This document shows, piece by piece, positions 1 through 64,000 of a stretch of DNA of 64,000 nt. Each line of letters starts with the position of its first letter. The first letter of the stretch is position 1. The position numbers and the translations under genes are program-made. Below the pieces are notes generated by a model, which saw nothing but the letters and a program-made list of their open reading frames with translations, made no database searches and was not told where the DNA came from. Source of the DNA: an uncultured Lachnospiraceae bacterium (GTDB taxonomy: Bacteria > Bacillota > Clostridia > Lachnospirales > Lachnospiraceae); assembly GCA_947382625.1 (NCBI GenBank), contig CANDAG010000010.1, positions 47,320 through 111,319 on the forward strand, given 5' to 3'.

Positions 1-1608
1 GAGGTTTTGCTGGAGGCCTTTGAGGCCTATGGGGTGAAGGAGGCAATCTCTCTCTGCAAGGGGATGTTTGCCATTGCTTTATATGATAAGAAGGAGCAGT
101 GCCTCTACCTCCTCCGGGACAGGATCGGGGAAAAGCCCCTGTATTACGGGCAGGTGGGAGGGAGCTTCGTCTTTGCCTCGGATGTGGGAGCCATAGCGGC
201 ACTGGAGGGATTTCATAATCCCATTAACAGAGAGGTGCTGGGCCTTTACTTTATCCATGGCTATCTTCCGGCGCCTTATTCTGTCTATGAGGATATTTAC
301 AAGCTGGAGCCGGGTACTATATTGAAGGTAACGCTGCCTTTCCATAGTCTTAAGGAGGTCCGGCAGGAAACCTACTGGTCCGTGAAGGAGGCGGCCAGAA
401 AGGGACAGGAGGATCCCTTTACCGGCAGCAGTAAGGAGGCTGCGGATGAGCTGGAGCGATTGCTTAAGGAAGCGATTTCCGAGCAGATGATGGCGGATGT
501 TCCGGTGGGAGCCTTTTTATCTGCAGGCATCGATTCCAGTACCGTGGTAGCCCTGATGCAGTCCTTACACAAGGGGAAGGTAAAGAGCTTTACCATCGGC
601 ATGGAGGAAAAGGATTACAATGAGGCAGTATATGCAGGAGAGATCGCCAGGCATCTGGGTACGGAGCACACGGAGCTTTATATCACGGAGGAGGACGCCA
701 AAGGGGTGATCCCTAAGCTGGCAGGCATGTTCGGGGAGCCCTTCGCGGATTCCTCCCAGATCCCTACCTACCTTGTGAGCAAAATGACAAGAGAGCATGT
801 GACGGTATCCTTAAGCGGGGACGGAGGGGATGAGCTTTTCTGTGGCTACACCTCTTACCCTTCGGTGGAACGGATCTGGAGTAAGATCAGGGGGATACCC
901 TATTTCCTGCGCAAGCCCTGCAGTGAGCTGGTGATCCACAGCCCCCTTGCCGCAAAGCCTATTTACCGGATCAAGGGAAAGCTGTTAGGAGCCAGAGGCC
1001 CTTCTGATCTGTATATTTCTTCCTATGAGACAGACCCTATGACGAAGCAGATTTCCCTTAAGGAGGGAACCTGCAGCTATAAATACAGCGAATATGATCC
1101 CGGGTACCTGAAGGAAACCAACCATAACATTATGCTGATGGATATGCTGATGTATCATCCCGATGATATTCTGGTGAAGGTGGACAGGGCGGCCATGGCG
1201 GTTTCTCTGGAAACCAGGGTGCCGATGCTGGATAAGGATGTGGTGGAGTTTGCCTGGAGACTGCCCATCCAGTACAAGAGGGAGTGGGAGAACGGAAGGA
1301 TCGACCACACCGGATTTTATGGAAAGAAGGTGCTTCGGGATGTGCTTTACCGTTATGTGCCAAGGGAGATGATGGAGCGTCCCAAAAAGGGCTTCAGCAT
1401 CCCCATTGACAAATGGCTGCGCCAGTCGGAGCTGCGGCAGTGGGCGGAGAGCCTTCTGGATAAAAAGATGTTAGAAAGCCAGGGACTCTTAAATCCGGAG
1501 GTGGTCTGGCGGATCTGGAATGATTTCATCGAAAAGGGAGAGTGGCGGATCCAGATCTGGTATATCCTCATGTTCCAGGAGTGGCTGATGCATGAGGCGG
1601 TGGTTTAG
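1..1608 (+). CDS. asnB: Asparagine synthase (glutamine-hydrolysing), 5' end cut by window
   Basis: Makes asparagine from aspartate, ATP and glutamine in the cytoplasm. The reading frame is open from base 1 (E-V-L-L-E-A-F), so the N-terminal catalytic Cys and about 70 residues lie outside the window. Seen: the rest of the glutaminase domain (LRDRIGEKPLYY, FASDVGA), then the synthetase domain with its ATP-pyrophosphatase loop GAFLSAGIDSS near visible residue 170 (the family usually has SGGxDSS, so A replaces G) and SLSGDGGDELF near 275. The TTG at base 7 is not a real start. Similar enzymes in surface-glycan loci sometimes amidate sugar acids, so a role in glycan modification rather than amino acid supply cannot be excluded. 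It is followed by a strong hairpin and then by convergent minus-strand genes. Confidence 0.93.
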   Translation, partial: EVLLEAFEAYGVKEAISLCKGMFAIALYDKKEQCLYLLRDRIGEKPLYYGQVGGSFVFASDVGAIAALEGFHNPINREVLGLYFIHGYLPAPYSVYEDIYKLEPGTILKVTLPFHSLKEVRQETYWSVKEAARKGQEDPFTGSSKEAADELERLLKEAISEQMMADVPVGAFLSAGIDSSTVVALMQSLHKGKVKSFTIGMEEKDYNEAVYAGEIARHLGTEHTELYITEEDAKGVIPKLAGMFGEPFADSSQIPTYLVSKMTREHVTVSLSGDGGDELFCGYTSYPSVERIWSKIRGIPYFLRKPCSELVIHSPLAAKPIYRIKGKLLGARGPSDLYISSYETDPMTKQISLKEGTCSYKYSEYDPGYLKETNHNIMLMDMLMYHPDDILVKVDRAAMAVSLETRVPMLDKDVVEFAWRLPIQYKREWENGRIDHTGFYGKKVLRDVLYRYVPREMMERPKKGFSIPIDKWLRQSELRQWAESLLDKKMLESQGLLNPEVVWRIWNDFIEKGEWRIQIWYILMFQEWLMHEAVV

Positions 1609-1636
1609 AGATTGGATAGAAAGATTGCATTTTACG

Positions 1637-1664
1637 GGCCATGGTTCTGAAAAGAGCCATGGCC
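1637..1664 (+). terminator. Terminator-like hairpin after asnB
   Basis: A 12-bp stem (GGCCATGGTTCT with AGAGCCATGGCC, one G-U pair) closes a GAAA tetraloop 29 bases after the asnB stop. The bases after it (TGTCGTTTAG) are only weakly T-rich, so it is a probable but not ideal intrinsic terminator. Confidence 0.7.
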
Positions 1665-1708
1665 TGTCGTTTAGCATAAGAATGTCACGAAGCGAGATGT
1701 TTGTTGTT

Positions 1709-1747
1709 AACATAAGGATGGCTGGCAAAGCCTGACATCCGTTGTTT
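1709..1747. repeat. 39-bp imperfect palindromic repeat, copy A (variant copy abuts at 1673-1708)
   Basis: Begins AACATAAGGATGGCTGGC, has an AAA centre and ends CATCCGTTGTTT; the two arms pair imperfectly. It matches 3268-3306 at 38 of 39 positions. A more diverged relative (AGCATAAGAATGTC...GTTGTT) lies directly upstream at 1673-1708. The right end overlaps the stop codon of the minus-strand SGNH-like gene, so the last codons of that gene sit at the edge of the repeat. Confidence 0.8.
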
Positions 1748-2807
1748 ATTGATAGATACTCTCATAATCGTAGTTAGAATAGAATTCCCGTTCCTCGGCC
1801 AGTCTTTCAAGATAGTTTTCTCTGGTGACCAGACCTGTGCCCTCTGCCATCCAGTGCAGCATCCGGGAGTTGACCTCTGCGGAATAGTGCCCGCTGTCGC
1901 AGTAATAGTCGGGATTACAGATTAGGTCATACTGGTCAAAAAAGTTAAACAGCCTGATATTGGGACATTCCAGCAGTAATTCCGTAGCAGTCTGCTCCGC
2001 CTGGGTCTGCCTGAGCAGAGTCCCCTTCAGATACAGGGAATCCCAGTAGCAGATGCTGTAGGGCGGATAAAAAATATAAAAGGTGGTATCGGGGTATTTG
2101 TCCGCGATTTCCTTTACATTTAAGGTAATGGTCTTTACTACGGTGTGATACTCTGCTTCTCCGAAGTCTGTGGGCGTATCCATGTTTACATGCTCCCTGT
2201 CGTAGGAGGCAAGGATCTGATCCAGGCCGGTGGGAAGCTGCCAGGAGGAATATTCGTCCATGGTGGTAGGAGGCGTACCTGTCAGAGTCATGGCAAGGTT
2301 ATTCAGCACCCCGTGATAAAAAATTGACTTGTTAAACAGATAGGAGACATCATTGAAGGGATTGTCATCATAAAGATACTCCGGATAATCCTCATACTGT
2401 ACCCAGTCGTAATCCCGGAGCAGGCCGTTATAATCCACAGCCCACACCACCTGTTTGATGTTCGGATTTCTGGAAAGAGCCCGGTCCAGATTCGTTGCCA
2501 GCTCCTGGTAGCCGGCGCCGGAAAAGGTTTCCTTCACAGAATTTGTTCCGAATAAGGCGTCCATTTCGCTGGGCTTAAAGTTCTGGGCCATGGAGGTTCC
2601 TGTAATAAGGGCGTCAAAATCGAAATTTCTGGAGATGCCGTCATTAATATACCGTTCCTCATACAGCCGGTAGGAAAAAACAGAAAGGGGCTTATGGTAG
2701 TGGAAATAAGGGTCCACCAGGACCACCATCCCGGCGGCCATGGCCAGCAAAAAGAATAAGAGGGTCACAGACTTTATTAACCATTTTTTGGCTTCTTTTT
2801 GATTCAT
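1746..2807 (-). CDS. Membrane-anchored SGNH/DltD-AlgX-like protein paired with MBOAT
   Basis: 353 residues. One N-terminal membrane segment (about 12-34) is followed by an extracytoplasmic domain. The sequence ALITGTSMAQNF resembles block I of SGNH hydrolases (GxS), and DSGHYSAEV near the C-terminus supplies a D-x-x-H pair, so an SGNH-like acyl-transfer or esterase role is inferred. Proteins of this kind (DltD, AlgJ/X and relatives) work with MBOAT proteins to O-acylate extracellular polymers, and an MBOAT gene lies 47 bases upstream on the same strand. I chose the ATG at 2807: GGGAGA sits about 7 bases before it, inside the six codons that would be added by the ATG at 2825. The natural substrate is unknown. 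Confidence 0.75.
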   Translation of the reverse strand: MNQKEAKKWLIKSVTLLFFLLAMAAGMVVLVDPYFHYHKPLSVFSYRLYEERYINDGISRNFDFDALITGTSMAQNFKPSEMDALFGTNSVKETFSGAGYQELATNLDRALSRNPNIKQVVWAVDYNGLLRDYDWVQYEDYPEYLYDDNPFNDVSYLFNKSIFYHGVLNNLAMTLTGTPPTTMDEYSSWQLPTGLDQILASYDREHVNMDTPTDFGEAEYHTVVKTITLNVKEIADKYPDTTFYIFYPPYSICYWDSLYLKGTLLRQTQAEQTATELLLECPNIRLFNFFDQYDLICNPDYYCDSGHYSAEVNSRMLHWMAEGTGLVTRENYLERLAEEREFYSNYDYESIYQ

Positions 2808-2854
2808 AGTAATAGATTCTCCCAATTTCAGTCAGTGATCAAATGAAATTAAAA

Positions 2855-4363
2855 TCAAAAATTCGTATACAGGAATGCGCTTATTTCGGATAGAGAGAGA
2901 ATACTCCAGAACAGAAGAACCACTACGGTCAGCATCTTCCGGACAGACAAGACCATACTCTCTGTTTTTTCCTGGGTATTTTTCATGGTAAAGCAGCCGA
3001 TCAGAGCGGCGGCGGTAAAGACGGTCAGCGGAAGCCAGGGATGAGAGGTGATGACGCCTCCAAGGCCTGCCCGGTACAAAAAGCTGATCTCAACGATCTC
3101 ATGAAACTGATCTGTGATGGGGGCATAAATCCCTCCCGGACCGCCGTGAAATAATTGCATCCAGAGCATTCCGGCATCCTTTATGGAATCGGCACGGAAC
3201 AGGCTCCATGCCGCCGTGACCAGCAAAAAAGTAAAACCGATCCTGAGAAAGCCGGGGATTTTTATGGAACATAAGGATGGCTGGCAAAGCCTGTCATCCG
3301 TTGTTTTTTGATGGAACGCAGAGCCTGCCGCCCTTTCTATTACCTTGACAATCCCATGGAGCAATCCCCACAGGACGAAGGTCCAGTTGGCACCGTGCCA
3401 TAATCCGCTTACCAGAAACACGATCAGAATATTCCGGTAGGTTTTAAGCCTCCCGCACCGGCTGCCGCCTAAGGGAATATACACATATCTGGTGAAAAAA
3501 CGGGTCAGGGTCATATGCCATCTTTCCCAGAATTCGGAAACCGACCGGGACTTGTAGGGAGAATTAAAGTTTATGGGGAGCTTTAGGTTAAACATATACC
3601 CCAGGCCGTAAGCCATATCGCAGTAACCGCTGAAGTCAAAGTAGATCTGGAGGGAATAACAGATCATCACAAGTCCGGCGCTGGGGCTGTTCAGCGCCGG
3701 GATATTGCCATAGCCGATATTTACTACCTTGGCAAGAGAATCTGCAATCAGAACCTTTTTGGCAAGACCCAGTGCAAAGGCATAAAGCCCTCTGCACATA
3801 TTTTCGTAATTGATCCTCCGGCCGGCCCTGTCCCTTAACTGAGGGATCAGCTCACTGTGGTAAGCGATGGGTCCCTGGGACAGCTTGGGAAAAAAAGAGA
3901 CATAGACCCCGTATTCCAGAAGGCTGTAATCTCCCCATTGCCCCTTATAGGAATCCACAAGGCAGGAGATCTGCTGAAAGGTATAAAAGCTGATCCCGAG
4001 AGGCAGTATGAGCTTTAGCAGCGGGAGGCCTGCTTTGAAAACCAGATTGATATTGTCCGTAAAAAAATTATAGTATTTCAGAAAAAGCAAAGTGCCGGCA
4101 TTTAAGACAATCCCCAGGCAAAGCAGAAGCTTTTTGTGCCGGAGAGCCTCCTTTTGCAAAAAGATGGCAATACCGTAATTGATCACAATGCTGGCCATCA
4201 GTATCGCCGGGTAATAAATATTCGCATAGCCGGTAAACAGCAGTGACATCAGGAGCAAAAAAGCCAGGGCGGCCCGGTATTTCTGGAAATGGTTCAGGCC
4301 GAAGTACCCCAGAAGGGTCAGGGGGAGAAACAAAAATATAAAAATATAGGAATTAAACAGCAT
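2855..4363 (-). CDS. MBOAT family membrane O-acyltransferase (AlgI/DltB-like)
   Basis: 502 residues, polytopic. Brings an acyl (often acetyl) group across the membrane for O-acylation of a surface polymer. Seen: the AlgI/DltB-type block SEFWERWHMTLTRFF near residue 270, SGLWHGANWTFVLWGLLHG near 325 containing the conserved histidine, and WSLFRADS near 390. Length is normal for the family. GAAAGGA precedes the ATG. It is first in a two-gene minus-strand unit with the SGNH-like gene. Odd feature: a 39-bp dispersed repeat (3268-3306) is read in frame as KTTDDRLCQPSLC in the loop between two membrane segments. Glycan-chain O-acylation is inferred from context. Confidence 0.88.
   Translation of the reverse strand: MLFNSYIFIFLFLPLTLLGYFGLNHFQKYRAALAFLLLMSLLFTGYANIYYPAILMASIVINYGIAIFLQKEALRHKKLLLCLGIVLNAGTLLFLKYYNFFTDNINLVFKAGLPLLKLILPLGISFYTFQQISCLVDSYKGQWGDYSLLEYGVYVSFFPKLSQGPIAYHSELIPQLRDRAGRRINYENMCRGLYAFALGLAKKVLIADSLAKVVNIGYGNIPALNSPSAGLVMICYSLQIYFDFSGYCDMAYGLGYMFNLKLPINFNSPYKSRSVSEFWERWHMTLTRFFTRYVYIPLGGSRCGRLKTYRNILIVFLVSGLWHGANWTFVLWGLLHGIVKVIERAAGSAFHQKTTDDRLCQPSLCSIKIPGFLRIGFTFLLVTAAWSLFRADSIKDAGMLWMQLFHGGPGGIYAPITDQFHEIVEISFLYRAGLGGVITSHPWLPLTVFTAAALIGCFTMKNTQEKTESMVLSVRKMLTVVVLLFWSILSLSEISAFLYTNF
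3268..3306. repeat. 39-bp imperfect palindromic repeat, copy B, inside the MBOAT gene
   Basis: Differs from copy A (1709-1747) at one base (GTCATCC in place of GACATCC). Its 39 bases are exactly 13 codons in the MBOAT frame, giving a hydrophilic insert in a loop and leaving the frame intact. Confidence 0.85.
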
Positions 4364-4401
4364 GGGGGTGTCCTTTCAATTTAAATGAATCGGCGTACTT
4401 C

Positions 4402-4492
4402 ATTATACCATGTCGCAAGGAGGGATCCACCGTAGGTGGGAGGATTCCTTACGACCTGTGCGCACATCAGTGCGCTTCTTATTATACCATGT
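4402..4492. repeat. 67-bp double-hairpin segment between 12-bp direct repeats
   Basis: ATTATACCATGT occurs at 4402-4413 and again at 4481-4492. Between them lie 67 bases with two hairpins: one bounded by GTCGCAAGGA and TCCTTACGAC with a CCACC-GTA-GGTGG tip, and one GCGCAC-ATCA-GTGCGC. On the minus strand each direct repeat reads as an extended -10 (TGGTATAAT). This looks like a small insertion with a target duplication, or a tandem-promoter arrangement. Together with the flanking promoters it accounts for most of the 351-base gap between the MBOAT and VTC genes. Confidence 0.6.
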
Positions 4493-4509
4493 AATGGCAG
4501 AAATGTATA
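4481..4509 (-). promoter_or_regulatory. Promoter for the MBOAT/SGNH unit
   Basis: On the minus strand, -35 TATACA (4504-4509), a 17-base spacer, and -10 TATAAT (4481-4486) with the extended element TGG. A second identical extended -10 at 4402-4407 lacks a good -35. Both point towards the MBOAT start at 4363. Confidence 0.6.
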
Positions 4510-4602
4510 TTTTCAGAATGCTTTATATACTTATGGGTTTGTCCTGATTTAGGATAAAACTGTAGGGTATATAAATTTATTCCGGTTTTTCCACATCATT
4601 TG

Positions 4603-4631
4603 TTGAAATTTCTGTTATGTAGCGGTAAAAT
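4603..4631 (+). promoter_or_regulatory. Promoter for the first VTC/DUF4956 module
   Basis: -35 TTGAAA (4603-4608), a 17-base spacer, and -10 TAAAAT (4626-4631), about 80 bases before the VTC gene. A second TATAAT at 4689-4694 has no good -35 and lies very close to the start codon. Confidence 0.65.
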
Positions 4632-4714
4632 ACAAAGATGAATGAAATTTAGATATTTTATCATAAACTGTTATTAAATCTTATTTTGTATAATCAACAA
4701 GGGAATTTAAAGTA

Positions 4715-5419
4715 ATGAATACAGCTTTTTCTCAGGTAACACGTAATGAAAAGAAATATGAAATTCATTTGTTAGATGCTGCAAGTATGCAAAGAGAACT
4801 GGATCTTTTACTCCGGCGTGATTTCTTTTCAAGAAATGGCAGTTATATGGTGAGAAGCCTATATTTTGATTCTCTCAATGATATTGATTTCAGAGAGAAA
4901 AATTCGGGTTACGAAAAGAGAAAAAAAGTGCGTATACGTATATATGATCCGTTAGCATTGGAAGGTAAACTTGAATTAAAGCAAAAGTGGGGAGATTATT
5001 CCAATAAAAAAAGCCTTTCTATTACTCGAGATGAAATCGGACGTGCCATGGCAGGTGATTACTCTTTTTTGCTTGATCATAATACGCAAGTTTCTCTGGA
5101 GTTATATTCACTTTTGACCTTGGGCTGTTATCGCCCGAAAACGATTATTGAATACCAGCGCTTTGCTTTTTGGTATCCTGAAAATAATACGCGTATTACT
5201 TTTGACTCTGATATCAGATGCTCAGAAATAAACTTAAATATATTTCAGGATAACTTGCCCTGGGTTCCTTTAACTAATGAAAATCTTATATTGGAGATAA
5301 AGTACGATAAGGTATTGATCAGAACTGTCAGTGATGTTCTGAAAAAGTATAAATTAAATCAGGTTTCTGTTAGCAAGTATATGGTTGGGAGACCGATTTA
5401 TGCGCATTCTATTATGTAG
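4715..5419 (+). CDS. VTC-domain (polyphosphate polymerase-like) protein, copy 1
   Basis: 234 residues, soluble. The VTC/TTM fold makes polyphosphate from nucleoside triphosphates in yeast Vtc4. Family elements seen in order: N-E-K-K-Y-E near residue 12, VRSLYFDS near 47, KKVRIRIYD near 70, LELKQK near 83, ITFDSDIR near 165 and LEIKYDK near 190, the alternating charged strands expected of the tunnel. Start chosen by AAGGGAA eight bases upstream. The DUF4956 gene follows after 17 bases and CotH-like genes after that, an arrangement repeated at 29.4-32.5 kb. Polyphosphate synthesis itself is inferred from the family; the bacterial members beside CotH genes may handle another phosphate polymer. 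Confidence 0.85.
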   Translation: MNTAFSQVTRNEKKYEIHLLDAASMQRELDLLLRRDFFSRNGSYMVRSLYFDSLNDIDFREKNSGYEKRKKVRIRIYDPLALEGKLELKQKWGDYSNKKSLSITRDEIGRAMAGDYSFLLDHNTQVSLELYSLLTLGCYRPKTIIEYQRFAFWYPENNTRITFDSDIRCSEINLNIFQDNLPWVPLTNENLILEIKYDKVLIRTVSDVLKKYKLNQVSVSKYMVGRPIYAHSIM

Positions 5420-5436
5420 ATGGAGGAAATATAGTT

Positions 5437-6113
5437 ATGGGTAAAACAAAAATTCTGGAATGGTTCAGTAATAATAATGCTTCCATGACATCAGAAAAAA
5501 TATTGTTATATTTATTTGCCGGAATGTTGGTTGCCGGCGTGATTTATATTACATACCGTATCACCTATACAGGAGTAAGCTACAATAACAAATTTGCCAT
5601 TACCAATTTTGTGATTTTATTGATAGCATCAGTGCTCATGATGATGATCAGCAGTAATATAGCAATATCGCTGGGAATGGTGGGCGCACTGTCAATTGTC
5701 AGATATAGAACTGCTATTAAGGATCCTAATGACACATTATTTCTATTTTGGTCAATAATTGAAGGATTATGTGTCGGTGCACAGATGTTATTACTGGCAG
5801 CAATTTCAACTCTTTTTATTGCTGTCGTAATTATTGTGTTTTCCTATCTGGGAGCTTTTCGTCAAAAGTATTTATTGATTATTCGGGGGGGGGGGCAGAA
5901 AGTGTCAGTGTTGAACAAGTACGCTTGTTGATAAATCAGACCTACCCTAAAAACCGTATTCGCACATCTGATTATTCTGAAGCCGGATTTGAGATGATTG
6001 TAGAAATTACCAGTAAAACGCCTGTTGATGAGGAATTTGTTAAAGGTATCCGTGGCATGGATGGTATTAGAACTGTAAATTGGTTATTACAGACGGGAGA
6101 ATATATTGGATAA
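5437..6113 (+). pseudogene. DUF4956 membrane protein, copy 1, frameshifted at a G11 tract
   Basis: Frame one (5437-5931) encodes the N-terminal part: about four membrane segments, then the conserved SLGMVGALSIVRYRTAIKDP near residue 76. At the run of eleven G (5885-5895) the product changes to an unrelated tail and stops at 5931. The true C-terminal part (AESVSVEQVRLLINQTYP onward to 6113) lies in another frame. Nine G would join the frames into 675 bases, exactly the length of the intact paralogue at 30097-30771; twelve G would also join them. GGAGG precedes the ATG. The function of DUF4956 is unknown; it is a usual partner of VTC proteins. This may be a switched-off phase-variable gene, a decayed gene or a homopolymer read error. 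Confidence 0.85.
5885..5895 (+). repeat. G11 homopolymer at the DUF4956 frameshift
   Basis: Eleven consecutive G bases lie in the coding strand exactly where the reading frame breaks. Such tracts change length by slipped-strand pairing in known contingency genes. Confidence 0.9.
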
Positions 6114-7156
6114 TGAAACGGCATGTAAAACTCTTTTTCCTTTTTTCTTTTACTATAGCCTTATGCATCATTTTTATTTTTTCCAGGAGCCAACAACATA
6201 ACAGCATATTCGGGTGCCCGGTAATAACAGAAAAGGAAGCGGCGTCCATGCTGGATGGAAAAAGTCTTATAGATGCCACGTCTGATCTGCTCTGTTTTCA
6301 GGAGCAGCTAATACCATATAGAAGTGATTTAAATACGTTTTTGATTCCTGTAACAGCTTTGGGAACTGTTGCAGGAAATATTAGTTATATAGGTGAGGGA
6401 ACAATATACTTCATTTTAGAGGGAAATTGGGAATCAGAAAGAGTGTATAATGGGGAAATCCCCCTTTCTGTTTACATTATTGATCATGCATCTTATATCA
6501 AGACTTCTGTTACACTTACAACATCCACAATATTAGACTTTCAGACAAGTGAGTTCGAAAATAGTAATGCTTATGGTGAAATGAAGCTTTACACGCCAGT
6601 TGATCAGGAAATTAATATGTATTCTTATAAGCATAGTGAAGCAAAGCTTTCGTATGAGGAAGTGGAGGGAATGTGTTCCCCGCAGGAACGGAACTATCGT
6701 TTGAAGTTATTTAAAAATGGCGTCAAGAATAAAATGAATCTGGCAGGCCTCCAAAAAGATGATGATTGGGAATTAGATCCCCTTATGGGTTATAGTCCTC
6801 AAATATTGCAGTTCTATGAAGAATGGAATAATTTTTGTATAGATAGAAATGAGGAACGTTTTATAGTACGGTATCAAGTAGTTGAGTTGTATATAGACGG
6901 TCGATTTATGGGAGATTATTTGCTGAGAGTACCCCTCGACAATAAACAGCAAAATCTCCAGGGAGCATGGATTACAGAAGCAAATAATAGATCGGCAATA
7001 TACAGTGCTCAGATTCAGGAAATGTATAATAAAGCCTTCCCAGATTCTGCTCTGCGTATGGAATATTATTTTTGGCAGGAAGAAAATGATGGCGCTCTCT
7101 ATGCAATTCCCAGAAGATTTTCCAGGATTGTTGAATCAGGGGGCGATGGTACATAA
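6113..7156 (+). CDS. Membrane-anchored degenerate CotH-like protein
   Basis: 347 residues. One N-terminal membrane segment (about 5-22) then an extracytoplasmic domain. The stretch NYRLKLFKNG near 200, KDDDWELDP near 222 and VVELYIDGRFMGDYLL near 260 follow the order of CotH kinase blocks (SYRLKF, KDWVLL, ELFxNGEYLGxYLL), but the RGRGNS, MRN and DFD motifs are missing, so kinase activity is doubtful. The ATG at 6113 overlaps the stop of the DUF4956 gene (TAATG), with GGGAGAA just upstream; the longer reading frame from 6080 is not needed. It ends at 7156, one base before the end of the convergent CotH gene, leaving no room for a terminator. It could be a scaffold or substrate-side partner of the CotH protein. 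Confidence 0.6.
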   Translation: MKRHVKLFFLFSFTIALCIIFIFSRSQQHNSIFGCPVITEKEAASMLDGKSLIDATSDLLCFQEQLIPYRSDLNTFLIPVTALGTVAGNISYIGEGTIYFILEGNWESERVYNGEIPLSVYIIDHASYIKTSVTLTTSTILDFQTSEFENSNAYGEMKLYTPVDQEINMYSYKHSEAKLSYEEVEGMCSPQERNYRLKLFKNGVKNKMNLAGLQKDDDWELDPLMGYSPQILQFYEEWNNFCIDRNEERFIVRYQVVELYIDGRFMGDYLLRVPLDNKQQNLQGAWITEANNRSAIYSAQIQEMYNKAFPDSALRMEYYFWQEENDGALYAIPRRFSRIVESGGDGT

Positions 7157-8650
7157 TTAATAATTGCCAAGTTCTGCACTTAACCAGCTGATTCGTTTAT
7201 CAAGCCATGTAAACAAAAAATCTACATTCTCATTGTATGTTTTTAATGCGCCAATCTCATCTCTGATTCTCCATGTGGCAGAACCAAGAACAGGCCAACG
7301 TTCAAAATTTGCATCGATATCCTGTTGAAAAATGATAGCTTTTTCTTTTTCGGATTGCAGAAAATCCTGAATGGCGGGCAGGGATTCTCCCCATTTCTCT
7401 GATAATAGTTCCCTGAATTCAGGCATTTCTATCAATGTATTAAACCATGCGTTTTGATTACTGGTATCCGGATACCATGTTTCATAATCAGCACCTCCGG
7501 TTCCGGAAACACCGCAGCTCTGATCGAAGTCCCATAATGGACCTAAGTATAATTTGTCGTTCTGAGGCTTATAGGCAAACATGCTCCATCCCATATCGCC
7601 ATTTAAGACAATTTCATTTACTAAGAACCAATTGCAAAAGGACTCAATATCTATCAAATCAGTAATGGTATTCCAGTCTTTTGTTAAAATGGCAGAATTT
7701 ACCAGTTGCATGTAGCCTTCAATATATTCTTGCTGATATTGAGTTATGACACTTGATTGAGGATATAATATTTCGCAGGAGAAATAGTCTTGCCAGTTAT
7801 TTTCAGCTTCGTCAACCAGAGGAAGAGTAAATCCATCTAATTCACCGCCCAATTCTACAAAAAAACTGACAACAATATCCTCCGGGCCATAAGGAGCTTC
7901 TATATTTACTCTATTAATTCCTGTTTCTACCTGTTCACAGAGCAAGTATAAACCCAGATATTCTTCATTATAAAATAACTGTACCCATTGACATTCTGAT
8001 GTATACTGAAGTCCTAAAAGTTGTCCTAATCCTAGGGCTATTTCATTTCTCATCAAAGTATAATCCACTGAATTACTGAGCAAAACCCAATCCTTGTCAG
8101 AACCCATTTCAAATAAATTCTGACGATCATCAAATTTAATCTTATACGATTTTTTGTCAAATTCTTGCCATGTACTGTTCCCACGTCCCCGGATTTTTCC
8201 GTTTATATTTGTCAGACAGTCATTTGTAGTAGTATTAGTGAGTGTATAAGTACAGGTATTATATTCATAACGGTCAATATTTTCCCATTCAACTTCGGAT
8301 GTAATATGGATTTCCGGTAATAAAAACTCTGTTTCTGGATTTTTTTCGACTATCTTTGCATAGACGGCAGTATTTTCTGCAGGAATTGACTCGATCATCA
8401 CTTTGTCATTTAGTTCCTGATCATGGTACCATCCTGAGAAATATGTGTTCTCTCCGTAATCTGCATCAGGAGCATCAAGCCTTATTATTTGCTTCCAGCA
8501 AGGGATCATATATGTTTGCTGGTAGGTCTGTGTTTCATTGCCTGGAATACAATATGTGATGGTGCAGGTTTTGATGCAGGTGGTAAGGAAAAGTAACAAG
8601 GCTATTAATATAATTGAAAAAATCAGAGCGATTTGTTTTTTATTGTACAT
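7157..8650 (-). CDS. CotH kinase family protein with N-terminal InlB-type B-repeat
   Basis: 497 residues. One N-terminal membrane segment (about 7-26), then a Listeria-Bacteroides type repeat (YFSGWYHDQE...AENTAVYAKI, about 69-100), then a CotH kinase domain: KIRGRGNSTW near 148, KKSYKIKF near 165, WVLLSNSVDYTLMRNEIALG near 188, EYLGLYLLCEQVE near 228 and LWDFDQSCG near 380. CotH proteins are atypical protein kinases first known from spore coat; with a membrane anchor this one would act outside the cell. AGGAGAT precedes the ATG. It is divergent from the GT-C gene and convergent with the degenerate CotH-like gene. The substrate is unknown; partnership with the VTC/DUF4956 module is inferred from the second copy of the module. 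Confidence 0.85.
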   Translation of the reverse strand: MYNKKQIALIFSIILIALLLFLTTCIKTCTITYCIPGNETQTYQQTYMIPCWKQIIRLDAPDADYGENTYFSGWYHDQELNDKVMIESIPAENTAVYAKIVEKNPETEFLLPEIHITSEVEWENIDRYEYNTCTYTLTNTTTNDCLTNINGKIRGRGNSTWQEFDKKSYKIKFDDRQNLFEMGSDKDWVLLSNSVDYTLMRNEIALGLGQLLGLQYTSECQWVQLFYNEEYLGLYLLCEQVETGINRVNIEAPYGPEDIVVSFFVELGGELDGFTLPLVDEAENNWQDYFSCEILYPQSSVITQYQQEYIEGYMQLVNSAILTKDWNTITDLIDIESFCNWFLVNEIVLNGDMGWSMFAYKPQNDKLYLGPLWDFDQSCGVSGTGGADYETWYPDTSNQNAWFNTLIEMPEFRELLSEKWGESLPAIQDFLQSEKEKAIIFQQDIDANFERWPVLGSATWRIRDEIGALKTYNENVDFLFTWLDKRISWLSAELGNY

Positions 8651-8688
8651 CGGTTAAATCTCCTATGATATTTCTATGTATTTTCTCA

Positions 8689-8697
8689 ATTATAACA
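8689..8697 (-). promoter_or_regulatory. Extended -10 for the CotH gene
   Basis: The minus strand reads TGTTATAAT, an exact extended -10, 39 bases before the CotH start. No convincing -35 is visible. Confidence 0.45.
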
Positions 8698-8719
8698 CAT
8701 AAAAAGTTTTCGGAATAGC

Positions 8720-8748
8720 TTGATGTCCATTCCCGCATAAAGTATAAT
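8720..8748 (+). promoter_or_regulatory. Promoter for the GT-C-type gene
   Basis: -35 TTGATG (8720-8725), a 17-base spacer, -10 TATAAT (8743-8748). It lies back to back with the CotH promoter. Its position rules out the TTG at 8749 as a start codon. Confidence 0.65.
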
Positions 8749-8796
8749 TTGGTTGCAGAAAAAAGAGTATTTATATTTTATGAGAGGTTGAAAAAG

Positions 8797-10992
8797 ATGG
8801 AATCTGTTACGAAAGTACACAAAATTATATATCCCATTGCAAATTATGGTATTCGTATTCTGTTTTCACTGATCCTATTCGGGCTATGTCTGCAAAGTAT
8901 GTTCAGTACTGGTTTTATTGGGAAGGTTATAAACGAAGACGGTTCAGTGCAGAATAGAACATTCAATATCGCAGATTCCCCGGTCTGGCATCTGCTTATT
9001 TTTTTATTGTGTATTGTAGGTATGGTTACGGTTAAAAGATTATGGCATGATGTAAAACAGCAACTGGCCTTTGACAGGATATCAAGAAAGATAACAACAC
9101 ATGGAGCATTGAAGATACTATACATCATAACAGGAATGGCTGGATGCATTTGGATTTTGGCCACGCAACTATACCCAATATCTGATCCTGAGAAGATTTA
9201 TGAAATATCGATGCAATGGCGGAAATTGGATTTTTCCTCCTTTGTAGAAGTTGGTTATTTGTTCCGGTACCCTTACCAGAGCGGGATTGTTTTATTTTAT
9301 TATCTACTGTCATTTCTGTTTGGAACCAATAACTTCATTGTTTTACAGCTTGTCAATGTGCCGGCGCTTATTTTCATTTATTACTATGTGGCAAAGTTGG
9401 CTGAGGATTATTGGAAAGATGATAAGGAGATACGACTTATAGTTTATATTGCTCTGGCAGTGTGGTTCCCTCTGTTTTTTTATATTACGTACCTGTATGG
9501 GATTTTAATTGGCATGGCATTATCACTGGCAGGAGTCAGTATGTCTCTTCGATATTTAAAGACAAGAAGAATAAAGTATATGTTCATTGCTGCGCTGTGC
9601 ATTGGACTTGCAACAGTCTTTAAAATGAATTGCCTGATTTATATGGTGGCGATTTGCTGCTATCTGGTTTATGACATAATTGTTACATCTGAGTGGAAAA
9701 ACAGGCTTTGCTCGGTCTTTTTTGTTTTTTTGATGATTTTAAGTGTGAAGGGGTTGAATCAGGCTGTTTACAGCTACGTAGAGCATTTGTCTGGTTATGA
9801 GATGCCGGATGGAGAAGTGATGCTTTCCTGGGTAGCTATGGGGCTTCAGGAATCACCCAATGGTCCGGGCAGTTACAATGGGTATATTGGCGAGGTCTTT
9901 GAGGAATATCATTATGATACAGAGAAGATTACAGAAGCCTCCATCGCAGAGATTAAGAAAAATATGAAAGATATGCTGTCAAACTGGTATGATAAAGGAC
10001 TTCCCTTCTTTGCCAGAAAAAATGCCTTTCAATGGAATGACCCAACATTTAGAGGGGTGTATTTGTCAAGAAACAGATCTTCTAATGTCAGGCATTCTGA
10101 TTTTGTAGAGAGTATTCTGACAGGAGAGGGTAGTGTCAGACTCAGTGTATTTTTAAATTGTGCACAGACATTAATCTTGCTGGGAGCATTTTGCTGTGTG
10201 ATTGCCCGGTTTGGCAGTAGAAATTTGTATGAATTATTTGGCGGTGTTATTTTTCTGGGAGGATATTTGTTTCACTTTTTTTGGGAGGCAAGCGCTTCGT
10301 ATACGATTCCTTACTTTATTATGCTGATTCCTTATGCGGTGAAAGGTTTTTTGATTGTGGCACACAGGATAGAAACTTTGTATGAGATATTAAAATATAA
10401 AAACCATGGTGATATGCAAACGAGGATGGCATGGAGGAAAAGCAGTAAGGTTTCAATAGTTATGTTGCTGATCGTATTGCTCTCTTTATCTGCCTTTGCC
10501 AGGACAAATATTTTTGCAAATACCATTGCATTGAATGATGGCGATGCAGCGGCAGAACAATTTTATCACGAAAGGCAGGTTCCGGATTTTTTAAATGGCT
10601 ACTATACTGTTTCTCCGTATCTGGCAGAGGAGGTGGCACTTACGGAACGGGAAGGCAATATACAAACAGAATCTGTAACAGGGCAAATGGAGCAAAAAGT
10701 AGCGGTTGTAATGGACAATGGATATATTACATTGCGATTTCGAAATTCAGAGAAAGTGGCTGCTGTTTTGCCGGAAGAAAATAATCGCCTTATAAGTTAT
10801 ATCGATGATGACATGAATTTCTTTTATGATGCAGACAAAAAGGCATATGATAAATGGACGATCCAACAGGCAGAGAAAGATTGTTATTTTATTGTGATCA
10901 ACGGGCTTGCTTTGACCTATGATACGGACAGTGGGCAGGTTTTTCTGAAAGCTTGTACGGAAAAAGAAGAACAGAAATGGGTATTAAGGTAG
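8797..10992 (+). CDS. GT-C-type polytopic membrane glycosyltransferase with C-terminal ricin-like tail
   Basis: 731 residues with roughly a dozen hydrophobic segments up to about residue 595, then a soluble C-terminal part. The first large loop carries YPISDPEKIYEIS, an acidic motif placed as in GT39/ArnT-like lipid-linked sugar transferases, so transfer from a polyprenyl-phosphate sugar outside the membrane is inferred. The tail contains DKWTIQQ, NGLALTYD and EQKWVL, the spacing and QxW ending of a ricin-type beta-trefoil repeat, which would bind glycan. The ATG at 8797 has GAGAGGT upstream; a longer frame starts inside the promoter. The 3' end overlaps the convergent acyltransferase gene by 9 bases. 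Acceptor and sugar are unknown. Confidence 0.65.
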   Translation: MESVTKVHKIIYPIANYGIRILFSLILFGLCLQSMFSTGFIGKVINEDGSVQNRTFNIADSPVWHLLIFLLCIVGMVTVKRLWHDVKQQLAFDRISRKITTHGALKILYIITGMAGCIWILATQLYPISDPEKIYEISMQWRKLDFSSFVEVGYLFRYPYQSGIVLFYYLLSFLFGTNNFIVLQLVNVPALIFIYYYVAKLAEDYWKDDKEIRLIVYIALAVWFPLFFYITYLYGILIGMALSLAGVSMSLRYLKTRRIKYMFIAALCIGLATVFKMNCLIYMVAICCYLVYDIIVTSEWKNRLCSVFFVFLMILSVKGLNQAVYSYVEHLSGYEMPDGEVMLSWVAMGLQESPNGPGSYNGYIGEVFEEYHYDTEKITEASIAEIKKNMKDMLSNWYDKGLPFFARKNAFQWNDPTFRGVYLSRNRSSNVRHSDFVESILTGEGSVRLSVFLNCAQTLILLGAFCCVIARFGSRNLYELFGGVIFLGGYLFHFFWEASASYTIPYFIMLIPYAVKGFLIVAHRIETLYEILKYKNHGDMQTRMAWRKSSKVSIVMLLIVLLSLSAFARTNIFANTIALNDGDAAAEQFYHERQVPDFLNGYYTVSPYLAEEVALTEREGNIQTESVTGQMEQKVAVVMDNGYITLRFRNSEKVAAVLPEENNRLISYIDDDMNFFYDADKKAYDKWTIQQAEKDCYFIVINGLALTYDTDSGQVFLKACTEKEEQKWVLR

Positions 10993-12012
10993 CATAATAC
11001 CATTGGGCGTAAATTGGATTAATTTCTGGTCAATTTTTCCTAAGACAAATTCTCGAATGACGCCAATTAACAGACATGACACTAAAATCAGGAATACAAT
11101 TCCGGCCAGAATCGCAAACCCGGCAATATTTCCAGGAGATTGAAAGCCGATATCGGAAAGATATTCCATAATTACACGGACCAGAGTATTATTCAAAGCA
11201 AAAACTGCAAATATATAGGCAGCAGCTTTGTTGATAAAACCGGAATGGAAGTTAAGATTTTTAAACAGGTAGAAGAGAATAACAGCCATAATAAGGTTAG
11301 TAATACTGTTATCTTTACATAAGTGATGATAGATGCCCCCAACCTGGAGGGGAAATTCATGGGAGACACCATTGATAAGCCACAAAATAATAAATAATAA
11401 TCCGGCTTTTTTGGGAATTACGGTATCCTTATATGTATGGATATACCGTCCGACCATATAGACGATTATCATTTGAGAAAGTCCTTTACCGTTATTCGGG
11501 ATTAGTTCAAAATAAAAAAATGTAGGCAACACACTAAAAAGGAGCAATAGAAGGCATAAAAGCTTCTTAAACTCTTCATGATCCAGAGAATCAATGAACT
11601 TTTGAATGTATTTACTAAGAAAGAGCAGACATATATAGCAGGAATAGAACCAATATTTTCTGGTGATAAAAGGGAAAAATGATTTTACAAGTTGTTCTAA
11701 AAGGGCTGCTCCTGCCATTTGATCTGGCGATGATAAGCACAAAATCCCCAGCTCTAACAGAGAGTATGTGATCATCATGCATTCCATCTTGACAAATTTT
11801 TTGAGATTAAAGGTGATTCCATAATAGCCTGAAATTAAAATGAAGCAGGAAACGCCTATATTACAGATTCCGTTTATCAATCCATTGAATATAGTCCATA
11901 GATTGCCGGTACAAAAGGTTGAAAGGTACATGTTAGCGTGGACAAAAATGATCATATACATTGCAATAATACGGAGTAATTCATGATTTGAATTTCTGGA
12001 AGATGCTTTCAT
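10984..12012 (-). CDS. Acyltransferase family 3 membrane protein
   Basis: 342 residues with about ten membrane segments. The N-terminal NHELLRIIAMYMIIFVHA gives the family hallmark R-x10-H of acyltransferase-3 proteins such as OafA and WecH, which acetylate sugars of surface polysaccharides from the cytoplasmic side. The next block, ISCFILISGYYG-like (VSCFILISGYYG near 55), also fits. AGAGG precedes the ATG. It is a single minus-strand gene whose end overlaps the convergent GT-C gene by 9 bases. The acyl group and target sugar cannot be told from sequence. Confidence 0.82.
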   Translation of the reverse strand: MKASSRNSNHELLRIIAMYMIIFVHANMYLSTFCTGNLWTIFNGLINGICNIGVSCFILISGYYGITFNLKKFVKMECMMITYSLLELGILCLSSPDQMAGAALLEQLVKSFFPFITRKYWFYSCYICLLFLSKYIQKFIDSLDHEEFKKLLCLLLLLFSVLPTFFYFELIPNNGKGLSQMIIVYMVGRYIHTYKDTVIPKKAGLLFIILWLINGVSHEFPLQVGGIYHHLCKDNSITNLIMAVILFYLFKNLNFHSGFINKAAAYIFAVFALNNTLVRVIMEYLSDIGFQSPGNIAGFAILAGIVFLILVSCLLIGVIREFVLGKIDQKLIQFTPNGIMLP

Positions 12013-12057
12013 TTTTTACCTCTTATATGACCTTCTTAGTTTCAATTTTTGTATATG

Positions 12058-12066
12058 AGTATACCA
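12058..12066 (-). promoter_or_regulatory. Extended -10 for the acyltransferase gene
   Basis: The minus strand reads TGGTATACT, an extended -10 like those at 4402 and 4481, 46 bases before the start. The -35 is weak. Confidence 0.4.
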
Positions 12067-12178
12067 TACTTTTAGGCAGAAGACCATACTAACTCAAAGA
12101 ATATGATGATCGCAATCCGTAAGCTTAGGTGTATGATTGATTGCAACAGATTAACCCGGCAGAGCGGAGGAGTTACTC

Positions 12179-12207
12179 TTGTGAATAAGGATAAAATATG
12201 ATAAAAT
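12179..12207 (+). promoter_or_regulatory. Promoter for the tandem GT11 unit
   Basis: -35 TTGTGA (12179-12184), a 17-base spacer, -10 TAAAAT (12202-12207) with extended element TGA, 38 bases before the start codon. Confidence 0.6.
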
Positions 12208-12244
12208 CAGTTAATTTGTTACGGCAGGACAGGAGTTAAATGCC

Positions 12245-13207
12245 ATGAATATAATTAGGATGTCCGGAGGCTTTGCAAATCAGATGTTTCAGTATGCGCT
12301 GTATTTGAAGCTCCGATCCATAGGAAAAGAAGTAAAATTTGATGATATTAATGAATACCGCGATGAAAGGGCACATCCTATCATGCTTTCCGTATTTGGA
12401 ATTGACTATCCCAGGGCATCATGGGATGAGATCATAGAGTATACGGATGGATCCATGAAACCGCTGAAAAGAATCAGAAGGCAGCTTTTCGGGAGAAAAG
12501 CCAGGGAATATTATGAAAAGGCTTTTTATGATCCTGCAGTTTTAAGTTTTGATGATATGTATCTGCGGGGAGAGTTTAAAAGCGGAAAATATTTCGAGGA
12601 TATTTCGGAGGAAATCAGAGCTGCTTACAAATTTCCTTCGCTGGAGGACATGCATCTGCCAGAGAAACTTTATAAAAGTACAAAGGCTTGTTTAGAGGCG
12701 ATAGAGAGTACGGAAGCAGTGGGAATTCATATGTACCGCAGCGATTCCAGGCTTGATGAGGAATTGTATGAAGGAATCTGTACGGAGAAGTATTATGAAG
12801 GAGCTGTGAGATTTCTTGAGGAAAAATGCCCGGATGCCTCTTTTTATATTTTTAGTAATGAGCCTAAATGGGTAAAAAACTGGGTTACACATTTGGTGGA
12901 GTGCCAGATCAAAGACGGAATGGACGAAGAAGAAATCAAAGCCCTGAAAAAACGTTTCACCATGGTGGTAAGTAATACGGAATATACCGGTTATCTGGAT
13001 ATGATGTTGATGAGTAAGTGTAAGCATAATATTATTTCTAATTCCAGCTTTGGCTGGTGGGCTTCCTGGCTGAACGATCATCCGGATAAGCTGGTGATCG
13101 CACCGGATAGATGGGAAAACGACAGGGACTGTGCGGATGATATATATACGCAGGGGATGGTGCTGGTCAATGCAAAAGGAAGAGTTAATAAGGTGGTAAG
13201 GGAATGA
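12245..13207 (+). CDS. GT11-family (alpha-1,2-fucosyltransferase-like) protein with altered catalytic motif
   Basis: 320 residues, cytoplasmic. GT11 enzymes move fucose from GDP-fucose (or use related GDP-sugars). The N-terminus MNIIRMSGGFANQMFQYALY keeps the family start, though GGLGNQ has become GGFANQ. The diagnostic HxRRGDY is HMYRSDS near residue 160, losing one Arg and the Gly-Asp. The later block NIISNSSFGWWASWL near 262 is normal. The gene at 14567 is a close paralogue with all motifs intact, so this copy is probably a diverging or inactive duplicate, or has a changed donor. AGGAG precedes the ATG. The next gene starts 8 bases after the stop. Confidence 0.8.
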   Translation: MNIIRMSGGFANQMFQYALYLKLRSIGKEVKFDDINEYRDERAHPIMLSVFGIDYPRASWDEIIEYTDGSMKPLKRIRRQLFGRKAREYYEKAFYDPAVLSFDDMYLRGEFKSGKYFEDISEEIRAAYKFPSLEDMHLPEKLYKSTKACLEAIESTEAVGIHMYRSDSRLDEELYEGICTEKYYEGAVRFLEEKCPDASFYIFSNEPKWVKNWVTHLVECQIKDGMDEEEIKALKKRFTMVVSNTEYTGYLDMMLMSKCKHNIISNSSFGWWASWLNDHPDKLVIAPDRWENDRDCADDIYTQGMVLVNAKGRVNKVVRE

Positions 13208-13214
13208 AACAGCT

Positions 13215-14474
13215 ATGAATAAAAGATGGTTTTTGTGCAGGGCAGCGGGATATCTTCTACTGTCAGTCATTGGGGGCTGTATCTTAATGATACTGGTATA
13301 CTTACTGCCTACGGATAAAATGAAAGATCATGTTGCAGAAAGTGCCGAGATGCTTATGCAGGAAGGGACTTACTATCAGTGGGCTACAGGCTATAAGAAT
13401 GCGCAGTCAGATACTTATACGGATGCCTCCCTGTATCTGAACGCCATGTATCCGGGAAGCGGCAGTGCAGTGAAAGACGCAATGAACAATCCGCGCAGGC
13501 TCTATGGTGACGATAATAATGAAGAGTCCGCGGTATTAACCGCCACCGGTCAGATAGAAGGACGGCAGGGCCATGATGTCAATTACGGCAGATACTGGCA
13601 TGGTAGCCTGGTTTTGTTAAAGCCCATGCTGTTGGTATTTAATCTTTCGGATATCCGTATGTTCGGTATGATCCTGCATATGGGGTTACTCTTTATGAGT
13701 GTGGCAGGGTTTGTGAAGCGGGGGCTTACGCAGGGACTGCCGGGTTTTTTTCTTGCAGTGAGCATGCTTAATCCCATTACGGCGGTAATGTGCTTTTGCT
13801 ATTCTGTGGAGTATACCCTGGTCTTACTGGGAGTTGTTTTGATTCTCTGCTTCCATGAATTTTTTCAAAAAGGATGGAATTATTATTACTATTTCCTGTT
13901 TTCAGGGATCTGTACAGTATTTTTTAATGAATTGAGCTTTCCCATGGTGGTGTTCGGCGTTTCGCTGATTCTCTACCTGCTGTTGAGCGAAGAAAAGGGA
14001 TTGCCGTTGGTTAAAAAGGAACTGGCCCTTGGAATATGCTGGGGGGCAGGCTATGTGTTTATGTGGATGGGAAAATGGCTGTGCGCGTGGGTACTGACGG
14101 GTTACAATTATTTTGGGGAATCCATAGGGCAGGCCGCAAGGTACACCTCGGATCATGCCACGTGGGAAGCAGAAAACCCAACCGTGTGGGAACGACTGTA
14201 CAAAAATATACATATATACGAAAAATGGCCCTTTGTCATCCTTATTATGCTGGTAGCTGTTCTGATGTTTTTTTATTTCTATCAGAGAAGGCGTACCGGT
14301 GGGAGGGTGTGCGTACAGCGGATGCTTCCATATTTTTTGGCAGCGTTGTTTCCCTTTGCGGTTTATATCGGGCTGGGGAACGGATACTCTTATGTGCATT
14401 ACTGGTTTACCCACCGACTCCTTGCAATCAGCGCATTTGCCGGAGTATGTATGCTTTGGAAAGGCATTGAATAA
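13215..14474 (+). CDS. Polytopic membrane protein of unknown function
   Basis: 419 residues. One membrane segment at about 11-31, an extracytoplasmic stretch of some 100 residues rich in Tyr, Asn and Asp (for example DTYTDASLYLNAMYPGSG), then about nine further hydrophobic segments. I do not recognise the family. The arrangement of a polar first loop followed by many membrane segments recalls lipid-linked sugar transferases or polymerases but no hallmark motif is clear. AAGGGAAT overlaps the previous stop and serves the ATG. It lies between two paralogous GT11 genes, so a role in the same glycan is likely. Confidence 0.6.
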   Translation: MNKRWFLCRAAGYLLLSVIGGCILMILVYLLPTDKMKDHVAESAEMLMQEGTYYQWATGYKNAQSDTYTDASLYLNAMYPGSGSAVKDAMNNPRRLYGDDNNEESAVLTATGQIEGRQGHDVNYGRYWHGSLVLLKPMLLVFNLSDIRMFGMILHMGLLFMSVAGFVKRGLTQGLPGFFLAVSMLNPITAVMCFCYSVEYTLVLLGVVLILCFHEFFQKGWNYYYYFLFSGICTVFFNELSFPMVVFGVSLILYLLLSEEKGLPLVKKELALGICWGAGYVFMWMGKWLCAWVLTGYNYFGESIGQAARYTSDHATWEAENPTVWERLYKNIHIYEKWPFVILIMLVAVLMFFYFYQRRRTGGRVCVQRMLPYFLAALFPFAVYIGLGNGYSYVHYWFTHRLLAISAFAGVCMLWKGIE

Positions 14475-14566
14475 TGGTAAAAGTAAGTAGCTATGTATAT
14501 TAATATCAAACGCTGCCACGCTTCGCGAGACAGCTTATTGAATTAAAAACGGGAGCCAGAAAGTTT

Positions 14567-15475
14567 ATGATCATTATCAGGATGACCGGCGGCCTCGGGA
14601 ATCAGATGTTCGAGTACGCCCTGTATTTAAAACTCCGTTCTATGGGAAAAGAGGTTAAATTTGACGATATTACAGAGTATGAGCTTGACAACGCAAGACC
14701 TGTCATGCTTTGGGCGTTTGACATTTCTTATCCCAAGGCTAAAAAAGAAGAAATAAATGAGATAACAGATGGCTTCATGAAGCTGTCTCATAGGATAAGA
14801 AGAAAGCTTTTTGGAAGAAAATCGTTGGAGTATCATGAAAAAGATTGTAATTATGATGAACAGATACTCTTGGTGGATCCCGCATATCTGACGGGTTACT
14901 TTCAGAGCGAAAAGTATTTTCAGGACGTGGTTAATGATGTGCGGAAAGCGTTTACCTTTTCGGATCGGATTTGGGAAAAGCTGGATGGAAAGCTAAAGCA
15001 ACAGATCAAAACCTATCTTGGACAGATAGAAAACTCTGTCTCCATATCAGTGCATGTGCGCAGGGGAGATTATATTGAGAAAAAGGAAATATATGGCGGT
15101 ATATGCACGGAAAAATATTATAAAGCAGCAATAGAATACATGGAGAAGCAATTTCCGGAGGGACATTTTTATCTGTTCAGCAATGAACCATTGTGGGTAA
15201 AAGGCTGGATAGAAGAAAATTATGGGGAAGATAATCGATTTATAATAATAGAAGGAACAACGGAAGAAACAGGTTATCTTGACCTTCTGCTCATGAGTCG
15301 GTGTAAAGGCCATATTATTGCCAATTCCAGCTTTAGCTGGTGGGGGGCATGGTTAGATGATCGTTATGAAAAAAAGGTTATCGCTCCGGCAAAGTGGGCG
15401 AACAACCAGGCGTTTATTGATATCTATTGGGAAAATATGATCAAAATCACGGCAGAGGGTGGACTGGCAGAATGA
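14567..15475 (+). CDS. GT11-family alpha-1,2-fucosyltransferase-like protein
   Basis: 302 residues, the usual length. Seen: MTGGLGNQMFEYALYLKLR at the N-terminus, VSVHVRRGDYI-type motif (SVHVRRGDYIEKK near 163) with both arginines, HFYLFSNEP near 203, and HIIANSSFSWWGAWL near 247. It transfers a deoxyhexose, most likely fucose, in alpha-1,2 linkage from a GDP donor; the exact sugar is inferred from the family. GGGAG lies 12 bases before the ATG. The 3' end overlaps the GT2 gene (ATGA). It is closely related to the protein at 12245. Confidence 0.88.
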   Translation: MIIIRMTGGLGNQMFEYALYLKLRSMGKEVKFDDITEYELDNARPVMLWAFDISYPKAKKEEINEITDGFMKLSHRIRRKLFGRKSLEYHEKDCNYDEQILLVDPAYLTGYFQSEKYFQDVVNDVRKAFTFSDRIWEKLDGKLKQQIKTYLGQIENSVSISVHVRRGDYIEKKEIYGGICTEKYYKAAIEYMEKQFPEGHFYLFSNEPLWVKGWIEENYGEDNRFIIIEGTTEETGYLDLLLMSRCKGHIIANSSFSWWGAWLDDRYEKKVIAPAKWANNQAFIDIYWENMIKITAEGGLAE

Positions 15476-16488
15476 GGAAGGATAGGTTGCTTTCAGTTAT
15501 CGTAACTGCATATAATATTGAGGATTATCTTCCCCGGTGCGTTGAAAGCCTTCTTGCACAGACCTACAGTCCCATAGAGATCATATTGGTGGACGACGGG
15601 TCAGAGGACGGAACCCCGCAGATCTGTGATGACTATGCAGAACGGAATGAGAATTTATACGTGATCCACCAGAAAAACGGCGGGCCCTCCGCCGCAAGAA
15701 ACGCCGGACTTGCCATTGCAAAGGGAGATTATATCGGCTATGTGGACGGGGATGACTGGACAGAGCCCGGGATGTATGAGGCTATGCTGAAGGCCTGTGT
15801 GGAAACCGGAGCCCAGATCGCCATATGTACTTATCGACAGGTGGGACAGGGAGCGGAAAAGATCCATCCTACAGGCAATATTTTAGAGCTGGACAAAGGA
15901 GAGGCGCTTGAGCTGTATATCAGCGGGGATCCCCAGTATCATATTTATCATTCTGTGTGGAGCAAGCTTTTTGAGAGAAATACGATCAGGGATATCCGTT
16001 TCCCGGAGGGGCGGAAATCGGAGGATATTATGTACACCACCTGGGCCCTTACCCGGGCGTCTAAATGTGTGTTTCTGGATACCCCCTATTATAACTACCG
16101 GATGGACAGAAGCGGCAGCATTATGAACACCCAGCTCCATGAACGCAGATTTCAGGACGAGATCCCGTTTTGGAAGGAACAGGAGGAGTACCTGAGAAAC
16201 CGGGGGTTCGAAGATCTGGCGGATAAGTCGGCCTATCAGTTTTACCGCAGGATGCTGTTTTATTATGTGGATTTTAAAGACAGAGGCATGAAAAACTCCG
16301 CGAAAGAGCTGATGAGCCTTTTGCGGAGTGAAAAGCCAAAAATCGGGATTGTTTACAAGAGGGATTATGCGGCGTCCGGCGATAAGGCCAGAATGAAGCT
16401 GGCGTTTTTCTGGCCGGAGGCCTATTATTGGACGGTAAAGCTATATGACAGATTTATCATACCGTTGCGGCAGCGGGGAAAGGGGTGA
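15472..16488 (+). CDS. GT2-family glycosyltransferase
   Basis: 338 residues. Family 2 GT-A fold at the N-terminus: LLSVIVTAYNIEDYLPRCVE, ILVDDGSEDGT near 42 and YVDGDDW near 88 (the metal-binding D-x-D). The C-terminal 130 residues are basic with no membrane segment, so the enzyme is cytoplasmic or peripheral. I use the ATG at 15472, which overlaps the previous stop as ATGA and has GGGTGG upstream, instead of the longer frame from 15427 that would lie inside the GT11 gene. Sugar specificity is not visible. It faces a convergent O-methyltransferase gene 19 bases away. Confidence 0.88.
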   Translation: MRKDRLLSVIVTAYNIEDYLPRCVESLLAQTYSPIEIILVDDGSEDGTPQICDDYAERNENLYVIHQKNGGPSAARNAGLAIAKGDYIGYVDGDDWTEPGMYEAMLKACVETGAQIAICTYRQVGQGAEKIHPTGNILELDKGEALELYISGDPQYHIYHSVWSKLFERNTIRDIRFPEGRKSEDIMYTTWALTRASKCVFLDTPYYNYRMDRSGSIMNTQLHERRFQDEIPFWKEQEEYLRNRGFEDLADKSAYQFYRRMLFYYVDFKDRGMKNSAKELMSLLRSEKPKIGIVYKRDYAASGDKARMKLAFFWPEAYYWTVKLYDRFIIPLRQRGKG

Positions 16489-16507
16489 GAAATCCCTGAG
16501 CCGGGGC

Positions 16508-17395
16508 TTAAGGACGGTTTCCCCAGATGATAATGCAGTTTCCCTTCTGCGTCAATGGTTTTTCTTCTATGGCGGTGGAACCGGGGATTTTCTGCAGAAG
16601 CTCTTCTGCGCTGTAGCCATCCAGCTTTTCGTAGGAAAGAGTGTTCCAGGTGATATAACCGGCCTTGGATTTTAAAATCACTTTATCCAGATAGCTGTCC
16701 TGAATACTGCGGATCAGCTCTGAAAAGGCGTAATTACTTATGACGAAATCATAGCTGTCATTTGTGTCAATTGTGGTTCCGTCAATAAATTTTATTTTGT
16801 CGATGGTGTCTTTTCCAAATTTGCCGAGATATTTCCCCGCCAATGCCAAAACCTCCGGAAGATCAAAAAGAGAATACGTGTTAACAGCGCTTAAATAGCT
16901 GGTCAGCATTCTGCATTCACCGGCGTATCCGATCCCGATCTCAGCAACAGAACGAATCTGATCTACATCAAACAAGGTTGCAATATCCTGCAGCACCTTG
17001 GCGTAACGCAGAGTAGTGGGCGAGAAATGAAAGGTCTTGCCATTGATGTGATAAGGAAATACGATGGGGTTTCCATACGCATCATTTTGACGGAAGTTGT
17101 TCCAGTCAGAGTCTGAAAAATTTAGTCTGTTGTTCCTGGAAATGATATTCAGATACTCCTGCCCCTGTTCTCTGGTAACATGTTCAAGAATGTCATTATA
17201 GGTAGAATTTCTTCTGAATCTGCTAAAAAAGCGGTTATTTTGTGAGGCTATATAACATACTACAGGATATTCATCATCATCAGAAATGCTGGTTTTGCGT
17301 CCCTGTGAGATGAGCTTTCTGCTATAATATTTAAATAAAATCCTGTCAACATAGTGGATATATTTTCTTTTGAGCTTTTCTATTAACAATTTCAT
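16508..17395 (-). CDS. Putative sugar O-methyltransferase
   Basis: 295 residues. The central SVAEIGIGYAGECRML near 149 is a Rossmann-type SAM-binding motif, followed by YSLFDLPEVLALAGKYL near 175 and a SNYAFSEL block near 224, the pattern of the putative sugar O-methyltransferase family found in surface-glycan loci. It would methylate a sugar hydroxyl. AGGAGAT precedes the ATG. It is the only minus-strand gene between 12.2 kb and the end of the window, and its upstream side carries pieces of the palindromic repeat seen near 1.7 and 3.3 kb, which suggests a separately acquired cassette. Confidence 0.75.
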   Translation of the reverse strand: MKLLIEKLKRKYIHYVDRILFKYYSRKLISQGRKTSISDDDEYPVVCYIASQNNRFFSRFRRNSTYNDILEHVTREQGQEYLNIISRNNRLNFSDSDWNNFRQNDAYGNPIVFPYHINGKTFHFSPTTLRYAKVLQDIATLFDVDQIRSVAEIGIGYAGECRMLTSYLSAVNTYSLFDLPEVLALAGKYLGKFGKDTIDKIKFIDGTTIDTNDSYDFVISNYAFSELIRSIQDSYLDKVILKSKAGYITWNTLSYEKLDGYSAEELLQKIPGSTAIEEKPLTQKGNCIIIWGNRP

Positions 17396-17408
17396 TGCGA
17401 TCTCCTGT

Positions 17409-17457
17409 GCCTGTCATCCGTTGTCAGCATAAGGGCTGAATAGCCCGTTGCTTGTTT
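17409..17457. repeat. Palindromic repeat fragments, copy C
   Basis: GCCTGTCATCCGTTGT (17409-17424) is the right half of copies A and B. It is joined to CAGCATAAGGGCTGAATAGC and then CCGTTGCTTGTTT (to 17457), which keeps the outer ATAAGG...CCGTTG frame but has a different hairpin core (GGGCT-GAAT-AGCCC). It would lie in the leader of the minus-strand methyltransferase transcript. Confidence 0.65.
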
Positions 17458-17464
17458 ACGGAAC

Positions 17465-17493
17465 ATAGTAACATATTTTTTTTGTGCCTGCAA
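17465..17493 (-). promoter_or_regulatory. Promoter for the O-methyltransferase gene
   Basis: On the minus strand, -35 TTGCAG (17488-17493), a 17-base spacer, -10 TACTAT (17465-17470). Confidence 0.4.
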
Positions 17494-17518
17494 TAATGGG
17501 ATGGCTGTTACGGAAAAT

Positions 17519-17547
17519 TTGCCAGTAAAAATAATCTATGATATAAT
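17519..17547 (+). promoter_or_regulatory. Promoter for the long glycan operon
   Basis: -35 TTGCCA (17519-17524), a 17-base spacer, -10 TATAAT (17542-17547), 35 bases before the first ABC transporter gene. The same two hexamers and spacing occur at 60344-60372. Confidence 0.75.
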
Positions 17548-17582
17548 TCACATAATTATGCAGATGAATAGGAAGTAAGAAG

Positions 17583-19346
17583 ATGAAAAAGACAGGTTTA
17601 TTTGGCAAAATCGGATATATACTGGACAAAAAGCAAAAAAAGCAATTAATCCTGCTGGGGGTCATGATCTTTTTTGGTGGTCTTCTGGAAACTCTGGGAG
17701 TTGGAGGCATGATCCCGGTGGTGACAGCGCTTCTGACGCCGGATGAATTGATGGGATATGTGGAGCAATATGAATTTTTGCAGAAGGCCTGTGATTCTCT
17801 TCACATCCATGATGCAGGTCAGATCACGATGGCTCTTCTCATTGGCCTTATGGCCATCTATGTGATCAAGAACCTGTATATTCTGTTGCTGACCTACAGG
17901 CAGAATACCTTTATCACCCAGAACCGGAACAAAATGATCAGCCGTGTCATGGCAGAGTTTCTGAACAGACCCTACGAGAAATATCTGGGGGCGGATATCC
18001 CCACAGTGTTCCGTCTTACGGACAGCGATATTCCCCAGACATTTTCACTGATCCTTGTAATGCTCCATCTTGCCAGTGAGCTGGTGGTATCTTTGCTGAT
18101 CTTTGCGGTACTGCTTTATCAGAGTGTGTCTATGACATTGTTTATCATTGCTGTTTTTGGAATCATGACATTGTTTATCCTTCGGGTATTTAAGCCGGCC
18201 TTAAATAAGATTGGAGCCAAAAACCAGAGGATCCAGTCCCGCATTGCCAAGTGGAGGATTCAGGCCACCTACGGGCTTAAGGATGTGAAGGTTTTGAACA
18301 GAGAGGAATTCTTTGTAAGGAATTACTATGAAACCGGCAAGGTGGGAGCTGATGTGGCACGGAATTATGCGGTCTTAAACAATACCCCAAGGCTTTTGAT
18401 CGAGACTGTATTTATCGTAAGTGTGCTGTCCTTTGTGGCGGTCTATGTGAGCAGAGGCGGAGATACGGGAGCTATCACCAAAACCATAGCCACCTTTGGT
18501 GTGGCGGCCATCAGAGTATTGCCCAGTGTGAACCGGATCAATACCTATATCACGGAGATTGCCTACGACCAGCCCAGTCTGGATTTTGTATACGAGAATC
18601 TGCAGGAGGGCATGAAGACGGACGCCATGTTAGCGGAGCGGAAGGCAAATTCTCAGGCAGAGAAGCTGAAATTGGAAGACAGGATCGAATTGAGCCATAT
18701 CAGCTTCCATTACCCGGACTCCGAAAAGGCAATCTTTAAGGACGCCCATATGGTGGTGCCCAAGGGCAAATCCGTGGGCATTATCGGCGCTTCCGGCGCA
18801 GGCAAATCCACCATCGTAGATGTACTCCTGGGACTTCTGCACGCCCAGGAGGGTGAGATCACCTGCGATGGGGTGAATATCTTTAAAAATTATGAATCCT
18901 GGCTGGCCCAGGTGGGCTACATCCCTCAGTCTATTTATCTGATCGATGAGTCCATCCGGGATAACATTGCATTCGGTATCGATCAGGACAAGATTGATGA
19001 GAAGAGAATGTGGGAGGTGCTGGAGGAGGCCCAGCTGAAGGAATTTATCGAGGAGCTGCCGGAGGGACTTGATACCACCATCGGAGACCGGGGCGTACGG
19101 CTTTCGGGAGGGCAGAGACAGAGGATCGGTATTGCAAGGGCGCTTTATAACGATCCGGAGATTCTGGTATTCGACGAGGCTACCTCCGCTCTGGATAATG
19201 ATACGGAGGCGGCGGTCATGGAAGCCATCAACAACTTCCATGGGAGAAAGACTATGATCATTATTGCTCACAGATTAAATACCATTGAAAAATGCGATAT
19301 GATCTATAAGGTGGAGAACGCCAGGCTGGTTGAGACCAGTCTCTGA
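17583..19346 (+). CDS. PglK-like ABC flippase (fused permease and ATPase), copy 1
   Basis: 587 residues: an N-terminal membrane domain of about six segments (residues 20-310) and a C-terminal ATPase with Walker A GASGAGKST near 402, LSGGQRQRIGIARAL near 507, ILVFDEATSALD near 527 and the H-loop IIIAHRLNT near 560. The membrane half (for example LETLGVGGMIPVVTALLTPD) resembles PglK, which flips lipid-linked oligosaccharides to the outer face. AGGAAG precedes the ATG and a good promoter lies just upstream, so it opens the long operon. Its paralogue at 43744 shares all motifs. Substrate is inferred to be a polyprenyl-linked glycan. Confidence 0.88.
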   Translation: MKKTGLFGKIGYILDKKQKKQLILLGVMIFFGGLLETLGVGGMIPVVTALLTPDELMGYVEQYEFLQKACDSLHIHDAGQITMALLIGLMAIYVIKNLYILLLTYRQNTFITQNRNKMISRVMAEFLNRPYEKYLGADIPTVFRLTDSDIPQTFSLILVMLHLASELVVSLLIFAVLLYQSVSMTLFIIAVFGIMTLFILRVFKPALNKIGAKNQRIQSRIAKWRIQATYGLKDVKVLNREEFFVRNYYETGKVGADVARNYAVLNNTPRLLIETVFIVSVLSFVAVYVSRGGDTGAITKTIATFGVAAIRVLPSVNRINTYITEIAYDQPSLDFVYENLQEGMKTDAMLAERKANSQAEKLKLEDRIELSHISFHYPDSEKAIFKDAHMVVPKGKSVGIIGASGAGKSTIVDVLLGLLHAQEGEITCDGVNIFKNYESWLAQVGYIPQSIYLIDESIRDNIAFGIDQDKIDEKRMWEVLEEAQLKEFIEELPEGLDTTIGDRGVRLSGGQRQRIGIARALYNDPEILVFDEATSALDNDTEAAVMEAINNFHGRKTMIIIAHRLNTIEKCDMIYKVENARLVETSL

Positions 19347-19368
19347 AAGCCGGCAGGGAGGATTTGAT

Positions 19369-20415
19369 ATGATTGGAACGGAATTTATTGACGGCCAGGG
19401 ACTTGGAAATCAGCTGTTTTGCTACGTAACGGCCAGGGCAATAGCAGAAGAAAAGGGCTGTGCGTTTGGAACGGCGGGACAGGAACGCTTTGCGGTAAAT
19501 ATCCATAACGACCGGGGGATGTATTTCATGGATGTGGATCTGGGCCATGCGATCTCACCGGAGGAAAAGAAAGCTTACCGTATCTATAAAGAAAAGGAAA
19601 CACGTTTGTTTATCGGGAATTCTGCCCATGATATAGAGCATGGATGCTTCATTGCCGGAGCGGATGAGGGGCTCTCTCAGGTACAGGATCAGACCCTGAT
19701 CTATGGAAATCTTCAGGATGAATCTTATTTTATCAGGCATTTGGACAAGATCAGGCAGTGGCTTAAGGTAAAGCCTGAGTATGATTCCATGGAGTACAGC
19801 AGAGAAAATCTCTGCATCATTAATATGCGGGGGGGAGAATATACCGGAAGCCCGGAGCTTCTGATCGACAAAAAATACTGGATCCGGGGCATCAGGGAAA
19901 TGAAGCGGATCCGTTCTGATATGGAATTTATGATCATTACAGACGATGTGGAAACCGCAGGAAAAATACTGCCGGGGATCCCGGCCTGTCATTTTGATAT
20001 CGGGAAGGATTATGTGACCCTGAAAAACGCCTGTTATCTGTTGCTTTCAAACTCCTCCTTTGCCTGTCTTCCGGCCCATACCAGCGAGACCCTGAAATAT
20101 GCCATAGCTCCCAAATACTGGGCCCGGCATAACGTTTCTGACGGATACTGGGCGTCGGAGCAGAATATTTACAGCCTGTTCCATTATATGGACAGGAAGG
20201 GCAGGATTTTCACAGCCCAAGAATGCAGAGAAGAGCTGGAGAACTACAAAAAACACTCGCCGGTCTATGCACGGAGAGACAGACAGCCCGGCAGGGTCAG
20301 AAAGGTCTTTCAGAGGCTCAGAAGCAGGCTCCTTTATGGACGTTTTTTTATAAAAAAGGTTTTCCGCGCCGTGCTCAGGCGGGCAGGAATCGGGAAGGGG
20401 GCAGTGTATGGCTAA
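19369..20415 (+). CDS. Divergent GT11-like glycosyltransferase
   Basis: 348 residues. It begins with GQGLGNQLFCYVTARAIAEE, the GT11 N-terminal pattern, and has CIINMRGGEYTG near 152 in the place of HxRRGDY, then YLLLSNSSFACLPAHTSE near 227 matching the ANSTFSWW region without the tryptophans. This makes it a remote member that may use another sugar or link. I take the ATG at 19369, which has GGGAGGATT upstream; the longer frame from 19330 would overlap the ABC transporter gene. The C-terminal 50 residues are strongly basic and could hold it to the membrane. The DUF5672 gene overlaps its 3' end. Confidence 0.72.
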   Translation: MIGTEFIDGQGLGNQLFCYVTARAIAEEKGCAFGTAGQERFAVNIHNDRGMYFMDVDLGHAISPEEKKAYRIYKEKETRLFIGNSAHDIEHGCFIAGADEGLSQVQDQTLIYGNLQDESYFIRHLDKIRQWLKVKPEYDSMEYSRENLCIINMRGGEYTGSPELLIDKKYWIRGIREMKRIRSDMEFMIITDDVETAGKILPGIPACHFDIGKDYVTLKNACYLLLSNSSFACLPAHTSETLKYAIAPKYWARHNVSDGYWASEQNIYSLFHYMDRKGRIFTAQECREELENYKKHSPVYARRDRQPGRVRKVFQRLRSRLLYGRFFIKKVFRAVLRRAGIGKGAVYG

Positions 20416-21154
20416 ATTACATCTTCCCAATGTGACTCTGGCGGCCATGACCAGCGTCAAGGTATACGAAACCATCAAAGCGCTGGAATACAGCATGCAG
20501 GGCATTGATTTCGGAGAGGTGGTGCTCATCACCCATCGGAAGCCTCTGATGCTGCCATCTTCCATTACTTATAAGCATACCTCAAAGCTGACGGATATTG
20601 ACTGCTTCAATTACAAAATGGTGTATGAGCTGGATCAGTATATCGATACCGACTATGTGTTGCTGATCCATTACGACGGGTTTGTGGTCCATCCTGAGAA
20701 GTGGCAGGATGCTTTTCTCGATTACGATTATATCGGCTCTCCCTGGCCGATCCCTGAGCCAGGAACGGCCCACTGCTATCATGATATTTATGGCAACCTC
20801 TGCAGAGTGGGAAACAGCGTTTCTTTGCGCAGCAAAAGGCTTCTGGAGTTCCCCAAAAAGGCGGGCCTTGTATGGGAAAAGGATGAGGACGGGTTTTATA
20901 ATGAGGATGCCTTTTTGTGCTGTATGAATAAGCACAGGATTGAGGAGGCGGGAATGAAGATCGCTCCTGTGGAGATCGCAAGCCTTTTTGGCCATGAGCA
21001 TCCGGTACCGGAGGTGCTGGAGGTAGACGCCCCCTTTGTCTTTCATAAATGGTGGGGGCGGAATGAGCAGTACCCCAGATTTGAAAACCCCTGGACCAGA
21101 AGGTGGAATAGGTTCAAGGCCTTAGTAAGGCCTATGCTCTTCTGGAGAAGATAA
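20408..21154 (+). CDS. DUF5672 family glycosyltransferase-like protein
   Basis: 248 residues, soluble. The order of blocks fits DUF5672: LITHRKPLMLPSS near 38, YVLLIHYDGFVVHPEKWQDA near 82, DYDYIGSPWP near 105, CRVGNSVSLRSKRLLEF near 130, YNEDAFLCC near 162 and FVFHKWWGRNEQY near 218. Proteins of this family occur in surface-glycan loci and have a GT-like D-x-D region (HYDG), so sugar transfer is inferred. The ATG overlaps the previous gene by 8 bases. The next gene starts about 50 bases on. Confidence 0.75.
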   Translation: MAKLHLPNVTLAAMTSVKVYETIKALEYSMQGIDFGEVVLITHRKPLMLPSSITYKHTSKLTDIDCFNYKMVYELDQYIDTDYVLLIHYDGFVVHPEKWQDAFLDYDYIGSPWPIPEPGTAHCYHDIYGNLCRVGNSVSLRSKRLLEFPKKAGLVWEKDEDGFYNEDAFLCCMNKHRIEEAGMKIAPVEIASLFGHEHPVPEVLEVDAPFVFHKWWGRNEQYPRFENPWTRRWNRFKALVRPMLFWRR

Positions 21155-21207
21155 TTTTGAGGCGATAATTCTAAGGCAGGCGGATGCCGGAAACAGGAGA
21201 TTTACAG

Positions 21208-22146
21208 ATGGTATATGATTGCATTCCGTTTTTTAATGAACTGGATATATTAAAGCTAAGATTGAATATTTTAGATCCCATTGTGGATAAATTTATTATA
21301 GAGGAGTCCACGGTGACCTTTTCCGGGGAGCCCAAGGAGCTTTGCTTCGAAAAAAACAAGGCAATGTTCCAGGAATTTCTTCCCAGGATCGAATACATTG
21401 TGGTGGATGATTCGCCAAAGGACTGTACCACCCATGTGAGAGACAATTTTCAGAAGAACGCCCTGGAGAGAGGGCTGAAGAATGCCTCCGAGGAGGACGT
21501 GATCATTTTAAGCGACGTGGACGAGATCCCCAATCCCAGGGTGCTTAAGGAGATCATTGCGGAATTTGATCCTGATAAGATCTATCATTTGGCCCAGAGA
21601 ATGTTTTATTGTTTCCTCAATATGGAGGAGGTATCCGGAAAGCTTCTTTCCATTACCGGAGAGTTTCCGGGAGTGGAGAGAAAGCTGTGGCTGGGGACAA
21701 AGGTTTTTGGTAAGAGAAGCATTCCCGAGGGCGGGATCATCAAACTCAGAGAAGCTTCCGTTACGGCGCCTAATGCGGTGCGGGTGTCTGACGGGGGATG
21801 GCACTTTGGATATATGGGCAGCAGGCAGGAAACCGATGTGTCCAAACGGATTGGCACCAAGGTGGTGGCTGCGGCTCATCAGGAATATAACAACCAGGAT
21901 ATTCTGGCAGAGGCCAGAGACAGACTGATCCTGGGGCAGGATATGTTCGGCAGGGATGCAAGGTTTGAGAGAGTGGAAGTGGATGAGAGCTATCCGGAGT
22001 ATCTGCTTGCACATATAGAGGAGTACAGTTATCTGATCATGCCTCCGGTCAGCAGAGGGAAGCAGATTTATACCGGGATTTCCATGAGGATCCGGCGATT
22101 TTTCAGAAAGGTGTTCAGAAGGCTGAGACGTATGCTGGGGAAATAG
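21208..22146 (+). CDS. GT17-family glycosyltransferase
   Basis: 312 residues. The N-terminal VYDCIPFFNELDILKLRLNI, then FIIEESTVTFSGEPKEL near 33 and IILSDVDEIPNPRVL near 100 (a D-x-D region) fit family GT17, whose animal member adds bisecting GlcNAc with beta-1,4 linkage. GGWHFGYMGS near 200 is another family block. The bacterial donor is probably a UDP-HexNAc but this is an inference. The ATG at 21208 has AGGAG eight bases upstream and is preferred to the ATG at 21184. The last 25 residues are very basic. A 27-bp palindrome with direct repeats lies directly after the stop. Confidence 0.8.
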   Translation: MVYDCIPFFNELDILKLRLNILDPIVDKFIIEESTVTFSGEPKELCFEKNKAMFQEFLPRIEYIVVDDSPKDCTTHVRDNFQKNALERGLKNASEEDVIILSDVDEIPNPRVLKEIIAEFDPDKIYHLAQRMFYCFLNMEEVSGKLLSITGEFPGVERKLWLGTKVFGKRSIPEGGIIKLREASVTAPNAVRVSDGGWHFGYMGSRQETDVSKRIGTKVVAAAHQEYNNQDILAEARDRLILGQDMFGRDARFERVEVDESYPEYLLAHIEEYSYLIMPPVSRGKQIYTGISMRIRRFFRKVFRRLRRMLGK

Positions 22147-22148
22147 AG

Positions 22149-22195
22149 GGAAGGATCGTAACAGTTCAGCTTGTCTGAACTGTTAGGAAGGATCG
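22149..22195. repeat. 27-bp perfect palindrome flanked by 10-bp direct repeats
   Basis: TAACAGTTCAG (22159-22169), loop CTTGT, CTGAACTGTTA (22175-22185): an 11-bp perfect stem. It is bounded exactly on both sides by GGAAGGATCG (22149-22158 and 22186-22195), as expected of an insertion with target duplication. A relative of the same 27-bp length lies at 28214-28240. Confidence 0.8.
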
Positions 22196-22204
22196 GAGCA
22201 GAGG

Positions 22205-23311
22205 ATGGAGCAGGAAGGCGGAATGAAAAAGAAAGGCAGGCTGACAGATGGATCCGGCAATCAGATCAGAGTATTGATGCTTGGTCCCGACAGAGCTGTC
22301 CACGGTGGGATTTCCGGTGTGGTAAACAATTACTATGAGGCCGGTCTGGATCAGAGGATCGATCTGTGCTATATCGGAACCATGGCAGAGGGAAGTAAGC
22401 TTCGCAAGCTTTTAAAGGCGGCGACGGCCTTCGGCCTTTTTTGCCTGAAGGCGCCAGGATTTCAGATCGTCCATGTAAACATGGCGTCGGACAGCAGCTA
22501 TTACAGAAAGTCTGTTTTTATCAAAGCCGCGAAGCTTTTTGGAAAGAAAATAGTGATCCACCAGCATGGCGGCGATTTTGAGAGCTTTTACTATAAAGAG
22601 CTGAAGGAGAAAGGCCGCAGGAAGGTGGACAGGGTTCTTTCCATGGGAGACGCCTTTCTGGTGCTGGCACCCGCATGGAAGGAATTTTTCGGACATATGG
22701 TGGATCGGGAGAGGATCACGGTGCTGCCCAATGCTATACAGCCTCCTGACGAGGTGCAGAAGAAATATGGACAGCGTAAGCTGTTATTTTTAGGCAGACT
22801 TTGCAGAGAAAAGGGGGTTGGTGAGCTCCTTGGAGTAATGCCTGAGCTAAAAAAAGAGTATCCGGAGATCCATCTGTATCTGGGAGGGATCTGGGAAGAT
22901 CAGGAGCTGGAAAAGGAAGCGGCAGCGCTTTCCGGATATGTTACATGGCTGGGCTGGGTCAAAGGAGAAGAAAAAAAGAAGTATCTGAAGGAATGTGATA
23001 TCTTTGTACTGCCAACCTATTTTGAAGGACAGCCGGTGTCTGTTCTTGAGGCCATGGCCTACAGCTGTACGGTAGTTGCCTCAGAAACAGGCGGGATTCC
23101 ACAGATGATCCTGGACGGACAGACCGGGATTCTGGTAACGCCAAAGGATGAATCCTCATTGCAGCAGGGATTACAAAGAGCTTTGTCAGACAGAGAGCTG
23201 TGCCGCAGGCTGGGAGAAAACGCCCGGCAGAAGGTGGAGAAAGAATTCTCCATGGATCAGAATATAGAGCAGTTGCTGCAGATTTACAGAAAGGTTTTGG
23301 GATTTTCATGA
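22205..23311 (+). CDS. GT4-family glycosyltransferase
   Basis: 368 residues, GT-B fold. Seen: VLMLGPDRAVHGGISGVVNNYY near 23 (the N-terminal glycine-rich donor loop), IVIHQHGGDFESFYY near 117, LLFLGRLCREKGVGELL near 193 and the EX7E region FEGQPVSVLEAMAYSC near 279. It adds a sugar to a growing lipid-linked chain at the cytoplasmic face; the sugar is unknown. GGAG lies six bases before the ATG at 22205; the ATG at 22223 also has a ribosome site, so the start is not certain. The stop overlaps the next start (ATGA). Confidence 0.88.
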   Translation: MEQEGGMKKKGRLTDGSGNQIRVLMLGPDRAVHGGISGVVNNYYEAGLDQRIDLCYIGTMAEGSKLRKLLKAATAFGLFCLKAPGFQIVHVNMASDSSYYRKSVFIKAAKLFGKKIVIHQHGGDFESFYYKELKEKGRRKVDRVLSMGDAFLVLAPAWKEFFGHMVDRERITVLPNAIQPPDEVQKKYGQRKLLFLGRLCREKGVGELLGVMPELKKEYPEIHLYLGGIWEDQELEKEAAALSGYVTWLGWVKGEEKKKYLKECDIFVLPTYFEGQPVSVLEAMAYSCTVVASETGGIPQMILDGQTGILVTPKDESSLQQGLQRALSDRELCRRLGENARQKVEKEFSMDQNIEQLLQIYRKVLGFS

Positions 23312-24339
23312 AAGAATACAGGATCAGCATTATTGTTCCGGTTTATAATGCAGAGAAGTATCTGACAAAATGTGTGGATACTCTGAAAAATCAGACCTAC
23401 AGGCATCTGGAGATCCTGCTTGTGGATGACGGCTCTAAGGACAGGAGCGGAGCGCTTTGTGAGGAGCTGGCAAGGACAGATGAGAGGATCCGGGTGATCC
23501 ACAAAGAAAACGGCGGGCTGGTCTCGGCGTGGAAATGTGGAGTAAGAGAAAGCACCGGAGAATATCTGTGCTTTGTGGACAGCGATGACTGGGTGGATGT
23601 GACAATGATAGAGGAGATGTCGGACCGTCTTTCCGGAAGCCCGAAGGAGATTGTGGCCAGTGATTATGTGATCGAGCGGGAGGACGGAAGCCGCCAGTAT
23701 GTATGGCAGAAGCTTTCCCCGGGGGAATATGACAGAGAGGCTATAGAAAAAAACGTGATTCCCTGGCTTCTGGGGCAGGAGATGCGGTATGTGACCATAT
23801 CACGATGCATGAAGCTGATCAGCAGAGGATTGATCGAGGAGAACGGCAGATATGCTGATCCGGCAGTCCGAACGGGAGAGGATACCACGGTGATGCTTCC
23901 GTCGCTGATCGACTGTGAGCGTCTGGTGATCATGGATCATAAAGCCTATTATCATTATCTGTATGTGAAAAGCTCCATGATCCATCAGTATGATAAAGGG
24001 TTATATGAGAATCAGCTGCTGCTGCGCCGGATCACAAGAAAGATCATAGAGGACAAGTTTCAGGGGAAAGAGCGGGAAGAGATGCTGAAAAAGGCGGATC
24101 AGGAGCATATCTTCATGCTGTTTCTGGCTCTCAAAAACGAGGCAAGGGGAAATCCACAGGGCTATAAGGAAAATATTTTGTCCATGTGCCGGGAGGAGGA
24201 AGTCAGGAAGCTTTGCCGGGAGACCGACGTAGAGGTCAGGGAAAAAGCCAACCGGCTGCTTTATCTGGTACTGAAGCATCCCAGTCAGATTACCGTCAGG
24301 CTCTTGCGCCTTGCCATGCTTGTGTATTACAGACAATAA
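23308..24339 (+). CDS. GT2-family glycosyltransferase
   Basis: 343 residues. GT-A motifs: RISIIVPVYNAEKYLTKCVD, ILLVDDGSKDRSG near 33 and LCFVDSDDWVDV near 88. GEDTTVMLPSLID near 192 matches the catalytic-base region of this group. It has no clear membrane segment. The start at 23308 forms ATGA with the preceding stop; the longer frame from 23200 is inside the neighbouring gene. It is followed by a second GT2 gene of similar layout, and the two probably act in sequence on the same unit. Confidence 0.88.
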   Translation: MKEYRISIIVPVYNAEKYLTKCVDTLKNQTYRHLEILLVDDGSKDRSGALCEELARTDERIRVIHKENGGLVSAWKCGVRESTGEYLCFVDSDDWVDVTMIEEMSDRLSGSPKEIVASDYVIEREDGSRQYVWQKLSPGEYDREAIEKNVIPWLLGQEMRYVTISRCMKLISRGLIEENGRYADPAVRTGEDTTVMLPSLIDCERLVIMDHKAYYHYLYVKSSMIHQYDKGLYENQLLLRRITRKIIEDKFQGKEREEMLKKADQEHIFMLFLALKNEARGNPQGYKENILSMCREEEVRKLCRETDVEVREKANRLLYLVLKHPSQITVRLLRLAMLVYYRQ

Positions 24340-24351
24340 GGAGAGAAGACT

Positions 24352-25356
24352 ATGGACCAGGACGAAAACAAAAAACCTCTGATCAGCGTGATCGTTCCGG
24401 TTTATAACGGACAGGATTATCTGGAGGACTGCATCAAAAGTATTCAGGCTCAGACCTATGAAAACCTGGAGATCATTGTTGTGAACGATGGCTCCACAGA
24501 CGATACTGCGGCAGTCTGTGTCAGGCTTACGGAGATATATGAGAATCTTCATGTGATTACCACCGAGGACAGAGGGGTTTCGGCAGCCAGAAATGCAGGG
24601 ATTGACGGGGCGGAGGGAATCTTTCTTACCTTCGTGGATGCAGACGACAGGTTGCGGCCCAAAACATTACAGGTGTTATATGAAAATATCATGGGAACCG
24701 GAAGCGATGTGGCAGGCTGCGGATTTTTTTGCTGGGAGAAAGCGGAGGAGTGGGAGGCATTCCTGAAGGAAAAATGCCGGATCCACCGGCCTATGGAGTA
24801 TACGGCCCCTGAGTTTTTGAGGGAGCAGCTCCTGCAGGGGAACAGCAGATGCTGGAGCAAGCTTTACCGGCGTTCGGTGGTGGGAGATTTTCGTTTTCCG
24901 GAGGAGATCAGTATCGGAGAGGACATGCTGTTTCTGATACGGCTTCTTCCTTTTCTGAGGAAGATCGTGGAGGTGGATTATCCGGGCTATGGCTATTTTC
25001 AGAACCCGGCGGGAGCCATGAATCGGGAATTTACCCCCAGGTATATGGACCAGATCACCTGCTGGGAGCTGGCAAGAGAAGAGGCTCTTAAGCTGGACCG
25101 GACCACAGAGGTCAGACTGGCCTCCCTGGTGATCGTGGGGATCATGCTGACAGCCGGGAAGCTGGCAATGCTTTCCTTCTGGGAACGGCAAAAGCATAAG
25201 GAATATATCAAAGTATGCCATGAAAAGCTGAAGGAGGAAATGCAGACCGTAGGCGCCTATGAGGAGCTGCCGAAGGCCTATCAGCTGAAAACGCAGATGT
25301 TTCTTGCCATGCCGGGAATCTATCTGGCGCTGTATCACCTGAGGAAGTACCGGTGA
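24352..25356 (+). CDS. GT2-family glycosyltransferase
   Basis: 334 residues. LISVIVPVYNGQDYLEDCIK near 9, IIVVNDGSTDDT near 40, FLTFVDADDRLRPKT near 88 and ISIGEDMLFLIRLLPF near 182 are the GT-A donor, metal and base motifs. AAGGAGAG precedes the ATG, 12 bases after the previous stop. It resembles the preceding GT2 gene in layout, suggesting an old tandem duplication. Specificity cannot be read from the sequence. Confidence 0.87.
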   Translation: MDQDENKKPLISVIVPVYNGQDYLEDCIKSIQAQTYENLEIIVVNDGSTDDTAAVCVRLTEIYENLHVITTEDRGVSAARNAGIDGAEGIFLTFVDADDRLRPKTLQVLYENIMGTGSDVAGCGFFCWEKAEEWEAFLKEKCRIHRPMEYTAPEFLREQLLQGNSRCWSKLYRRSVVGDFRFPEEISIGEDMLFLIRLLPFLRKIVEVDYPGYGYFQNPAGAMNREFTPRYMDQITCWELAREEALKLDRTTEVRLASLVIVGIMLTAGKLAMLSFWERQKHKEYIKVCHEKLKEEMQTVGAYEELPKAYQLKTQMFLAMPGIYLALYHLRKYR

Positions 25357-25422
25357 TGAGGGCACAGGGCTGAATCGTCTTGAGGGAATGCTCATTTTAC
25401 GGAAAGGATCTGGGGAATTCAC

Positions 25423-26718
25423 ATGGAGAACATGGACAGATTGATCATGTATATGCATGCGGGCAGTGGCAATCATGGCTGTGAGGCCATTGTGAACAGT
25501 ATTTGCCGCATGATAAAGGAAAAGGTTACACTGGTCAGCTATTATGGGGAGGAGGATAAGAAATACTCTCTTTCTGCCTGGTGTGAGGTCAAAGGGGAGC
25601 GCCGCTTTGAGGAGCACCGGCTGGCTCATATCCTGTATTATGCCTACCGGAAGCTGACCGGGGATAAGGAAAGCTTTATACGATACCGCTATGGAGACGT
25701 ATTCCGGGGAGAAGCGCCGCCGCTGGCCATTTCCATCGGAGGAGATAACTACTGTTATGAAACCATGCTGGGAGACTTAAGACTTGCGAATTCTGCATTC
25801 AACCAAAAAGGCACCAGGACAGTGCTTCTGGGCTGCTCCATAGAACCGGAGCTGCTTTCAAAGGAGGAGATCGCAAAGGATCTGATGGGGTATCACACCA
25901 TCATCGCCAGAGAGAGTATCACCTACAAGGCGCTATTGGAAATGCGGGACAGGCAGGAGAAGGTGCATAAGCAGGGGAATGTGCAAGAGCAAAAGGAGAT
26001 GCAGGGACAGAAGGGGGCAGATGACGGCAGAGAGAGAGTTCCTCAGATTTCTCCTCAGATCCTGTGCTTCCCGGATCCGGCCTTTACTCTGCCGGGGAAG
26101 GAACGTCCCCTTCCCAAGGGCTTTACGCCGGGAAATACGGTGGGCATCAACGTAAGTCCCATGATCCAGGAGAAGGAGGGGCGGGAAGGCATTACCATGG
26201 AGTGCTATCGTGCACTGCTTTCTCATGTGATCCACAATACGGATATGCAGATCGCCCTGATCCCCCATGTGGTGTGGGAAAGAAATGATGACCGGAAGCC
26301 GATCCACAGGTTGTATGAAGAATTTAAGGATACGGGAAGAGTGGTGGAGCTGCCGGATGGCAGCTGCGAGGAGCTGAAGGGAGACATCGGGCGGTGCCGT
26401 TTCTTTGTGGGAGCCAGGACCCACGCAACCATCGCCGCCTATTCTCAGCAGATACCCACCCTGGTGGTGGGATACTCCGTGAAGGCGCGGGGGATTGCCA
26501 GGGATCTGTTTGGGCAGGAAGAAAACTATGTGCTTCCGGTACAGAGCTTAAAGGAGCCGGAGGATCTGGTGAAGGGTTTTGTATGGCTTTTTTCACACGA
26601 GGAGGAGATCAAAAGACGGCTGAGGGAAGTGATGCCGGAGTATCAGAAACGTGCATATGAGACAGGGAAAGAAGTAGACAGGCTATGGGAAGAGTTCAGT
26701 CAGCGGCAAGGAATATAA
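25423..26718 (+). CDS. Polysaccharide pyruvyltransferase family protein
   Basis: 431 residues. Family hallmarks are MHAGSGNHGCEAIVNSI near residue 9, AISIGGDNYCYE near 104, RTVLLGCSIEPE near 132, IIARESITYKALLE near 157 and the late block RFFVGARTHATIAAYSQQIP near 325 with the catalytic His. Members add a pyruvyl ketal from PEP to a sugar, giving a negative charge. A Gln/Lys-rich stretch (about residues 175-205, codons 25945-26037) interrupts the domain and looks like a low-complexity loop. The 3' end overlaps the flippase gene by 34 bases. In some loci this fold has other sugar-transfer roles, so the ketal chemistry is an inference. Confidence 0.85.
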   Translation: MENMDRLIMYMHAGSGNHGCEAIVNSICRMIKEKVTLVSYYGEEDKKYSLSAWCEVKGERRFEEHRLAHILYYAYRKLTGDKESFIRYRYGDVFRGEAPPLAISIGGDNYCYETMLGDLRLANSAFNQKGTRTVLLGCSIEPELLSKEEIAKDLMGYHTIIARESITYKALLEMRDRQEKVHKQGNVQEQKEMQGQKGADDGRERVPQISPQILCFPDPAFTLPGKERPLPKGFTPGNTVGINVSPMIQEKEGREGITMECYRALLSHVIHNTDMQIALIPHVVWERNDDRKPIHRLYEEFKDTGRVVELPDGSCEELKGDIGRCRFFVGARTHATIAAYSQQIPTLVVGYSVKARGIARDLFGQEENYVLPVQSLKEPEDLVKGFVWLFSHEEEIKRRLREVMPEYQKRAYETGKEVDRLWEEFSQRQGI

Positions 26719-28211
26719 TTTTTGGCCAGGTAGGTAATTTCATGACTCAGATCCTGAATTTTGTTCTGAGGACCATTTTTATCGCCCATCTGGGAGATAC
26801 CTTAAACGGGGTCAACGGGCTTTATACCAGTATCCTCTCTGTGCTTTCCATGGCGGAGCTGGGGATCGGGACAGCGTTAAATTACAGCCTGTACCGGCCG
26901 GTTGCCCGGGGAGATATTGAAAAGGTCAAGTCCTATATGCTTCTGTACAAAAAGGCCTATCGGGTCATCGGTATCGTGGTGGCGCTGATCGGGCTTCTGA
27001 TCTCCCCTTTTCTGCGGTATCTGGTGAAGCAGCCCCAGGGGGTATCGGTGAGGGATCTGACCCTGTATTATTTTATTTTTCTCTTTAATACGGTAAGCAC
27101 CTATTTTGTGGCCTACAAATACAGTCTGGTGAATGCGGAGCAGAAAAATTATATCCAGACCAATATTCTCACCGTGACCAAGATGATCACCGTATCTCTG
27201 CAGATCCTTGTGATCCTTGCCACCGGAAATTATTATATTTATCTGCTGACGGCGGCAGGGGTGGAGCTTCTGCAGAAGATCTTTGTGAGCCGCTATCTGG
27301 ACCGCAGATATCCTTATCTGAAGGAGAAGCAGGTGGAGAAGCTTTCGAAGGAGGAGACAGGGGAGATCATTTCCAAGACCAGGGCGTTGGTCTTCCACAA
27401 GGTGGGGGATGTGGCAAGGCTCCAGACCGACAGCATGATCATATCAGGCTTTATCAATGTGACCTTAAGTGGATTTGTGGACAATTACAATCTGGTCTTG
27501 AATTCCATTGCCAATGTGGTGAATATCATCTTTAATTCCGTGCTTTCCAGCTTCGGCAATCTTTTTGCCACAGAATCTAGGGAGAAGCAGTATCAGATCT
27601 TTAAGGTGTACCGCTTTGCCGCCTGCTGGATCTATGGGTTTACGGCCATCGGATTCTCCATGCTGCTGACGCCTCTGATCGAAATATGGCTTGGGGAGGC
27701 CAAAACCCTTGCTTTTTCGGTTGTAATGTGTATTTTGATTGATTATTATCTGAAAGGTGATAGAATTGTATTATCGAATTTTAAGACAGCGGCAGGTGTT
27801 TTTGAACAGGACAAGTATCTGGCTCTGATCCAGGGGGCAGTGAACCTGGTGATCTCCGTGGCGCTGGTGCGCAGGATCGGCCTTGTGGGAGTCTATATCG
27901 GAACCATTGTGTCAGGGCTGATCGCCAATGTGACCAAGCCCGTGATCATTTACCGGGTCATACTGGATCAGCCGGTAGGAGGGTACTTCAGGGATTCAGC
28001 GAAGTACATGGCGGCCCTTGCCGGGCTGTTTGCGGCTCTTTCCTGGGTGAAGCATCTGGTGATGGGGACCGTAAGCGTGGGTTCCTTTGCGGTGATGTTT
28101 GTGATCATCTGCGTGGCGTTTAACGGTGTTTTCTTTCTGCTGTTTGGCAGGACAGAGGAGTTTGGGTATTTGGCGGGGATTGTAAAGAGAAGGATCAGAA
28201 GGGAATCATAA
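26685..28211 (+). CDS. Wzx-like oligosaccharide flippase (MOP superfamily)
   Basis: 508 residues with about 14 hydrophobic segments, as expected for polysaccharide flippases. The N-terminus AARNIIFGQVGNFMTQILNF followed by FIAHLGDTLNGVNGLYTSIL is typical of the group found with pyruvyltransferases. It moves the undecaprenyl-linked repeat unit to the outer face. The start overlaps the upstream gene by 34 bases and has only a weak ribosome site, consistent with translational coupling. A 27-bp palindromic element begins at its stop codon (TCATAAAT direct repeat). Confidence 0.85.
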   Translation: MGRVQSAARNIIFGQVGNFMTQILNFVLRTIFIAHLGDTLNGVNGLYTSILSVLSMAELGIGTALNYSLYRPVARGDIEKVKSYMLLYKKAYRVIGIVVALIGLLISPFLRYLVKQPQGVSVRDLTLYYFIFLFNTVSTYFVAYKYSLVNAEQKNYIQTNILTVTKMITVSLQILVILATGNYYIYLLTAAGVELLQKIFVSRYLDRRYPYLKEKQVEKLSKEETGEIISKTRALVFHKVGDVARLQTDSMIISGFINVTLSGFVDNYNLVLNSIANVVNIIFNSVLSSFGNLFATESREKQYQIFKVYRFAACWIYGFTAIGFSMLLTPLIEIWLGEAKTLAFSVVMCILIDYYLKGDRIVLSNFKTAAGVFEQDKYLALIQGAVNLVISVALVRRIGLVGVYIGTIVSGLIANVTKPVIIYRVILDQPVGGYFRDSAKYMAALAGLFAALSWVKHLVMGTVSVGSFAVMFVIICVAFNGVFFLLFGRTEEFGYLAGIVKRRIRRES

Positions 28212-28248
28212 ATGTAACTGTGAAGGTACTGAACAGTTACTCATAAAT
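28206..28248. repeat. 27-bp palindrome flanked by 8-bp direct repeats
   Basis: GTAACTGT (28214-28221), 11-base loop, ACAGTTAC (28233-28240), bounded exactly by TCATAAAT on both sides (28206-28213 and 28241-28248). The left direct repeat includes the stop codon of the flippase gene. CTGAACAGTTA in its right half matches CTGAACTGTTA of the element at 22159-22185. Confidence 0.75.
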
Positions 28249-28267
28249 ACAGAAGGGATGGATTGCT

Positions 28268-29317
28268 ATGCTGGAAATGGTAAAAGAAGCGGAACGGGAG
28301 CTGCTTCATTATCCCGAAAGAAGCGCAGGATACTACATGAAAAGAAGACTCAGGCTGATCATGGGAAAGGGTGCGGAGCCCATTGACAAGATCAACTGGC
28401 CTAACGGCCTTCTTGCCAAGGGCCTTGCGGACTACTATACCACACACAAAAGCGCCGAGGAGGCCAGAGGGATACGGGAGGCCCTTCAGGCTTATTATGA
28501 CGCCTGGATCAGGGGCGGACATAAAATGTACTATCTGGATGACGCCTTAAGCGGCATGGGGCTTATGGAGCTTCACGAGATGACCGGTGAGGAGCGCTAC
28601 AAACAGGCGGCAGATGAGATGGCACGGTTTCTGGCCTTTCATATCACGGATAAGGCGGGAAGCCTTCCCTATCGGCCCAACCAGAAAAACGGCTATATCT
28701 TTGCAGACAGTATCGGTATGGTCTGTCCCTTTTTGTGCAAATACGGAAGTACATATGGAGATACCAAGGCAATCCAGCTGGCGGTAACCCAGATCCAGAA
28801 CTTTATCGATTTTGGGATGGATCCCAAGACAGGACTTCCCTACCATGGTTACCAGTTTGAAAGCGGACTCAAATACGGCGTCATCGGCTGGGGCAGAGCG
28901 GTAGGCTGGCTCATGATGGGAATGTCGGAGAGCCTGACCTATCTGGATGAGACAAGCCCCGACTACGAATATATCAAGCAGATTTACCGGCGTCTGGTGG
29001 ATAAGGTGGAATCCTATCAGTTAGAGAACGGCCTGTACTGCTGGCAGCTCGCCGCCAAGGAAGGGCCGGTGGATACCTCCGCCACAGCCATGATCCTCTA
29101 TTCCATTGCCCAGTCCCTGAACACAAAGGTGCTGATCGGGATCCACAGATCCCGTATGGTGCGGGGAAGGGAAGCGCTTTTGGGCATGGTAAAGGAAGGA
29201 AAGCTTGACAACTGTCTGGCAGAATGCCAGGGATTTTCCATGTATCCCCAGGTGTACGGGGCTTATCCATGGTCTCTGGGGCCGGCGTTGTCGCTGTTTG
29301 CCATTACGGAAGGCTGA
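28268..29317 (+). CDS. GH88/GH105-family hydrolase (unsaturated uronyl hydrolase-like)
   Basis: 349 residues, an (alpha/alpha)6-barrel type protein with no signal peptide, so it should act in the cytoplasm. Seen: KINWPNGLLAKGLADYY near 42, FADSIGMVCPFL near 145 with the likely catalytic Asp, GLPYHGYQFESG near 189 and GWGRAVGWLMMGMSESL near 208. Known members cleave the unsaturated uronic acid left by polysaccharide lyases. A catabolic enzyme inside a synthesis operon is unusual. It may recycle glycan fragments, trim a precursor or have changed its role. AGAAGGG precedes the ATG. Confidence 0.8.
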   Translation: MLEMVKEAERELLHYPERSAGYYMKRRLRLIMGKGAEPIDKINWPNGLLAKGLADYYTTHKSAEEARGIREALQAYYDAWIRGGHKMYYLDDALSGMGLMELHEMTGEERYKQAADEMARFLAFHITDKAGSLPYRPNQKNGYIFADSIGMVCPFLCKYGSTYGDTKAIQLAVTQIQNFIDFGMDPKTGLPYHGYQFESGLKYGVIGWGRAVGWLMMGMSESLTYLDETSPDYEYIKQIYRRLVDKVESYQLENGLYCWQLAAKEGPVDTSATAMILYSIAQSLNTKVLIGIHRSRMVRGREALLGMVKEGKLDNCLAECQGFSMYPQVYGAYPWSLGPALSLFAITEG

Positions 29318-29369
29318 TCATAAAAGACGGAAATATTGACGGAACTGTGTTATCCGGGGAGGGATCGCT

Positions 29370-30083
29370 ATCAAAAAATACAGGAGTGAGTGGAAATATT
29401 GTGAAAAAGAGGCAGATTTGCTTGCATTGAAGCAGAAGCTTTCCGCCATATTAGAATATGACGCTTATGCCGGGAATAATGGGAAATATATGATCCATAG
29501 TCTGTACTTTGATGATTATAAAGATACCTGTGCCCGGGAGAACGTGTCCGGGGAAGGGAAGCGTTTTAAATACCGTATCCGATATTATGGCGATGCTTCC
29601 CACCGGCTATGGCTTGAAAAAAAGGAAAAGCAAAATAATTACTGTCATAAACGAAAATGCCCCATATCCATAGAGGAGTACCGATCCATCATAGAGGGAG
29701 ATGTATCGGAGGTTTTCTGGAATACGAGGGAGCAGTTGTTGAAAGAGTTCTGTACAGATATTGTGACGAAACGGTTTATGCCAAGAGTGATCATAAATTA
29801 TGAGAGGGAAGCGTTTGTGGAAACCATATCCAATATCCGGATCACCATGGACTATAATATTTCGGCATCTGATGAAATCGACCGTTTCCTGGAGGGAGAC
29901 TATCTGAAGATTCCGGTACTGGAAAAAAAGAAGCACGTTCTGGAAGTGAAATTTGACGATGTGCTTCCCTCTTATATAAAAGCAGTACTTCAGTCCAATA
30001 TACTTGTTCAGCAATCCTTCTCAAAATATTATCTGGGAAGGATCGCCATACAGGAAAAGAAAAAATATTGTAAAGTCATGTGA
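29370..30083 (+). CDS. VTC-domain (polyphosphate polymerase-like) protein, copy 2, apparent ATC start
   Basis: 237 residues if read from the ATC at 29370. GGGGAGGG ends seven bases before that codon. The frame is open from 29340 but holds no ATG, GTG or TTG until the TTG at 29418. Starting there would drop YRSEWKYCEKEADLL, which matches the conserved E-x-K-Y opening of copy 1 and of the family. Other VTC elements are present: MIHSLYFDD, FKYRIRYY, LEKKEKQNN, ITMDYNI and VLEVKFDD. Length from the ATC agrees with the 234 residues of copy 1. Either a rare AUC start is used or the normal start has mutated (or been misread). It precedes DUF4956 and CotH genes. Confidence 0.75.
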   Translation: MKKYRSEWKYCEKEADLLALKQKLSAILEYDAYAGNNGKYMIHSLYFDDYKDTCARENVSGEGKRFKYRIRYYGDASHRLWLEKKEKQNNYCHKRKCPISIEEYRSIIEGDVSEVFWNTREQLLKEFCTDIVTKRFMPRVIINYEREAFVETISNIRITMDYNISASDEIDRFLEGDYLKIPVLEKKKHVLEVKFDDVLPSYIKAVLQSNILVQQSFSKYYLGRIAIQEKKKYCKVM

Positions 30084-30096
30084 GGAGAAAATAAGA

Positions 30097-30771
30097 ATGG
30101 GTCTTATTAACGGGATTATTAATCATATTGTCACCAGCTTCCAGAACCAGGAGATCACAACATCCATGCTTTTGGCGGTGCTTGTCGTCACCGGTATGCT
30201 GGCGTTATATGAATTTATCGTATATCAGGTGATATTGCGCCGCTCTCTGTACAACAAGGCGTTTAATATCAGTATTGCAGTACTGCCCTTTTTTATTGCA
30301 ACGATCATCTTGTGTCTTCAGACCAATCTGGTGATCACTCTCGGCACCATAGGCGCGCTGGCTATCATCAGGTTCCGTACCGCGGTGAAGGATCCGGTGG
30401 ATCTGATCTTTATTTTATGGTCGATCCATATCGGGATCATCTGCGGTTGTCAGCTGTATGAAACGGCCATCGTCACATCTCTTGCAGTAACAGTGGTTCT
30501 GGTGGTATTGAACCGGCTTAACATGAGAATGAGATCCCACATTCTGGTAGTGCATTGCAAATCGGCAGATAATGAGGGAGCGGTTCTGGAGCTGCTTCAA
30601 AAAGAGACAAGGAAATATCGGGTAAAAAGCCGCAACTGGACAGAGAAGGGAATGGATTATGTTTTTGAGATTGTTATAAAGGAAGCGGCGGCGTTGACAG
30701 GGGATATGGAAAAAATGCCGGAGATTGAACGTTTTTCTCTGATGGAGTATGATTCGGATGATGTTTTATAA
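30097..30771 (+). CDS. DUF4956 membrane protein, copy 2 (intact)
   Basis: 224 residues. About four membrane segments in the first 140 residues, then ITLGTIGALAIIRFRTAVKD near 84, the conserved DUF4956 block, then a soluble C-terminal domain of about 80 residues (HILVVHCKSADNEGAVLELL onward). Biochemical role unknown. It lies between VTC and CotH genes, so it may anchor the VTC enzyme or pass its product across the membrane. The ATG at 30097 has GAGGAG upstream; the frame extends further 5' into the VTC gene but without need. Its end overlaps the CotH start by 23 bases. Confidence 0.85.
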   Translation: MGLINGIINHIVTSFQNQEITTSMLLAVLVVTGMLALYEFIVYQVILRRSLYNKAFNISIAVLPFFIATIILCLQTNLVITLGTIGALAIIRFRTAVKDPVDLIFILWSIHIGIICGCQLYETAIVTSLAVTVVLVVLNRLNMRMRSHILVVHCKSADNEGAVLELLQKETRKYRVKSRNWTEKGMDYVFEIVIKEAAALTGDMEKMPEIERFSLMEYDSDDVL

Positions 30772-32461
30772 TAGAAAAACCAGAATGTTCTGGGGTATGA
30801 GCATAGCGCTGATCAGCTTTATTATTTTGCTAGAATATCTCCCTGTTCCGGATAAAAAAGAGATGGAGAAAAGAGAGGAATTAACCTTTTCCAGGGAATC
30901 GGGATTTTATGAGGAAGAATTTGAACTGGCGATCAATGCGAAATCTGGAACGGTTTATTATACATTGGATGGTTCGATCCCAGATAGAAGCTCCATAAAA
31001 TACGAAGGTCCGATCCGGATCAAAGACGCTACAGAGAATGAAAATATCTATTCCATGAGAACAGATATATCTACCGGATTTGAGAGGGAGGAAATAGAAA
31101 AGAGGAGCTCTGATTATCCCGGATATTGTGTTCCCGATTATAAAATAGATAAAGCAACGGTGGTGCGTGCAGTTGCTTATGATGAGATGGGACTCTGCAG
31201 TAATGTGAAAACGGCGACTTATTTTGTGGGATTTTCTCATAAAAGCGGGTATGAGGGAATGAACATTCTCAGTATCGTGACAGAGCCTTCCAATCTTTTT
31301 GACTATGAGACAGGGATCTATGTGACAGGTAAAGCGTATGACGATTATGTGAAAGAATATAGAGATGGAGACGAGTATTATTGGAGAGAAGAGTTTTGGG
31401 CGTTTTGGATGGCAAATTACCGAAACAGAGGGATTAAATGGGAAAGAAAAGCATCATGTCAGTTTTTTGATGAATCAGGGCGGCTGATTTGCGATCAGGA
31501 ATGTGGAATCCGTATTCATGGAGGCATCACAAGAGGGTATAATCCCAAGAGTATAAATCTTTATGCAAGAGAAGAATACGATGGGAATAAAAGGTTTCAG
31601 GAAGATTTTTGGGGGACAGGTTATTACGCTTCAGAGATAACAATGTTTCAGGGGGGAAATGATGCCAGGACAAAGGCGAAGGACTATCTGGTTTCCGGGG
31701 CGATAGAAGATATGGATGTTTCCGTAATGCATTACGAGCCGTATGTAATGTTTTTGAACGGAGAGTATTGGGGATGTTACTGGTTAAATGAAAAATATAA
31801 TGCACATTATTTAGGGTATTATAATAATGTCAATAAAGATAATGTGATCATGATCAAAAACGGGGATCTGGAAGAAGGAGAAGAGGACGATTATAAGTAT
31901 TATTCTAATATGATCGCGTTTTGCTCCCAAAGTGATGTTACAGAGGAAGAGAATTATCAAAAGGTTTGTGAAGTGATAGATATTGAAAGCTATACAGATT
32001 ATTATGCAGTTATGCTTTACATTGGGAGGTATGCCGACTGGCCATGGTTGAATTATGCTTTATGGCGGGTAAAGAAGAGCGAAGACAGTGAATTTGGAGA
32101 CGGAAAATGGAGATGGATGATTTTTGATCTGAATTCGGAAGGATTTAAGGTCGATTTTGACTCTATTCAATATGTAATGGATAAAGATGAAATGTTTAAC
32201 AATTTGATGACAAATAAGACTTTTCGTACGCAGCTGTTCTCCAAAATAGAAAATCTGGCAGATGCTGTATTTGATGCTGAGACAATGAATGAGAACATCA
32301 GGAATTATCAGAATTTTATATCTGAGCCGATGTCAATAAATGACAAACGCTTTTTTGGAGATGACTCATTAGATAGATTTAATATGGGGCTTGAACAGCT
32401 GGATCAGTTTTTTAAAGAAAGAAAAAATTTTTTGATCCCTATATTGGATAAGTACAGATAA
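30749..32461 (+). CDS. CotH kinase family protein with N-terminal chitobiase-type domain
   Basis: 570 residues. One membrane segment near 14-30, then a chitobiase/beta-hexosaminidase C-terminal-type domain (GTVYYTLDGSIPDRSS near 68, later VVRAVAYDEMGLCSN), then a CotH domain: IRIHGGITRGYNPKSINLYA near 250, EPYVMFLNGEYWGCYWLNE near 330 and WRWMIFDLNSEG near 455. The usual D-x-D of the last block is D-L-N here, so catalysis may be altered. Expected outside the cell, anchored to the membrane. ATG codons at 30749, 30758 and 30761 all lie within the DUF4956 gene end; the first is used here. Confidence 0.82.
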   Translation: MIRMMFYNRKTRMFWGMSIALISFIILLEYLPVPDKKEMEKREELTFSRESGFYEEEFELAINAKSGTVYYTLDGSIPDRSSIKYEGPIRIKDATENENIYSMRTDISTGFEREEIEKRSSDYPGYCVPDYKIDKATVVRAVAYDEMGLCSNVKTATYFVGFSHKSGYEGMNILSIVTEPSNLFDYETGIYVTGKAYDDYVKEYRDGDEYYWREEFWAFWMANYRNRGIKWERKASCQFFDESGRLICDQECGIRIHGGITRGYNPKSINLYAREEYDGNKRFQEDFWGTGYYASEITMFQGGNDARTKAKDYLVSGAIEDMDVSVMHYEPYVMFLNGEYWGCYWLNEKYNAHYLGYYNNVNKDNVIMIKNGDLEEGEEDDYKYYSNMIAFCSQSDVTEEENYQKVCEVIDIESYTDYYAVMLYIGRYADWPWLNYALWRVKKSEDSEFGDGKWRWMIFDLNSEGFKVDFDSIQYVMDKDEMFNNLMTNKTFRTQLFSKIENLADAVFDAETMNENIRNYQNFISEPMSINDKRFFGDDSLDRFNMGLEQLDQFFKERKNFLIPILDKYR

Positions 32462-32502
32462 TTACAGATTAACAGGACCTGAAAAAGGCAGGAAAGGAAG
32501 AA

Positions 32503-33414
32503 ATGATCATTATTCAACTGGCAGGGGGACTGGGAAATCAACTCCAGCAATATGCCTTGTATACAAAATTTGTGCGGCTGGGAGCAGAAGCAAGGCTTGA
32601 TATTTCATGGTTTCAGGATGAGCCGGATCCAAAGAATGTTCAAAGCGGCGGTATAACGAAAAGAGAGCTTGAGCTTGCTTATTTTAACGGACTTACTTAT
32701 GAAGTCTGTAAAGAAGAAGAAAAAGAGAAACTGATCGGGAAAAGAGGAATTCAGGGAAAATTACAAAGAAGGCTCTTTCCGTCTACGATTTACTGGTTTC
32801 ATGAAAGCCGGATGTATCATCCTGAAATTTTCGAGTTCAAGGATATGTACATTTCCGGATATTTTGCCTGTGAGAAGTATTACAGTGATATTTTGGGAGA
32901 TTTGAGAGAAAGGATACGTTTTCCCAAAAGTCAGAATCCTGCCAATGCGCAAATGGCAGAAGAAATCCGCAGCTGCAGATCGGTCAGCGTGCATATTAGG
33001 CGCGGCGATTATTTAAATCAGGAGAATGCAGAGTTGTTCGGCGGAATCTGTACGGATGCATATTATGATGCGGCAATAAGGAGAATAAAGGAAATAGAAC
33101 CGGATGCACATTTCTATTTATTCTCGGATGATGTTGCCTATGCGGAACAGAAATATACGGATCCGGAATATACAGTGGTAAATATTAATCATGGGAAGGA
33201 CAGTTTTTACGATATGTGGCTGATGAGCCAATGCAGGCACAACATATGTGCCAATTCTACCTTCAGCTTCTGGGGAGCAAGGCTGAATAGAAATGAGAAT
33301 AAGATCATGATCCGGCCCACGATTCATAAGAATAGTCAGACCTTTGTCAAGGCGGAGATGGAAGAGCTTTGGAGGGGCTGGAGATTTGTCAGTCCAAAGG
33401 GGGAGGAGCAGTAA
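32503..33414 (+). CDS. GT11-family alpha-1,2-fucosyltransferase-like protein
   Basis: 303 residues. QLAGGLGNQLQQYALYTKF at the N-terminus, VSVHIRRGDYL near 163 with both arginines, HFYLFSDD near 205 and NICANSTFSFWGARL near 247. All catalytic motifs are intact. It should transfer fucose or a similar deoxyhexose from a GDP donor. AGGAAAGGAAG precedes the ATG. It is the third clearly GT11-type gene in the window (12245 and 14567 are the others; 19369 is a remote fourth), and is followed by a Wzy-like polymerase 21 bases later. Confidence 0.88.
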   Translation: MIIIQLAGGLGNQLQQYALYTKFVRLGAEARLDISWFQDEPDPKNVQSGGITKRELELAYFNGLTYEVCKEEEKEKLIGKRGIQGKLQRRLFPSTIYWFHESRMYHPEIFEFKDMYISGYFACEKYYSDILGDLRERIRFPKSQNPANAQMAEEIRSCRSVSVHIRRGDYLNQENAELFGGICTDAYYDAAIRRIKEIEPDAHFYLFSDDVAYAEQKYTDPEYTVVNINHGKDSFYDMWLMSQCRHNICANSTFSFWGARLNRNENKIMIRPTIHKNSQTFVKAEMEELWRGWRFVSPKGEEQ

Positions 33415-33435
33415 CAGATATAGTCGGGAGGATAG

Positions 33436-34656
33436 ATGAAAAGTAAAGGAAATATTGCGGAAACCATAGCATATTACAGCTTTTATCTTGGCGTTGTGAT
33501 CGAGGTATTAATGGTATTGGTGGATAAAAGTGCATATATAAACCCTATAGAAGGAAGACTGTTTCAGATTACATTTTTACTGTTTTTGATAAAGGTATGT
33601 TTTACAAAGTATTCTTTGAAAGAATATGCGGCGATCAGTCTGTTTCTGATTCTTGGTGCAGTTTCCTATTATGTAACCGGAAGAAATGAGATTGTAAGGC
33701 TGGTCATGCTCATCTCTGCCTGCAAAGGAATAGATATCAGAAAATGCCTTAAACTTGTATTCTATATGACCGCTGCCGGGTGTGCAGTGATCATTCTGTT
33801 ATCTGTGGCGGGTTTATACGGATCAGTTTCTTTGACTATGGATTATGGAAGAGGAACAGAAGAAACCAGGTATGTTTTGGGAATGGGGCATCCGAATGCG
33901 CTTCAGTGTATGGTATGGGCCATCACGGTCCTGGGATTATATTTATATGGGGAAAGCTTGAGATGGTATGGCTTTGTGGCAGTTTTGGCCGTAAATCTGT
34001 TTTTTTTCTATCTGACAGATTCCAAGACCAGCGTTTTGGCGGCAATCCTGATGATCGTCTGTACAGGGCTCGTCAGATATATAAAAAGCGACAGATTCCA
34101 AAAGGTTTGTTGCGTGGGAGGCATATTGCTGGCTCTGGGGTGTATCCTTTTGTCCATAGTGATAGCGGCTAATGCGTGGCGGGTGTACAATTTCCACTGG
34201 TATTCCGAATGGTCGGAAATTACTGAGATTTTTCTGAAATTGGACGGTGCTTTGACCGGCAGGATCCATAGTCTTGTAGGGACTACCAGATGGGAGGGAA
34301 CGATTCAGACCTGGCGTCTTTTTTCGGAAGCTGCCAACAACTATTTTTTTGATATGGGATGGATCCGGCTGTTCTATTGGTATGGGATTATTCCTGCCGG
34401 TATTTTTGTGATAGCCATGCTATGGCTGATGTGGTATTGTGCCAGGGAGAAGGACTATATGGCGTTTATCGTGATCATGGTATTTGCCGTATATTCACTG
34501 CCGGAGGCACATGGGATATCCGTATATCTGGCTAGGAACTATGTGTTTTTTTTGATGGGAGCCTATTGGAACAAAATGTTTGGACTGACGTCTGAAAAAG
34601 AATATCATTGGTGGAAAATACCTCAAAAGATAATAGGATTGAATAGAAAAGAATGA
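33436..34656 (+). CDS. Wzy-like polysaccharide polymerase, copy 1
   Basis: 406 residues with about ten membrane segments and a large loop at roughly 235-300. The sequence LGMGHPNALQCMVWA near 150 and the FFYLTDSKTSVLAAIL block near 193 are common in Wzy/O-antigen polymerase-like proteins of Bacillota. It would join flipped repeat units on the outer face of the membrane. GGGAGG precedes the ATG. Its stop overlaps the next GT4 start (ATGA). Such polymerases are very diverse, so the call rests on topology, weak motifs and context. Confidence 0.75.
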   Translation: MKSKGNIAETIAYYSFYLGVVIEVLMVLVDKSAYINPIEGRLFQITFLLFLIKVCFTKYSLKEYAAISLFLILGAVSYYVTGRNEIVRLVMLISACKGIDIRKCLKLVFYMTAAGCAVIILLSVAGLYGSVSLTMDYGRGTEETRYVLGMGHPNALQCMVWAITVLGLYLYGESLRWYGFVAVLAVNLFFFYLTDSKTSVLAAILMIVCTGLVRYIKSDRFQKVCCVGGILLALGCILLSIVIAANAWRVYNFHWYSEWSEITEIFLKLDGALTGRIHSLVGTTRWEGTIQTWRLFSEAANNYFFDMGWIRLFYWYGIIPAGIFVIAMLWLMWYCAREKDYMAFIVIMVFAVYSLPEAHGISVYLARNYVFFLMGAYWNKMFGLTSEKEYHWWKIPQKIIGLNRKE

Positions 34657-35750
34657 AGATACTGATTCTGAATCCAATTTTATATACGGCTGAAACTGAC
34701 CGGATCCCCAGGGTATCCTCCATAAAAGATACCATGATCTATTCATTGTGTATCGGATTTGTAAAAAACGGGGACGAACCTACCCTGATCGCGGCTGAAA
34801 ATTACAGACCGGATCAGGAGGAGGAGTATCCGTTCCGGATCATATGGATGTCCTGCAGCCTTCCTGCGGTATGGAAACCGCGATGCTTCCCGCTTTTGAA
34901 AGGACTGGGGAGATATTTAAGGAAACATCAGCATGAATATGATTATGTGGTCAGCAGTGAAGTTTTCTCAATGCTGACTTTGTCGGGAAGCCTCTGGGCG
35001 AGGAAAAAAATGATCATCTGGCATGAACTGGGGGCTCATAATAACCTCATGAGGAAGGTGCCTTCCCTGTTTTGGTATAATATAGTAGCTAGGATCATGA
35101 TGCGTAATATTCCGATCATCCCCCGATCTGACAGGGCTGCGGAATTTATAGGAAAATACTGTAATAATGTACTTTCCATGAGGATCGATCATGGAGTGGA
35201 TTTGGAGAAAATCAATTGCAGCAGACAAAAGGGCAATTATTTTGTAGTGCTTTCTCAGCTGATAGAGAGAAAACATATCGATCAGATTATAGATCACTTT
35301 GCCGCCTTTTATCATACAGAAGAGGGAAAGAGCTTCCAACTGAAGATTATTGGAGACGGCGTAATGCGGGAGGCATTGGAACGGCAGGTGGAAGGTCTGG
35401 GACTTGAAGCGAGCGTTCAGTTCCTGGGCAGGCAGACCCATGAGATATTAATGCCGGTTCTCTCCATGGCAAAGGCGCTTCTGGTAAACACAAGCAAAGA
35501 CAATAGTATGGTTTCTATTGTGGAGAGCATTGCGGCAGGAACTCCTGTGATCACTACATCGGTTCCATTCAATTCTGTCTATATTAAAAATGAAAAACTG
35601 GGAATAGTAAAGGATAAATGGGGCTACAAAGAATTAATGGAAGTATCGGCAAAAAACAGTGAGTATGTTGAAAATTGTATCAAATACAGAAAAAGGCTTA
35701 GTAATGAATATCTGGCAGCACAGTTTGATCTGATAGGAAGGACGCTTTAG
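34653..35750 (+). CDS. GT4-family glycosyltransferase
   Basis: 365 residues, GT-B. The C-terminal half has FVVLSQLIERKHIDQIIDHF near 190, LKIIGDGVMREALE near 228 and NTSKDNSMVSIVESIAAGTP near 279 (EX7E-type region). The N-terminal half is less typical and includes IIWHELGAHNNLMRK near 120. It is cytoplasmic and probably builds the repeat unit. The ATGA overlap with the polymerase gene and the following gene only one base after its stop show tight operon packing. Specificity unknown. Confidence 0.83.
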   Translation: MKILILNPILYTAETDRIPRVSSIKDTMIYSLCIGFVKNGDEPTLIAAENYRPDQEEEYPFRIIWMSCSLPAVWKPRCFPLLKGLGRYLRKHQHEYDYVVSSEVFSMLTLSGSLWARKKMIIWHELGAHNNLMRKVPSLFWYNIVARIMMRNIPIIPRSDRAAEFIGKYCNNVLSMRIDHGVDLEKINCSRQKGNYFVVLSQLIERKHIDQIIDHFAAFYHTEEGKSFQLKIIGDGVMREALERQVEGLGLEASVQFLGRQTHEILMPVLSMAKALLVNTSKDNSMVSIVESIAAGTPVITTSVPFNSVYIKNEKLGIVKDKWGYKELMEVSAKNSEYVENCIKYRKRLSNEYLAAQFDLIGRTL

Positions 35751-35751
35751 G

Positions 35752-36807
35752 ATGACCAAGATAGTTTTTGTTCTGCCGGATATGGCAGGCGGCGGTACGG
35801 AGAGAGTGGTGGCTCTGTTTGCCAATGAATTTGTAAAAAGAGGGTATCCGGTAACTATTTTGCTGTTTGCAGGCGATCATACCGAATATCCGTTGGATCA
35901 AAAGGTTGAAGTAGTGGTAGCCGGAAAAGCGTCCGGAGGAAATTTGCTGATCCGGTTAAAACGGTTGCAGGAAATGCGCAGATTTTATAAAAAGAACCGG
36001 AATTGCTATATTTTTGCCTTCAGTGCAATGGGAGCTGTTTTTTCGGTGGCAGCGGCATTTGGAATTCCCTGCCGGATGCTGGCGTCAGAGCGCAATGATC
36101 CCAGACGTTATGAGCATACGGTGATCCGCAACCTTGCTTATGGAAGGGCGGAAAAGCTGGTACTTCAGACGGAAGAAATGCGCAGGTATTTTCCGTTATG
36201 GCTTCAAAAAAAAGCAGTGGTCATCCCGAACCCTGTCGATGAGGGGATCAGGACGCCTTTTCAGGGAGAAAGAAAAAAGAGGATCGTATCAGTAGCCAGG
36301 CTCCAGCCGCAAAAAAACCATAAGCTCCTTATCGATGCGTTCGCAGATTTTCAAAAAGGGCACGAAGAATACGAACTTCATATATTTGGAGTCGGGCCAT
36401 TAGAGGGAGCACTCAGGCAACAGGCAAAGGAACTGCAAATAGAAGCAAAAGTACTGTTTCGAGGATTTTCTTCCAATGTGAAAGAAGAAATATGGGACAG
36501 CGCAATGTTTGTATTGTCCTCGGACTATGAAGGAATCTCCAATTCTATGATAGAGGCGCTTGCAATGGGAGTGCCTGTGATCTCGACGGACTGTCCGGTA
36601 GGAGGCGCACGGGCTTATATTGAGGACTGTGTCAGTGGGATTTTAACGCCGGTAGGGGATAAAGCTGCATTGGCGTTTGCTATGACCCGGATTGCAGAGG
36701 ATCCGGAATTTGCATCCGGGCTTTCCGCAAATGGCGCAAAGGTCAGAGAAATTTACGGGTTGTCAAAAATTGCTGACAGATTATTAGAGGAAGCAGGTAT
36801 GGAATGA
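35752..36807 (+). CDS. GT4-family glycosyltransferase
   Basis: 351 residues. KIVFVLPDMAGGGTERVVAL at the N-terminus is the classic glycine-rich loop of this GT4 group (as in GalNAc- and related transferases of capsule loci). IVSVARLQPQKNHKLLIDAF near 180 and SSDYEGISNSMIEALAMGVP near 257 give the donor site with EX7E. Retaining transfer from a UDP-hexose or HexNAc is the family expectation. TAGGA-type ribosome site overlaps the previous stop, and its own stop overlaps the next start (ATGA). Confidence 0.88.
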   Translation: MTKIVFVLPDMAGGGTERVVALFANEFVKRGYPVTILLFAGDHTEYPLDQKVEVVVAGKASGGNLLIRLKRLQEMRRFYKKNRNCYIFAFSAMGAVFSVAAAFGIPCRMLASERNDPRRYEHTVIRNLAYGRAEKLVLQTEEMRRYFPLWLQKKAVVIPNPVDEGIRTPFQGERKKRIVSVARLQPQKNHKLLIDAFADFQKGHEEYELHIFGVGPLEGALRQQAKELQIEAKVLFRGFSSNVKEEIWDSAMFVLSSDYEGISNSMIEALAMGVPVISTDCPVGGARAYIEDCVSGILTPVGDKAALAFAMTRIAEDPEFASGLSANGAKVREIYGLSKIADRLLEEAGME

Positions 36808-38714
36808 AACCGTTAAAGCAAAAGTATTGTACTATTTTAGGGACCAATATCAGTGTTACTGATATGCAGTCGACAATTGAGTATTTGTCTGATCATTTGG
36901 ATCAGCTGCGTGGTAAATATATTTGTGTGTCCAATGTGCATACTACGGTTATGGCTTTTCGGGATGAAGAGTATAGAAAAGTCCAGAATGAAGCAGCTAT
37001 GGCCCTTCCGGACGGCAAGCCTCTTTCGATCGTGAGCAGAAGCCGGGGATTTGCCGAGGCAAAAAGAGTTCCGGGGCCTGATTTAATGCCCGAAATTCTT
37101 AAGCTGTCAAAAGAAAAAGGTTACCGGCATTATTTTTATGGAGGCACACAGGAGACTCTCGATAAGCTAAAAGAAAGATTAAAGACCGAGTATCCATATC
37201 TGCAGATCGTTGGTATGGAGTCGCCGCCGTTTCGTCCATTGACAAAGGAGGAGGATCAGGAGGTTGTCAGAAGGATAAAAAACGCCGGACCGGACTTTAT
37301 TTGGGTGGCTCTCGGCGCACCGAAGCAGGAAAAATGGATGTATGACCACGCAGATCAGTTTGACGGCGTAATGCTGGGAGTAGGAGCCGCCTTTGACTTT
37401 ATTGCGGGTACAGTGAAAAGAGCGCCGGGATGGATGCAGGAGCTGTGTCTGGAGTGGCTGTACAGAATCATTCAGGATCCCCGAAGAATGATTCCCAGGT
37501 ATCTGAGCACGAATCTTACCTTTCTCTATGAAGTACGCAGAGAATCCAGAATGCTACGGCGGAAGGCAGGAAGGCGTGGAGACAAGATAAAAATTGCCAT
37601 GATCGGCCACAAACGGATTCCCTCCAGAGAAGGAGGGGTGGAGGTAGTAGTGGAGGAGCTTTCTACCAGGCTTACGGACGAGGGGTATCGGGTGGAAGCA
37701 TATAACCGTTCCGGCTATCATGTATCAGGGAAGGATTTTGGCAACAGCAGAAAGAAGTTTTATAAGGGAATCCGCATTATCATAGTGCCCACCTTTCGGA
37801 ACGGAAAACTCAACGCTATTGTGTATTCCATTCTGGCAACTCTGAGAGCATTATTTGGCAAGTATGATGTGATCCATTACCATGCGGAAGGCCCCTGTGC
37901 GACATTGTTTATTCCCCGGCTCTTTGGCATAAGGGTGGTAGCCACCATCCATGGATTGGACTGGCAGAGGGCCAAGTGGGGGAAATTTGCTTCCGGAGTA
38001 TTAAAATTCGGAGAAAAAATGGCGGCTAAGTATGCGGATGAAGTGATCGTTCTTTCACGAAACGTACAGCAGTATTTTCTGGATACTTATGGAAGAGAGA
38101 CTCATTATATTCCCAACGGGATTTCGCGTCCTCAGATCCGCAGGCTGCAGGTGATCAAAGAGAAGTATGGATTGGAAAAGGATGGTTATATTCTTTTTCT
38201 CGCGCGGCTTGTGCCGGAAAAGGGCCTGCATTATCTGATCGAGGCATACAAAGCCATCGATACGGAAAAGAAGCTTGTGATCGCCGGAGGAAGCAGCCAT
38301 TCCATAGAGTATATGGAATATATACAGGAGATGGCAGCCGAAGACCCAAGGATCATAATGACCAATTTTGTGGAAGGACGAATATTGGAGGAGTTGTATT
38401 CCAATGCATACCTGTTTGTACTTCCCAGTGACGTGGAAGGTATGGCGCTTACTCTTTTAGAGGCTATGAGCTATGGTTGCTGTTGTCTGGTCAGTGATAT
38501 TGAAGAAAACCTGGAAGTGGTGGAAGATAAGGCTGTCTCCTTTAAAAAAGGAGATACGGCAGATTTAAAGGAAAAGCTCCTGCTTTTGTTAAACGATCCC
38601 CAGCTGGCAGCAGGCTATGGAAAAGAAAGTGCGGACTTTATTTGCGGCAAATACAATTGGGAAGAGGTAGTGCGTCAGACGAAGGTGTTATATGAAAATA
38701 CTGATTGTAAATAA
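36804..38714 (+). CDS. Bifunctional GT26 (WecG/TagA/CpsF)-GT4 fusion glycosyltransferase
   Basis: 636 residues, two enzymes in one chain. Residues 1-245 are GT26: ICVSNVHTTVMAF near 35, ALPDGKPLSIV near 63, RVPGPDLMPEIL near 80, YFYGGTQETLDKL near 105 and WVALGAPKQEKWM near 165. TagA-type enzymes add the second sugar, ManNAc or similar, to lipid-linked GlcNAc. Residues 265-636 are GT4: IAMIGHKRIPSREGGVEVVV near 267, ILFLARLVPEKGLHYLIEAY near 462 and SDVEGMALTLLEAMSYG near 535. The fusion suggests two consecutive early transfers coupled on one lipid acceptor. No stop or frameshift separates the parts. Start overlaps the previous gene by 4 bases. Confidence 0.9.
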   Translation: MKPLKQKYCTILGTNISVTDMQSTIEYLSDHLDQLRGKYICVSNVHTTVMAFRDEEYRKVQNEAAMALPDGKPLSIVSRSRGFAEAKRVPGPDLMPEILKLSKEKGYRHYFYGGTQETLDKLKERLKTEYPYLQIVGMESPPFRPLTKEEDQEVVRRIKNAGPDFIWVALGAPKQEKWMYDHADQFDGVMLGVGAAFDFIAGTVKRAPGWMQELCLEWLYRIIQDPRRMIPRYLSTNLTFLYEVRRESRMLRRKAGRRGDKIKIAMIGHKRIPSREGGVEVVVEELSTRLTDEGYRVEAYNRSGYHVSGKDFGNSRKKFYKGIRIIIVPTFRNGKLNAIVYSILATLRALFGKYDVIHYHAEGPCATLFIPRLFGIRVVATIHGLDWQRAKWGKFASGVLKFGEKMAAKYADEVIVLSRNVQQYFLDTYGRETHYIPNGISRPQIRRLQVIKEKYGLEKDGYILFLARLVPEKGLHYLIEAYKAIDTEKKLVIAGGSSHSIEYMEYIQEMAAEDPRIIMTNFVEGRILEELYSNAYLFVLPSDVEGMALTLLEAMSYGCCCLVSDIEENLEVVEDKAVSFKKGDTADLKEKLLLLLNDPQLAAGYGKESADFICGKYNWEEVVRQTKVLYENTDCK

Positions 38715-39939
38715 ATTTCTCCATCCCAATGGCGGATCGGAAACCTATATTTTTAAGATCGGACAGCAGCTTCAGAGGATGGGACATCAGGTGCAGTATT
38801 TCGGGATGGACCATCCAAAGAGGCTTGTGGGGAATGACTGGGACTGCTATACGGAGTACATGGATTTCCGCGGTAACAGAGAATCCAATAAGCTGAAAAG
38901 TATACTTGATAAACTGAGCTATCCATTTAAGATCATTTATTCCCGGGAGGCGTATCGAAAAATAACTTACGTCCTTGAGAGGTTTGAGCCGGATGTGGTG
39001 CAGATCAACAATTTCAATTTTCAATTGACGCCGTCTATTTTGTACGCGATCAGGAAATTCGGGAAGAAAAACAAAAAAAAGATTCCCGTGATCGTTACAG
39101 CCCATGACAGTCAGCTTGTATGCCCCAACCATCTGATGCAGATACCCGCTACGGGAACTATCTGTTTTGCCTGCAGAGGAAATAAATTTGGTAACTGTAT
39201 CAGGAATAAGTGTATCCATAATTCACGGATAAAAAGTATTCTGGCGGCAATAGAAGGCCGGGTGTATAAGGCACTTGGAACTTATGATATGATTGACCTT
39301 CTGATATGTCCAAGCGATTTTTTGCGAAGAGAATTGTCTACGGATCCGGTGCTGGCCAAAAAAGCTGTTACGCTCCATAATTTTGTAGAAAAAGGGGATG
39401 TGGAGGAACAGATAGACAAGGAAGATTATATTCTTTATTTCGGAAGATATTCTAAAGAAAAAGGGGTAGAGAATCTGCTTGAGGTCTGCAGAAATCTTCC
39501 GCAGATTCCGTTCAAATTTGCAGGGAGCGGACCGCTGAAGGAAGAAATAAGTAAGGTAGATAATATTGAGGACAAGGGTTTTTTGTCCGGTCATGAGCTA
39601 TATCGCACAATTGCGGCGGCAAGGCTGGCGCTGCTTCCGTCGGAATGGCTTGAGAACTGTCCGTTTAGTGTGATAGAGGCTCAAATGTACGGGACGCCGG
39701 TTTTGGGCAGTAACCTTGGCGGAATACCGGAGCTGATAGAGGCAGGAGTGACAGGAGAGCTCTTGAAAGCCGGAGATGTGGCTGAATGGACAAATGCGAT
39801 TAGGCGTTTGTGGGAGGATAAAGATAGAATGGAAATGTATAGCAGTAATTGCAGGAAGCGATCTTTCTATACAGTGGAAGAATATTGTGTTATACTGTTG
39901 AGGAAAATGGAAGAATTGCTTCAGGAGAGAAAAGTATGA
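38692..39939 (+). CDS. GT4-family glycosyltransferase with Cys cluster
   Basis: 415 residues. KILIVNKFLHPNGGSETYIF at the N-terminus, then after VTAHDSQLVCPNHLMQ a cysteine-rich insert (C at about 144, 160, 163, 171 and 176) that could bind a metal or form a small knuckle. Then ILYFGRYSKEKGVENLLEVC near 243 and LLPSEWLENCPFSVIEAQMY near 310 (EX7E region). This subgroup is common in Bacillota and Bacteroidota glycan loci. It starts 23 bases inside the preceding gene with AAGGTG as ribosome site, and its stop overlaps the radical SAM gene. Confidence 0.87.
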   Translation: MKILIVNKFLHPNGGSETYIFKIGQQLQRMGHQVQYFGMDHPKRLVGNDWDCYTEYMDFRGNRESNKLKSILDKLSYPFKIIYSREAYRKITYVLERFEPDVVQINNFNFQLTPSILYAIRKFGKKNKKKIPVIVTAHDSQLVCPNHLMQIPATGTICFACRGNKFGNCIRNKCIHNSRIKSILAAIEGRVYKALGTYDMIDLLICPSDFLRRELSTDPVLAKKAVTLHNFVEKGDVEEQIDKEDYILYFGRYSKEKGVENLLEVCRNLPQIPFKFAGSGPLKEEISKVDNIEDKGFLSGHELYRTIAAARLALLPSEWLENCPFSVIEAQMYGTPVLGSNLGGIPELIEAGVTGELLKAGDVAEWTNAIRRLWEDKDRMEMYSSNCRKRSFYTVEEYCVILLRKMEELLQERKV

Positions 39940-40949
39940 GTAAACGGACTCTGTATGGAACAGTGATCGTAACCTACAGGTGTAATGCACGCTGCAATAT
40001 GTGCGATTGCTTTAAAGACCCAAGTAAACCCAGTGAGGAAATAACCCTTGAAGAGATCCGGAAGCTTCCCGAGATGGCATTTACGAACATTACGGGAGGA
40101 GAGCCCTTCGTCAGACAGGATATTCCGGAGATCGTACGGGAGCTTTACAAAAAATCCGACAGGATCGTAATCTCCACCAATGGATATTTCACGGACAGGA
40201 TCATTGCTCTGTGCAAAGAGTTCCCCAAGGTAGGTATTCGGATCAGCATTGAAGGACTGAAAGAAACCAACGATAAGATCAGAGGCATTCCGGAAGGATT
40301 TGACAGAGGGTATCAGACACTGAAAACTCTGGTGGAAATGGGACATCCGGATGTGGGGTTCGGAATGACGGTTCAGGATATGAACTGTGAGGATCTGGTT
40401 CCCCTTTATCATATTGCCAATGATATGGGGATGGAGTTTGCCACAGCAACACTTCATAATTCTTTTTATTTCCGGAAGACGGATAACAGAATAGACGATA
40501 AATATAAGGTGGCGCAAAACTTTGAAAAGCTGATCAATGAACTGCTGAAAAGCAAATCTCCCAAGAAGTGGTTTCGGGCCTACTTTAATCATGGGCTTAT
40601 CAATTATATTTATGGCAACAAAAGGTTGTTGCCCTGTGATATGTCCAGAAACGCCTTTTTTATCGATCCCTTTTGTGATGTGATTCCCTGTAACGGTATG
40701 GCGCAAAAGGCCGTAATGGGGAATCTCAAAACACAAGACTGGGACGAGCTTTGGAATTCAGAGCAGGCACAGAAGGTACGGGAGTGTACACGGAAATGTG
40801 ACAGGAACTGCTGGATGATCGGGAGCGCTTCTCCGGCTATGCATAAGTATATCTGGGTACCCGGATGGTGGGTGATCAAGCATAAATTTCTGAAGGGCGG
40901 CAGATATAGTCTTGGGGAAAATCAATTTATACGGAAAAGCGATGACTGA
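39936..40949 (+). CDS. Radical SAM/SPASM-domain protein
   Basis: 337 residues. CNARCNMC near residue 15 is the CxxxCxxC motif for the SAM-binding 4Fe-4S cluster, followed by FTNITGGEPFVR near 48 (the GGEP motif) and a TIM-barrel core. The C-terminal part (LLPCDMSRN, FCDVIPCNG, ECTRKCDRNCW) has the cysteine spacing of a SPASM domain holding further clusters. It is fully embedded in a glycosyltransferase operon: its start overlaps the GT4 stop and its end overlaps the polymerase gene by 8 bases. Reaction unknown; a radical modification of a nucleotide sugar or of the lipid-linked glycan is inferred. No peptide-precursor gene is seen nearby. Confidence 0.85.
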   Translation: MSKRTLYGTVIVTYRCNARCNMCDCFKDPSKPSEEITLEEIRKLPEMAFTNITGGEPFVRQDIPEIVRELYKKSDRIVISTNGYFTDRIIALCKEFPKVGIRISIEGLKETNDKIRGIPEGFDRGYQTLKTLVEMGHPDVGFGMTVQDMNCEDLVPLYHIANDMGMEFATATLHNSFYFRKTDNRIDDKYKVAQNFEKLINELLKSKSPKKWFRAYFNHGLINYIYGNKRLLPCDMSRNAFFIDPFCDVIPCNGMAQKAVMGNLKTQDWDELWNSEQAQKVRECTRKCDRNCWMIGSASPAMHKYIWVPGWWVIKHKFLKGGRYSLGENQFIRKSDD

Positions 40950-42573
40950 AAAATTAAACTATAAAATTTTAAATATTAATATCGGAGAGATTTTATATCT
41001 TCTCTTTTTTGGCTCCATTTTATTTGCCAAGGGGATCGGACTCTATGACGGACAAGCTATATTTAAATTAGTACTGGTTTTTGCGGCCGCCTGTCTTGCA
41101 ATAAAAATGGCAACAGAAAAATATACGACGGAAGAATTCCTTAAGATATTTTGCGTGATCCTGCTGACCGGCGTAACCTATCTGATCTCAGGTGAAAAGG
41201 GCATGCTGCTGTATGGCATGATGATGGTGGGGTTAAAATATGTTAATGTAAAAAGGCTGTTTCTGACCGGAACAGCTTTGTGGACAGCGGCCTTTTTGGG
41301 GATTACACTGACCTCCCTGCTACATATGGAGGATACGGTGTATAAGGTGCATGTCAAGCTTGGGATGGGGCACATTTTCAGATGGAGCCTTGGCTATCCC
41401 CATCCTAATGTGTTACATGTATCCTATTTCATACTGGCAGTATTTATTATTTATTCGTTGGGAGATAAATTTAAATTCAAACACGCCATATGGCTGTTTG
41501 CCGGAAACTGCCTGATCTTTTTGTATTCTGTCAGTTATACCGGATTGATCGCGTTTATGTGTTTGCTCATTGGCAGGATTTATCTGCTCGTCCGGAAACA
41601 ATATTGTTTCGGGCAGAATTTAAAGCTCTCCTTTGGGGAAAAGCTGATCTTACAGCTGGTTTTTCCATTCAGCGTACTGATTTCTCTTTTGGTGCCTGTT
41701 GTGCTTGACGAAAAAGGAAAAGCATTTGAATTACTTGACAAGGTATTCAGCAAAAGAGTGGGGCTCAGCCATCTATATTTAAAAGAGGGAAATATCAGCC
41801 TGTGGGGCAAACGGCTCTCGGAAATTATCAGCAGCACCAAAACCATGGATAACGCCTATCTGTTTGCGTTTATTACCTATGGAATCATTCCGTTTGTGCT
41901 TCTTAGTGCGGCAACAATGTATATGATCTATTGGTATCTGAAGAAAGATAAGTATCTGGAAGTGCTGGTCATCCTCAGTATTGTGATCGGAGGTATCACA
42001 GAGCCGTTTTTATATAACACCTCATTTAAAAATTTAAGTTTTATTTTTATGGGAGTATTGCTGTTTCAAAATACGGAAGAAAAGAAAGCGTGGAGCCTGA
42101 TCCCGTGGAAGGGCGCTCATACCAAAAATCCGGCTGAGCGGCAGGTGAAGCTTAAGATTTACGATATTGCAGGCATTAAGAATGAGCTGTCAGCTCTTCT
42201 TCAAAAAAAACCAGAGAAATATCTGGCAGGCGCTCTGGGCGCTGTAGCTTTGCTTCTCATTGCGAATATGCTTATTTCGTATCCGCCCGGCTATGTCGTA
42301 AACCGTGTGGATTGTTCGGGAATTTCAGAGGTAAAAACATACTATGAAGAGGGTGACCCGGAATATGCGGATTTTCGGAAGATGCATCCATATACCGAGG
42401 GTGACGAGGTAGAATATTTCAGCGGCAATATTGTGACAATGGAGAAGGTCAGAAATAATGTCCTTGCGGCAATTGGGGGATTTGCGTCAGGTTATCTCTT
42501 AGCAGGGGGGATCGTTTATTATCTTGCGAAGAAAGGGAATGCTGCAGATCGTCCAAAGATCAGGAAAGGATAG
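40942..42573 (+). CDS. Wzy-like polysaccharide polymerase, copy 2, with C-terminal extension
   Basis: 543 residues with ten or more membrane segments. KLGMGHIFRWSLGYPHPNVL near 139 and TMDNAYLFAFITYGIIPFVL near 303 parallel the blocks of the polymerase at 33436. After about residue 395 there is an additional part with two membrane segments enclosing a polar outside stretch (VVNRVDCSGISEVKTYYEEG). That extension is not usual for Wzy and may sense chain length or bind a partner. The ATG at 40942 overlaps the radical SAM stop; a TTG further upstream is unlikely. Function inferred from topology and context. Confidence 0.72.
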   Translation: MTEKLNYKILNINIGEILYLLFFGSILFAKGIGLYDGQAIFKLVLVFAAACLAIKMATEKYTTEEFLKIFCVILLTGVTYLISGEKGMLLYGMMMVGLKYVNVKRLFLTGTALWTAAFLGITLTSLLHMEDTVYKVHVKLGMGHIFRWSLGYPHPNVLHVSYFILAVFIIYSLGDKFKFKHAIWLFAGNCLIFLYSVSYTGLIAFMCLLIGRIYLLVRKQYCFGQNLKLSFGEKLILQLVFPFSVLISLLVPVVLDEKGKAFELLDKVFSKRVGLSHLYLKEGNISLWGKRLSEIISSTKTMDNAYLFAFITYGIIPFVLLSAATMYMIYWYLKKDKYLEVLVILSIVIGGITEPFLYNTSFKNLSFIFMGVLLFQNTEEKKAWSLIPWKGAHTKNPAERQVKLKIYDIAGIKNELSALLQKKPEKYLAGALGAVALLLIANMLISYPPGYVVNRVDCSGISEVKTYYEEGDPEYADFRKMHPYTEGDEVEYFSGNIVTMEKVRNNVLAAIGGFASGYLLAGGIVYYLAKKGNAADRPKIRKG

Positions 42574-42582
42574 AGGAATCAG

Positions 42583-43722
42583 ATGAAAGTCATGTATATT
42601 GCGCCCAGATTCCATACAAATCAATTGGATGTGGTAAAGGGATGGTTAAAGAGCGGGAACGAGGTAATATTTATCAGTTATTATACATCCATCATGGAGG
42701 ATCATTCGGAGCTGAAGCCAGTGGTTTTGGGGTTTTCGCCTTTGTATGATATATTTGACAAATTATACGTAAATGTTCTTCACAAAAATGATGTCTATGC
42801 AAGTGGATTTAAGATCAAGCATGGGTTCCCTCCTGTTATGAAACTGCGAAGGATCATCCGGGAGAAGAAACCGGACGTGATCATTTTGCGTGACCGTACC
42901 CTGTATACAATAGCCGGTTATCTGTTGGGGAAGAAAAGCAGTAAATGTATTCTATATACCCAAAATCCACTGTGGGATGATCCGCCAAAGACAGATTTAG
43001 CCCACAGGATTGTTTTTTGGCTTACGCCTCAATATCGGATCACCCCAGTAATGGGGAAAGAAGCAAGTGGGAAAATAATATCTGAAAATTCCTGTTTTCT
43101 TCCGTTTGTTGTGGAACCTAAGGTGGCTCCCCAAAACAGGAGCTATTTTAAGGATAACCGAATCAATATTCTGTGCGTGGGAGATTTTGTTCCGCGCAAG
43201 AAGCACATAATGTTGATAGATGCAGTTAGCGAAATAGCTCAGACGTTTCCGGAAACAATTCACCTTACGATCATCGGGGAAGTGACGGAGAAGATACATG
43301 AGAAATATCTGCAGACAGTAAAGGAGCATATCAGCCAAAATTGCTGTGAGGAAATGGTTACATTGTTGACTAATGTTCCGAAAGCACGGATGGGTCAATA
43401 TTATACAGAGGCAGATGTATTCGTACTTCCGAGTACGGAGGAGTGGGCGTCGATCTCTCAGATAGAAGCCATGAGCTATTCCATACCTGCCATATGCAGT
43501 GACACCAACGGGACGGCCTGCTATGTAATAGAGGATGAAAACGGATATCAATTCCGGGACTGTGATCAGGCAGATTTAAAGAAAAAACTATCGATGCTGC
43601 TGGATAGCAGAGAAAAGGTAGTCAGAATGGGAGAAAAGGCATATCAGTCTGTAATTGATAATAATTCCTTCTCCCAATATTATGATGGGATATGCAGGAT
43701 ATTGAAGGAATACAGAAGCTGA
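42583..43722 (+). CDS. GT4-family glycosyltransferase
   Basis: 379 residues. The N-terminal KVMYIAPRFHTNQLDVVKGW and DVIILRDRTLYTIAGYLLG near 103 form the acceptor half. INILCVGDFVPRKKHIMLID near 196 and VFVLPSTEEWASISQIEAMS near 283 form the donor half with the EX7E region. GAGGAA precedes the ATG, ten bases after the previous stop. A 21-base gap separates it from the ABC flippase gene. Sugar specificity is not visible. Confidence 0.84.
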   Translation: MKVMYIAPRFHTNQLDVVKGWLKSGNEVIFISYYTSIMEDHSELKPVVLGFSPLYDIFDKLYVNVLHKNDVYASGFKIKHGFPPVMKLRRIIREKKPDVIILRDRTLYTIAGYLLGKKSSKCILYTQNPLWDDPPKTDLAHRIVFWLTPQYRITPVMGKEASGKIISENSCFLPFVVEPKVAPQNRSYFKDNRINILCVGDFVPRKKHIMLIDAVSEIAQTFPETIHLTIIGEVTEKIHEKYLQTVKEHISQNCCEEMVTLLTNVPKARMGQYYTEADVFVLPSTEEWASISQIEAMSYSIPAICSDTNGTACYVIEDENGYQFRDCDQADLKKKLSMLLDSREKVVRMGEKAYQSVIDNNSFSQYYDGICRILKEYRS

Positions 43723-43743
43723 TAGACGGGAGGACCAGGCAGA

Positions 43744-45486
43744 ATGATCAGAAAGTTAAATTATATATTTACAAAGGCAGACAGGCTGAAAATATTTATC
43801 CTGGTTTTTATGATGATAGCCGGAAGCTGTCTGGAACTGCTTGCAGTATCTGTTTTTTCACCATTTATAGACGCAATTATGAGCCCGGATGAACTGCTGG
43901 ATAATTCCTTTTTGCTATTTGTCTATAATCTGCTCAAGCCGGGAAGCATTGAACTGTTTCTTGCAATGATCTCCGTGGGTATTATTGTTATCTATATCGT
44001 TAAAAATGTTTATACGATCATTGAGAAGAACCTGATCTACAAATTTTCCTATCGTTTCCAGAAGGATATTTCTACCGGTTTATTGAGAGCTTATATGCAT
44101 GAACCGTATACTTTTCATCTAAACAAAAATATATCGGTTTTGCAGAGAGGTATACTGGAAGATACGGATCAGTTCACAAAAGGGATCATCCACATGATGG
44201 AGATGATAGCGGAAATCTTTGTCTGTGCTGCGATAGGAGTATATCTTTTTGCAGTAAGCAAATCCATAACCGTCATCGTGGGAGGGCTGATGCTGCTCTG
44301 TATGGGATTTTTTGCCTATATATTCAAGAGATATTCCAGCAAATGGGGAAGAGAAGGGCAGCAATATATGGCGAAGATTTATCAGTGGATGAATCAGTCC
44401 TTAGGAGGAGTGAAAGAGGTCAAGGTACTGAACCGGGAGGAGAGCTTTATCGAGCAATATGACGGATATTATGCCAAATATGTGCGTGTCCAAAGATTAA
44501 ACAGGTTGATCGGAGTCATCCCCAAATACATTATGGAGATGGTCTGTATGACGGGACTTTTATCGGCTATTATTTTTAAAATCTTTTTTGGACAGAAACC
44601 GTTGGTTGAATTCGTCCCCCAATTGGCAGTATTTGCTGTGGCGGCCTTTCGGCTGTTACCTTCCGTAGGCAGAATCAATGAGCATTTGTCTGCCGTTCTC
44701 TATGCGGTGCCTTCTCTTGATTTGATTTATAATGATTTACTTGAGGTTGAAAAGTTAAGCATTACAAGATCAAAGAAGGACAAAAACTGGCATTTTCAGG
44801 AAAAAATAGAGATTAAAAATCTGACATATTGCTATCCCGATGGGGATACAAACGTGATCCAGAATGCAAACTTTGAAATAAAGCGGGGGCAGACCGTAGC
44901 GTTTATCGGTACTTCAGGGGCCGGGAAATCAACAATAGTCGATGTGCTTCTTGGTTTACTCCCGCCGGTAAGGGGAAAGATTTACGCCGATGGAATGAAT
45001 ATTTACAAAAACCTGGCCACATGGCAGAAAGAGATCGGTTATATTCCACAATCGATCTATCTTTCTGACGATACCATTAAAAATAATATTGCCTTTGGCG
45101 TTAAAGAAGAGGATATAGATGAGAATGCTGTGAACCGTGCATTGCAGCAGGCGCAATTGTCCGAATTTGTAGAGAGCCTGCCGGAGGGATGGGATACATT
45201 TGTAGGGGACCGGGGAGTCCGTTTATCCGGCGGACAAAGGCAGAGGATCGGTATTGCGAGAGCCCTTTACCATAATCCGGAAATTCTTGTTCTGGACGAA
45301 GCAACATCGGCGTTAGACAGCGAAACCGAATCGGCGGTCATGGAAGCTATTGAAAAGCTGCAGGGGGGAAAGACAATTCTGATCATTGCACACAGATTAA
45401 CAACGATCCGAAATGCGGATGTTATATTTGAGGTTGGCGAGGGTAAGGTGGAATTAAAAAGTAAACAGGAAGCGCTGGGGATATGA
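43744..45486 (+). CDS. PglK-like ABC flippase (fused permease and ATPase), copy 2
   Basis: 580 residues, similar over its whole length to the transporter at 17583. Six membrane segments in the first 300 residues; Walker A GTSGAGKST near 390, LSGGQRQRIGIARAL near 498, ILVLDEATSALD near 517 and LIIAHRLTT near 543. Flipping of a polyprenyl-linked oligosaccharide is inferred from PglK. GGGAGGA precedes the ATG. The stop overlaps the next gene as ATGA. Two such flippases plus a Wzx protein suggest more than one glycan is built in this operon. Confidence 0.88.
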   Translation: MIRKLNYIFTKADRLKIFILVFMMIAGSCLELLAVSVFSPFIDAIMSPDELLDNSFLLFVYNLLKPGSIELFLAMISVGIIVIYIVKNVYTIIEKNLIYKFSYRFQKDISTGLLRAYMHEPYTFHLNKNISVLQRGILEDTDQFTKGIIHMMEMIAEIFVCAAIGVYLFAVSKSITVIVGGLMLLCMGFFAYIFKRYSSKWGREGQQYMAKIYQWMNQSLGGVKEVKVLNREESFIEQYDGYYAKYVRVQRLNRLIGVIPKYIMEMVCMTGLLSAIIFKIFFGQKPLVEFVPQLAVFAVAAFRLLPSVGRINEHLSAVLYAVPSLDLIYNDLLEVEKLSITRSKKDKNWHFQEKIEIKNLTYCYPDGDTNVIQNANFEIKRGQTVAFIGTSGAGKSTIVDVLLGLLPPVRGKIYADGMNIYKNLATWQKEIGYIPQSIYLSDDTIKNNIAFGVKEEDIDENAVNRALQQAQLSEFVESLPEGWDTFVGDRGVRLSGGQRQRIGIARALYHNPEILVLDEATSALDSETESAVMEAIEKLQGGKTILIIAHRLTTIRNADVIFEVGEGKVELKSKQEALGI

Positions 45487-46349
45487 AACAGATCATAAAG
45501 GATACGTTGGCTCGAATCAGTTATTGGCTATACCGCACTCATATCATGAAAAACAGAATCAGAGTACATACAATAGAGGAAACGATTAAGGAGCTGATCG
45601 TATCAGAAAAAAGTATGGTCAGATTTGGCGATGGCGAACTGACAGTGATCAGAGGAAAAAGCATTAAGCTTCAACGAAACAACCCGGAAATTTCAAAGCA
45701 GCTGAAAAGAATCCTCGGATATGAATATGACAACATGATCGTTACGATCCCTGAGATATTTGGAGATCTTTCCATATATAGAAAAGAGAGCAGACAATTC
45801 TGGAAGGAACATTTATTGTTTTACCGAAAATGGTACAGAGAATGTTGTAATACGGAAAAGGTCTATTATAGTACCTCCATTTCAAGATTTTATTATGCTT
45901 ACAGAGATAAGAGCAAATGCGGGCTTTGGGCGGAGCAGATCAGGCAGATCTGGAAGGGGAAGGAGCTGGTGATCGTAGAAGGAGAACGGACACATAATGG
46001 CGTCGGGAATGATCTTTTCTCTACGGCAAGCTCCATAGAGAGGATTATCGGACCGGCCAGCAACGCCTATGACAGGCTGGATGAAATATTAAACTGCTGC
46101 AGAACCTATTCGAAGGACAAGCTTTTTTTGATCTCTCTGGGAGCGGCGGCGAAACCCATAACAGAGCAGCTGTTTCTGGAAGGGTATCGGGTACTGGATA
46201 TCGGAAATTTAGACACAGAATATGAATGGTATCTCCATCAGGAAAGCGAAAAGGTACCCCTGCCGAAGAATGAAATTATTGGGGAGGAAGCCAACAAAAA
46301 AGCAGGCTATCACGCGTATTTGGATCAGATCAAGTATTATGTTTTATAG
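45483..46349 (+). CDS. GT-D fold glycosyltransferase (DUF1792/SP_1767 family)
   Basis: 288 residues. VHTIEETIKELI near 29, SMVRFGDGELTVIRG near 44, ELVIVEGERTHNGVGNDLF near 161 and FLISLGAAAKPITEQLFLEG near 217 fit the DUF1792 family, whose pneumococcal member adds glucose to a serine-rich repeat protein glycan. The D-x-E region GDGEL is the likely metal site. Here, inside a polysaccharide operon, the acceptor may instead be a lipid-linked unit. The start overlaps the ABC flippase stop. Confidence 0.82.
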   Translation: MKQIIKDTLARISYWLYRTHIMKNRIRVHTIEETIKELIVSEKSMVRFGDGELTVIRGKSIKLQRNNPEISKQLKRILGYEYDNMIVTIPEIFGDLSIYRKESRQFWKEHLLFYRKWYRECCNTEKVYYSTSISRFYYAYRDKSKCGLWAEQIRQIWKGKELVIVEGERTHNGVGNDLFSTASSIERIIGPASNAYDRLDEILNCCRTYSKDKLFLISLGAAAKPITEQLFLEGYRVLDIGNLDTEYEWYLHQESEKVPLPKNEIIGEEANKKAGYHAYLDQIKYYVL

Positions 46350-46395
46350 AGAAATCCGGAGGCTGATTTAGAACACAATATGAAGTGATCGGAGA

Positions 46396-47739
46396 ATGAA
46401 ATGGGAAAGAAAAAAGATGGACAAAAACAGAAAAAAGGATAGTTTGATGTATGGTATCATGCTGGCGCTGGGAGTATTATTCTATTTTTTCCCCGGGAAA
46501 TGGATCAGCGTAGAAAAGGATTCTGTCAGCTATTTGAACTGGGAAAAAAGAGAAGGGGTATTAGCAGGATATCCGGCTTTTTTGGATTTTTTCAGAAATC
46601 TTCTTACGGAGAAGTATTTTTTGCACGGAGTAGTGGTCATGCAGAGCCTGCTGGCTTTGGCGTGTACATTTTGGTTTGTTTATCTGTTAAAGAAAGAATT
46701 TCGCCTGAAGAGAGTGGAAGCTGTTTTTTTGTATCTGTTAAGTATGCTGCCCTTTTCTATTTACCTTCCGGAGGTGGGGATTACCCATCAGATCATGACA
46801 GAAGGCATTACTTATTCTCTTTTTTATCTCTTTTTTATTGCAGTGATAAAGACTGTGTGGACCGTTCAATATCGATGGTATTGGGGAAGCGTGGTGATAG
46901 CCACTCTTTTGGGAGTGATCAGGACTCAGATGCTGTTCTTACAGGTTCTGTGTATTCTTTTGCTTATATGGATCTCCGTGAAGCGTCTTGGCAAAAAAAA
47001 TGTAGGTATCATAGTCGGATTGATTACATTTTTGGTTGCAGGAATGTTGTTCAAATTCAGTGACAGGATACAGATACCGTCACAATTCAATACCGTGCTT
47101 GTTGCCAGGGGATTCTATGAGGCAGATCCGGAGGACGTAGATCTGTTTGAGGATGATATGATGCAGGATATATTCATGAAAACATATCAGATGGCAGATG
47201 AAGATGGGCACCTGTATCAGCATGCAGAACCGGGATTGTATATGTGGAGGGATCTGGTTTATGATAAAATGAGATTGTATGTGGCAGAGGCGATCATAGA
47301 ATACGATATGGAAAATCCCGGCTTGAGAGAGAGCGGGGAGGAAGCTATAGTACGTGAGTTAGGAATCAAGGTACTGATCAACCATTTAGACAGATATTTC
47401 TATCATGCGGTGAGACTGATGATATCATCTTTTATAGCTTCTGTATTTTTTCAGATAGAGCCAATTTATCTGTTATGCCATTTTATAACATTGTTTCTCT
47501 ATGTATCTGCGATTGCAGCGTGCCTGGCAGTCAGGAGATTGAATGGAGATAAAAGGGTTACAGAATTGGGCGTAGTAACTTTGGGAATACTGGTTATGAT
47601 GGTAGTTACAGTAAACCTGATGTTCATAGGGCTGCAGAGATATGTGGTATATGGAATGGGAATTTTTTATTGCGCAATGTATCTGATGGGGAGAGAAATC
47701 ATTAAAAGAAGATTGACTATTGTGTGTAATAAGATATAA
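46396..47739 (+). CDS. Polytopic membrane protein, GT-C-like
   Basis: 447 residues with about nine to ten membrane segments. The first outer loop has ISVEKDSVSYLNW and then AGYPAFLDFFRNLL, an acidic motif and layout seen in GT-C enzymes that use polyprenyl-phosphate sugars. A large polar stretch (about 225-325) lies between membrane segments. I do not recognise a named family. The start is uncertain: GGAG lies too near the ATG at 46396, and the ATG at 46417 has GGGAAAG at a better distance. The promoter for the next genes lies inside its 3' end. Confidence 0.6.
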   Translation: MKWERKKMDKNRKKDSLMYGIMLALGVLFYFFPGKWISVEKDSVSYLNWEKREGVLAGYPAFLDFFRNLLTEKYFLHGVVVMQSLLALACTFWFVYLLKKEFRLKRVEAVFLYLLSMLPFSIYLPEVGITHQIMTEGITYSLFYLFFIAVIKTVWTVQYRWYWGSVVIATLLGVIRTQMLFLQVLCILLLIWISVKRLGKKNVGIIVGLITFLVAGMLFKFSDRIQIPSQFNTVLVARGFYEADPEDVDLFEDDMMQDIFMKTYQMADEDGHLYQHAEPGLYMWRDLVYDKMRLYVAEAIIEYDMENPGLRESGEEAIVRELGIKVLINHLDRYFYHAVRLMISSFIASVFFQIEPIYLLCHFITLFLYVSAIAACLAVRRLNGDKRVTELGVVTLGILVMMVVTVNLMFIGLQRYVVYGMGIFYCAMYLMGREIIKRRLTIVCNKI

Positions 47740-47740
47740 T
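47713..47740 (+). promoter_or_regulatory. Internal promoter for the GT2/DUF2304/GT8 genes
   Basis: -35 TTGACT (47713-47718), a 16-base spacer, -10 TATAAT (47735-47740), in the end of the preceding gene. An extended -10 TGGTATACT at 47785-47793, 25 bases before the GT2 start, is a second candidate without a clear -35. Confidence 0.55.
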
Positions 47741-47817
47741 CGGTTAGAATGCTATTGCTAATAGAATCGTATTTATTACATATATGGTATACTCATAAAG
47801 GAACTGAGGAATATGGA

Positions 47818-48537
47818 ATGAAAAGATATCTAAAAAAGCTGATCATTATCCCGGCTTTTAATGAGGGCGAGAGTATCGAAAAGGTGGTTAATAACTTAAT
47901 AGAAAATTATCCGCAGTATGATTACTTAATCGTTAATGATGGCTCCACTGACGATACTAAGAGGATTTGCAGAAGAAATCATTATGAGGTATTAAATCTT
48001 CCCATTAATCTGGGAATCGGAGGCGCAGTGCAGGCAGGGTACCGCTATGCCAGAGACAACGATTATGATATTGCAGTACAGATTGATGGAGACGGGCAGC
48101 ATAATGTAGCATATCTGGAGGGAATGCTCTCATTGATCGAATCAGGGGAAGCGGATATTGTGATCGGTTCCCGGTTTATAGAAAAGGAAGGTTTCCAATC
48201 ATCAAATATCAGAAGAATCGGAATTCGTTTTTTGAGTGTGCTTGGATGGCTTTTGACAGGGGTGTGGGTAAAGGATATCACCAGTGGATATCGTGCCGTA
48301 AATCGCTTTTTTATCAATGTATTTTCGGAAAATTATCCGGGAGACTACGCTGAGCCGGAAGCTATGGTGCTGGCAGCAGTACATGGAGGAAAGATCAGAG
48401 AGTATCCGGTAATTATGAACGAACGGGAAAATGGAAAAAGCTCCATTAATCTCAAAAAGTCGGTTTATTATATGGTGAAAGTGACATTGGCGATGCTGAT
48501 CCAGAGGATCAGTTTAGGAATTAGGAGGCAGAAATGA
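47818..48537 (+). CDS. DPM1-like GT2 glycosyltransferase
   Basis: 239 residues. LIIIPAFNEGESIEKVVNNL near 10, YLIVNDGSTDDTKRI near 40, PINLGIGGAVQAGYRYA near 64 and VQIDGDGQHNVAYL near 90 mark the dolichyl-phosphate-mannose synthase-like group, which charges polyprenyl phosphate with a sugar or transfers to it. ITSGYRAVNR near 160 also fits. There is no C-terminal membrane domain, but the DUF2304 membrane protein encoded next (ATGA overlap) is its usual partner. GAGGAA precedes the ATG at 47818; the frame open from 47749 includes promoter sequence. It probably supplies polyprenyl-P-sugar to the GT-C-like proteins. Confidence 0.87.
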   Translation: MKRYLKKLIIIPAFNEGESIEKVVNNLIENYPQYDYLIVNDGSTDDTKRICRRNHYEVLNLPINLGIGGAVQAGYRYARDNDYDIAVQIDGDGQHNVAYLEGMLSLIESGEADIVIGSRFIEKEGFQSSNIRRIGIRFLSVLGWLLTGVWVKDITSGYRAVNRFFINVFSENYPGDYAEPEAMVLAAVHGGKIREYPVIMNERENGKSSINLKKSVYYMVKVTLAMLIQRISLGIRRQK

Positions 48538-48896
48538 TTCCGCATAATTTACAGAGGGTTCTTGTCATAGCGGTAATAATTTATTTCGTTATTATCTTAT
48601 ATTATCTGAAAAAAAGAATGCTGGAGCTGAAATACACATTAATTTGGCTGGTTATGGGCGGGGTCATGGGCGTGATGGTATTATTCCCGGAGGTTCTGGT
48701 TTGGATCCGGGATATTCTCGGGATTGAGAGCAATATGAATGCCCTTTATGTTCTTTGCTTTGGCTTCGTCATTATGATTCTTATGACGTTGACGGCTATT
48801 GTGTCCAGAATGGCTTTTAAGATCAGGACATTGGTTCAGGAAAACAGTATGTTGGAAAAAAGAGTCTATGAATTGGAGACAGGAGAGAACAGGTGA
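48534..48896 (+). CDS. DUF2304 small membrane protein
   Basis: 120 residues with three hydrophobic segments (about 7-24, 33-52 and 68-90) and a short coiled C-terminus (NSMLEKRVYELETGENR). This fits DUF2304, a family nearly always encoded after DPM1-like GT2 genes. Its role is not established; it may anchor the glycosyltransferase at the membrane. ATGA overlap with the GT2 gene supports a joint function. Confidence 0.82.
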   Translation: MIPHNLQRVLVIAVIIYFVIILYYLKKRMLELKYTLIWLVMGGVMGVMVLFPEVLVWIRDILGIESNMNALYVLCFGFVIMILMTLTAIVSRMAFKIRTLVQENSMLEKRVYELETGENR

Positions 48897-48897
48897 G

Positions 48898-49875
48898 ATG
48901 GATATTATTTACGTATCGGATAATGCTTATGCCAGACACCTGGGGATATCCATGTTATCTCTTCTGGATCATAATCAGGACATGAAGAGAATTACCGTAT
49001 ATATTCTGTCCCGGGAGATCGATGAACAAAATACTGCATATTTGACCCAGATTGCTGAGAAGTATGGGCGATGTGTTAAGTTTATAGATATTGCGGAATT
49101 TGAGAAGAAGATTCCGTTTCAGTTTGATACCTCGGGGTATAACCCGATCGTCTTGTCCCGGTTGTTTCTGTGCAGCTATCTGCCTGAAAGTGTTGAAAAA
49201 ATATTGTATCTGGACTGTGATATTATTGTAAATGGCTCTGTCAAAGAATTAGAGACCATTCCCTTTGAACAGAATTTGATCGCGGCAGTTCCGGAGCTCC
49301 ATATGCCTGCAGAAAAAAAGGCACTGATAGGATTTGCCAAAAAAGAAACTTATTATAATGCCGGCGTTCTGCTTGTCAATTTGAAATTATGGCGTCTGGA
49401 AAAAATAGAGAAAAGCTTTGTGGAATATTATCGTTTGATGAAGGGCCAGCTTCTCTATAATGATCAGGATATTTTGAACCATTGCTGCAAAGGACGGATT
49501 TTGGCATTGAGCCATACATATAATTTGTCCACCAATCTTTTTTATTTCCCAAGATATTTTGTGAAAAGGCTGCAGCCCGCCTATGAGACGGATCCGGCTA
49601 AAGAGTATGCTCGAATATTATCTTCTCCGGCAATCATCCATTATATGGGAGATGAGCGGCCATGGATTGCCGGAAACAGGAATAAGTACCGCAGACAATA
49701 TGAATATTATTCTGACCAATCTCCATGGAAAGCAGAACCGCTTATACAAGGGCAGAGACTTTATATGCTCTGTTATCACACCTTGAATGTAATAACACTT
49801 ATTTTCCCATGGTTTCGAATTTTGTTTTCTAAATTAATTGGAATAAACAAATATAAATGGTTCAGCAAAAAGTGA
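48898..49875 (+). CDS. GT8-family glycosyltransferase
   Basis: 325 residues. MDIIYVSDNAYARHLGISML at the N-terminus, LSRLFLCSYLPESVEKILYL near 86 with DCDIIVNGSV near 106 (the D-x-D metal site), YYNAGVLLVNLKLWR near 152, YNDQDILNHCCKG near 185 and IIHYMGDERPW near 243 are all GT8 blocks. A retaining transfer from UDP-glucose or UDP-galactose is expected. AGGAGAG lies upstream of the ATG at 48898, which begins one base after the DUF2304 stop. The C-terminus is hydrophobic and basic and may touch the membrane. Confidence 0.9.
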   Translation: MDIIYVSDNAYARHLGISMLSLLDHNQDMKRITVYILSREIDEQNTAYLTQIAEKYGRCVKFIDIAEFEKKIPFQFDTSGYNPIVLSRLFLCSYLPESVEKILYLDCDIIVNGSVKELETIPFEQNLIAAVPELHMPAEKKALIGFAKKETYYNAGVLLVNLKLWRLEKIEKSFVEYYRLMKGQLLYNDQDILNHCCKGRILALSHTYNLSTNLFYFPRYFVKRLQPAYETDPAKEYARILSSPAIIHYMGDERPWIAGNRNKYRRQYEYYSDQSPWKAEPLIQGQRLYMLCYHTLNVITLIFPWFRILFSKLIGINKYKWFSKK

Positions 49876-49893
49876 GAAAGGACTTGCGTTGTT

Positions 49894-50832
49894 ATGTATT
49901 CTAACCCCAGTGTAAATATTTTGCTCTCTGTATACAATGGCGAGAAATACCTGACTGCGCAGTTAGATAGTCTGTTAGCACAGACCTATAAAAATATAAC
50001 GATATATATCCGGGATGACGGTTCTGCGGATAACAGCCGGTCTATTTTGAAGATGTATATACAAAAAAATCTCTCATTACAGGATATTCGCGTCGTTCTT
50101 TTGGAAAATGAAGGAAACAGGAATTTAGGATATATGGAAAGCTTTTGGACTCTGCTTAGAGAAGCTGACCCGGCAGATTATTACGCCTTCTGCGATCAGG
50201 ATGATTTCTGGCTTCCGGAAAAGGTAGAAAGAGGAGTCAGGGCTTTGGAAAGGGAAGATGCGGCTTTGCCGCTGCTTTATTCTTCCTCGTTCACTTATTG
50301 TGATGAAAACCTGACTTTTCGTGGAAACGCCCCGGCAATGAAGGTGCCGATCACATTTAAGGATGTGTTATTTTATACGCCAGCCTTCGGCTTTACAATT
50401 ATGATCAACCATACACTGCGAGATCTGGCTTTGGCGGCCTCATCTCTTGCAGATATTCCTCATGATGGCTGGTGCCAGAAAATTGCGGCGTCAATGGGAA
50501 AATTTCTTTACGATCCGGCACAGACAGCCAAATACAGGCGACATCATTCCACAGTGACTTATGCAGGAGATGGGAAAATAAAGATGATTGGAAAATGGTT
50601 GAAGAATGATATTTTGGGAATCGGACTGTCGGAGTATCGATTTGTCCTGCAAAGATTTTATGAAGAATATGGAGACAGGCTTGGGGAAGAGGAGAGAACT
50701 TATTTGGATATTTTTAGAGAACAGCCTGTAAACTTGAAAATTTACTGGAAAAGAGTTTTTTTCCCGTGGCGTTTAAGACCTTCAATCGGGGGGGAAATGG
50801 CGCTGAGAGGGTGCTTTTTGGGGAATAGATAG
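49894..50832 (+). CDS. GT2-family glycosyltransferase (RgpB/RfbG-like)
   Basis: 312 residues. VNILLSVYNGEKYLTAQLDS near 7, IYIRDDGSADNSRSIL near 37, YYAFCDQDDFWLPEKVERG near 88 and IPHDGWCQKIAA near 188 fit the rhamnosyltransferase-like GT2 branch (RgpB, RfbG). Rhamnose or another deoxyhexose is a possible donor, which is an inference from family members. AAAGGAC lies 12 bases before the ATG. It is the last gene of the long array; a 339-base gap with hairpins and a new promoter follows. Confidence 0.85.
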   Translation: MYSNPSVNILLSVYNGEKYLTAQLDSLLAQTYKNITIYIRDDGSADNSRSILKMYIQKNLSLQDIRVVLLENEGNRNLGYMESFWTLLREADPADYYAFCDQDDFWLPEKVERGVRALEREDAALPLLYSSSFTYCDENLTFRGNAPAMKVPITFKDVLFYTPAFGFTIMINHTLRDLALAASSLADIPHDGWCQKIAASMGKFLYDPAQTAKYRRHHSTVTYAGDGKIKMIGKWLKNDILGIGLSEYRFVLQRFYEEYGDRLGEEERTYLDIFREQPVNLKIYWKRVFFPWRLRPSIGGEMALRGCFLGNR

Positions 50833-50896
50833 AGCTTTATGACAAGGCGACTTCATATAAAGCTTTGATGTGATTGAAGAGGGTTTTTAGCTTACC

Positions 50897-50948
50897 ATCT
50901 ATATGATTATCACTCTGTAAAGGCTTTGATAATCATAATTATATAGAT
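50897..50948. other. Long interrupted hairpin in the 50833-51171 intergenic region
   Basis: ATCTATATGATTATCA (50897-50912) pairs with TGATAATC (50927-50934) and ATATAGAT (50941-50948), giving a 16-bp stem with a six-base bulge and a 14-base loop. A shorter stem AGCTTTAT/ATAAAGCT lies at 50833-50864, just after the GT2 stop. Neither has a clear T tract, so termination is possible but unproved. The rest of this 339-base gap holds the promoter at 51002 and no convincing gene. Confidence 0.5.
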
Positions 50949-51001
50949 TTGATTATTCTATAAAGCGGACTATAGTAATAACCAAATAACCAACATAGTT
51001 G

Positions 51002-51030
51002 TTGCCTAAATGGTAGGGATATGATATATT
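51002..51030 (+). promoter_or_regulatory. Promoter for the Wzm/Wzt/heptose unit
   Basis: -35 TTGCCT (51002-51007), a 17-base spacer, -10 TATATT (51025-51030) with extended element TGA. It gives a leader of about 135 bases before the wzm start. A second candidate (TTGATT 50949, TATAGT 50971, spacer 16) overlaps the hairpin end. Confidence 0.6.
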
Positions 51031-51171
51031 GAGGAAAGGTGTGCCCGAACATCACTGTGTTTTAAAAAGGTTTGAGAAAGAGTATTTATGTACAGCCTGA
51101 TAATCAAGATCAAAACAGCTGTTATAGTTAGTGTGAGAATTTTGTAATTTAAACAAGAGGAAATATTTGAC

Positions 51172-51957
51172 ATGCTTACAAAAATAAGAGAGATATTAAA
51201 TTATAGAGATATGATTCACAGCTTAGTTAAAAGAGAACTAAGAGGGCGGTATCAAAAATCCGTACTGGGGTTCCTTTGGTCATTTATAAGCCCTTTATGT
51301 CAGATAGCTGTATTCACAATCGTGTTTACCTATGTGTTTCCAAGTAATATCCCTCGATATTATATATATCTGATGACGGGTATGATACCCTGGCAATTTT
51401 TCTCTGATTCAATTTCACAAGGAAGTTGTGCCATTATATATAATGTAGATATGACTAAAAAAATATATTTTCCAAGAGAAGTTCTGGTTATTTCTACGGT
51501 GTCAGCGAAGTTTGTAAATTTATTGCTGTCATTAGTGGTAGTATTTGGCTTTATTATGTTTTCCGGAATTGGGTTTAGTCCGTTGATTATTCTTTTGCCG
51601 TATGCCTTGGTGGTTGAGTATATAGTTGCGCTGGGATTTGGATTGCTGTTTGCAGCTATAACAGTTTATTTAAGAGATATGGAATATGTGGTAAATGTTA
51701 TTTTAATGGTATGGATATGGGCGACTCCGATTATGTATTCAATAGATTCTTTGACAGGAAGTTATCCATGGATTGCATCAGTTTTACGTATAAACCCATT
51801 GACTTCTATCATGAATTTATTCCGAAATATTCTATATAACCATAGCTTACCAGAGTTAATAGATATAGCGTTGCCATTTGTGTGGGGAGTTATTTTACTC
51901 CTTGTTGGTGAATTAGTATTTAAGCATTTAGAAGGTAATTTTGCGGAGGAACTTTAA
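51172..51957 (+). CDS. wzm: ABC-2 type polysaccharide export permease (Wzm/TagG-like)
   Basis: 261 residues with six membrane segments. LVKRELRGRYQKSVLGFLWS near 18 is the amphipathic interface motif of this family, and YLRDMEYVVNVILMVWIWAT near 168 is the second diagnostic block. It forms the channel of an ABC exporter that moves a finished polysaccharide across the membrane. AGAGGAAA precedes the ATG. The Wzt gene starts inside its stop codon (TAATG), so the two are made together. Teichoic acid or O-antigen-like polymer are both possible cargoes. Confidence 0.9.
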   Translation: MLTKIREILNYRDMIHSLVKRELRGRYQKSVLGFLWSFISPLCQIAVFTIVFTYVFPSNIPRYYIYLMTGMIPWQFFSDSISQGSCAIIYNVDMTKKIYFPREVLVISTVSAKFVNLLLSLVVVFGFIMFSGIGFSPLIILLPYALVVEYIVALGFGLLFAAITVYLRDMEYVVNVILMVWIWATPIMYSIDSLTGSYPWIASVLRINPLTSIMNLFRNILYNHSLPELIDIALPFVWGVILLLVGELVFKHLEGNFAEEL

Positions 51958-53312
51958 TGAAAAAAAGTGACGATGTGGTAATAAGGGTAGATAGCGTAAA
52001 GAAATATTTTAAAGTATATCCGGATAAAGGGAAAACGCTTAAAGAAAAAGTCCTTTTTTTAAAAAGAAATAGATATGAGCTTAGAGAAGTATTAAAGGGA
52101 ATTAGTTTTGAAGTGAAGCGGGGAGAAGCGATTGGACTGATTGGTAAAAATGGCTGTGGAAAGAGTACGACATTAAAGCTTTTGACGAGAATATTGAGAC
52201 CAAATGAAGGTACGATCACAATTGAAGGCAGAGTATCTAGCTTGATTGAACTTGGCGCGGGATTTCATCCAGATTTGACGGGAAGAGAGAATATTTATAT
52301 TAATGCTTCTATATTTGGAATTAAGGCTAAAGAAGTAAAGGAAAGAATGGATGATATCATTCGCTTTTCAGAGCTAGAAGAATATATTGACAATCCTGTT
52401 AGAACATATTCATCCGGGATGTATATGAGATTAGCTTTTTCTGTTGCCATCAATGTTGATGCAGATATTCTGCTGATTGATGAGATCTTAGCAGTTGGGG
52501 ATATGAATTTTCAAGAAAAATGTTTTCATAAACTGCAGGAGATTAAACGTAATGGTACTACAATTATTATCGTATCGCATTCACAGGATCAGATCAAGAA
52601 AATTTGTGATAGGGCAATCTGGATTGATGAAGGATTAATACGCGAAGAAGGAGTAGCGAAACTGATTTGTAGGGAATATGAGTTATGTATGAATGGGAGA
52701 AGGGCGGATCGCGCTAAAAAGGAAGCTGAGGCGGAACTACAAAAGCTAAAGAAAGAAGCAGAAGCAGCAAAGGAGAACGAGGAGCTTCAGAAAAGGTTAA
52801 AAAGAGAACGGGATTTAATGAATTTGTCCTGCAGAGATATTTGCAGGTTGTGTAGTCCGGCTGCTCATAGAGAAGGTAATTGGAAGATAAAATACACAAA
52901 TGTCAGATTAGTAAACTCGCAAGGTCTTGAAACTGAGGAAATATGTTTTGGAGAACCAATTAAAATTGAAATGGAATATGTCAGTATACAGGAGGGACTG
53001 CTTGCCAATTTTATTGTTGGCATTACAAGGGACGATTGGGTATACTGTTTTGGAAGCACCAGCGAAATTGTTAATAAAGGGTATTCCAAGGTGAATAAGA
53101 AAGGAAAAGTTACATTTAAAATAGACAGCTGTTCTCTGGCAGAAGGAAGATATTATGTAGATGTTAGAATAAAGGATGAAAATGATGAGGTATATGATAA
53201 TGTTTTTAGTTTGATGGAGATTAGGGTAAAAACAGAAATGAAGTATGGATGGGGAATTGTATCAATGCAAAACCAATGGTTAATAGATAATGAGTCAATA
53301 AAAGGTGATTGA
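51957..53312 (+). CDS. wzt: Polysaccharide export ATPase with C-terminal cargo-binding domain (Wzt/TagH-like)
   Basis: 451 residues. ATPase: Walker A GLIGKNGCGKSTTLKLL near 61, signature YSSGMYMRLAFSVAI near 151, Walker B DILLIDEILAVGD near 170 and the switch histidine IIIVSHSQDQ near 200. A charged helical linker (about 248-285, RADRAKKEAEAELQKLKKEA) leads to a beta-rich domain (about 300-445, including GEPIKIEMEYVSIQE and LAEGRYYVDVRIKDEND) of Wzt C-terminal type. In E. coli O8/O9a this domain binds the modified non-reducing end of the O-antigen and so couples termination to export. The gene directly downstream encodes a possible terminator enzyme. GGAGGA precedes the ATG. Confidence 0.9.
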   Translation: MKKSDDVVIRVDSVKKYFKVYPDKGKTLKEKVLFLKRNRYELREVLKGISFEVKRGEAIGLIGKNGCGKSTTLKLLTRILRPNEGTITIEGRVSSLIELGAGFHPDLTGRENIYINASIFGIKAKEVKERMDDIIRFSELEEYIDNPVRTYSSGMYMRLAFSVAINVDADILLIDEILAVGDMNFQEKCFHKLQEIKRNGTTIIIVSHSQDQIKKICDRAIWIDEGLIREEGVAKLICREYELCMNGRRADRAKKEAEAELQKLKKEAEAAKENEELQKRLKRERDLMNLSCRDICRLCSPAAHREGNWKIKYTNVRLVNSQGLETEEICFGEPIKIEMEYVSIQEGLLANFIVGITRDDWVYCFGSTSEIVNKGYSKVNKKGKVTFKIDSCSLAEGRYYVDVRIKDENDEVYDNVFSLMEIRVKTEMKYGWGIVSMQNQWLIDNESIKGD

Positions 53313-53313
53313 A

Positions 53314-56300
53314 ATGATATTAAAAGAACAAGATGGGAAACAAGTATACTCGGATGGTCAGGAGATAGAAAAGAGTTTGCTGAATATAGCAGAAAATTAT
53401 CCAGAAGATGCGTCACAAGATTATATTTCAAGTAATAGCGAATACACTATAAATAATACTTTCTCTGCGGTACGTCAGAATTTATTAAATTGGTATCCGT
53501 TTAAAAAAGATGCAGATATAATAGAAGTTGGAGCCGGGGCTGGAGCATTAACTGGAATGCTTTGTAATAAAGCCAGGCAGGTTACAGCTATAGAAATGAG
53601 CCAAGCAAGAGCGGATATTATTCGGGCTCGATATCCACATAGGGAAAATTTGCAGGTTATTAGTGCAGACATTACAAATTGGGATACCGAACAGCGTTTT
53701 GATTATGTGGTATTTGTTGGCGTTTTAGAATATGCGGGAGCTTTTTCTGATGTTTTAAACCCGTATGAGAGATTTCTGGATTCTTGCAGGCGATTACTAA
53801 AAAAAGATGGGATTGTTTTGTTTGCAATCGAGAATCGGTTTGGATTAAAGTATTGGCTGGGAGGGGCTGAGGATCATTTACAAAAGCCATTTGTTGGTAT
53901 AGATGGATATAAAGGGATAAGAAATGCCAAGACATTTTCCAGACATGACTTAGAAGCTATGTTGGATAATGTTGGCTTGTTGGAGCATAGGATATATTCT
54001 GTTTATCCAGATTATAAATTTCCTGAAATTATCTGTACAGATGAGTTTAAACCAAGTTATATGAATTTAAAAAAAGTTCATTTTACGTTTGGCAAAAACA
54101 GCATGCTCACTGCAAATGAAACTGATCTGTATAAATATTTAATAGAAAATAATGTCTGGGAATTTTTTGCTAATTCGTTTTTGGTTGAAGCTTCTGAAGG
54201 GGAGCTGCCAGAGAACCATGTGATTCATGTATCAGCAAAAGGAGAATGTAAGAAAGAATATCGTGTTAACACGGTTATTTATAGTAACGGAGAGATTCTA
54301 AAAGTTCCGGTTCATCGACTGGCAATAAGGCATATTCAACAGATATATGAAAATAATAAATTATTAAAAGCCAGAGGTGTTCACATTCTGGATTTAGATG
54401 TAAAGGAAGGGAATCTGGTTAGTCATTTTTACAAAGCTCCAAGTGCTCAAAGCTATTTTGAAGAACTGGTAGCAGATAACAATTTGCCAGCTATATATAC
54501 ACTTGTTGAAAATTGGAAAAAAGAAATATTAAAGAGTAGTGACACTATAAAAGATGGAAATATTGTTTATGAATTATCTAATATAAATCCTCGTCTGGAT
54601 TATGGTCCTATTTTAAAGGACGGATTCATAGACATGACATTTTATAATTCTTTTATAGAGGATGGTAATTTAATATTTTATGATCAAGAATGGAAATTCC
54701 CGAATGTACCTTTGAATTTTATTGTGTATTATGGATTGAAATCTTGTTTTAAAAGAATGCAGGTATTGACAAATATTTCATTAGAGAATATTTTGGAAAA
54801 TTTTAATATAGATAGAGAACAGCAGGCAGTATATGATAAGTTGGAAGATTATGTTTGGTCTAAGATACTATATAGGCAGACAGATTTTTATGGCGAAGAT
54901 GGATACTGTATGCGTTATTCTGATGCATTACGATTGGAGCAACAGAGAATGCAGGAACAGGATGACTATAAAAATGAAATTGAAAATTTGAAAAAAGATA
55001 TACTGGAAAAGGAAGATGAAATAGAAAAAAAAGAAAAAATGATAAAACAAAAGGAAGAGGAGATAAAGCAAAAGGATATCCAGATTAATAATCAGAGAGG
55101 GCATATAGAACTGCTTTTAGAATCTGATAGGCATTACCAGCGCATTTTGGATTCCAAAGGATGGAAATTAGTGAGTTTTCCAGGACGTGTGTTCGAAAGA
55201 ATGTTTCCAGTTAGCACGCGGAGAAGAACAAGGCTCAGTTTGCTTAGTAAGTATTTGAAAGCTATAAATATAACAAATATTAAATTTGTCTATGGAGCGT
55301 TTCGCCAGGGTGGATTTAGAGCAATAAATAGGGAGTTGAGCGAATTTGACCAGCGTATGAGAGGAGCCATGGTGACGCCGGTAGAAGTGCCGGAGATCAT
55401 TAAGACAGGGCAAATTGAGGATATTAGTCAATGTCGTAAGCTGGTGTTTAAGAAATTTGAGGATCCGATAGTATCCATTATAATACCTGTTTATAATCAG
55501 TTTACTTATACGTATAATTGCTTAAAATCTATTGCAGACCACAGCGGGAAGGTATCTTATGAAATTATCATAGCTGATGATGTATCAGATGATTTGACCA
55601 TGAGATTGTCTGAGGTGGTAGAGAATATTCATATTATACGAAATAGTACGAACATGGGCTTCCTTTGTAATTGTAACAATGCGGCAAAATATGCATCAGG
55701 AAAATATATTCTGTTTTTGAATAATGATACTCAGGCGCAGGAAAATTGGCTTCAGCCATTGGTAGATCTAATTGAAAGTGATAACACAATTGGTATGGTT
55801 GGATCTAAATTGATTTATCCGGATGGCTCACTTCAGGAAGCAGGAGGGATTATATGGAGAGATGGAACGGCATGGAATTACGGAAATGGGCAGAATCCGG
55901 ATGCACCGGAGTTTAATTATGTCAAGGAGACCGATTATATTTCAGGGGCAAGTATTATGATAAAGGCTTCTGTTTGGGAGGAAATAGGCGGTTTTGACGA
56001 AAGATATCAACCGGCTTATTGCGAAGATTCCGATTTGGCCTTTGAGGTGAGAAAGCATGGATATAAGGTCATGTATCAGCCGCTTTCGGTGGTTGTGCAT
56101 TTTGAAGGAATATCCAATGGAACAGATGAGTCAGGAGGTATTAAGCATTACCAGCAGGTTAACAGGAATAAATTTTACGATAAGTGGAAGAATGTGCTGG
56201 AAAATGAACAGGATGAGAACGGAACAAATGTGTTCAGGGCACGCGAAAAAAGTCAAAATAGAAAAATATTGCTTATGGTAGATCATTATGTACCCCAATA

Positions 56301-57357
56301 TGACAAGGATGCGGGCTCAAGAACCTTATATCATTATTTAAAAATATTTGCATCGAAGGGGTATTCAATCAAGCTTATTGGTGACAATTTCTTTAAACAT
56401 GAACCATATACAACTGTATTTCAGCAGATGGGGATAGAGGTGCTGTATGGAGTTTATTATGCACAGAATTGGCAAAACTGGGTCAAAGCAAATGGCAGGG
56501 AGATTGACTATATATGGCTTAATCGCCCACATATCAGTATTAAATATATTGATATTTTAAAAGAATACACCGATGCCAAAATTATGTATTATGGGATGGA
56601 TCTGCATTTTCTTCGTGTACAGCGGGAATATGAAGTTTCACATAATAAGGCATTAATTGCGGAAAGCGAGGAATGGAAAGAGAAAGAATTTTATTTGATG
56701 AAGAAGGCAGACATAAGCTATACGCCTTCAGAGGTAGAGGTTGATGTGGTTCATCAAATTGATCCGGATATTTCCATGAAAGCAATAAAAGCGTTTGCGT
56801 ACGAGAACTTCAGGGATGATATTCCCGAAAACTTTCGCGAACGAAAGCATATAATGTTTGTCGGCGGGTTTACACATACCCCCAATGAGGATGCTATGCT
56901 ATGGTTTGTGAAGGAAGTGTTCCCTTTAATTTTGCATAGAATGGATATTATGCTTTATATTGTGGGGTCTGCTCCAACCTCCAAAATAATGGATTTAAAA
57001 AGTAAAAATGTTATTGTAAAAGGTTTTTTGACAGATAGCGAGTTACAAAACCTATACGATACGTGTAAAATGGTTGTAGTGCCTTTACGTTATGGGGCTG
57101 GGGTTAAGGGTAAGGTAGTGGAGGCGATGTATAATGGATTACCTGTGATTACAACTTCGATAGGGGCAGAAGGAATTATAGGTATTGATGATATTGTTGC
57201 CATAGAAGATGAAAAAGAGGGATTTGCAGATCGAGTATGCAGTTTATATGAAAATCCGGATGAACTTGAAAGATTATCAATGGCAGAACAAAAATACATG
57301 AAGGATAATTTTAGTACGGAAGCTGTGTGGAGCATTATCCAGTCAGACTTTAACTAG
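53314..57357 (+). CDS. Giant WbdD-like methyltransferase-kinase-coiled coil fused to GT2 and GT4 domains
   Basis: 1347 residues. (1) SAM methyltransferase, about 45-250: IIEVGAGAGALTGML near 69, YVVFVGVLEYAG near 131. (2) Kinase-like domain, about 285-510: ILKVPVH near 328 (candidate ATP Lys), YENNKLL near 345 (candidate Glu), DMTFYN near 440 (D-x4-N loop) and, 12 residues after that Asn, the Asp of YDQEW near 457. (3) Coiled coil, about 543-600, Lys/Glu-rich. (4) GT2, about 715-960: SIIIPVYNQFTYTYNCLKSI, FLNNDTQ, EDSDLAFEVRKHGY. (5) GT4-like, about 980-1340: HIMFVGGFTHTPNEDAMLWF and VPLRYGAGVKGKVVEAM. Domains 1-3 follow the order of WbdD, which caps O9a O-antigen with methyl phosphate and sets its length. 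The chain-capping role is inferred. The ATG at 53314 follows AAAAGGTGA. Confidence 0.8.
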   Translation: MILKEQDGKQVYSDGQEIEKSLLNIAENYPEDASQDYISSNSEYTINNTFSAVRQNLLNWYPFKKDADIIEVGAGAGALTGMLCNKARQVTAIEMSQARADIIRARYPHRENLQVISADITNWDTEQRFDYVVFVGVLEYAGAFSDVLNPYERFLDSCRRLLKKDGIVLFAIENRFGLKYWLGGAEDHLQKPFVGIDGYKGIRNAKTFSRHDLEAMLDNVGLLEHRIYSVYPDYKFPEIICTDEFKPSYMNLKKVHFTFGKNSMLTANETDLYKYLIENNVWEFFANSFLVEASEGELPENHVIHVSAKGECKKEYRVNTVIYSNGEILKVPVHRLAIRHIQQIYENNKLLKARGVHILDLDVKEGNLVSHFYKAPSAQSYFEELVADNNLPAIYTLVENWKKEILKSSDTIKDGNIVYELSNINPRLDYGPILKDGFIDMTFYNSFIEDGNLIFYDQEWKFPNVPLNFIVYYGLKSCFKRMQVLTNISLENILENFNIDREQQAVYDKLEDYVWSKILYRQTDFYGEDGYCMRYSDALRLEQQRMQEQDDYKNEIENLKKDILEKEDEIEKKEKMIKQKEEEIKQKDIQINNQRGHIELLLESDRHYQRILDSKGWKLVSFPGRVFERMFPVSTRRRTRLSLLSKYLKAINITNIKFVYGAFRQGGFRAINRELSEFDQRMRGAMVTPVEVPEIIKTGQIEDISQCRKLVFKKFEDPIVSIIIPVYNQFTYTYNCLKSIADHSGKVSYEIIIADDVSDDLTMRLSEVVENIHIIRNSTNMGFLCNCNNAAKYASGKYILFLNNDTQAQENWLQPLVDLIESDNTIGMVGSKLIYPDGSLQEAGGIIWRDGTAWNYGNGQNPDAPEFNYVKETDYISGASIMIKASVWEEIGGFDERYQPAYCEDSDLAFEVRKHGYKVMYQPLSVVVHFEGISNGTDESGGIKHYQQVNRNKFYDKWKNVLENEQDENGTNVFRAREKSQNRKILLMVDHYVPQYDKDAGSRTLYHYLKIFASKGYSIKLIGDNFFKHEPYTTVFQQMGIEVLYGVYYAQNWQNWVKANGREIDYIWLNRPHISIKYIDILKEYTDAKIMYYGMDLHFLRVQREYEVSHNKALIAESEEWKEKEFYLMKKADISYTPSEVEVDVVHQIDPDISMKAIKAFAYENFRDDIPENFRERKHIMFVGGFTHTPNEDAMLWFVKEVFPLILHRMDIMLYIVGSAPTSKIMDLKSKNVIVKGFLTDSELQNLYDTCKMVVVPLRYGAGVKGKVVEAMYNGLPVITTSIGAEGIIGIDDIVAIEDEKEGFADRVCSLYENPDELERLSMAEQKYMKDNFSTEAVWSIIQSDFN

Positions 57358-57372
57358 AACTGAGGGAATACT

Positions 57373-58383
57373 ATGATCATCACTAAGACACCATTTCGAA
57401 TGTCCTTTTTTGGCGGCGGCACAGATATGCAAGATTATTTTCAACAATATGGCGGTTCTGTCCTGTCTACAACATTTGATAAATATTGTTATGTAACAGT
57501 AAGACATTTGCCGCGTTTTTTTGAGTACAAGACACATCTTACATATTCTCAGATGGAATATGTGAATACTTATGATGAAATTCAGCATCCGGCAATCCGA
57601 AATGCTATGAAGATGCTGGATATGCACGAAATCAGACTGACATATGAATCAGATCTGCCGGCACGTTCAGGACTAGGAACCAGTAGTTCATTTGCGGTAG
57701 GAATGTTAAATGCCTTTTATGCTTTGAAGGGGAAATATGCAGATAAAAAGAAACTGGCTGATCAGGCCATCTATTTAGAGCGCGTACTATGCAATGAGAC
57801 TGGTGGGTGGCAGGATCAGATAGCAGCATCATTTGGGGGATTTAACCGAATTAATTTTAATGCAGAAGGATACGAAGTGCTTCCGGTTATTATTTCACCA
57901 GAAAAAAAAGCACAGCTGAATAAGAATTTAATGCTATTTTTCACAGGATTTTCAAGATTTTCGGCGGACATTCAAAAGGCTAATAAATTAGATAATGGCA
58001 GTCAATTAAGTAAATTAAGGGAAATACATGAGTTTGTAGACATTGCCGAAAAAGTTTTGACAGATAAAGAAAGTAGCTTGGATGAATTCGGGAGATTGCT
58101 TAATGAGAGCTGGAAAATTAAACGGAAAATAGGATCAGCAGTTACAACGGATAGCATAGATGCAATTTATGAGAAGGGTATAAAAGCCGGAGCACTGGGA
58201 GGAAAACTTTTAGGCGCTGGTGGAGGTGGTTTTTTATTATTTTATGTGCAGCAGGAGCAACAGAGCAGTGTAAGAGCAGCTATGAAAGACTTATTGAATG
58301 TGCCATTTGAATTTGAAAATGAGGGAACACGTGTGATTTATTATTCACCGGAAAGTTATGAATCAGTAGAGAATATGTCATAA
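57373..58383 (+). CDS. hddA: D-glycero-alpha-D-manno-heptose 7-phosphate kinase
   Basis: 336 residues, GHMP kinase fold. TPFRMSFFGGGTDMQDYF near 5, the ATP loop SDLPARSGLGTSSSFAVGML near 93 and ALGGKLLGAGGGGFLLFY near 275 are the three GHMP motifs in the form typical of HddA. It phosphorylates D-glycero-D-manno-heptose 7-phosphate at O1. The two next genes supply the other steps of the GDP-heptose route (nucleotidyltransferase plus phosphatase, and isomerase), which supports this specificity over fucokinase or similar. GAGGGAA precedes the ATG. Confidence 0.88.
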   Translation: MIITKTPFRMSFFGGGTDMQDYFQQYGGSVLSTTFDKYCYVTVRHLPRFFEYKTHLTYSQMEYVNTYDEIQHPAIRNAMKMLDMHEIRLTYESDLPARSGLGTSSSFAVGMLNAFYALKGKYADKKKLADQAIYLERVLCNETGGWQDQIAASFGGFNRINFNAEGYEVLPVIISPEKKAQLNKNLMLFFTGFSRFSADIQKANKLDNGSQLSKLREIHEFVDIAEKVLTDKESSLDEFGRLLNESWKIKRKIGSAVTTDSIDAIYEKGIKAGALGGKLLGAGGGGFLLFYVQQEQQSSVRAAMKDLLNVPFEFENEGTRVIYYSPESYESVENMS

Positions 58384-58406
58384 GAAATACTATGGGAAGA
58401 ATTTTT

Positions 58407-58415
58407 TGATATAAT
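58407..58415 (+). promoter_or_regulatory. Extended -10 before the hddC-gmhB fusion gene
   Basis: TGATATAAT, an exact extended -10, 22 bases before the GTG start. The -35 region is poor, so this may be a weak internal promoter. Confidence 0.35.
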
Positions 58416-58436
58416 TGATGACAGGGAGGCAAAGCT

Positions 58437-59747
58437 GTGAAGGTAGTTATAATGGCCGGGGGCAGAGGTACCAGAATTTCGTCAATAGCTAATGATATTC
58501 CGAAACCGATGATTCCTATAAATGGAAAACCTGTATTAGAATATGAACTGGAAGGCCTTCGGAACCAGGGATTTACTGATATTATTTTAACAGTAGGCTA
58601 TCTGGGACAAGTCATTATAGACTATTTTGGAGACGGAGACGGAACATCCCCGGTAACTGGTAAGCCGTTTGGGGTGCATATTACTTATTACTTTGAAAAA
58701 GAACCATTAGGAAATGCCGGAGCACTTTTTAAAATACGGGATCAATTAACGGAAGATTTTTTGCTGCTTAATGCGGACGCTATGTTTGATGTGGATTTTA
58801 AACGGTTTGTTGCATATCACAAAGCACATGGAGGGTGGGTAACCTTATTTACACATCCTAATAGTCATCCTTTTGACAGTGGGTTGATTTTTACCGATGA
58901 AAACAATGTAGTGCAGAGATGGTTGTCAAAAGAAGATGTCAGGCCTCTATATTATAATAATTGTGTCAACGCCGGCCTTCATGTGATATCCCCCAACGTA
59001 TTGGAACAGGAAATTGAGGGTGAAAAAATAGATTTGGACAGGCAACTGCTTAAGCCTTTGGCAGCAACTGGAAAGATGTATGCATATCATAGCCCTGAAT
59101 ATGTGAAAGATATGGGGACTCCTGAGCGTTACCAAGGGGTTTGTTCGGATTTAAAGAACGGAGTTATTCAGTCAAAAAACTTGAGAAATTGTCAAAAAGC
59201 TATTTTTTTGGATCGAGATGGAACGATTAATCAATATGTAGGATTTTTGAAAGATATTGATGAATTTGTATTGTTACCTGGCGTGGCGGAGGCTGTCAGA
59301 CTGATCAATGCAAAGGGGTATTTAGCGATTGTTGTTACGAATCAGCCGGTAATTGCCCGCGGAGATATTAACAGAGCGCAGTTATTGGAAATACATAAAA
59401 AGATGGAAACATTATTAGGCTTGGAAGGGGCTTATCTTGATGCGGTTTATTACTGCCCTCATCATCCGGATAAGGGATTCGAAGGAGAGATTCCGGAATT
59501 GAAGATAAAGTGTGATTGTAGAAAGCCGAAACCAGGAATGCTCTTACAGGCAGCAAAGGAATATAATATAGATTTATCTGAATCGTGGATCGTTGGTGAT
59601 GGAGAAAATGATATTAAAGCAGGAAAAGCAGCCGGATGTAATACTGCTTTGGTTTCAAATGACAAGTCATTTTGGGGACAGGATATTACGGGGAACTCTT
59701 TACTGGAGTGTATGCAGCAAATATTTAGTCAGAGAGAAAATGGGTAG
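58437..59747 (+). CDS. hddC: Fused heptose-1-phosphate guanylyltransferase (HddC) and heptose bisphosphate phosphatase (GmhB)
   Basis: 436 residues, GTG start behind GGGAGG. Residues 1-235 are a sugar nucleotidyltransferase: VIMAGGRGTRISSIANDIPK near 3, EKEPLGNAGALF near 85 and LLLNADAMFDVDF near 112. Residues 252-436 are a HAD phosphatase of GmhB type: IFLDRDGTINQYVG near 256, VVTNQPVIARG near 300, the zinc ligands YCPHHPDKG near 339 and CDCRKPKPGM near 359, then IVGDGENDIKAG near 385. One polypeptide would thus remove the 7-phosphate and then form GDP-D-glycero-alpha-D-manno-heptose. The fusion and its neighbours hddA and gmhA complete the pathway. Confidence 0.88.
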   Translation: MKVVIMAGGRGTRISSIANDIPKPMIPINGKPVLEYELEGLRNQGFTDIILTVGYLGQVIIDYFGDGDGTSPVTGKPFGVHITYYFEKEPLGNAGALFKIRDQLTEDFLLLNADAMFDVDFKRFVAYHKAHGGWVTLFTHPNSHPFDSGLIFTDENNVVQRWLSKEDVRPLYYNNCVNAGLHVISPNVLEQEIEGEKIDLDRQLLKPLAATGKMYAYHSPEYVKDMGTPERYQGVCSDLKNGVIQSKNLRNCQKAIFLDRDGTINQYVGFLKDIDEFVLLPGVAEAVRLINAKGYLAIVVTNQPVIARGDINRAQLLEIHKKMETLLGLEGAYLDAVYYCPHHPDKGFEGEIPELKIKCDCRKPKPGMLLQAAKEYNIDLSESWIVGDGENDIKAGKAAGCNTALVSNDKSFWGQDITGNSLLECMQQIFSQRENG

Positions 59748-59752
59748 GCGAA

Positions 59753-60400
59753 ATGGAAGATAAATTATTAAGGCATATTGATTCTCTTATAAGCAGGTAT
59801 CCGTGCTTAGCGGTGATTAAAAATAGTATTATAGACGCTTATTTATTGCTGGAAGAATGCTATATGAATGGCGGAAAGCTTCTGGTTGCCGGAAATGGAG
59901 GTTCCGCTGCAGACGCAGAGCATATTGTGGGCGAATTAATGAAACGTTTTAAGATAGCAAGACCGATTGGAGTAGAACTGCAAAAAACGTTGGTGAACAT
60001 TGATCCGGTACGCGGAAAATCATTAGCACAGAATTTGGAATGCCCATTAGCGGCGATAGCTCTCGTTTCGCATGAAGCATTGACGACGGCTTATATTAAT
60101 GATGTAGGCGGTGCAGGGATGTATGCGCAGCAATTACTTGGATATGGGAGAGAAGGAGATGTTTTTTTAGGTATTTCTACTTCCGGCAATAGTGAAAATA
60201 TTATTGAAGCATCGGTGGTTGCGAAGGCAATGGGAATTAAGGTAGTGGGACTGATAGGAAATAATGGTGGCGAGTTGAAAAGGATTGCAGATGTTGCCGT
60301 ATGTGTGCCGGAGATGGAAACCTTTATGGTGCAGGAATTACATTTGCCAATATATCATTGTTGGTGTATAATGTTGGAAGAATTTTTTTTTAGCGAATAA
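59753..60400 (+). CDS. gmhA: Sedoheptulose 7-phosphate isomerase
   Basis: 215 residues, SIS fold. LLVAGNGGSAADAEHIVGEL near 43 and FLGISTSGNSENIIEA near 138 are the phosphosugar-binding loops of GmhA. It makes D-glycero-D-manno-heptose 7-phosphate from sedoheptulose 7-phosphate, the first step of the route. The N-terminal half has a longer region after the first loop (KRFKIARPIGVEL to SLAQNLECPL), normal for the GmhA branch. It starts six bases after the fusion gene. A promoter for the next gene lies in its 3' end. Confidence 0.9.
   Translation: MEDKLLRHIDSLISRYPCLAVIKNSIIDAYLLLEECYMNGGKLLVAGNGGSAADAEHIVGELMKRFKIARPIGVELQKTLVNIDPVRGKSLAQNLECPLAAIALVSHEALTTAYINDVGGAGMYAQQLLGYGREGDVFLGISTSGNSENIIEASVVAKAMGIKVVGLIGNNGGELKRIADVAVCVPEMETFMVQELHLPIYHCWCIMLEEFFFSE
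60344..60372 (+). promoter_or_regulatory. Promoter inside gmhA for the downstream membrane protein genes
   Basis: -35 TTGCCA (60344-60349), a 17-base spacer, -10 TATAAT (60367-60372). Hexamers and spacing equal those of the promoter at 17519-17547. The leader to the next gene would be about 110-150 bases. Confidence 0.5.
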
Positions 60401-60488
60401 GTATCTATTGATATATCGATAAAAATATATGATGATTACTGCTCCATAGATTTAACCAATGCACTTTAGAGTTTGGATGGTGTAGTCT

Positions 60489-62378
60489 ATGTATCGAGAG
60501 TATTGGCAGATTGGAGAACCAGAGAAAATGGATAATAATAACAGATCAAAAGAGGGTTATTTTGTAATATTTGGATTGGTAATATTATTCGGGGTAAATA
60601 TCCTGTTTAATGCGTGGATCACTAAGGGAAATAGAGTGTTTTATAAAGATGATTTGAGCCTTGTAATTGCTTTTCAACAATCAAAAAACTGGAAAGAGTT
60701 TTCGTTTGCTTTGACATCCCAGAAGTTTAGACCAATTGCAATGTTTGTAATGTATATTGTTTTGAAAATATCGAAACAGAATTTGGAGATTATTGATGAA
60801 ATTCTTTTGTTATTAAATTACTTAAATGCGATTTTGGTTTTCTCATTTACCTATTGGATAATAAAAAGTGATAGTAGAGTGAAAAAAGCAGTGATAGCTT
60901 TAATGAGCAGCATCCTGTTTATAGCCTCCCATTTTGCATACTATAATATCTCAGAAGTGTTCGGAATTATGGAAGGCATGGGAGTTTTTTTGGCAATAGG
61001 GATACAGTTTACGCTCCTACTTTATATTTGGGGTGAGAAAGAACAAAAATATTTTCGAATATCAATAGTTTTATATGCAATTATTTTGTACATTCATGAG
61101 AGATATTTTGTATTATTTATTTTATTTGCAGGAGCGGTCTATCTTAAAAATGGATTACAAAGAAAAAGCGTAAAACAACTTCTATTACCTTTTTTTCTGA
61201 TGGTTTCTTTTTGGGGGGTTAGATTTGTATTATTTGGAAACAGAATGTTGGATGGTACAGGTGGAACAAATATGGTGGAAACTTTCAACTTTAAGACAGT
61301 TGTAAAGTATTGTTTTTCACAAGTTGGATATATTTTAGGCTTTCAGTGTGGTCCCCAATATCTAAATGGAATTAGTGCCAATCAAGTATCCTTGGGTATT
61401 AATCTTCTATTAATAATAAGGTTATTGTTAATACTAACTCTTTTCCTATTATTTGTAAGATTGTTGGTTGTAAATAGAAATTTTAGAAAAACGAACATTA
61501 AGCCATTTGTAATGTTTTTGCTTTTCATATCATCATGTATTGTTTCGTCCAGTATAACAATTCGCGTTGAAATGCGCTGGATTTATGTATCATACGCAAT
61601 GTTCTCCGTTATGCTGGTATACATGTTATGTGCTGTGCTAAAACATTATAGAAAAAATATTATGATATTGTTGACCTTCCTTTTTTTTGTATTGACTCTT
61701 ATAACAGAACAGTATTATAGAGAACATTATATCAATTTATATTATTGGGGAGAAAAAGATTTTTCCAGAGAGTTATATAACACAACAGTTGGAAAATATG
61801 GACAGTCCTTAAATGGTAGGGAAATAATTATTATTAGCTCAGATCCTGCTTGGGGCGAACGAGAAGATACGTATTGGGAGCAATTCTTTTCTCCTTATAT
61901 TAATAGTCATAGTTTGCATGTGACTTATGTTAAAAATACAATGCAAGCACAAATAAACCGAACAGATAATAGTGTTATATTAGTGGAGGATATAAGTGAA
62001 AGAAAGTATACAGATATTACTGATGTTTGTCCTATATCTAATAGGCCATATGCAATTTATGGGATATATGCAGATGGATGGTTTGAGCCAGATTGTAAAT
62101 TTGAAATATATGGAAGTACAAACAGCAAATACGTACTAACATTCTACTATCCAGAAACAGAACAATTAGTTGGTTCACCAAATGGTACAATTATTGTTAA
62201 TAGTGAAAAAGAAATATTTTTTGAATTAACAGGAAATTTAACATCAGTAGAAGTTGAGTTGTCCCCTAAAACGATAAATACGATTCAAATCTTATCAAAT
62301 TTTTGGGTACATGAAAATACGGGTAGATCGGAGGATGGGCGGTTGTCAAGTGTTCTGATATCTAACAATCAATCTTAA
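60489..62378 (+). CDS. Large polytopic membrane protein, GT-C-like, with C-terminal beta domain
   Basis: 629 residues. About eleven membrane segments up to residue 410, then an outside domain of some 220 residues. The first loop VFYKDDLSLVIAFQQSKNWK has the Asp pair common in GT-C transferases. The C-terminal part contains YAIYGIYADGWFEPDCKFEI near 520 and ends in a beta-rich stretch; a like segment (KYDDGWCEQEMRF) occurs in the next protein. Named family not recognised. The start could be the ATG at 60489 (GGATGG upstream) or at 60528 (GGAG upstream). It is probably transcribed from the promoter inside gmhA and may add a lipid-linked sugar to the exported heptose-containing glycan. Confidence 0.62.
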   Translation: MYREYWQIGEPEKMDNNNRSKEGYFVIFGLVILFGVNILFNAWITKGNRVFYKDDLSLVIAFQQSKNWKEFSFALTSQKFRPIAMFVMYIVLKISKQNLEIIDEILLLLNYLNAILVFSFTYWIIKSDSRVKKAVIALMSSILFIASHFAYYNISEVFGIMEGMGVFLAIGIQFTLLLYIWGEKEQKYFRISIVLYAIILYIHERYFVLFILFAGAVYLKNGLQRKSVKQLLLPFFLMVSFWGVRFVLFGNRMLDGTGGTNMVETFNFKTVVKYCFSQVGYILGFQCGPQYLNGISANQVSLGINLLLIIRLLLILTLFLLFVRLLVVNRNFRKTNIKPFVMFLLFISSCIVSSSITIRVEMRWIYVSYAMFSVMLVYMLCAVLKHYRKNIMILLTFLFFVLTLITEQYYREHYINLYYWGEKDFSRELYNTTVGKYGQSLNGREIIIISSDPAWGEREDTYWEQFFSPYINSHSLHVTYVKNTMQAQINRTDNSVILVEDISERKYTDITDVCPISNRPYAIYGIYADGWFEPDCKFEIYGSTNSKYVLTFYYPETEQLVGSPNGTIIVNSEKEIFFELTGNLTSVEVELSPKTINTIQILSNFWVHENTGRSEDGRLSSVLISNNQS

Positions 62379-62448
62379 GCAATTTTGGGGTTGTTTAGGT
62401 GCTTTGAAACAGTTAATTTTGATCTTTTAATGTGAGGTGGCTAACAAG

Positions 62449-63984
62449 ATGAATGAAAGGTTCAGTAGTAAAAACAGAAAAGTTTGTTATATTTTGGCAT
62501 CATTATTTGGGGTAGTATACATTATATATTGTAAGGTGACTTTTGTGGAACTTCCACACATGACTTGGTTTGATCAAATACCATTAGCAGATTTGTATTA
62601 TTCGGGTAAACTCCAGATTTCTGATTTGTTTTCAAGATATGGTGAGCATGGAATGTTGGCGAATAATCTGATTTATTTAGTAAATGTGATATTTTTTCAT
62701 GGAACAACGCTTTTTGATGTATACTTGAATGATTTTAATGTAATGGTATCGGGGGGGCTTTTAATATATAGTACAATAAAGACATTGGAACCAAGAAGAA
62801 GTATGATATTTTGGGTTATGGTAGAGTCGGTTTTTATGTTTTCGTTTTTCCAAGCATCATCTGGAGCAATGGAAACGCAGGTGCGATTAGGACTTCTTTT
62901 TTTCCTTTTAGCGATGCTGATGGTTGATCAAGAACTGGGAGAAAATGAATGTAGCAAACTACATTTTGCTGTCACTGAAATTTTGATTGTTTTGAGCATA
63001 AATGTATTCGGTACATTATACTCATTTGCTGGTGTTCCTTGCGTATGGGCAATTATTATATTTCTTTTTTTCAAAAATAGAAAATGGGGAAAAAGAAGTA
63101 TTATAATAGCAAGTACTTATTTGGCAACAATACCTATATATCTAATTGAGTATGGCGATTTTTTGAGAGGAGAGAGCGGAATTGGTGCAAGTCTTTTGTC
63201 GGTTTTTTTACACCCAATTGAATTGATGAAAGGGGTGTTTGCTTGGTATGCCAATGGAGTTTTGGGATGGGCATTTCACGAAAGTAGTATTTATCGAGCA
63301 ACCTTTTTTCTGGCAGTAGGAGCAGTTGTTTTTATTCTTACATTACTAAGTGTTATTTTATTTTTTAGGGAGCAGATGTATAAGAAAACTTGGCTTCCCC
63401 TTATGTGTATAGTATACGGTATTGGCGTTTTTACATTAGTATTGTTGGGAAGGGCTGATGGATGGGAGTGGTTTAGTAATGAATGGTATACGGTTCATAT
63501 TAAGATATCAATAGCTTCAACTATATGGATTTTCGCATATAGTTCTATAGATAAAAAAGGCATGAAAATAGGAGCATTTTCAGCATGTATATTTTTATTG
63601 GCTATAGGAATAGTGGGAAATGTATACACTATAAAAAGGGCACCTTCGGTTCATAATTATTATGTTGAGAAACAAAAATATTTATATATTGATAATGAGG
63701 CAGATATGCCTGTGAACGAGGCGGGGGAGACACCTTTATTACATTCATTAAATGCTACCATGAATAGTATTGATATTATGAAAAAATATAATTTGAGTGT
63801 ATATCAGTATTGGGATGCCTTTGAAGCTTGCCCTACAACGCGCTCAACGGGTATAAAATATATTACTGGAAAGTATGATGACGGTTGGTGTGAGCAAGAA
63901 ATGAGATTTTCTGTTCATGTAGATAATATAACGAAATTAGAAGTAAGCCTGAATTATTCACCAGCCACTGATAATTATGGCTGA
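62449..63984 (+). CDS. Large polytopic membrane protein, GT-C-like, short C-terminal domain
   Basis: 511 residues with about eleven membrane segments. The first loop MTWFDQIPLADLYYSGKLQI has an acidic GT-C-like motif, followed by SRYGEHGMLANNLIYL. The C-terminal part (GIKYITGKYDDGWCEQEMRF near 477) matches the beta domain of the preceding protein but stops about 65-70 residues earlier in that domain, at NYG and TGA near the window end. A premature stop or frameshift is possible and cannot be judged because the window ends 16 bases later. GAGGTGG lies eight bases before the ATG at 62449, which I prefer over the GTG at 62437. Confidence 0.58.
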   Translation: MNERFSSKNRKVCYILASLFGVVYIIYCKVTFVELPHMTWFDQIPLADLYYSGKLQISDLFSRYGEHGMLANNLIYLVNVIFFHGTTLFDVYLNDFNVMVSGGLLIYSTIKTLEPRRSMIFWVMVESVFMFSFFQASSGAMETQVRLGLLFFLLAMLMVDQELGENECSKLHFAVTEILIVLSINVFGTLYSFAGVPCVWAIIIFLFFKNRKWGKRSIIIASTYLATIPIYLIEYGDFLRGESGIGASLLSVFLHPIELMKGVFAWYANGVLGWAFHESSIYRATFFLAVGAVVFILTLLSVILFFREQMYKKTWLPLMCIVYGIGVFTLVLLGRADGWEWFSNEWYTVHIKISIASTIWIFAYSSIDKKGMKIGAFSACIFLLAIGIVGNVYTIKRAPSVHNYYVEKQKYLYIDNEADMPVNEAGETPLLHSLNATMNSIDIMKKYNLSVYQYWDAFEACPTTRSTGIKYITGKYDDGWCEQEMRFSVHVDNITKLEVSLNYSPATDNYG

Positions 63985-64000
63985 AAACCGCATAGTTGCT

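Follow-up and report, generated by a model that had tools for sequence, protein, structure and literature searches.

We lean toward the view that a single long protein encoded in the stretch of DNA analyzed here (the window, 64,000 nucleotides) acts as a combined polymerase and capping terminator for a polysaccharide exported by a Wzm/Wzt transporter. A first-pass annotation had placed a methyltransferase, a kinase, a coiled coil and two glycosyltransferases in that order in one 1347-residue protein, whose gene immediately follows that of a Wzt carrying a cargo domain at its C terminus. Both points hold, the domain order by Pfam, profile comparison and a coil proxy, and the position after Wzt by a Pfam Wzt_C match of 61.7 bits. 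Below, MT denotes methyltransferase and KIN the kinase-like domain, and residues are counted from the GTG codon at 53305 (the earlier numbering is lower by 3). The features are as follows.

51172..51957, + strand: Wzm-type permease (ABC2_membrane), 261 aa; Pfam PF01061, 5.4e-16
51957..53312, + strand: Wzt, 451 aa, with ABC ATPase, linker and C-terminal cargo domain; Pfam ABC_tran and Wzt_C
52863..53267, + strand: putative cargo-reading beta domain Wzt_C, class 2, Wzt residues 303-437; Pfam, 61.7 bits
53305..57357, + strand: MT-KIN-coil-GT2-GT4 chain, 1350 codons from GTG 53305
53305..54099, + strand: SAM methyltransferase domain, residues 1-265; Pfam MT at 72-169, residue table
54100..54849, + strand: KIN, APH-like kinase domain, residues 266-515; 85-row profile against APH profile
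54301..54303, + strand: Lys333, aligned with the APH strand 3 lysine; 85/85 rows, APH alignment
54631..54690, + strand: predicted catalytic stretch D443-x4-N448 ... D460-Q-E462; alignment, residue table
54901..55158, + strand: coiled coil, residues 533-618; heptad proxy devised here
55450..56199, + strand: GT2 domain, residues 716-965; Pfam at 724-851
56305..57354, + strand: GT4 domain, residues 1001-1350; Pfam Glyco_trans_1_4 (GT group 1) at 1181-1317
57373..60400, + strand: hddA-like gene, hddC-gmhB-like fusion and gmhA-like gene; NCBIfam heptose models, below cut-off

Wzm, Wzt and the large ORF form an operon of open reading frames with overlapping ends. An alternative start for the large ORF, ATG 53314 with AAAGG just 5' of it, gives the 1347 residues of the earlier description. 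The genes at 57373..60400 probably supply D-glycero-D-manno-heptose, judging from their NCBIfam heptose models, which lead or rank high yet score under the thresholds set by the curators; the sole models to clear theirs are generic HAD domain ones.

Kinases of the APH/choline-kinase-like type are characterized by a strand-3 lysine, a D-x4-N motif and a metal-site Asp. KIN carries these features in an alignment of 85 of 97 stretches (near-duplicates and rows with long inserts were left out), in which Lys333, Asn448, Asp460 and Glu462 never vary, while 84 of 85 rows have Asp443. All five residues are present in the window, where D460 of the DQE motif lies 12 residues past N448, as the first-pass annotation had read it. 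By profile comparison, KIN belongs to the aminoglycoside-phosphotransferase-like kinases: the 85-row profile matched an APH profile, built from 29 of 30 APH loci, with an hhalign probability of 84.8 (E 6.6e-6) and a score of 46.1, against a maximum of 19.7 among controls comprising five unrelated profiles, 30 column-shuffled profiles and one reversed KIN profile. This rules out KIN as a chance motif. Single sequences gave far fainter signals, with no Pfam match at E up to 1 for the window's KIN (254 aa) and one APH match (0.003) across the 85 rows, and a phmmer search of residues 1-612 against the PDB returned MT matches and one coil match and no kinase match; the window's own lack of kinase matches counts against capping. 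A 40-row profile also matched JAK1 (4e-4), a match that was not used because a KIN-only profile gave 0.3.

The MT domain keeps the ExGxGxG motif at 74-80, E97 and Y143, and has N-T in place of Y51-H52. Several otherwise nearly invariant residues are lost from the window's chain (Y51N, H52T, Y232S, P233V, R315C and R476Y), and this counts against a capping function. Further along, a coil region of at least 60 aa, such as the one that precedes the glycosyltransferases, occurs by our proxy in 12 of 400 background ORFs (300 aa or longer). This proxy in calibration detected 46 aa of the WbdD coil and 42 aa in P0005, a Pseudomonas asturiensis homologue. A coil also stands in front of GT2 in 7 of 9 other GT2-GT4 chains examined with this proxy, which favors capping. 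The ordinary class-1 MT-KIN chains showed none after KIN (15 ORFs, with three matches, all in or at the end of KIN), a point against it. Compared with ten GT2-GT4 loci, the window's GT2 is 59-67% identical and its GT4 39-52%.

The source organism is a gut bacterium from a family without an outer membrane. In 150 genomes of this family, one per genus, MT-KIN is present in 78, and at 72 of 84 MT-KIN loci a Wzt_C is encoded on the same strand no more than 6 kb upstream. Moreover, Wzt and MT-KIN form one chain in two genomes of the window's genus (L003 and L246). These observations are new here; they tie MT-KIN to Wzt_C across the family and rule out that MT-KIN is rare near Wzm/Wzt. Neighborhood maps covered 60 regions picked from the matches, plus 80 loci kept of at least 575 relatives. 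The earlier annotation had also said that this domain order, if common away from Wzm/Wzt loci, would tell against its reading. Such placements are uncommon in the family, with no nearby Wzt_C at 12 of 84 loci, but common in the window's own KIN clade: its KIN falls in a 14-row DQE clade of the 85-row alignment, and for 10 of the 13 other rows no Wzm/Wzt match was found in the stretch examined, which counts against capping. In a distance test that kept 91 of 103 loci after near-identical ones were dropped, of a kind that overstates significance among related loci, Wzt_C and KIN divergence remained correlated given the NBD (partial r 0.30, 0/200 permutations), and KIN and NBD given Wzt_C gave 0.03 (44/200), in support of capping. 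A residual KIN-Wzm correlation given Wzt_C (0.09, 6/200) and a Wzt_C-Wzm correlation given the NBD (0.26) count against the capping reading.

In the mechanism we propose, GT2 and GT4 would extend a lipid-linked chain with sugars, and the coiled coil would space the MT-KIN head away, such that only a sufficiently long chain contacts it. KIN would then use ATP to place a phosphate on the non-reducing terminal sugar, and MT would use SAM to methylate that phosphate, ending elongation; the C-terminal domain of Wzt would bind the capped end, leading to export. We infer the substrate, the methyl-phosphate product, the ruler function and the reading of the cap by the window's own Wzt_C.

As an alternative to a terminator function, MT-KIN might be a decorating or CDP-alcohol-type enzyme, placed after Wzt by chance, whose kinase phosphorylates a small alcohol or side-chain sugar; relatives partnered by cytidylyltransferase and LicD may work in this way. 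We consider this unlikely, though relatives within the genus lend it some weight. Among 12 congeneric MT-KIN loci examined, two (L246 and L250) are of the ordinary Wzt-linked type, and a cytidylyltransferase (CTP_transf_like) is close to or fused with MT-KIN at nine of the remaining ten: it is the next ORF at L240, L241, L243, L244 and L247, the second ORF on at L242, and part of the same chain at L248, L249 and L251 (it was not seen at L245). The KINs of these ten loci are the congeneric KINs closest to that of the window (E 2e-26 to 2e-7, versus 0.05 and 1.4 for the L246/L250 type). A pattern search found the DQE motif in five of the ten; the kinase-motif pattern missed 5 of the 12 chains (L241-L245), whose KIN BLAST aligns to the window's. 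At L009, too, MT-KIN is fused to a cytidylyltransferase, with LicD on the same contig, and L009, L085 and the window share S-V in place of Y-P at 232-233. However, the window's contig has no match to PF01467 or LicD (PF04991), the window retains the SAM motif that L009 and L085 have lost, and a coil joins its MT-KIN to GT2-GT4 in a chain encoded after a cargo-domain Wzt.

The window's Wzt_C (64.5 bits, E 2.9e-17) falls in class 2 by a boundary of E 1e-34 that was set after the scores were seen, and it is the only one of 36 class-2 Wzt_C domains paired with MT-KIN, which counts against capping. Its closest class-2 counterpart, at L191 (34% identity), is followed by an MT-GT4-GT2 chain, a point in favor of capping. 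Every one of the ten best matches of the Wzt NBD comes from a class-2 locus (66-75% identity, versus 41-45% to the NBDs of GT2-GT4 loci), and the ten best matches of Wzm likewise belong to class-2 Wzt_C loci (41-47%). By these sequence comparisons, the window is a mosaic of a DQE-type MT-KIN, a class-2 transporter and a GT2-GT4 portion of a third lineage. This may reflect a matched pump-cap code in Lachnospiraceae, a suggestion we make tentatively, in which Wzt_C classes sort with capping chemistry and a single polypeptide sometimes serves as both reader and writer. The window would then be a natural re-pairing of a class-2 transporter with an MT-kinase head fused to a third-lineage polymerase. 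Under such a code, class 1 would go with MT-kinase, whereas the partners of class 2 would be different enzymes that include MT-only ones.

The class-2 slot also bears on whether the cap might be made by methylation only, the mode put forward for WsaE and for the WbdD of E. coli O8, with KIN structural or acting elsewhere. When 20 of the 36 class-2 neighborhoods were examined and eight proteins picked from them were Pfam-scanned, five of the eight following Wzt were MT proteins without a kinase match, and a profile built here found an MT-like ORF beside Wzt at the class-2 loci L198 and L202. The window has also lost R315, which all 13 other DQE rows keep, and R476, which 12 of them keep. Nevertheless, K333, D443, N448, D460 and E462 are all retained and the lost Y51-H52 pair belongs to the MT part, and we regard a methyl-only cap as rather improbable. 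Three sources in one locus, and a whole chain found in 1 of the 37 genomes available for the genus (the window's own), could also mean that the protein arose by recent recombination and does not function, or that the assembly is chimeric, but this is very improbable: the 1350 codons are unbroken with kinase and SAM motifs kept, an in-frame mis-join is unlikely, and in one cluster of congener G164 about 3 kb separates an MT-KIN gene from a GT2-GT4 gene of 52% identity.

If the terminator reading is true, a system of phosphate-methyl capping and quality-controlled export that was elucidated in Gram-negative O antigens would be common in Gram-positive Lachnospiraceae. The capping device would be one that is nameless to date, as no NCBIfam model attained its cut-off on the window's MT-KIN-GT chain. 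Many natural reader-writer pairs, two one-chain genomes and one re-paired case would be on offer, opening cap recognition by Wzt_C and the setting of chain length to comparison and domain exchange.

The first-pass annotation called the protein WbdD-like, which stands for the order of MT, kinase and coil, for the D-x4-N ... D motif (D443 in the window and P0005, D351 in E. coli HS WbdD) and for gene order: the E. coli HS O9 locus runs wzm, wzt, a 708-residue gene assumed to be wbdD given its position and residue numbering, and wbdA. It finds no support as a statement of homology. Both kinase domains match APH kinases, but the 85-row KIN profile does not match WbdD residues 205-475 (hhalign probability 0.5, E 0.13), which rejects orthology, and WbdD, which caps mannose with methyl phosphate and recruits a separate polymerase, lacks GT domains. 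The Gram-positive setting has a published precedent. WsaE of Geobacillus stearothermophilus NRS 2004/3a, encoded in overlapping wzm-wzt-wsaE genes, is a published MT-plus-two-GT terminator, described as having three domains and no kinase and as adding a 2-O-methyl cap proposed to stop chain growth; the window does not fit this type because it has a kinase-family domain. Klebsiella pneumoniae O12 WbbB, by its published description, similarly joins a terminator, a coiled coil and two polymerizing GTs in one chain, but its cap is Kdo rather than phosphate and methyl. The Legionella Lcin_0519 family, defined bioinformatically, shares the MT-kinase pair, often with a coil, and has Wzt, Wzm and GT neighbors in part of its genomes, although its description names Proteobacteria.

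The closest characterized enzyme is K. pneumoniae O7 ORF6, tied to the window's family through P0005. The family member L003 matches P0005 over 98% of its length (1e-43), and the KIN profile matches the P0005 KIN at 97.3 (E 2.5e-11); P0005 follows ABC permease and ATPase genes and has two GT2 domains. A tblastn match between the window and P0005 spans MT only, which counts against capping. Profile comparison of window residues 515-715 with 20 class-1 tails gave a probability of 0.1, against 52.3 (E 1.4e-4) for P0005, and did not find the O7-type Ig-like module after the kinase; this may not exclude the O7 type, as the module is perhaps not defining: in the O7 paper, the features by which orthologues are described are the MT, an unannotated domain and the coil. 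ORF6, known here by that description, is part of an ABC-transporter system and makes a methyl-phosphate terminator on which export depends, its D441A variant being without kinase activity. Polymerization and capping in one chain, raised as a possibility in the first-pass annotation, were already published for it and for WbbB. The window differs in its Gram-positive host, in its second GT (GT4 rather than GT2) and in the loss of several conserved residues. The published SAM-site residues of ORF6 (Y28, Y66, G91, G93, E112 and Y158) all occur in P0005 at identical numbers and thereby fall on conserved positions of the MT-KIN family, with five equivalents in the window and N51 for Y66. Like ORF6, with its MT, AmiN-like unannotated kinase, coiled coil and two C-terminal GTs, the window's protein combines an MT, a hidden APH-like kinase with D443, a coil and two GTs.

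The segment at 51172-57357 carries Wzm, Wzt and one long chain in closely packed genes. Wzt consists of an ATPase, a linker and a C-terminal cargo-reading domain (Wzt_C), and the long chain runs from an N-terminal SAM methyltransferase (MT) through a stretch with no Pfam match (KIN, residues 266-515) and a charged coil into GT2 and GT4 domains. Its start is likely ATG 53314, with AAAGG upstream, giving 1347 residues, although residues are numbered here from GTG 53305. The genes that come after the chain probably supply D-glycero-D-manno-heptose, and the polymer may therefore contain heptose.

51172-57357: Wzm, Wzt and the long chain
53305-57357, + strand: the long chain, with the coil at residues 533-618
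57373-60400, + strand: hddA-, hddC-gmhB- and gmhA-like genes, next to the candidate terminator

A set of 150 genomes, each representing a different genus of the bacterium's family, supplied relatives of the chain, as did named genomes (80 loci kept among the matches listed); 78 of the 150 contain MT-KIN. In an 85-row KIN alignment, Lys333, Asn448, Asp460 and Glu462 never vary, and 84 rows have Asp443. This alignment matches a profile built from 29 APH-family proteins of related genomes (probability 84.8, E 6.6e-6, score 46.1), pairing Lys with Lys, D-x4-N with D-x4-N, and Asp460 with the IDF-motif Asp of APH. The controls, comprising five unrelated profiles, 30 column-shuffled alignments and one reversed alignment, scored at most 19.7. 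Because the alignment fits APH while the controls score low, KIN is very probably an APH-like, kinase-family domain; the first-pass annotation had called the region after the methyltransferase kinase-like. Its description of the protein as WbdD-like survives in part: the MT-kinase-coil order stands, but the WbdD kinase matches the APH profile with probability 95.7 and the KIN alignment with only 0.5, so that the profiles support no kinship of the two kinases beyond the broad APH class. The window chain has lost residues kept by others (Y51N, H52T, Y232S, P233V, R315C and R476Y); its SAM motif is retained, as is its kinase core.

MT-KIN and Wzt_C go together across the family: of the 84 MT-KIN loci in the 150 genomes, 72 have a Wzt_C in the same orientation no more than 6 kb upstream. 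By genome (n=150), 76 have both, 17 Wzt_C alone, two MT-KIN alone and 55 neither; within the genus, MT-KIN is present in 36 of 37. The 113 Wzt_C matches split into two score classes at E 1e-34, a threshold set after the scores were known. MT-KIN follows within 6 kb in 71 of the 77 strong (class 1) matches, 63 of them within 600 bp, and in just one of the 36 weaker (class 2) matches, that of the window. Across 91 loci, whose kinship makes these figures optimistic, Wzt_C distances track KIN distances beyond those of the Wzt ATPase domain (partial r 0.30, 0/200 permutations), KIN and the ATPase domain show little relation once Wzt_C is removed (0.03, 44/200), and KIN still tracks Wzm slightly (0.09, 6/200).

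Two genomes of the genus, that of the window and a congener, encode Wzt and MT-KIN as a single chain, in which reader and writer are physically joined.

L003 (window genome), 11027-14668, - strand: 1213-residue fusion of Wzt ATPase, cargo domain, MT and kinase, beside Wzm; Pfam confirms its ABC, Wzt_C and MT domains
L246 (congener G169), 6523-10173, + strand: 1217-residue fusion of Wzt ATPase, cargo domain, MT and kinase, beside Wzm

Other variants were also seen. Loci L111 (6974-9511), L130 and L159 have two MT-KIN copies each, those of L111 within one 846-residue chain. Downstream of the class-2 Wzt_C nearest to the window's, that of L191, comes a 996-residue MT-coil-GT4-GT2 chain of WsaE-like layout (L191:127-3117, - strand). 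Near class-2 Wzt genes lies a small ORF of 138-159 residues with an INVxxIMxxI-like start (L184:4648-5088, L185:8868-9314, L190:5888-6364, L193:1319-1732).

Judged from sequence relationships, the window cluster is a mosaic. Its KIN falls in a 14-row clade (support 100/99) with the kinase motif DQE around Asp460. Ten loci encode GT2 and GT4 domains that share 59-67% and 39-52% identity, respectively, with the window's; all ten have DYEW or DCEW kinases that match the window KIN no better than E 0.04, and class-1 Wzt_C is present in all nine of these covered by the Wzt_C search. The nearest relatives of the window Wzm, ATPase domain and Wzt_C are class-2 transporters. In congener G164, a DQE-motif MT-KIN and a 52% identical GT2-GT4 are encoded by separate genes with about 3 kb between them, and their cluster includes a 243-residue ABC gene. 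The complete chain was found in no other genome of the genus (1/37, the window genome).

The first-pass annotation had held that these domains should not be common away from Wzm/Wzt. This fits the family, where 12 of 84 loci are without Wzt_C in the 6 kb upstream, and does not fit the DQE clade, where 10 of the 13 other rows (L009, L085, L090, L100-L106) have no Wzm or Wzt-type ABC match in the stretch covered, several such stretches ending at contig ends, and three (L130, L132, L159) have one. MT-KIN may serve a purpose other than capping, because congeneric relatives of the window KIN adjoin or are fused to cytidylyltransferases: as the next ORF in five of ten (L240, L241, L243, L244, L247), as the second next in one (L242) and fused in three, with none in one. 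Such loci suggest a route from kinase to CDP-compound. No cytidylyltransferase partner was found on the window's contig.

KIN-cytidylyltransferase fusions, MT weakly detected or undetected:
L009:9158-11416
L248:6972-9224
L249:7424-9661
L251:8080-10299

The islands that hold L100-L106, close MT-KIN relatives of the window, also carry ORFs that by eye, from their translations, look LicD-like, CMP-sugar-synthase-like and phosphonate-gene-like; no Wzm/Wzt match is in view.

For the window chain itself, we lean slightly toward a capping terminator. By analogy with O7, O9a and O12, GT2 and GT4 would extend the polymer, the coil would set distance, KIN and then MT would cap the chain end, and Wzt_C would let the capped chain through.

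Published work already describes capping MT-kinases, polymerase-terminators in a single chain and an MT-GT-GT terminator from a Gram-positive bacterium. Among the matches listed in open-access literature (titles and abstract starts), we found neither an O7-type MT-kinase in Gram-positive bacteria nor a Wzt-MT-kinase fusion. The nearest characterised enzyme is Klebsiella pneumoniae O7 ORF6, in which PMC11231755 describes an MT, an unannotated 223-residue domain similar to the AmiN kinase, an Ig-like module, a coil and two GT2 modules. Assayed in vitro, the enzyme phosphorylates terminal rhamnose at position 3 and partly methylates the phosphate, and D441A is inactive; the orthologues named there are alpha- and gammaproteobacterial and cyanobacterial (PMC11231755). 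P0005, a 1457-aa Pseudomonas asturiensis plasmid protein whose gene comes immediately downstream of those for an ABC permease and a 455-residue ATPase, has two GT2 domains and all six published O7 SAM-site residues at identical numbers. Class-1 MT-KIN proteins have a beta-rich domain after the kinase (residues about 560-700, e.g. L040:8782-10881; YxDxGxGF...RxDP), which weakly matches the corresponding part of P0005 (probability 52.3, E 1.4e-4) and is perhaps the Ig-like module of ORF6; the window chain has no match to it. The window chain by itself matches P0005 only in the MT. Since the family MT-KIN of L003 (over 98% of its length, 1e-43) and the KIN profile (97.3, E 2.5e-11 against the kinase part) match P0005, which has the O7 SAM-site residues, we place the MT-KIN family with the O7 type, the link from P0005 to ORF6 resting on published residue numbers.
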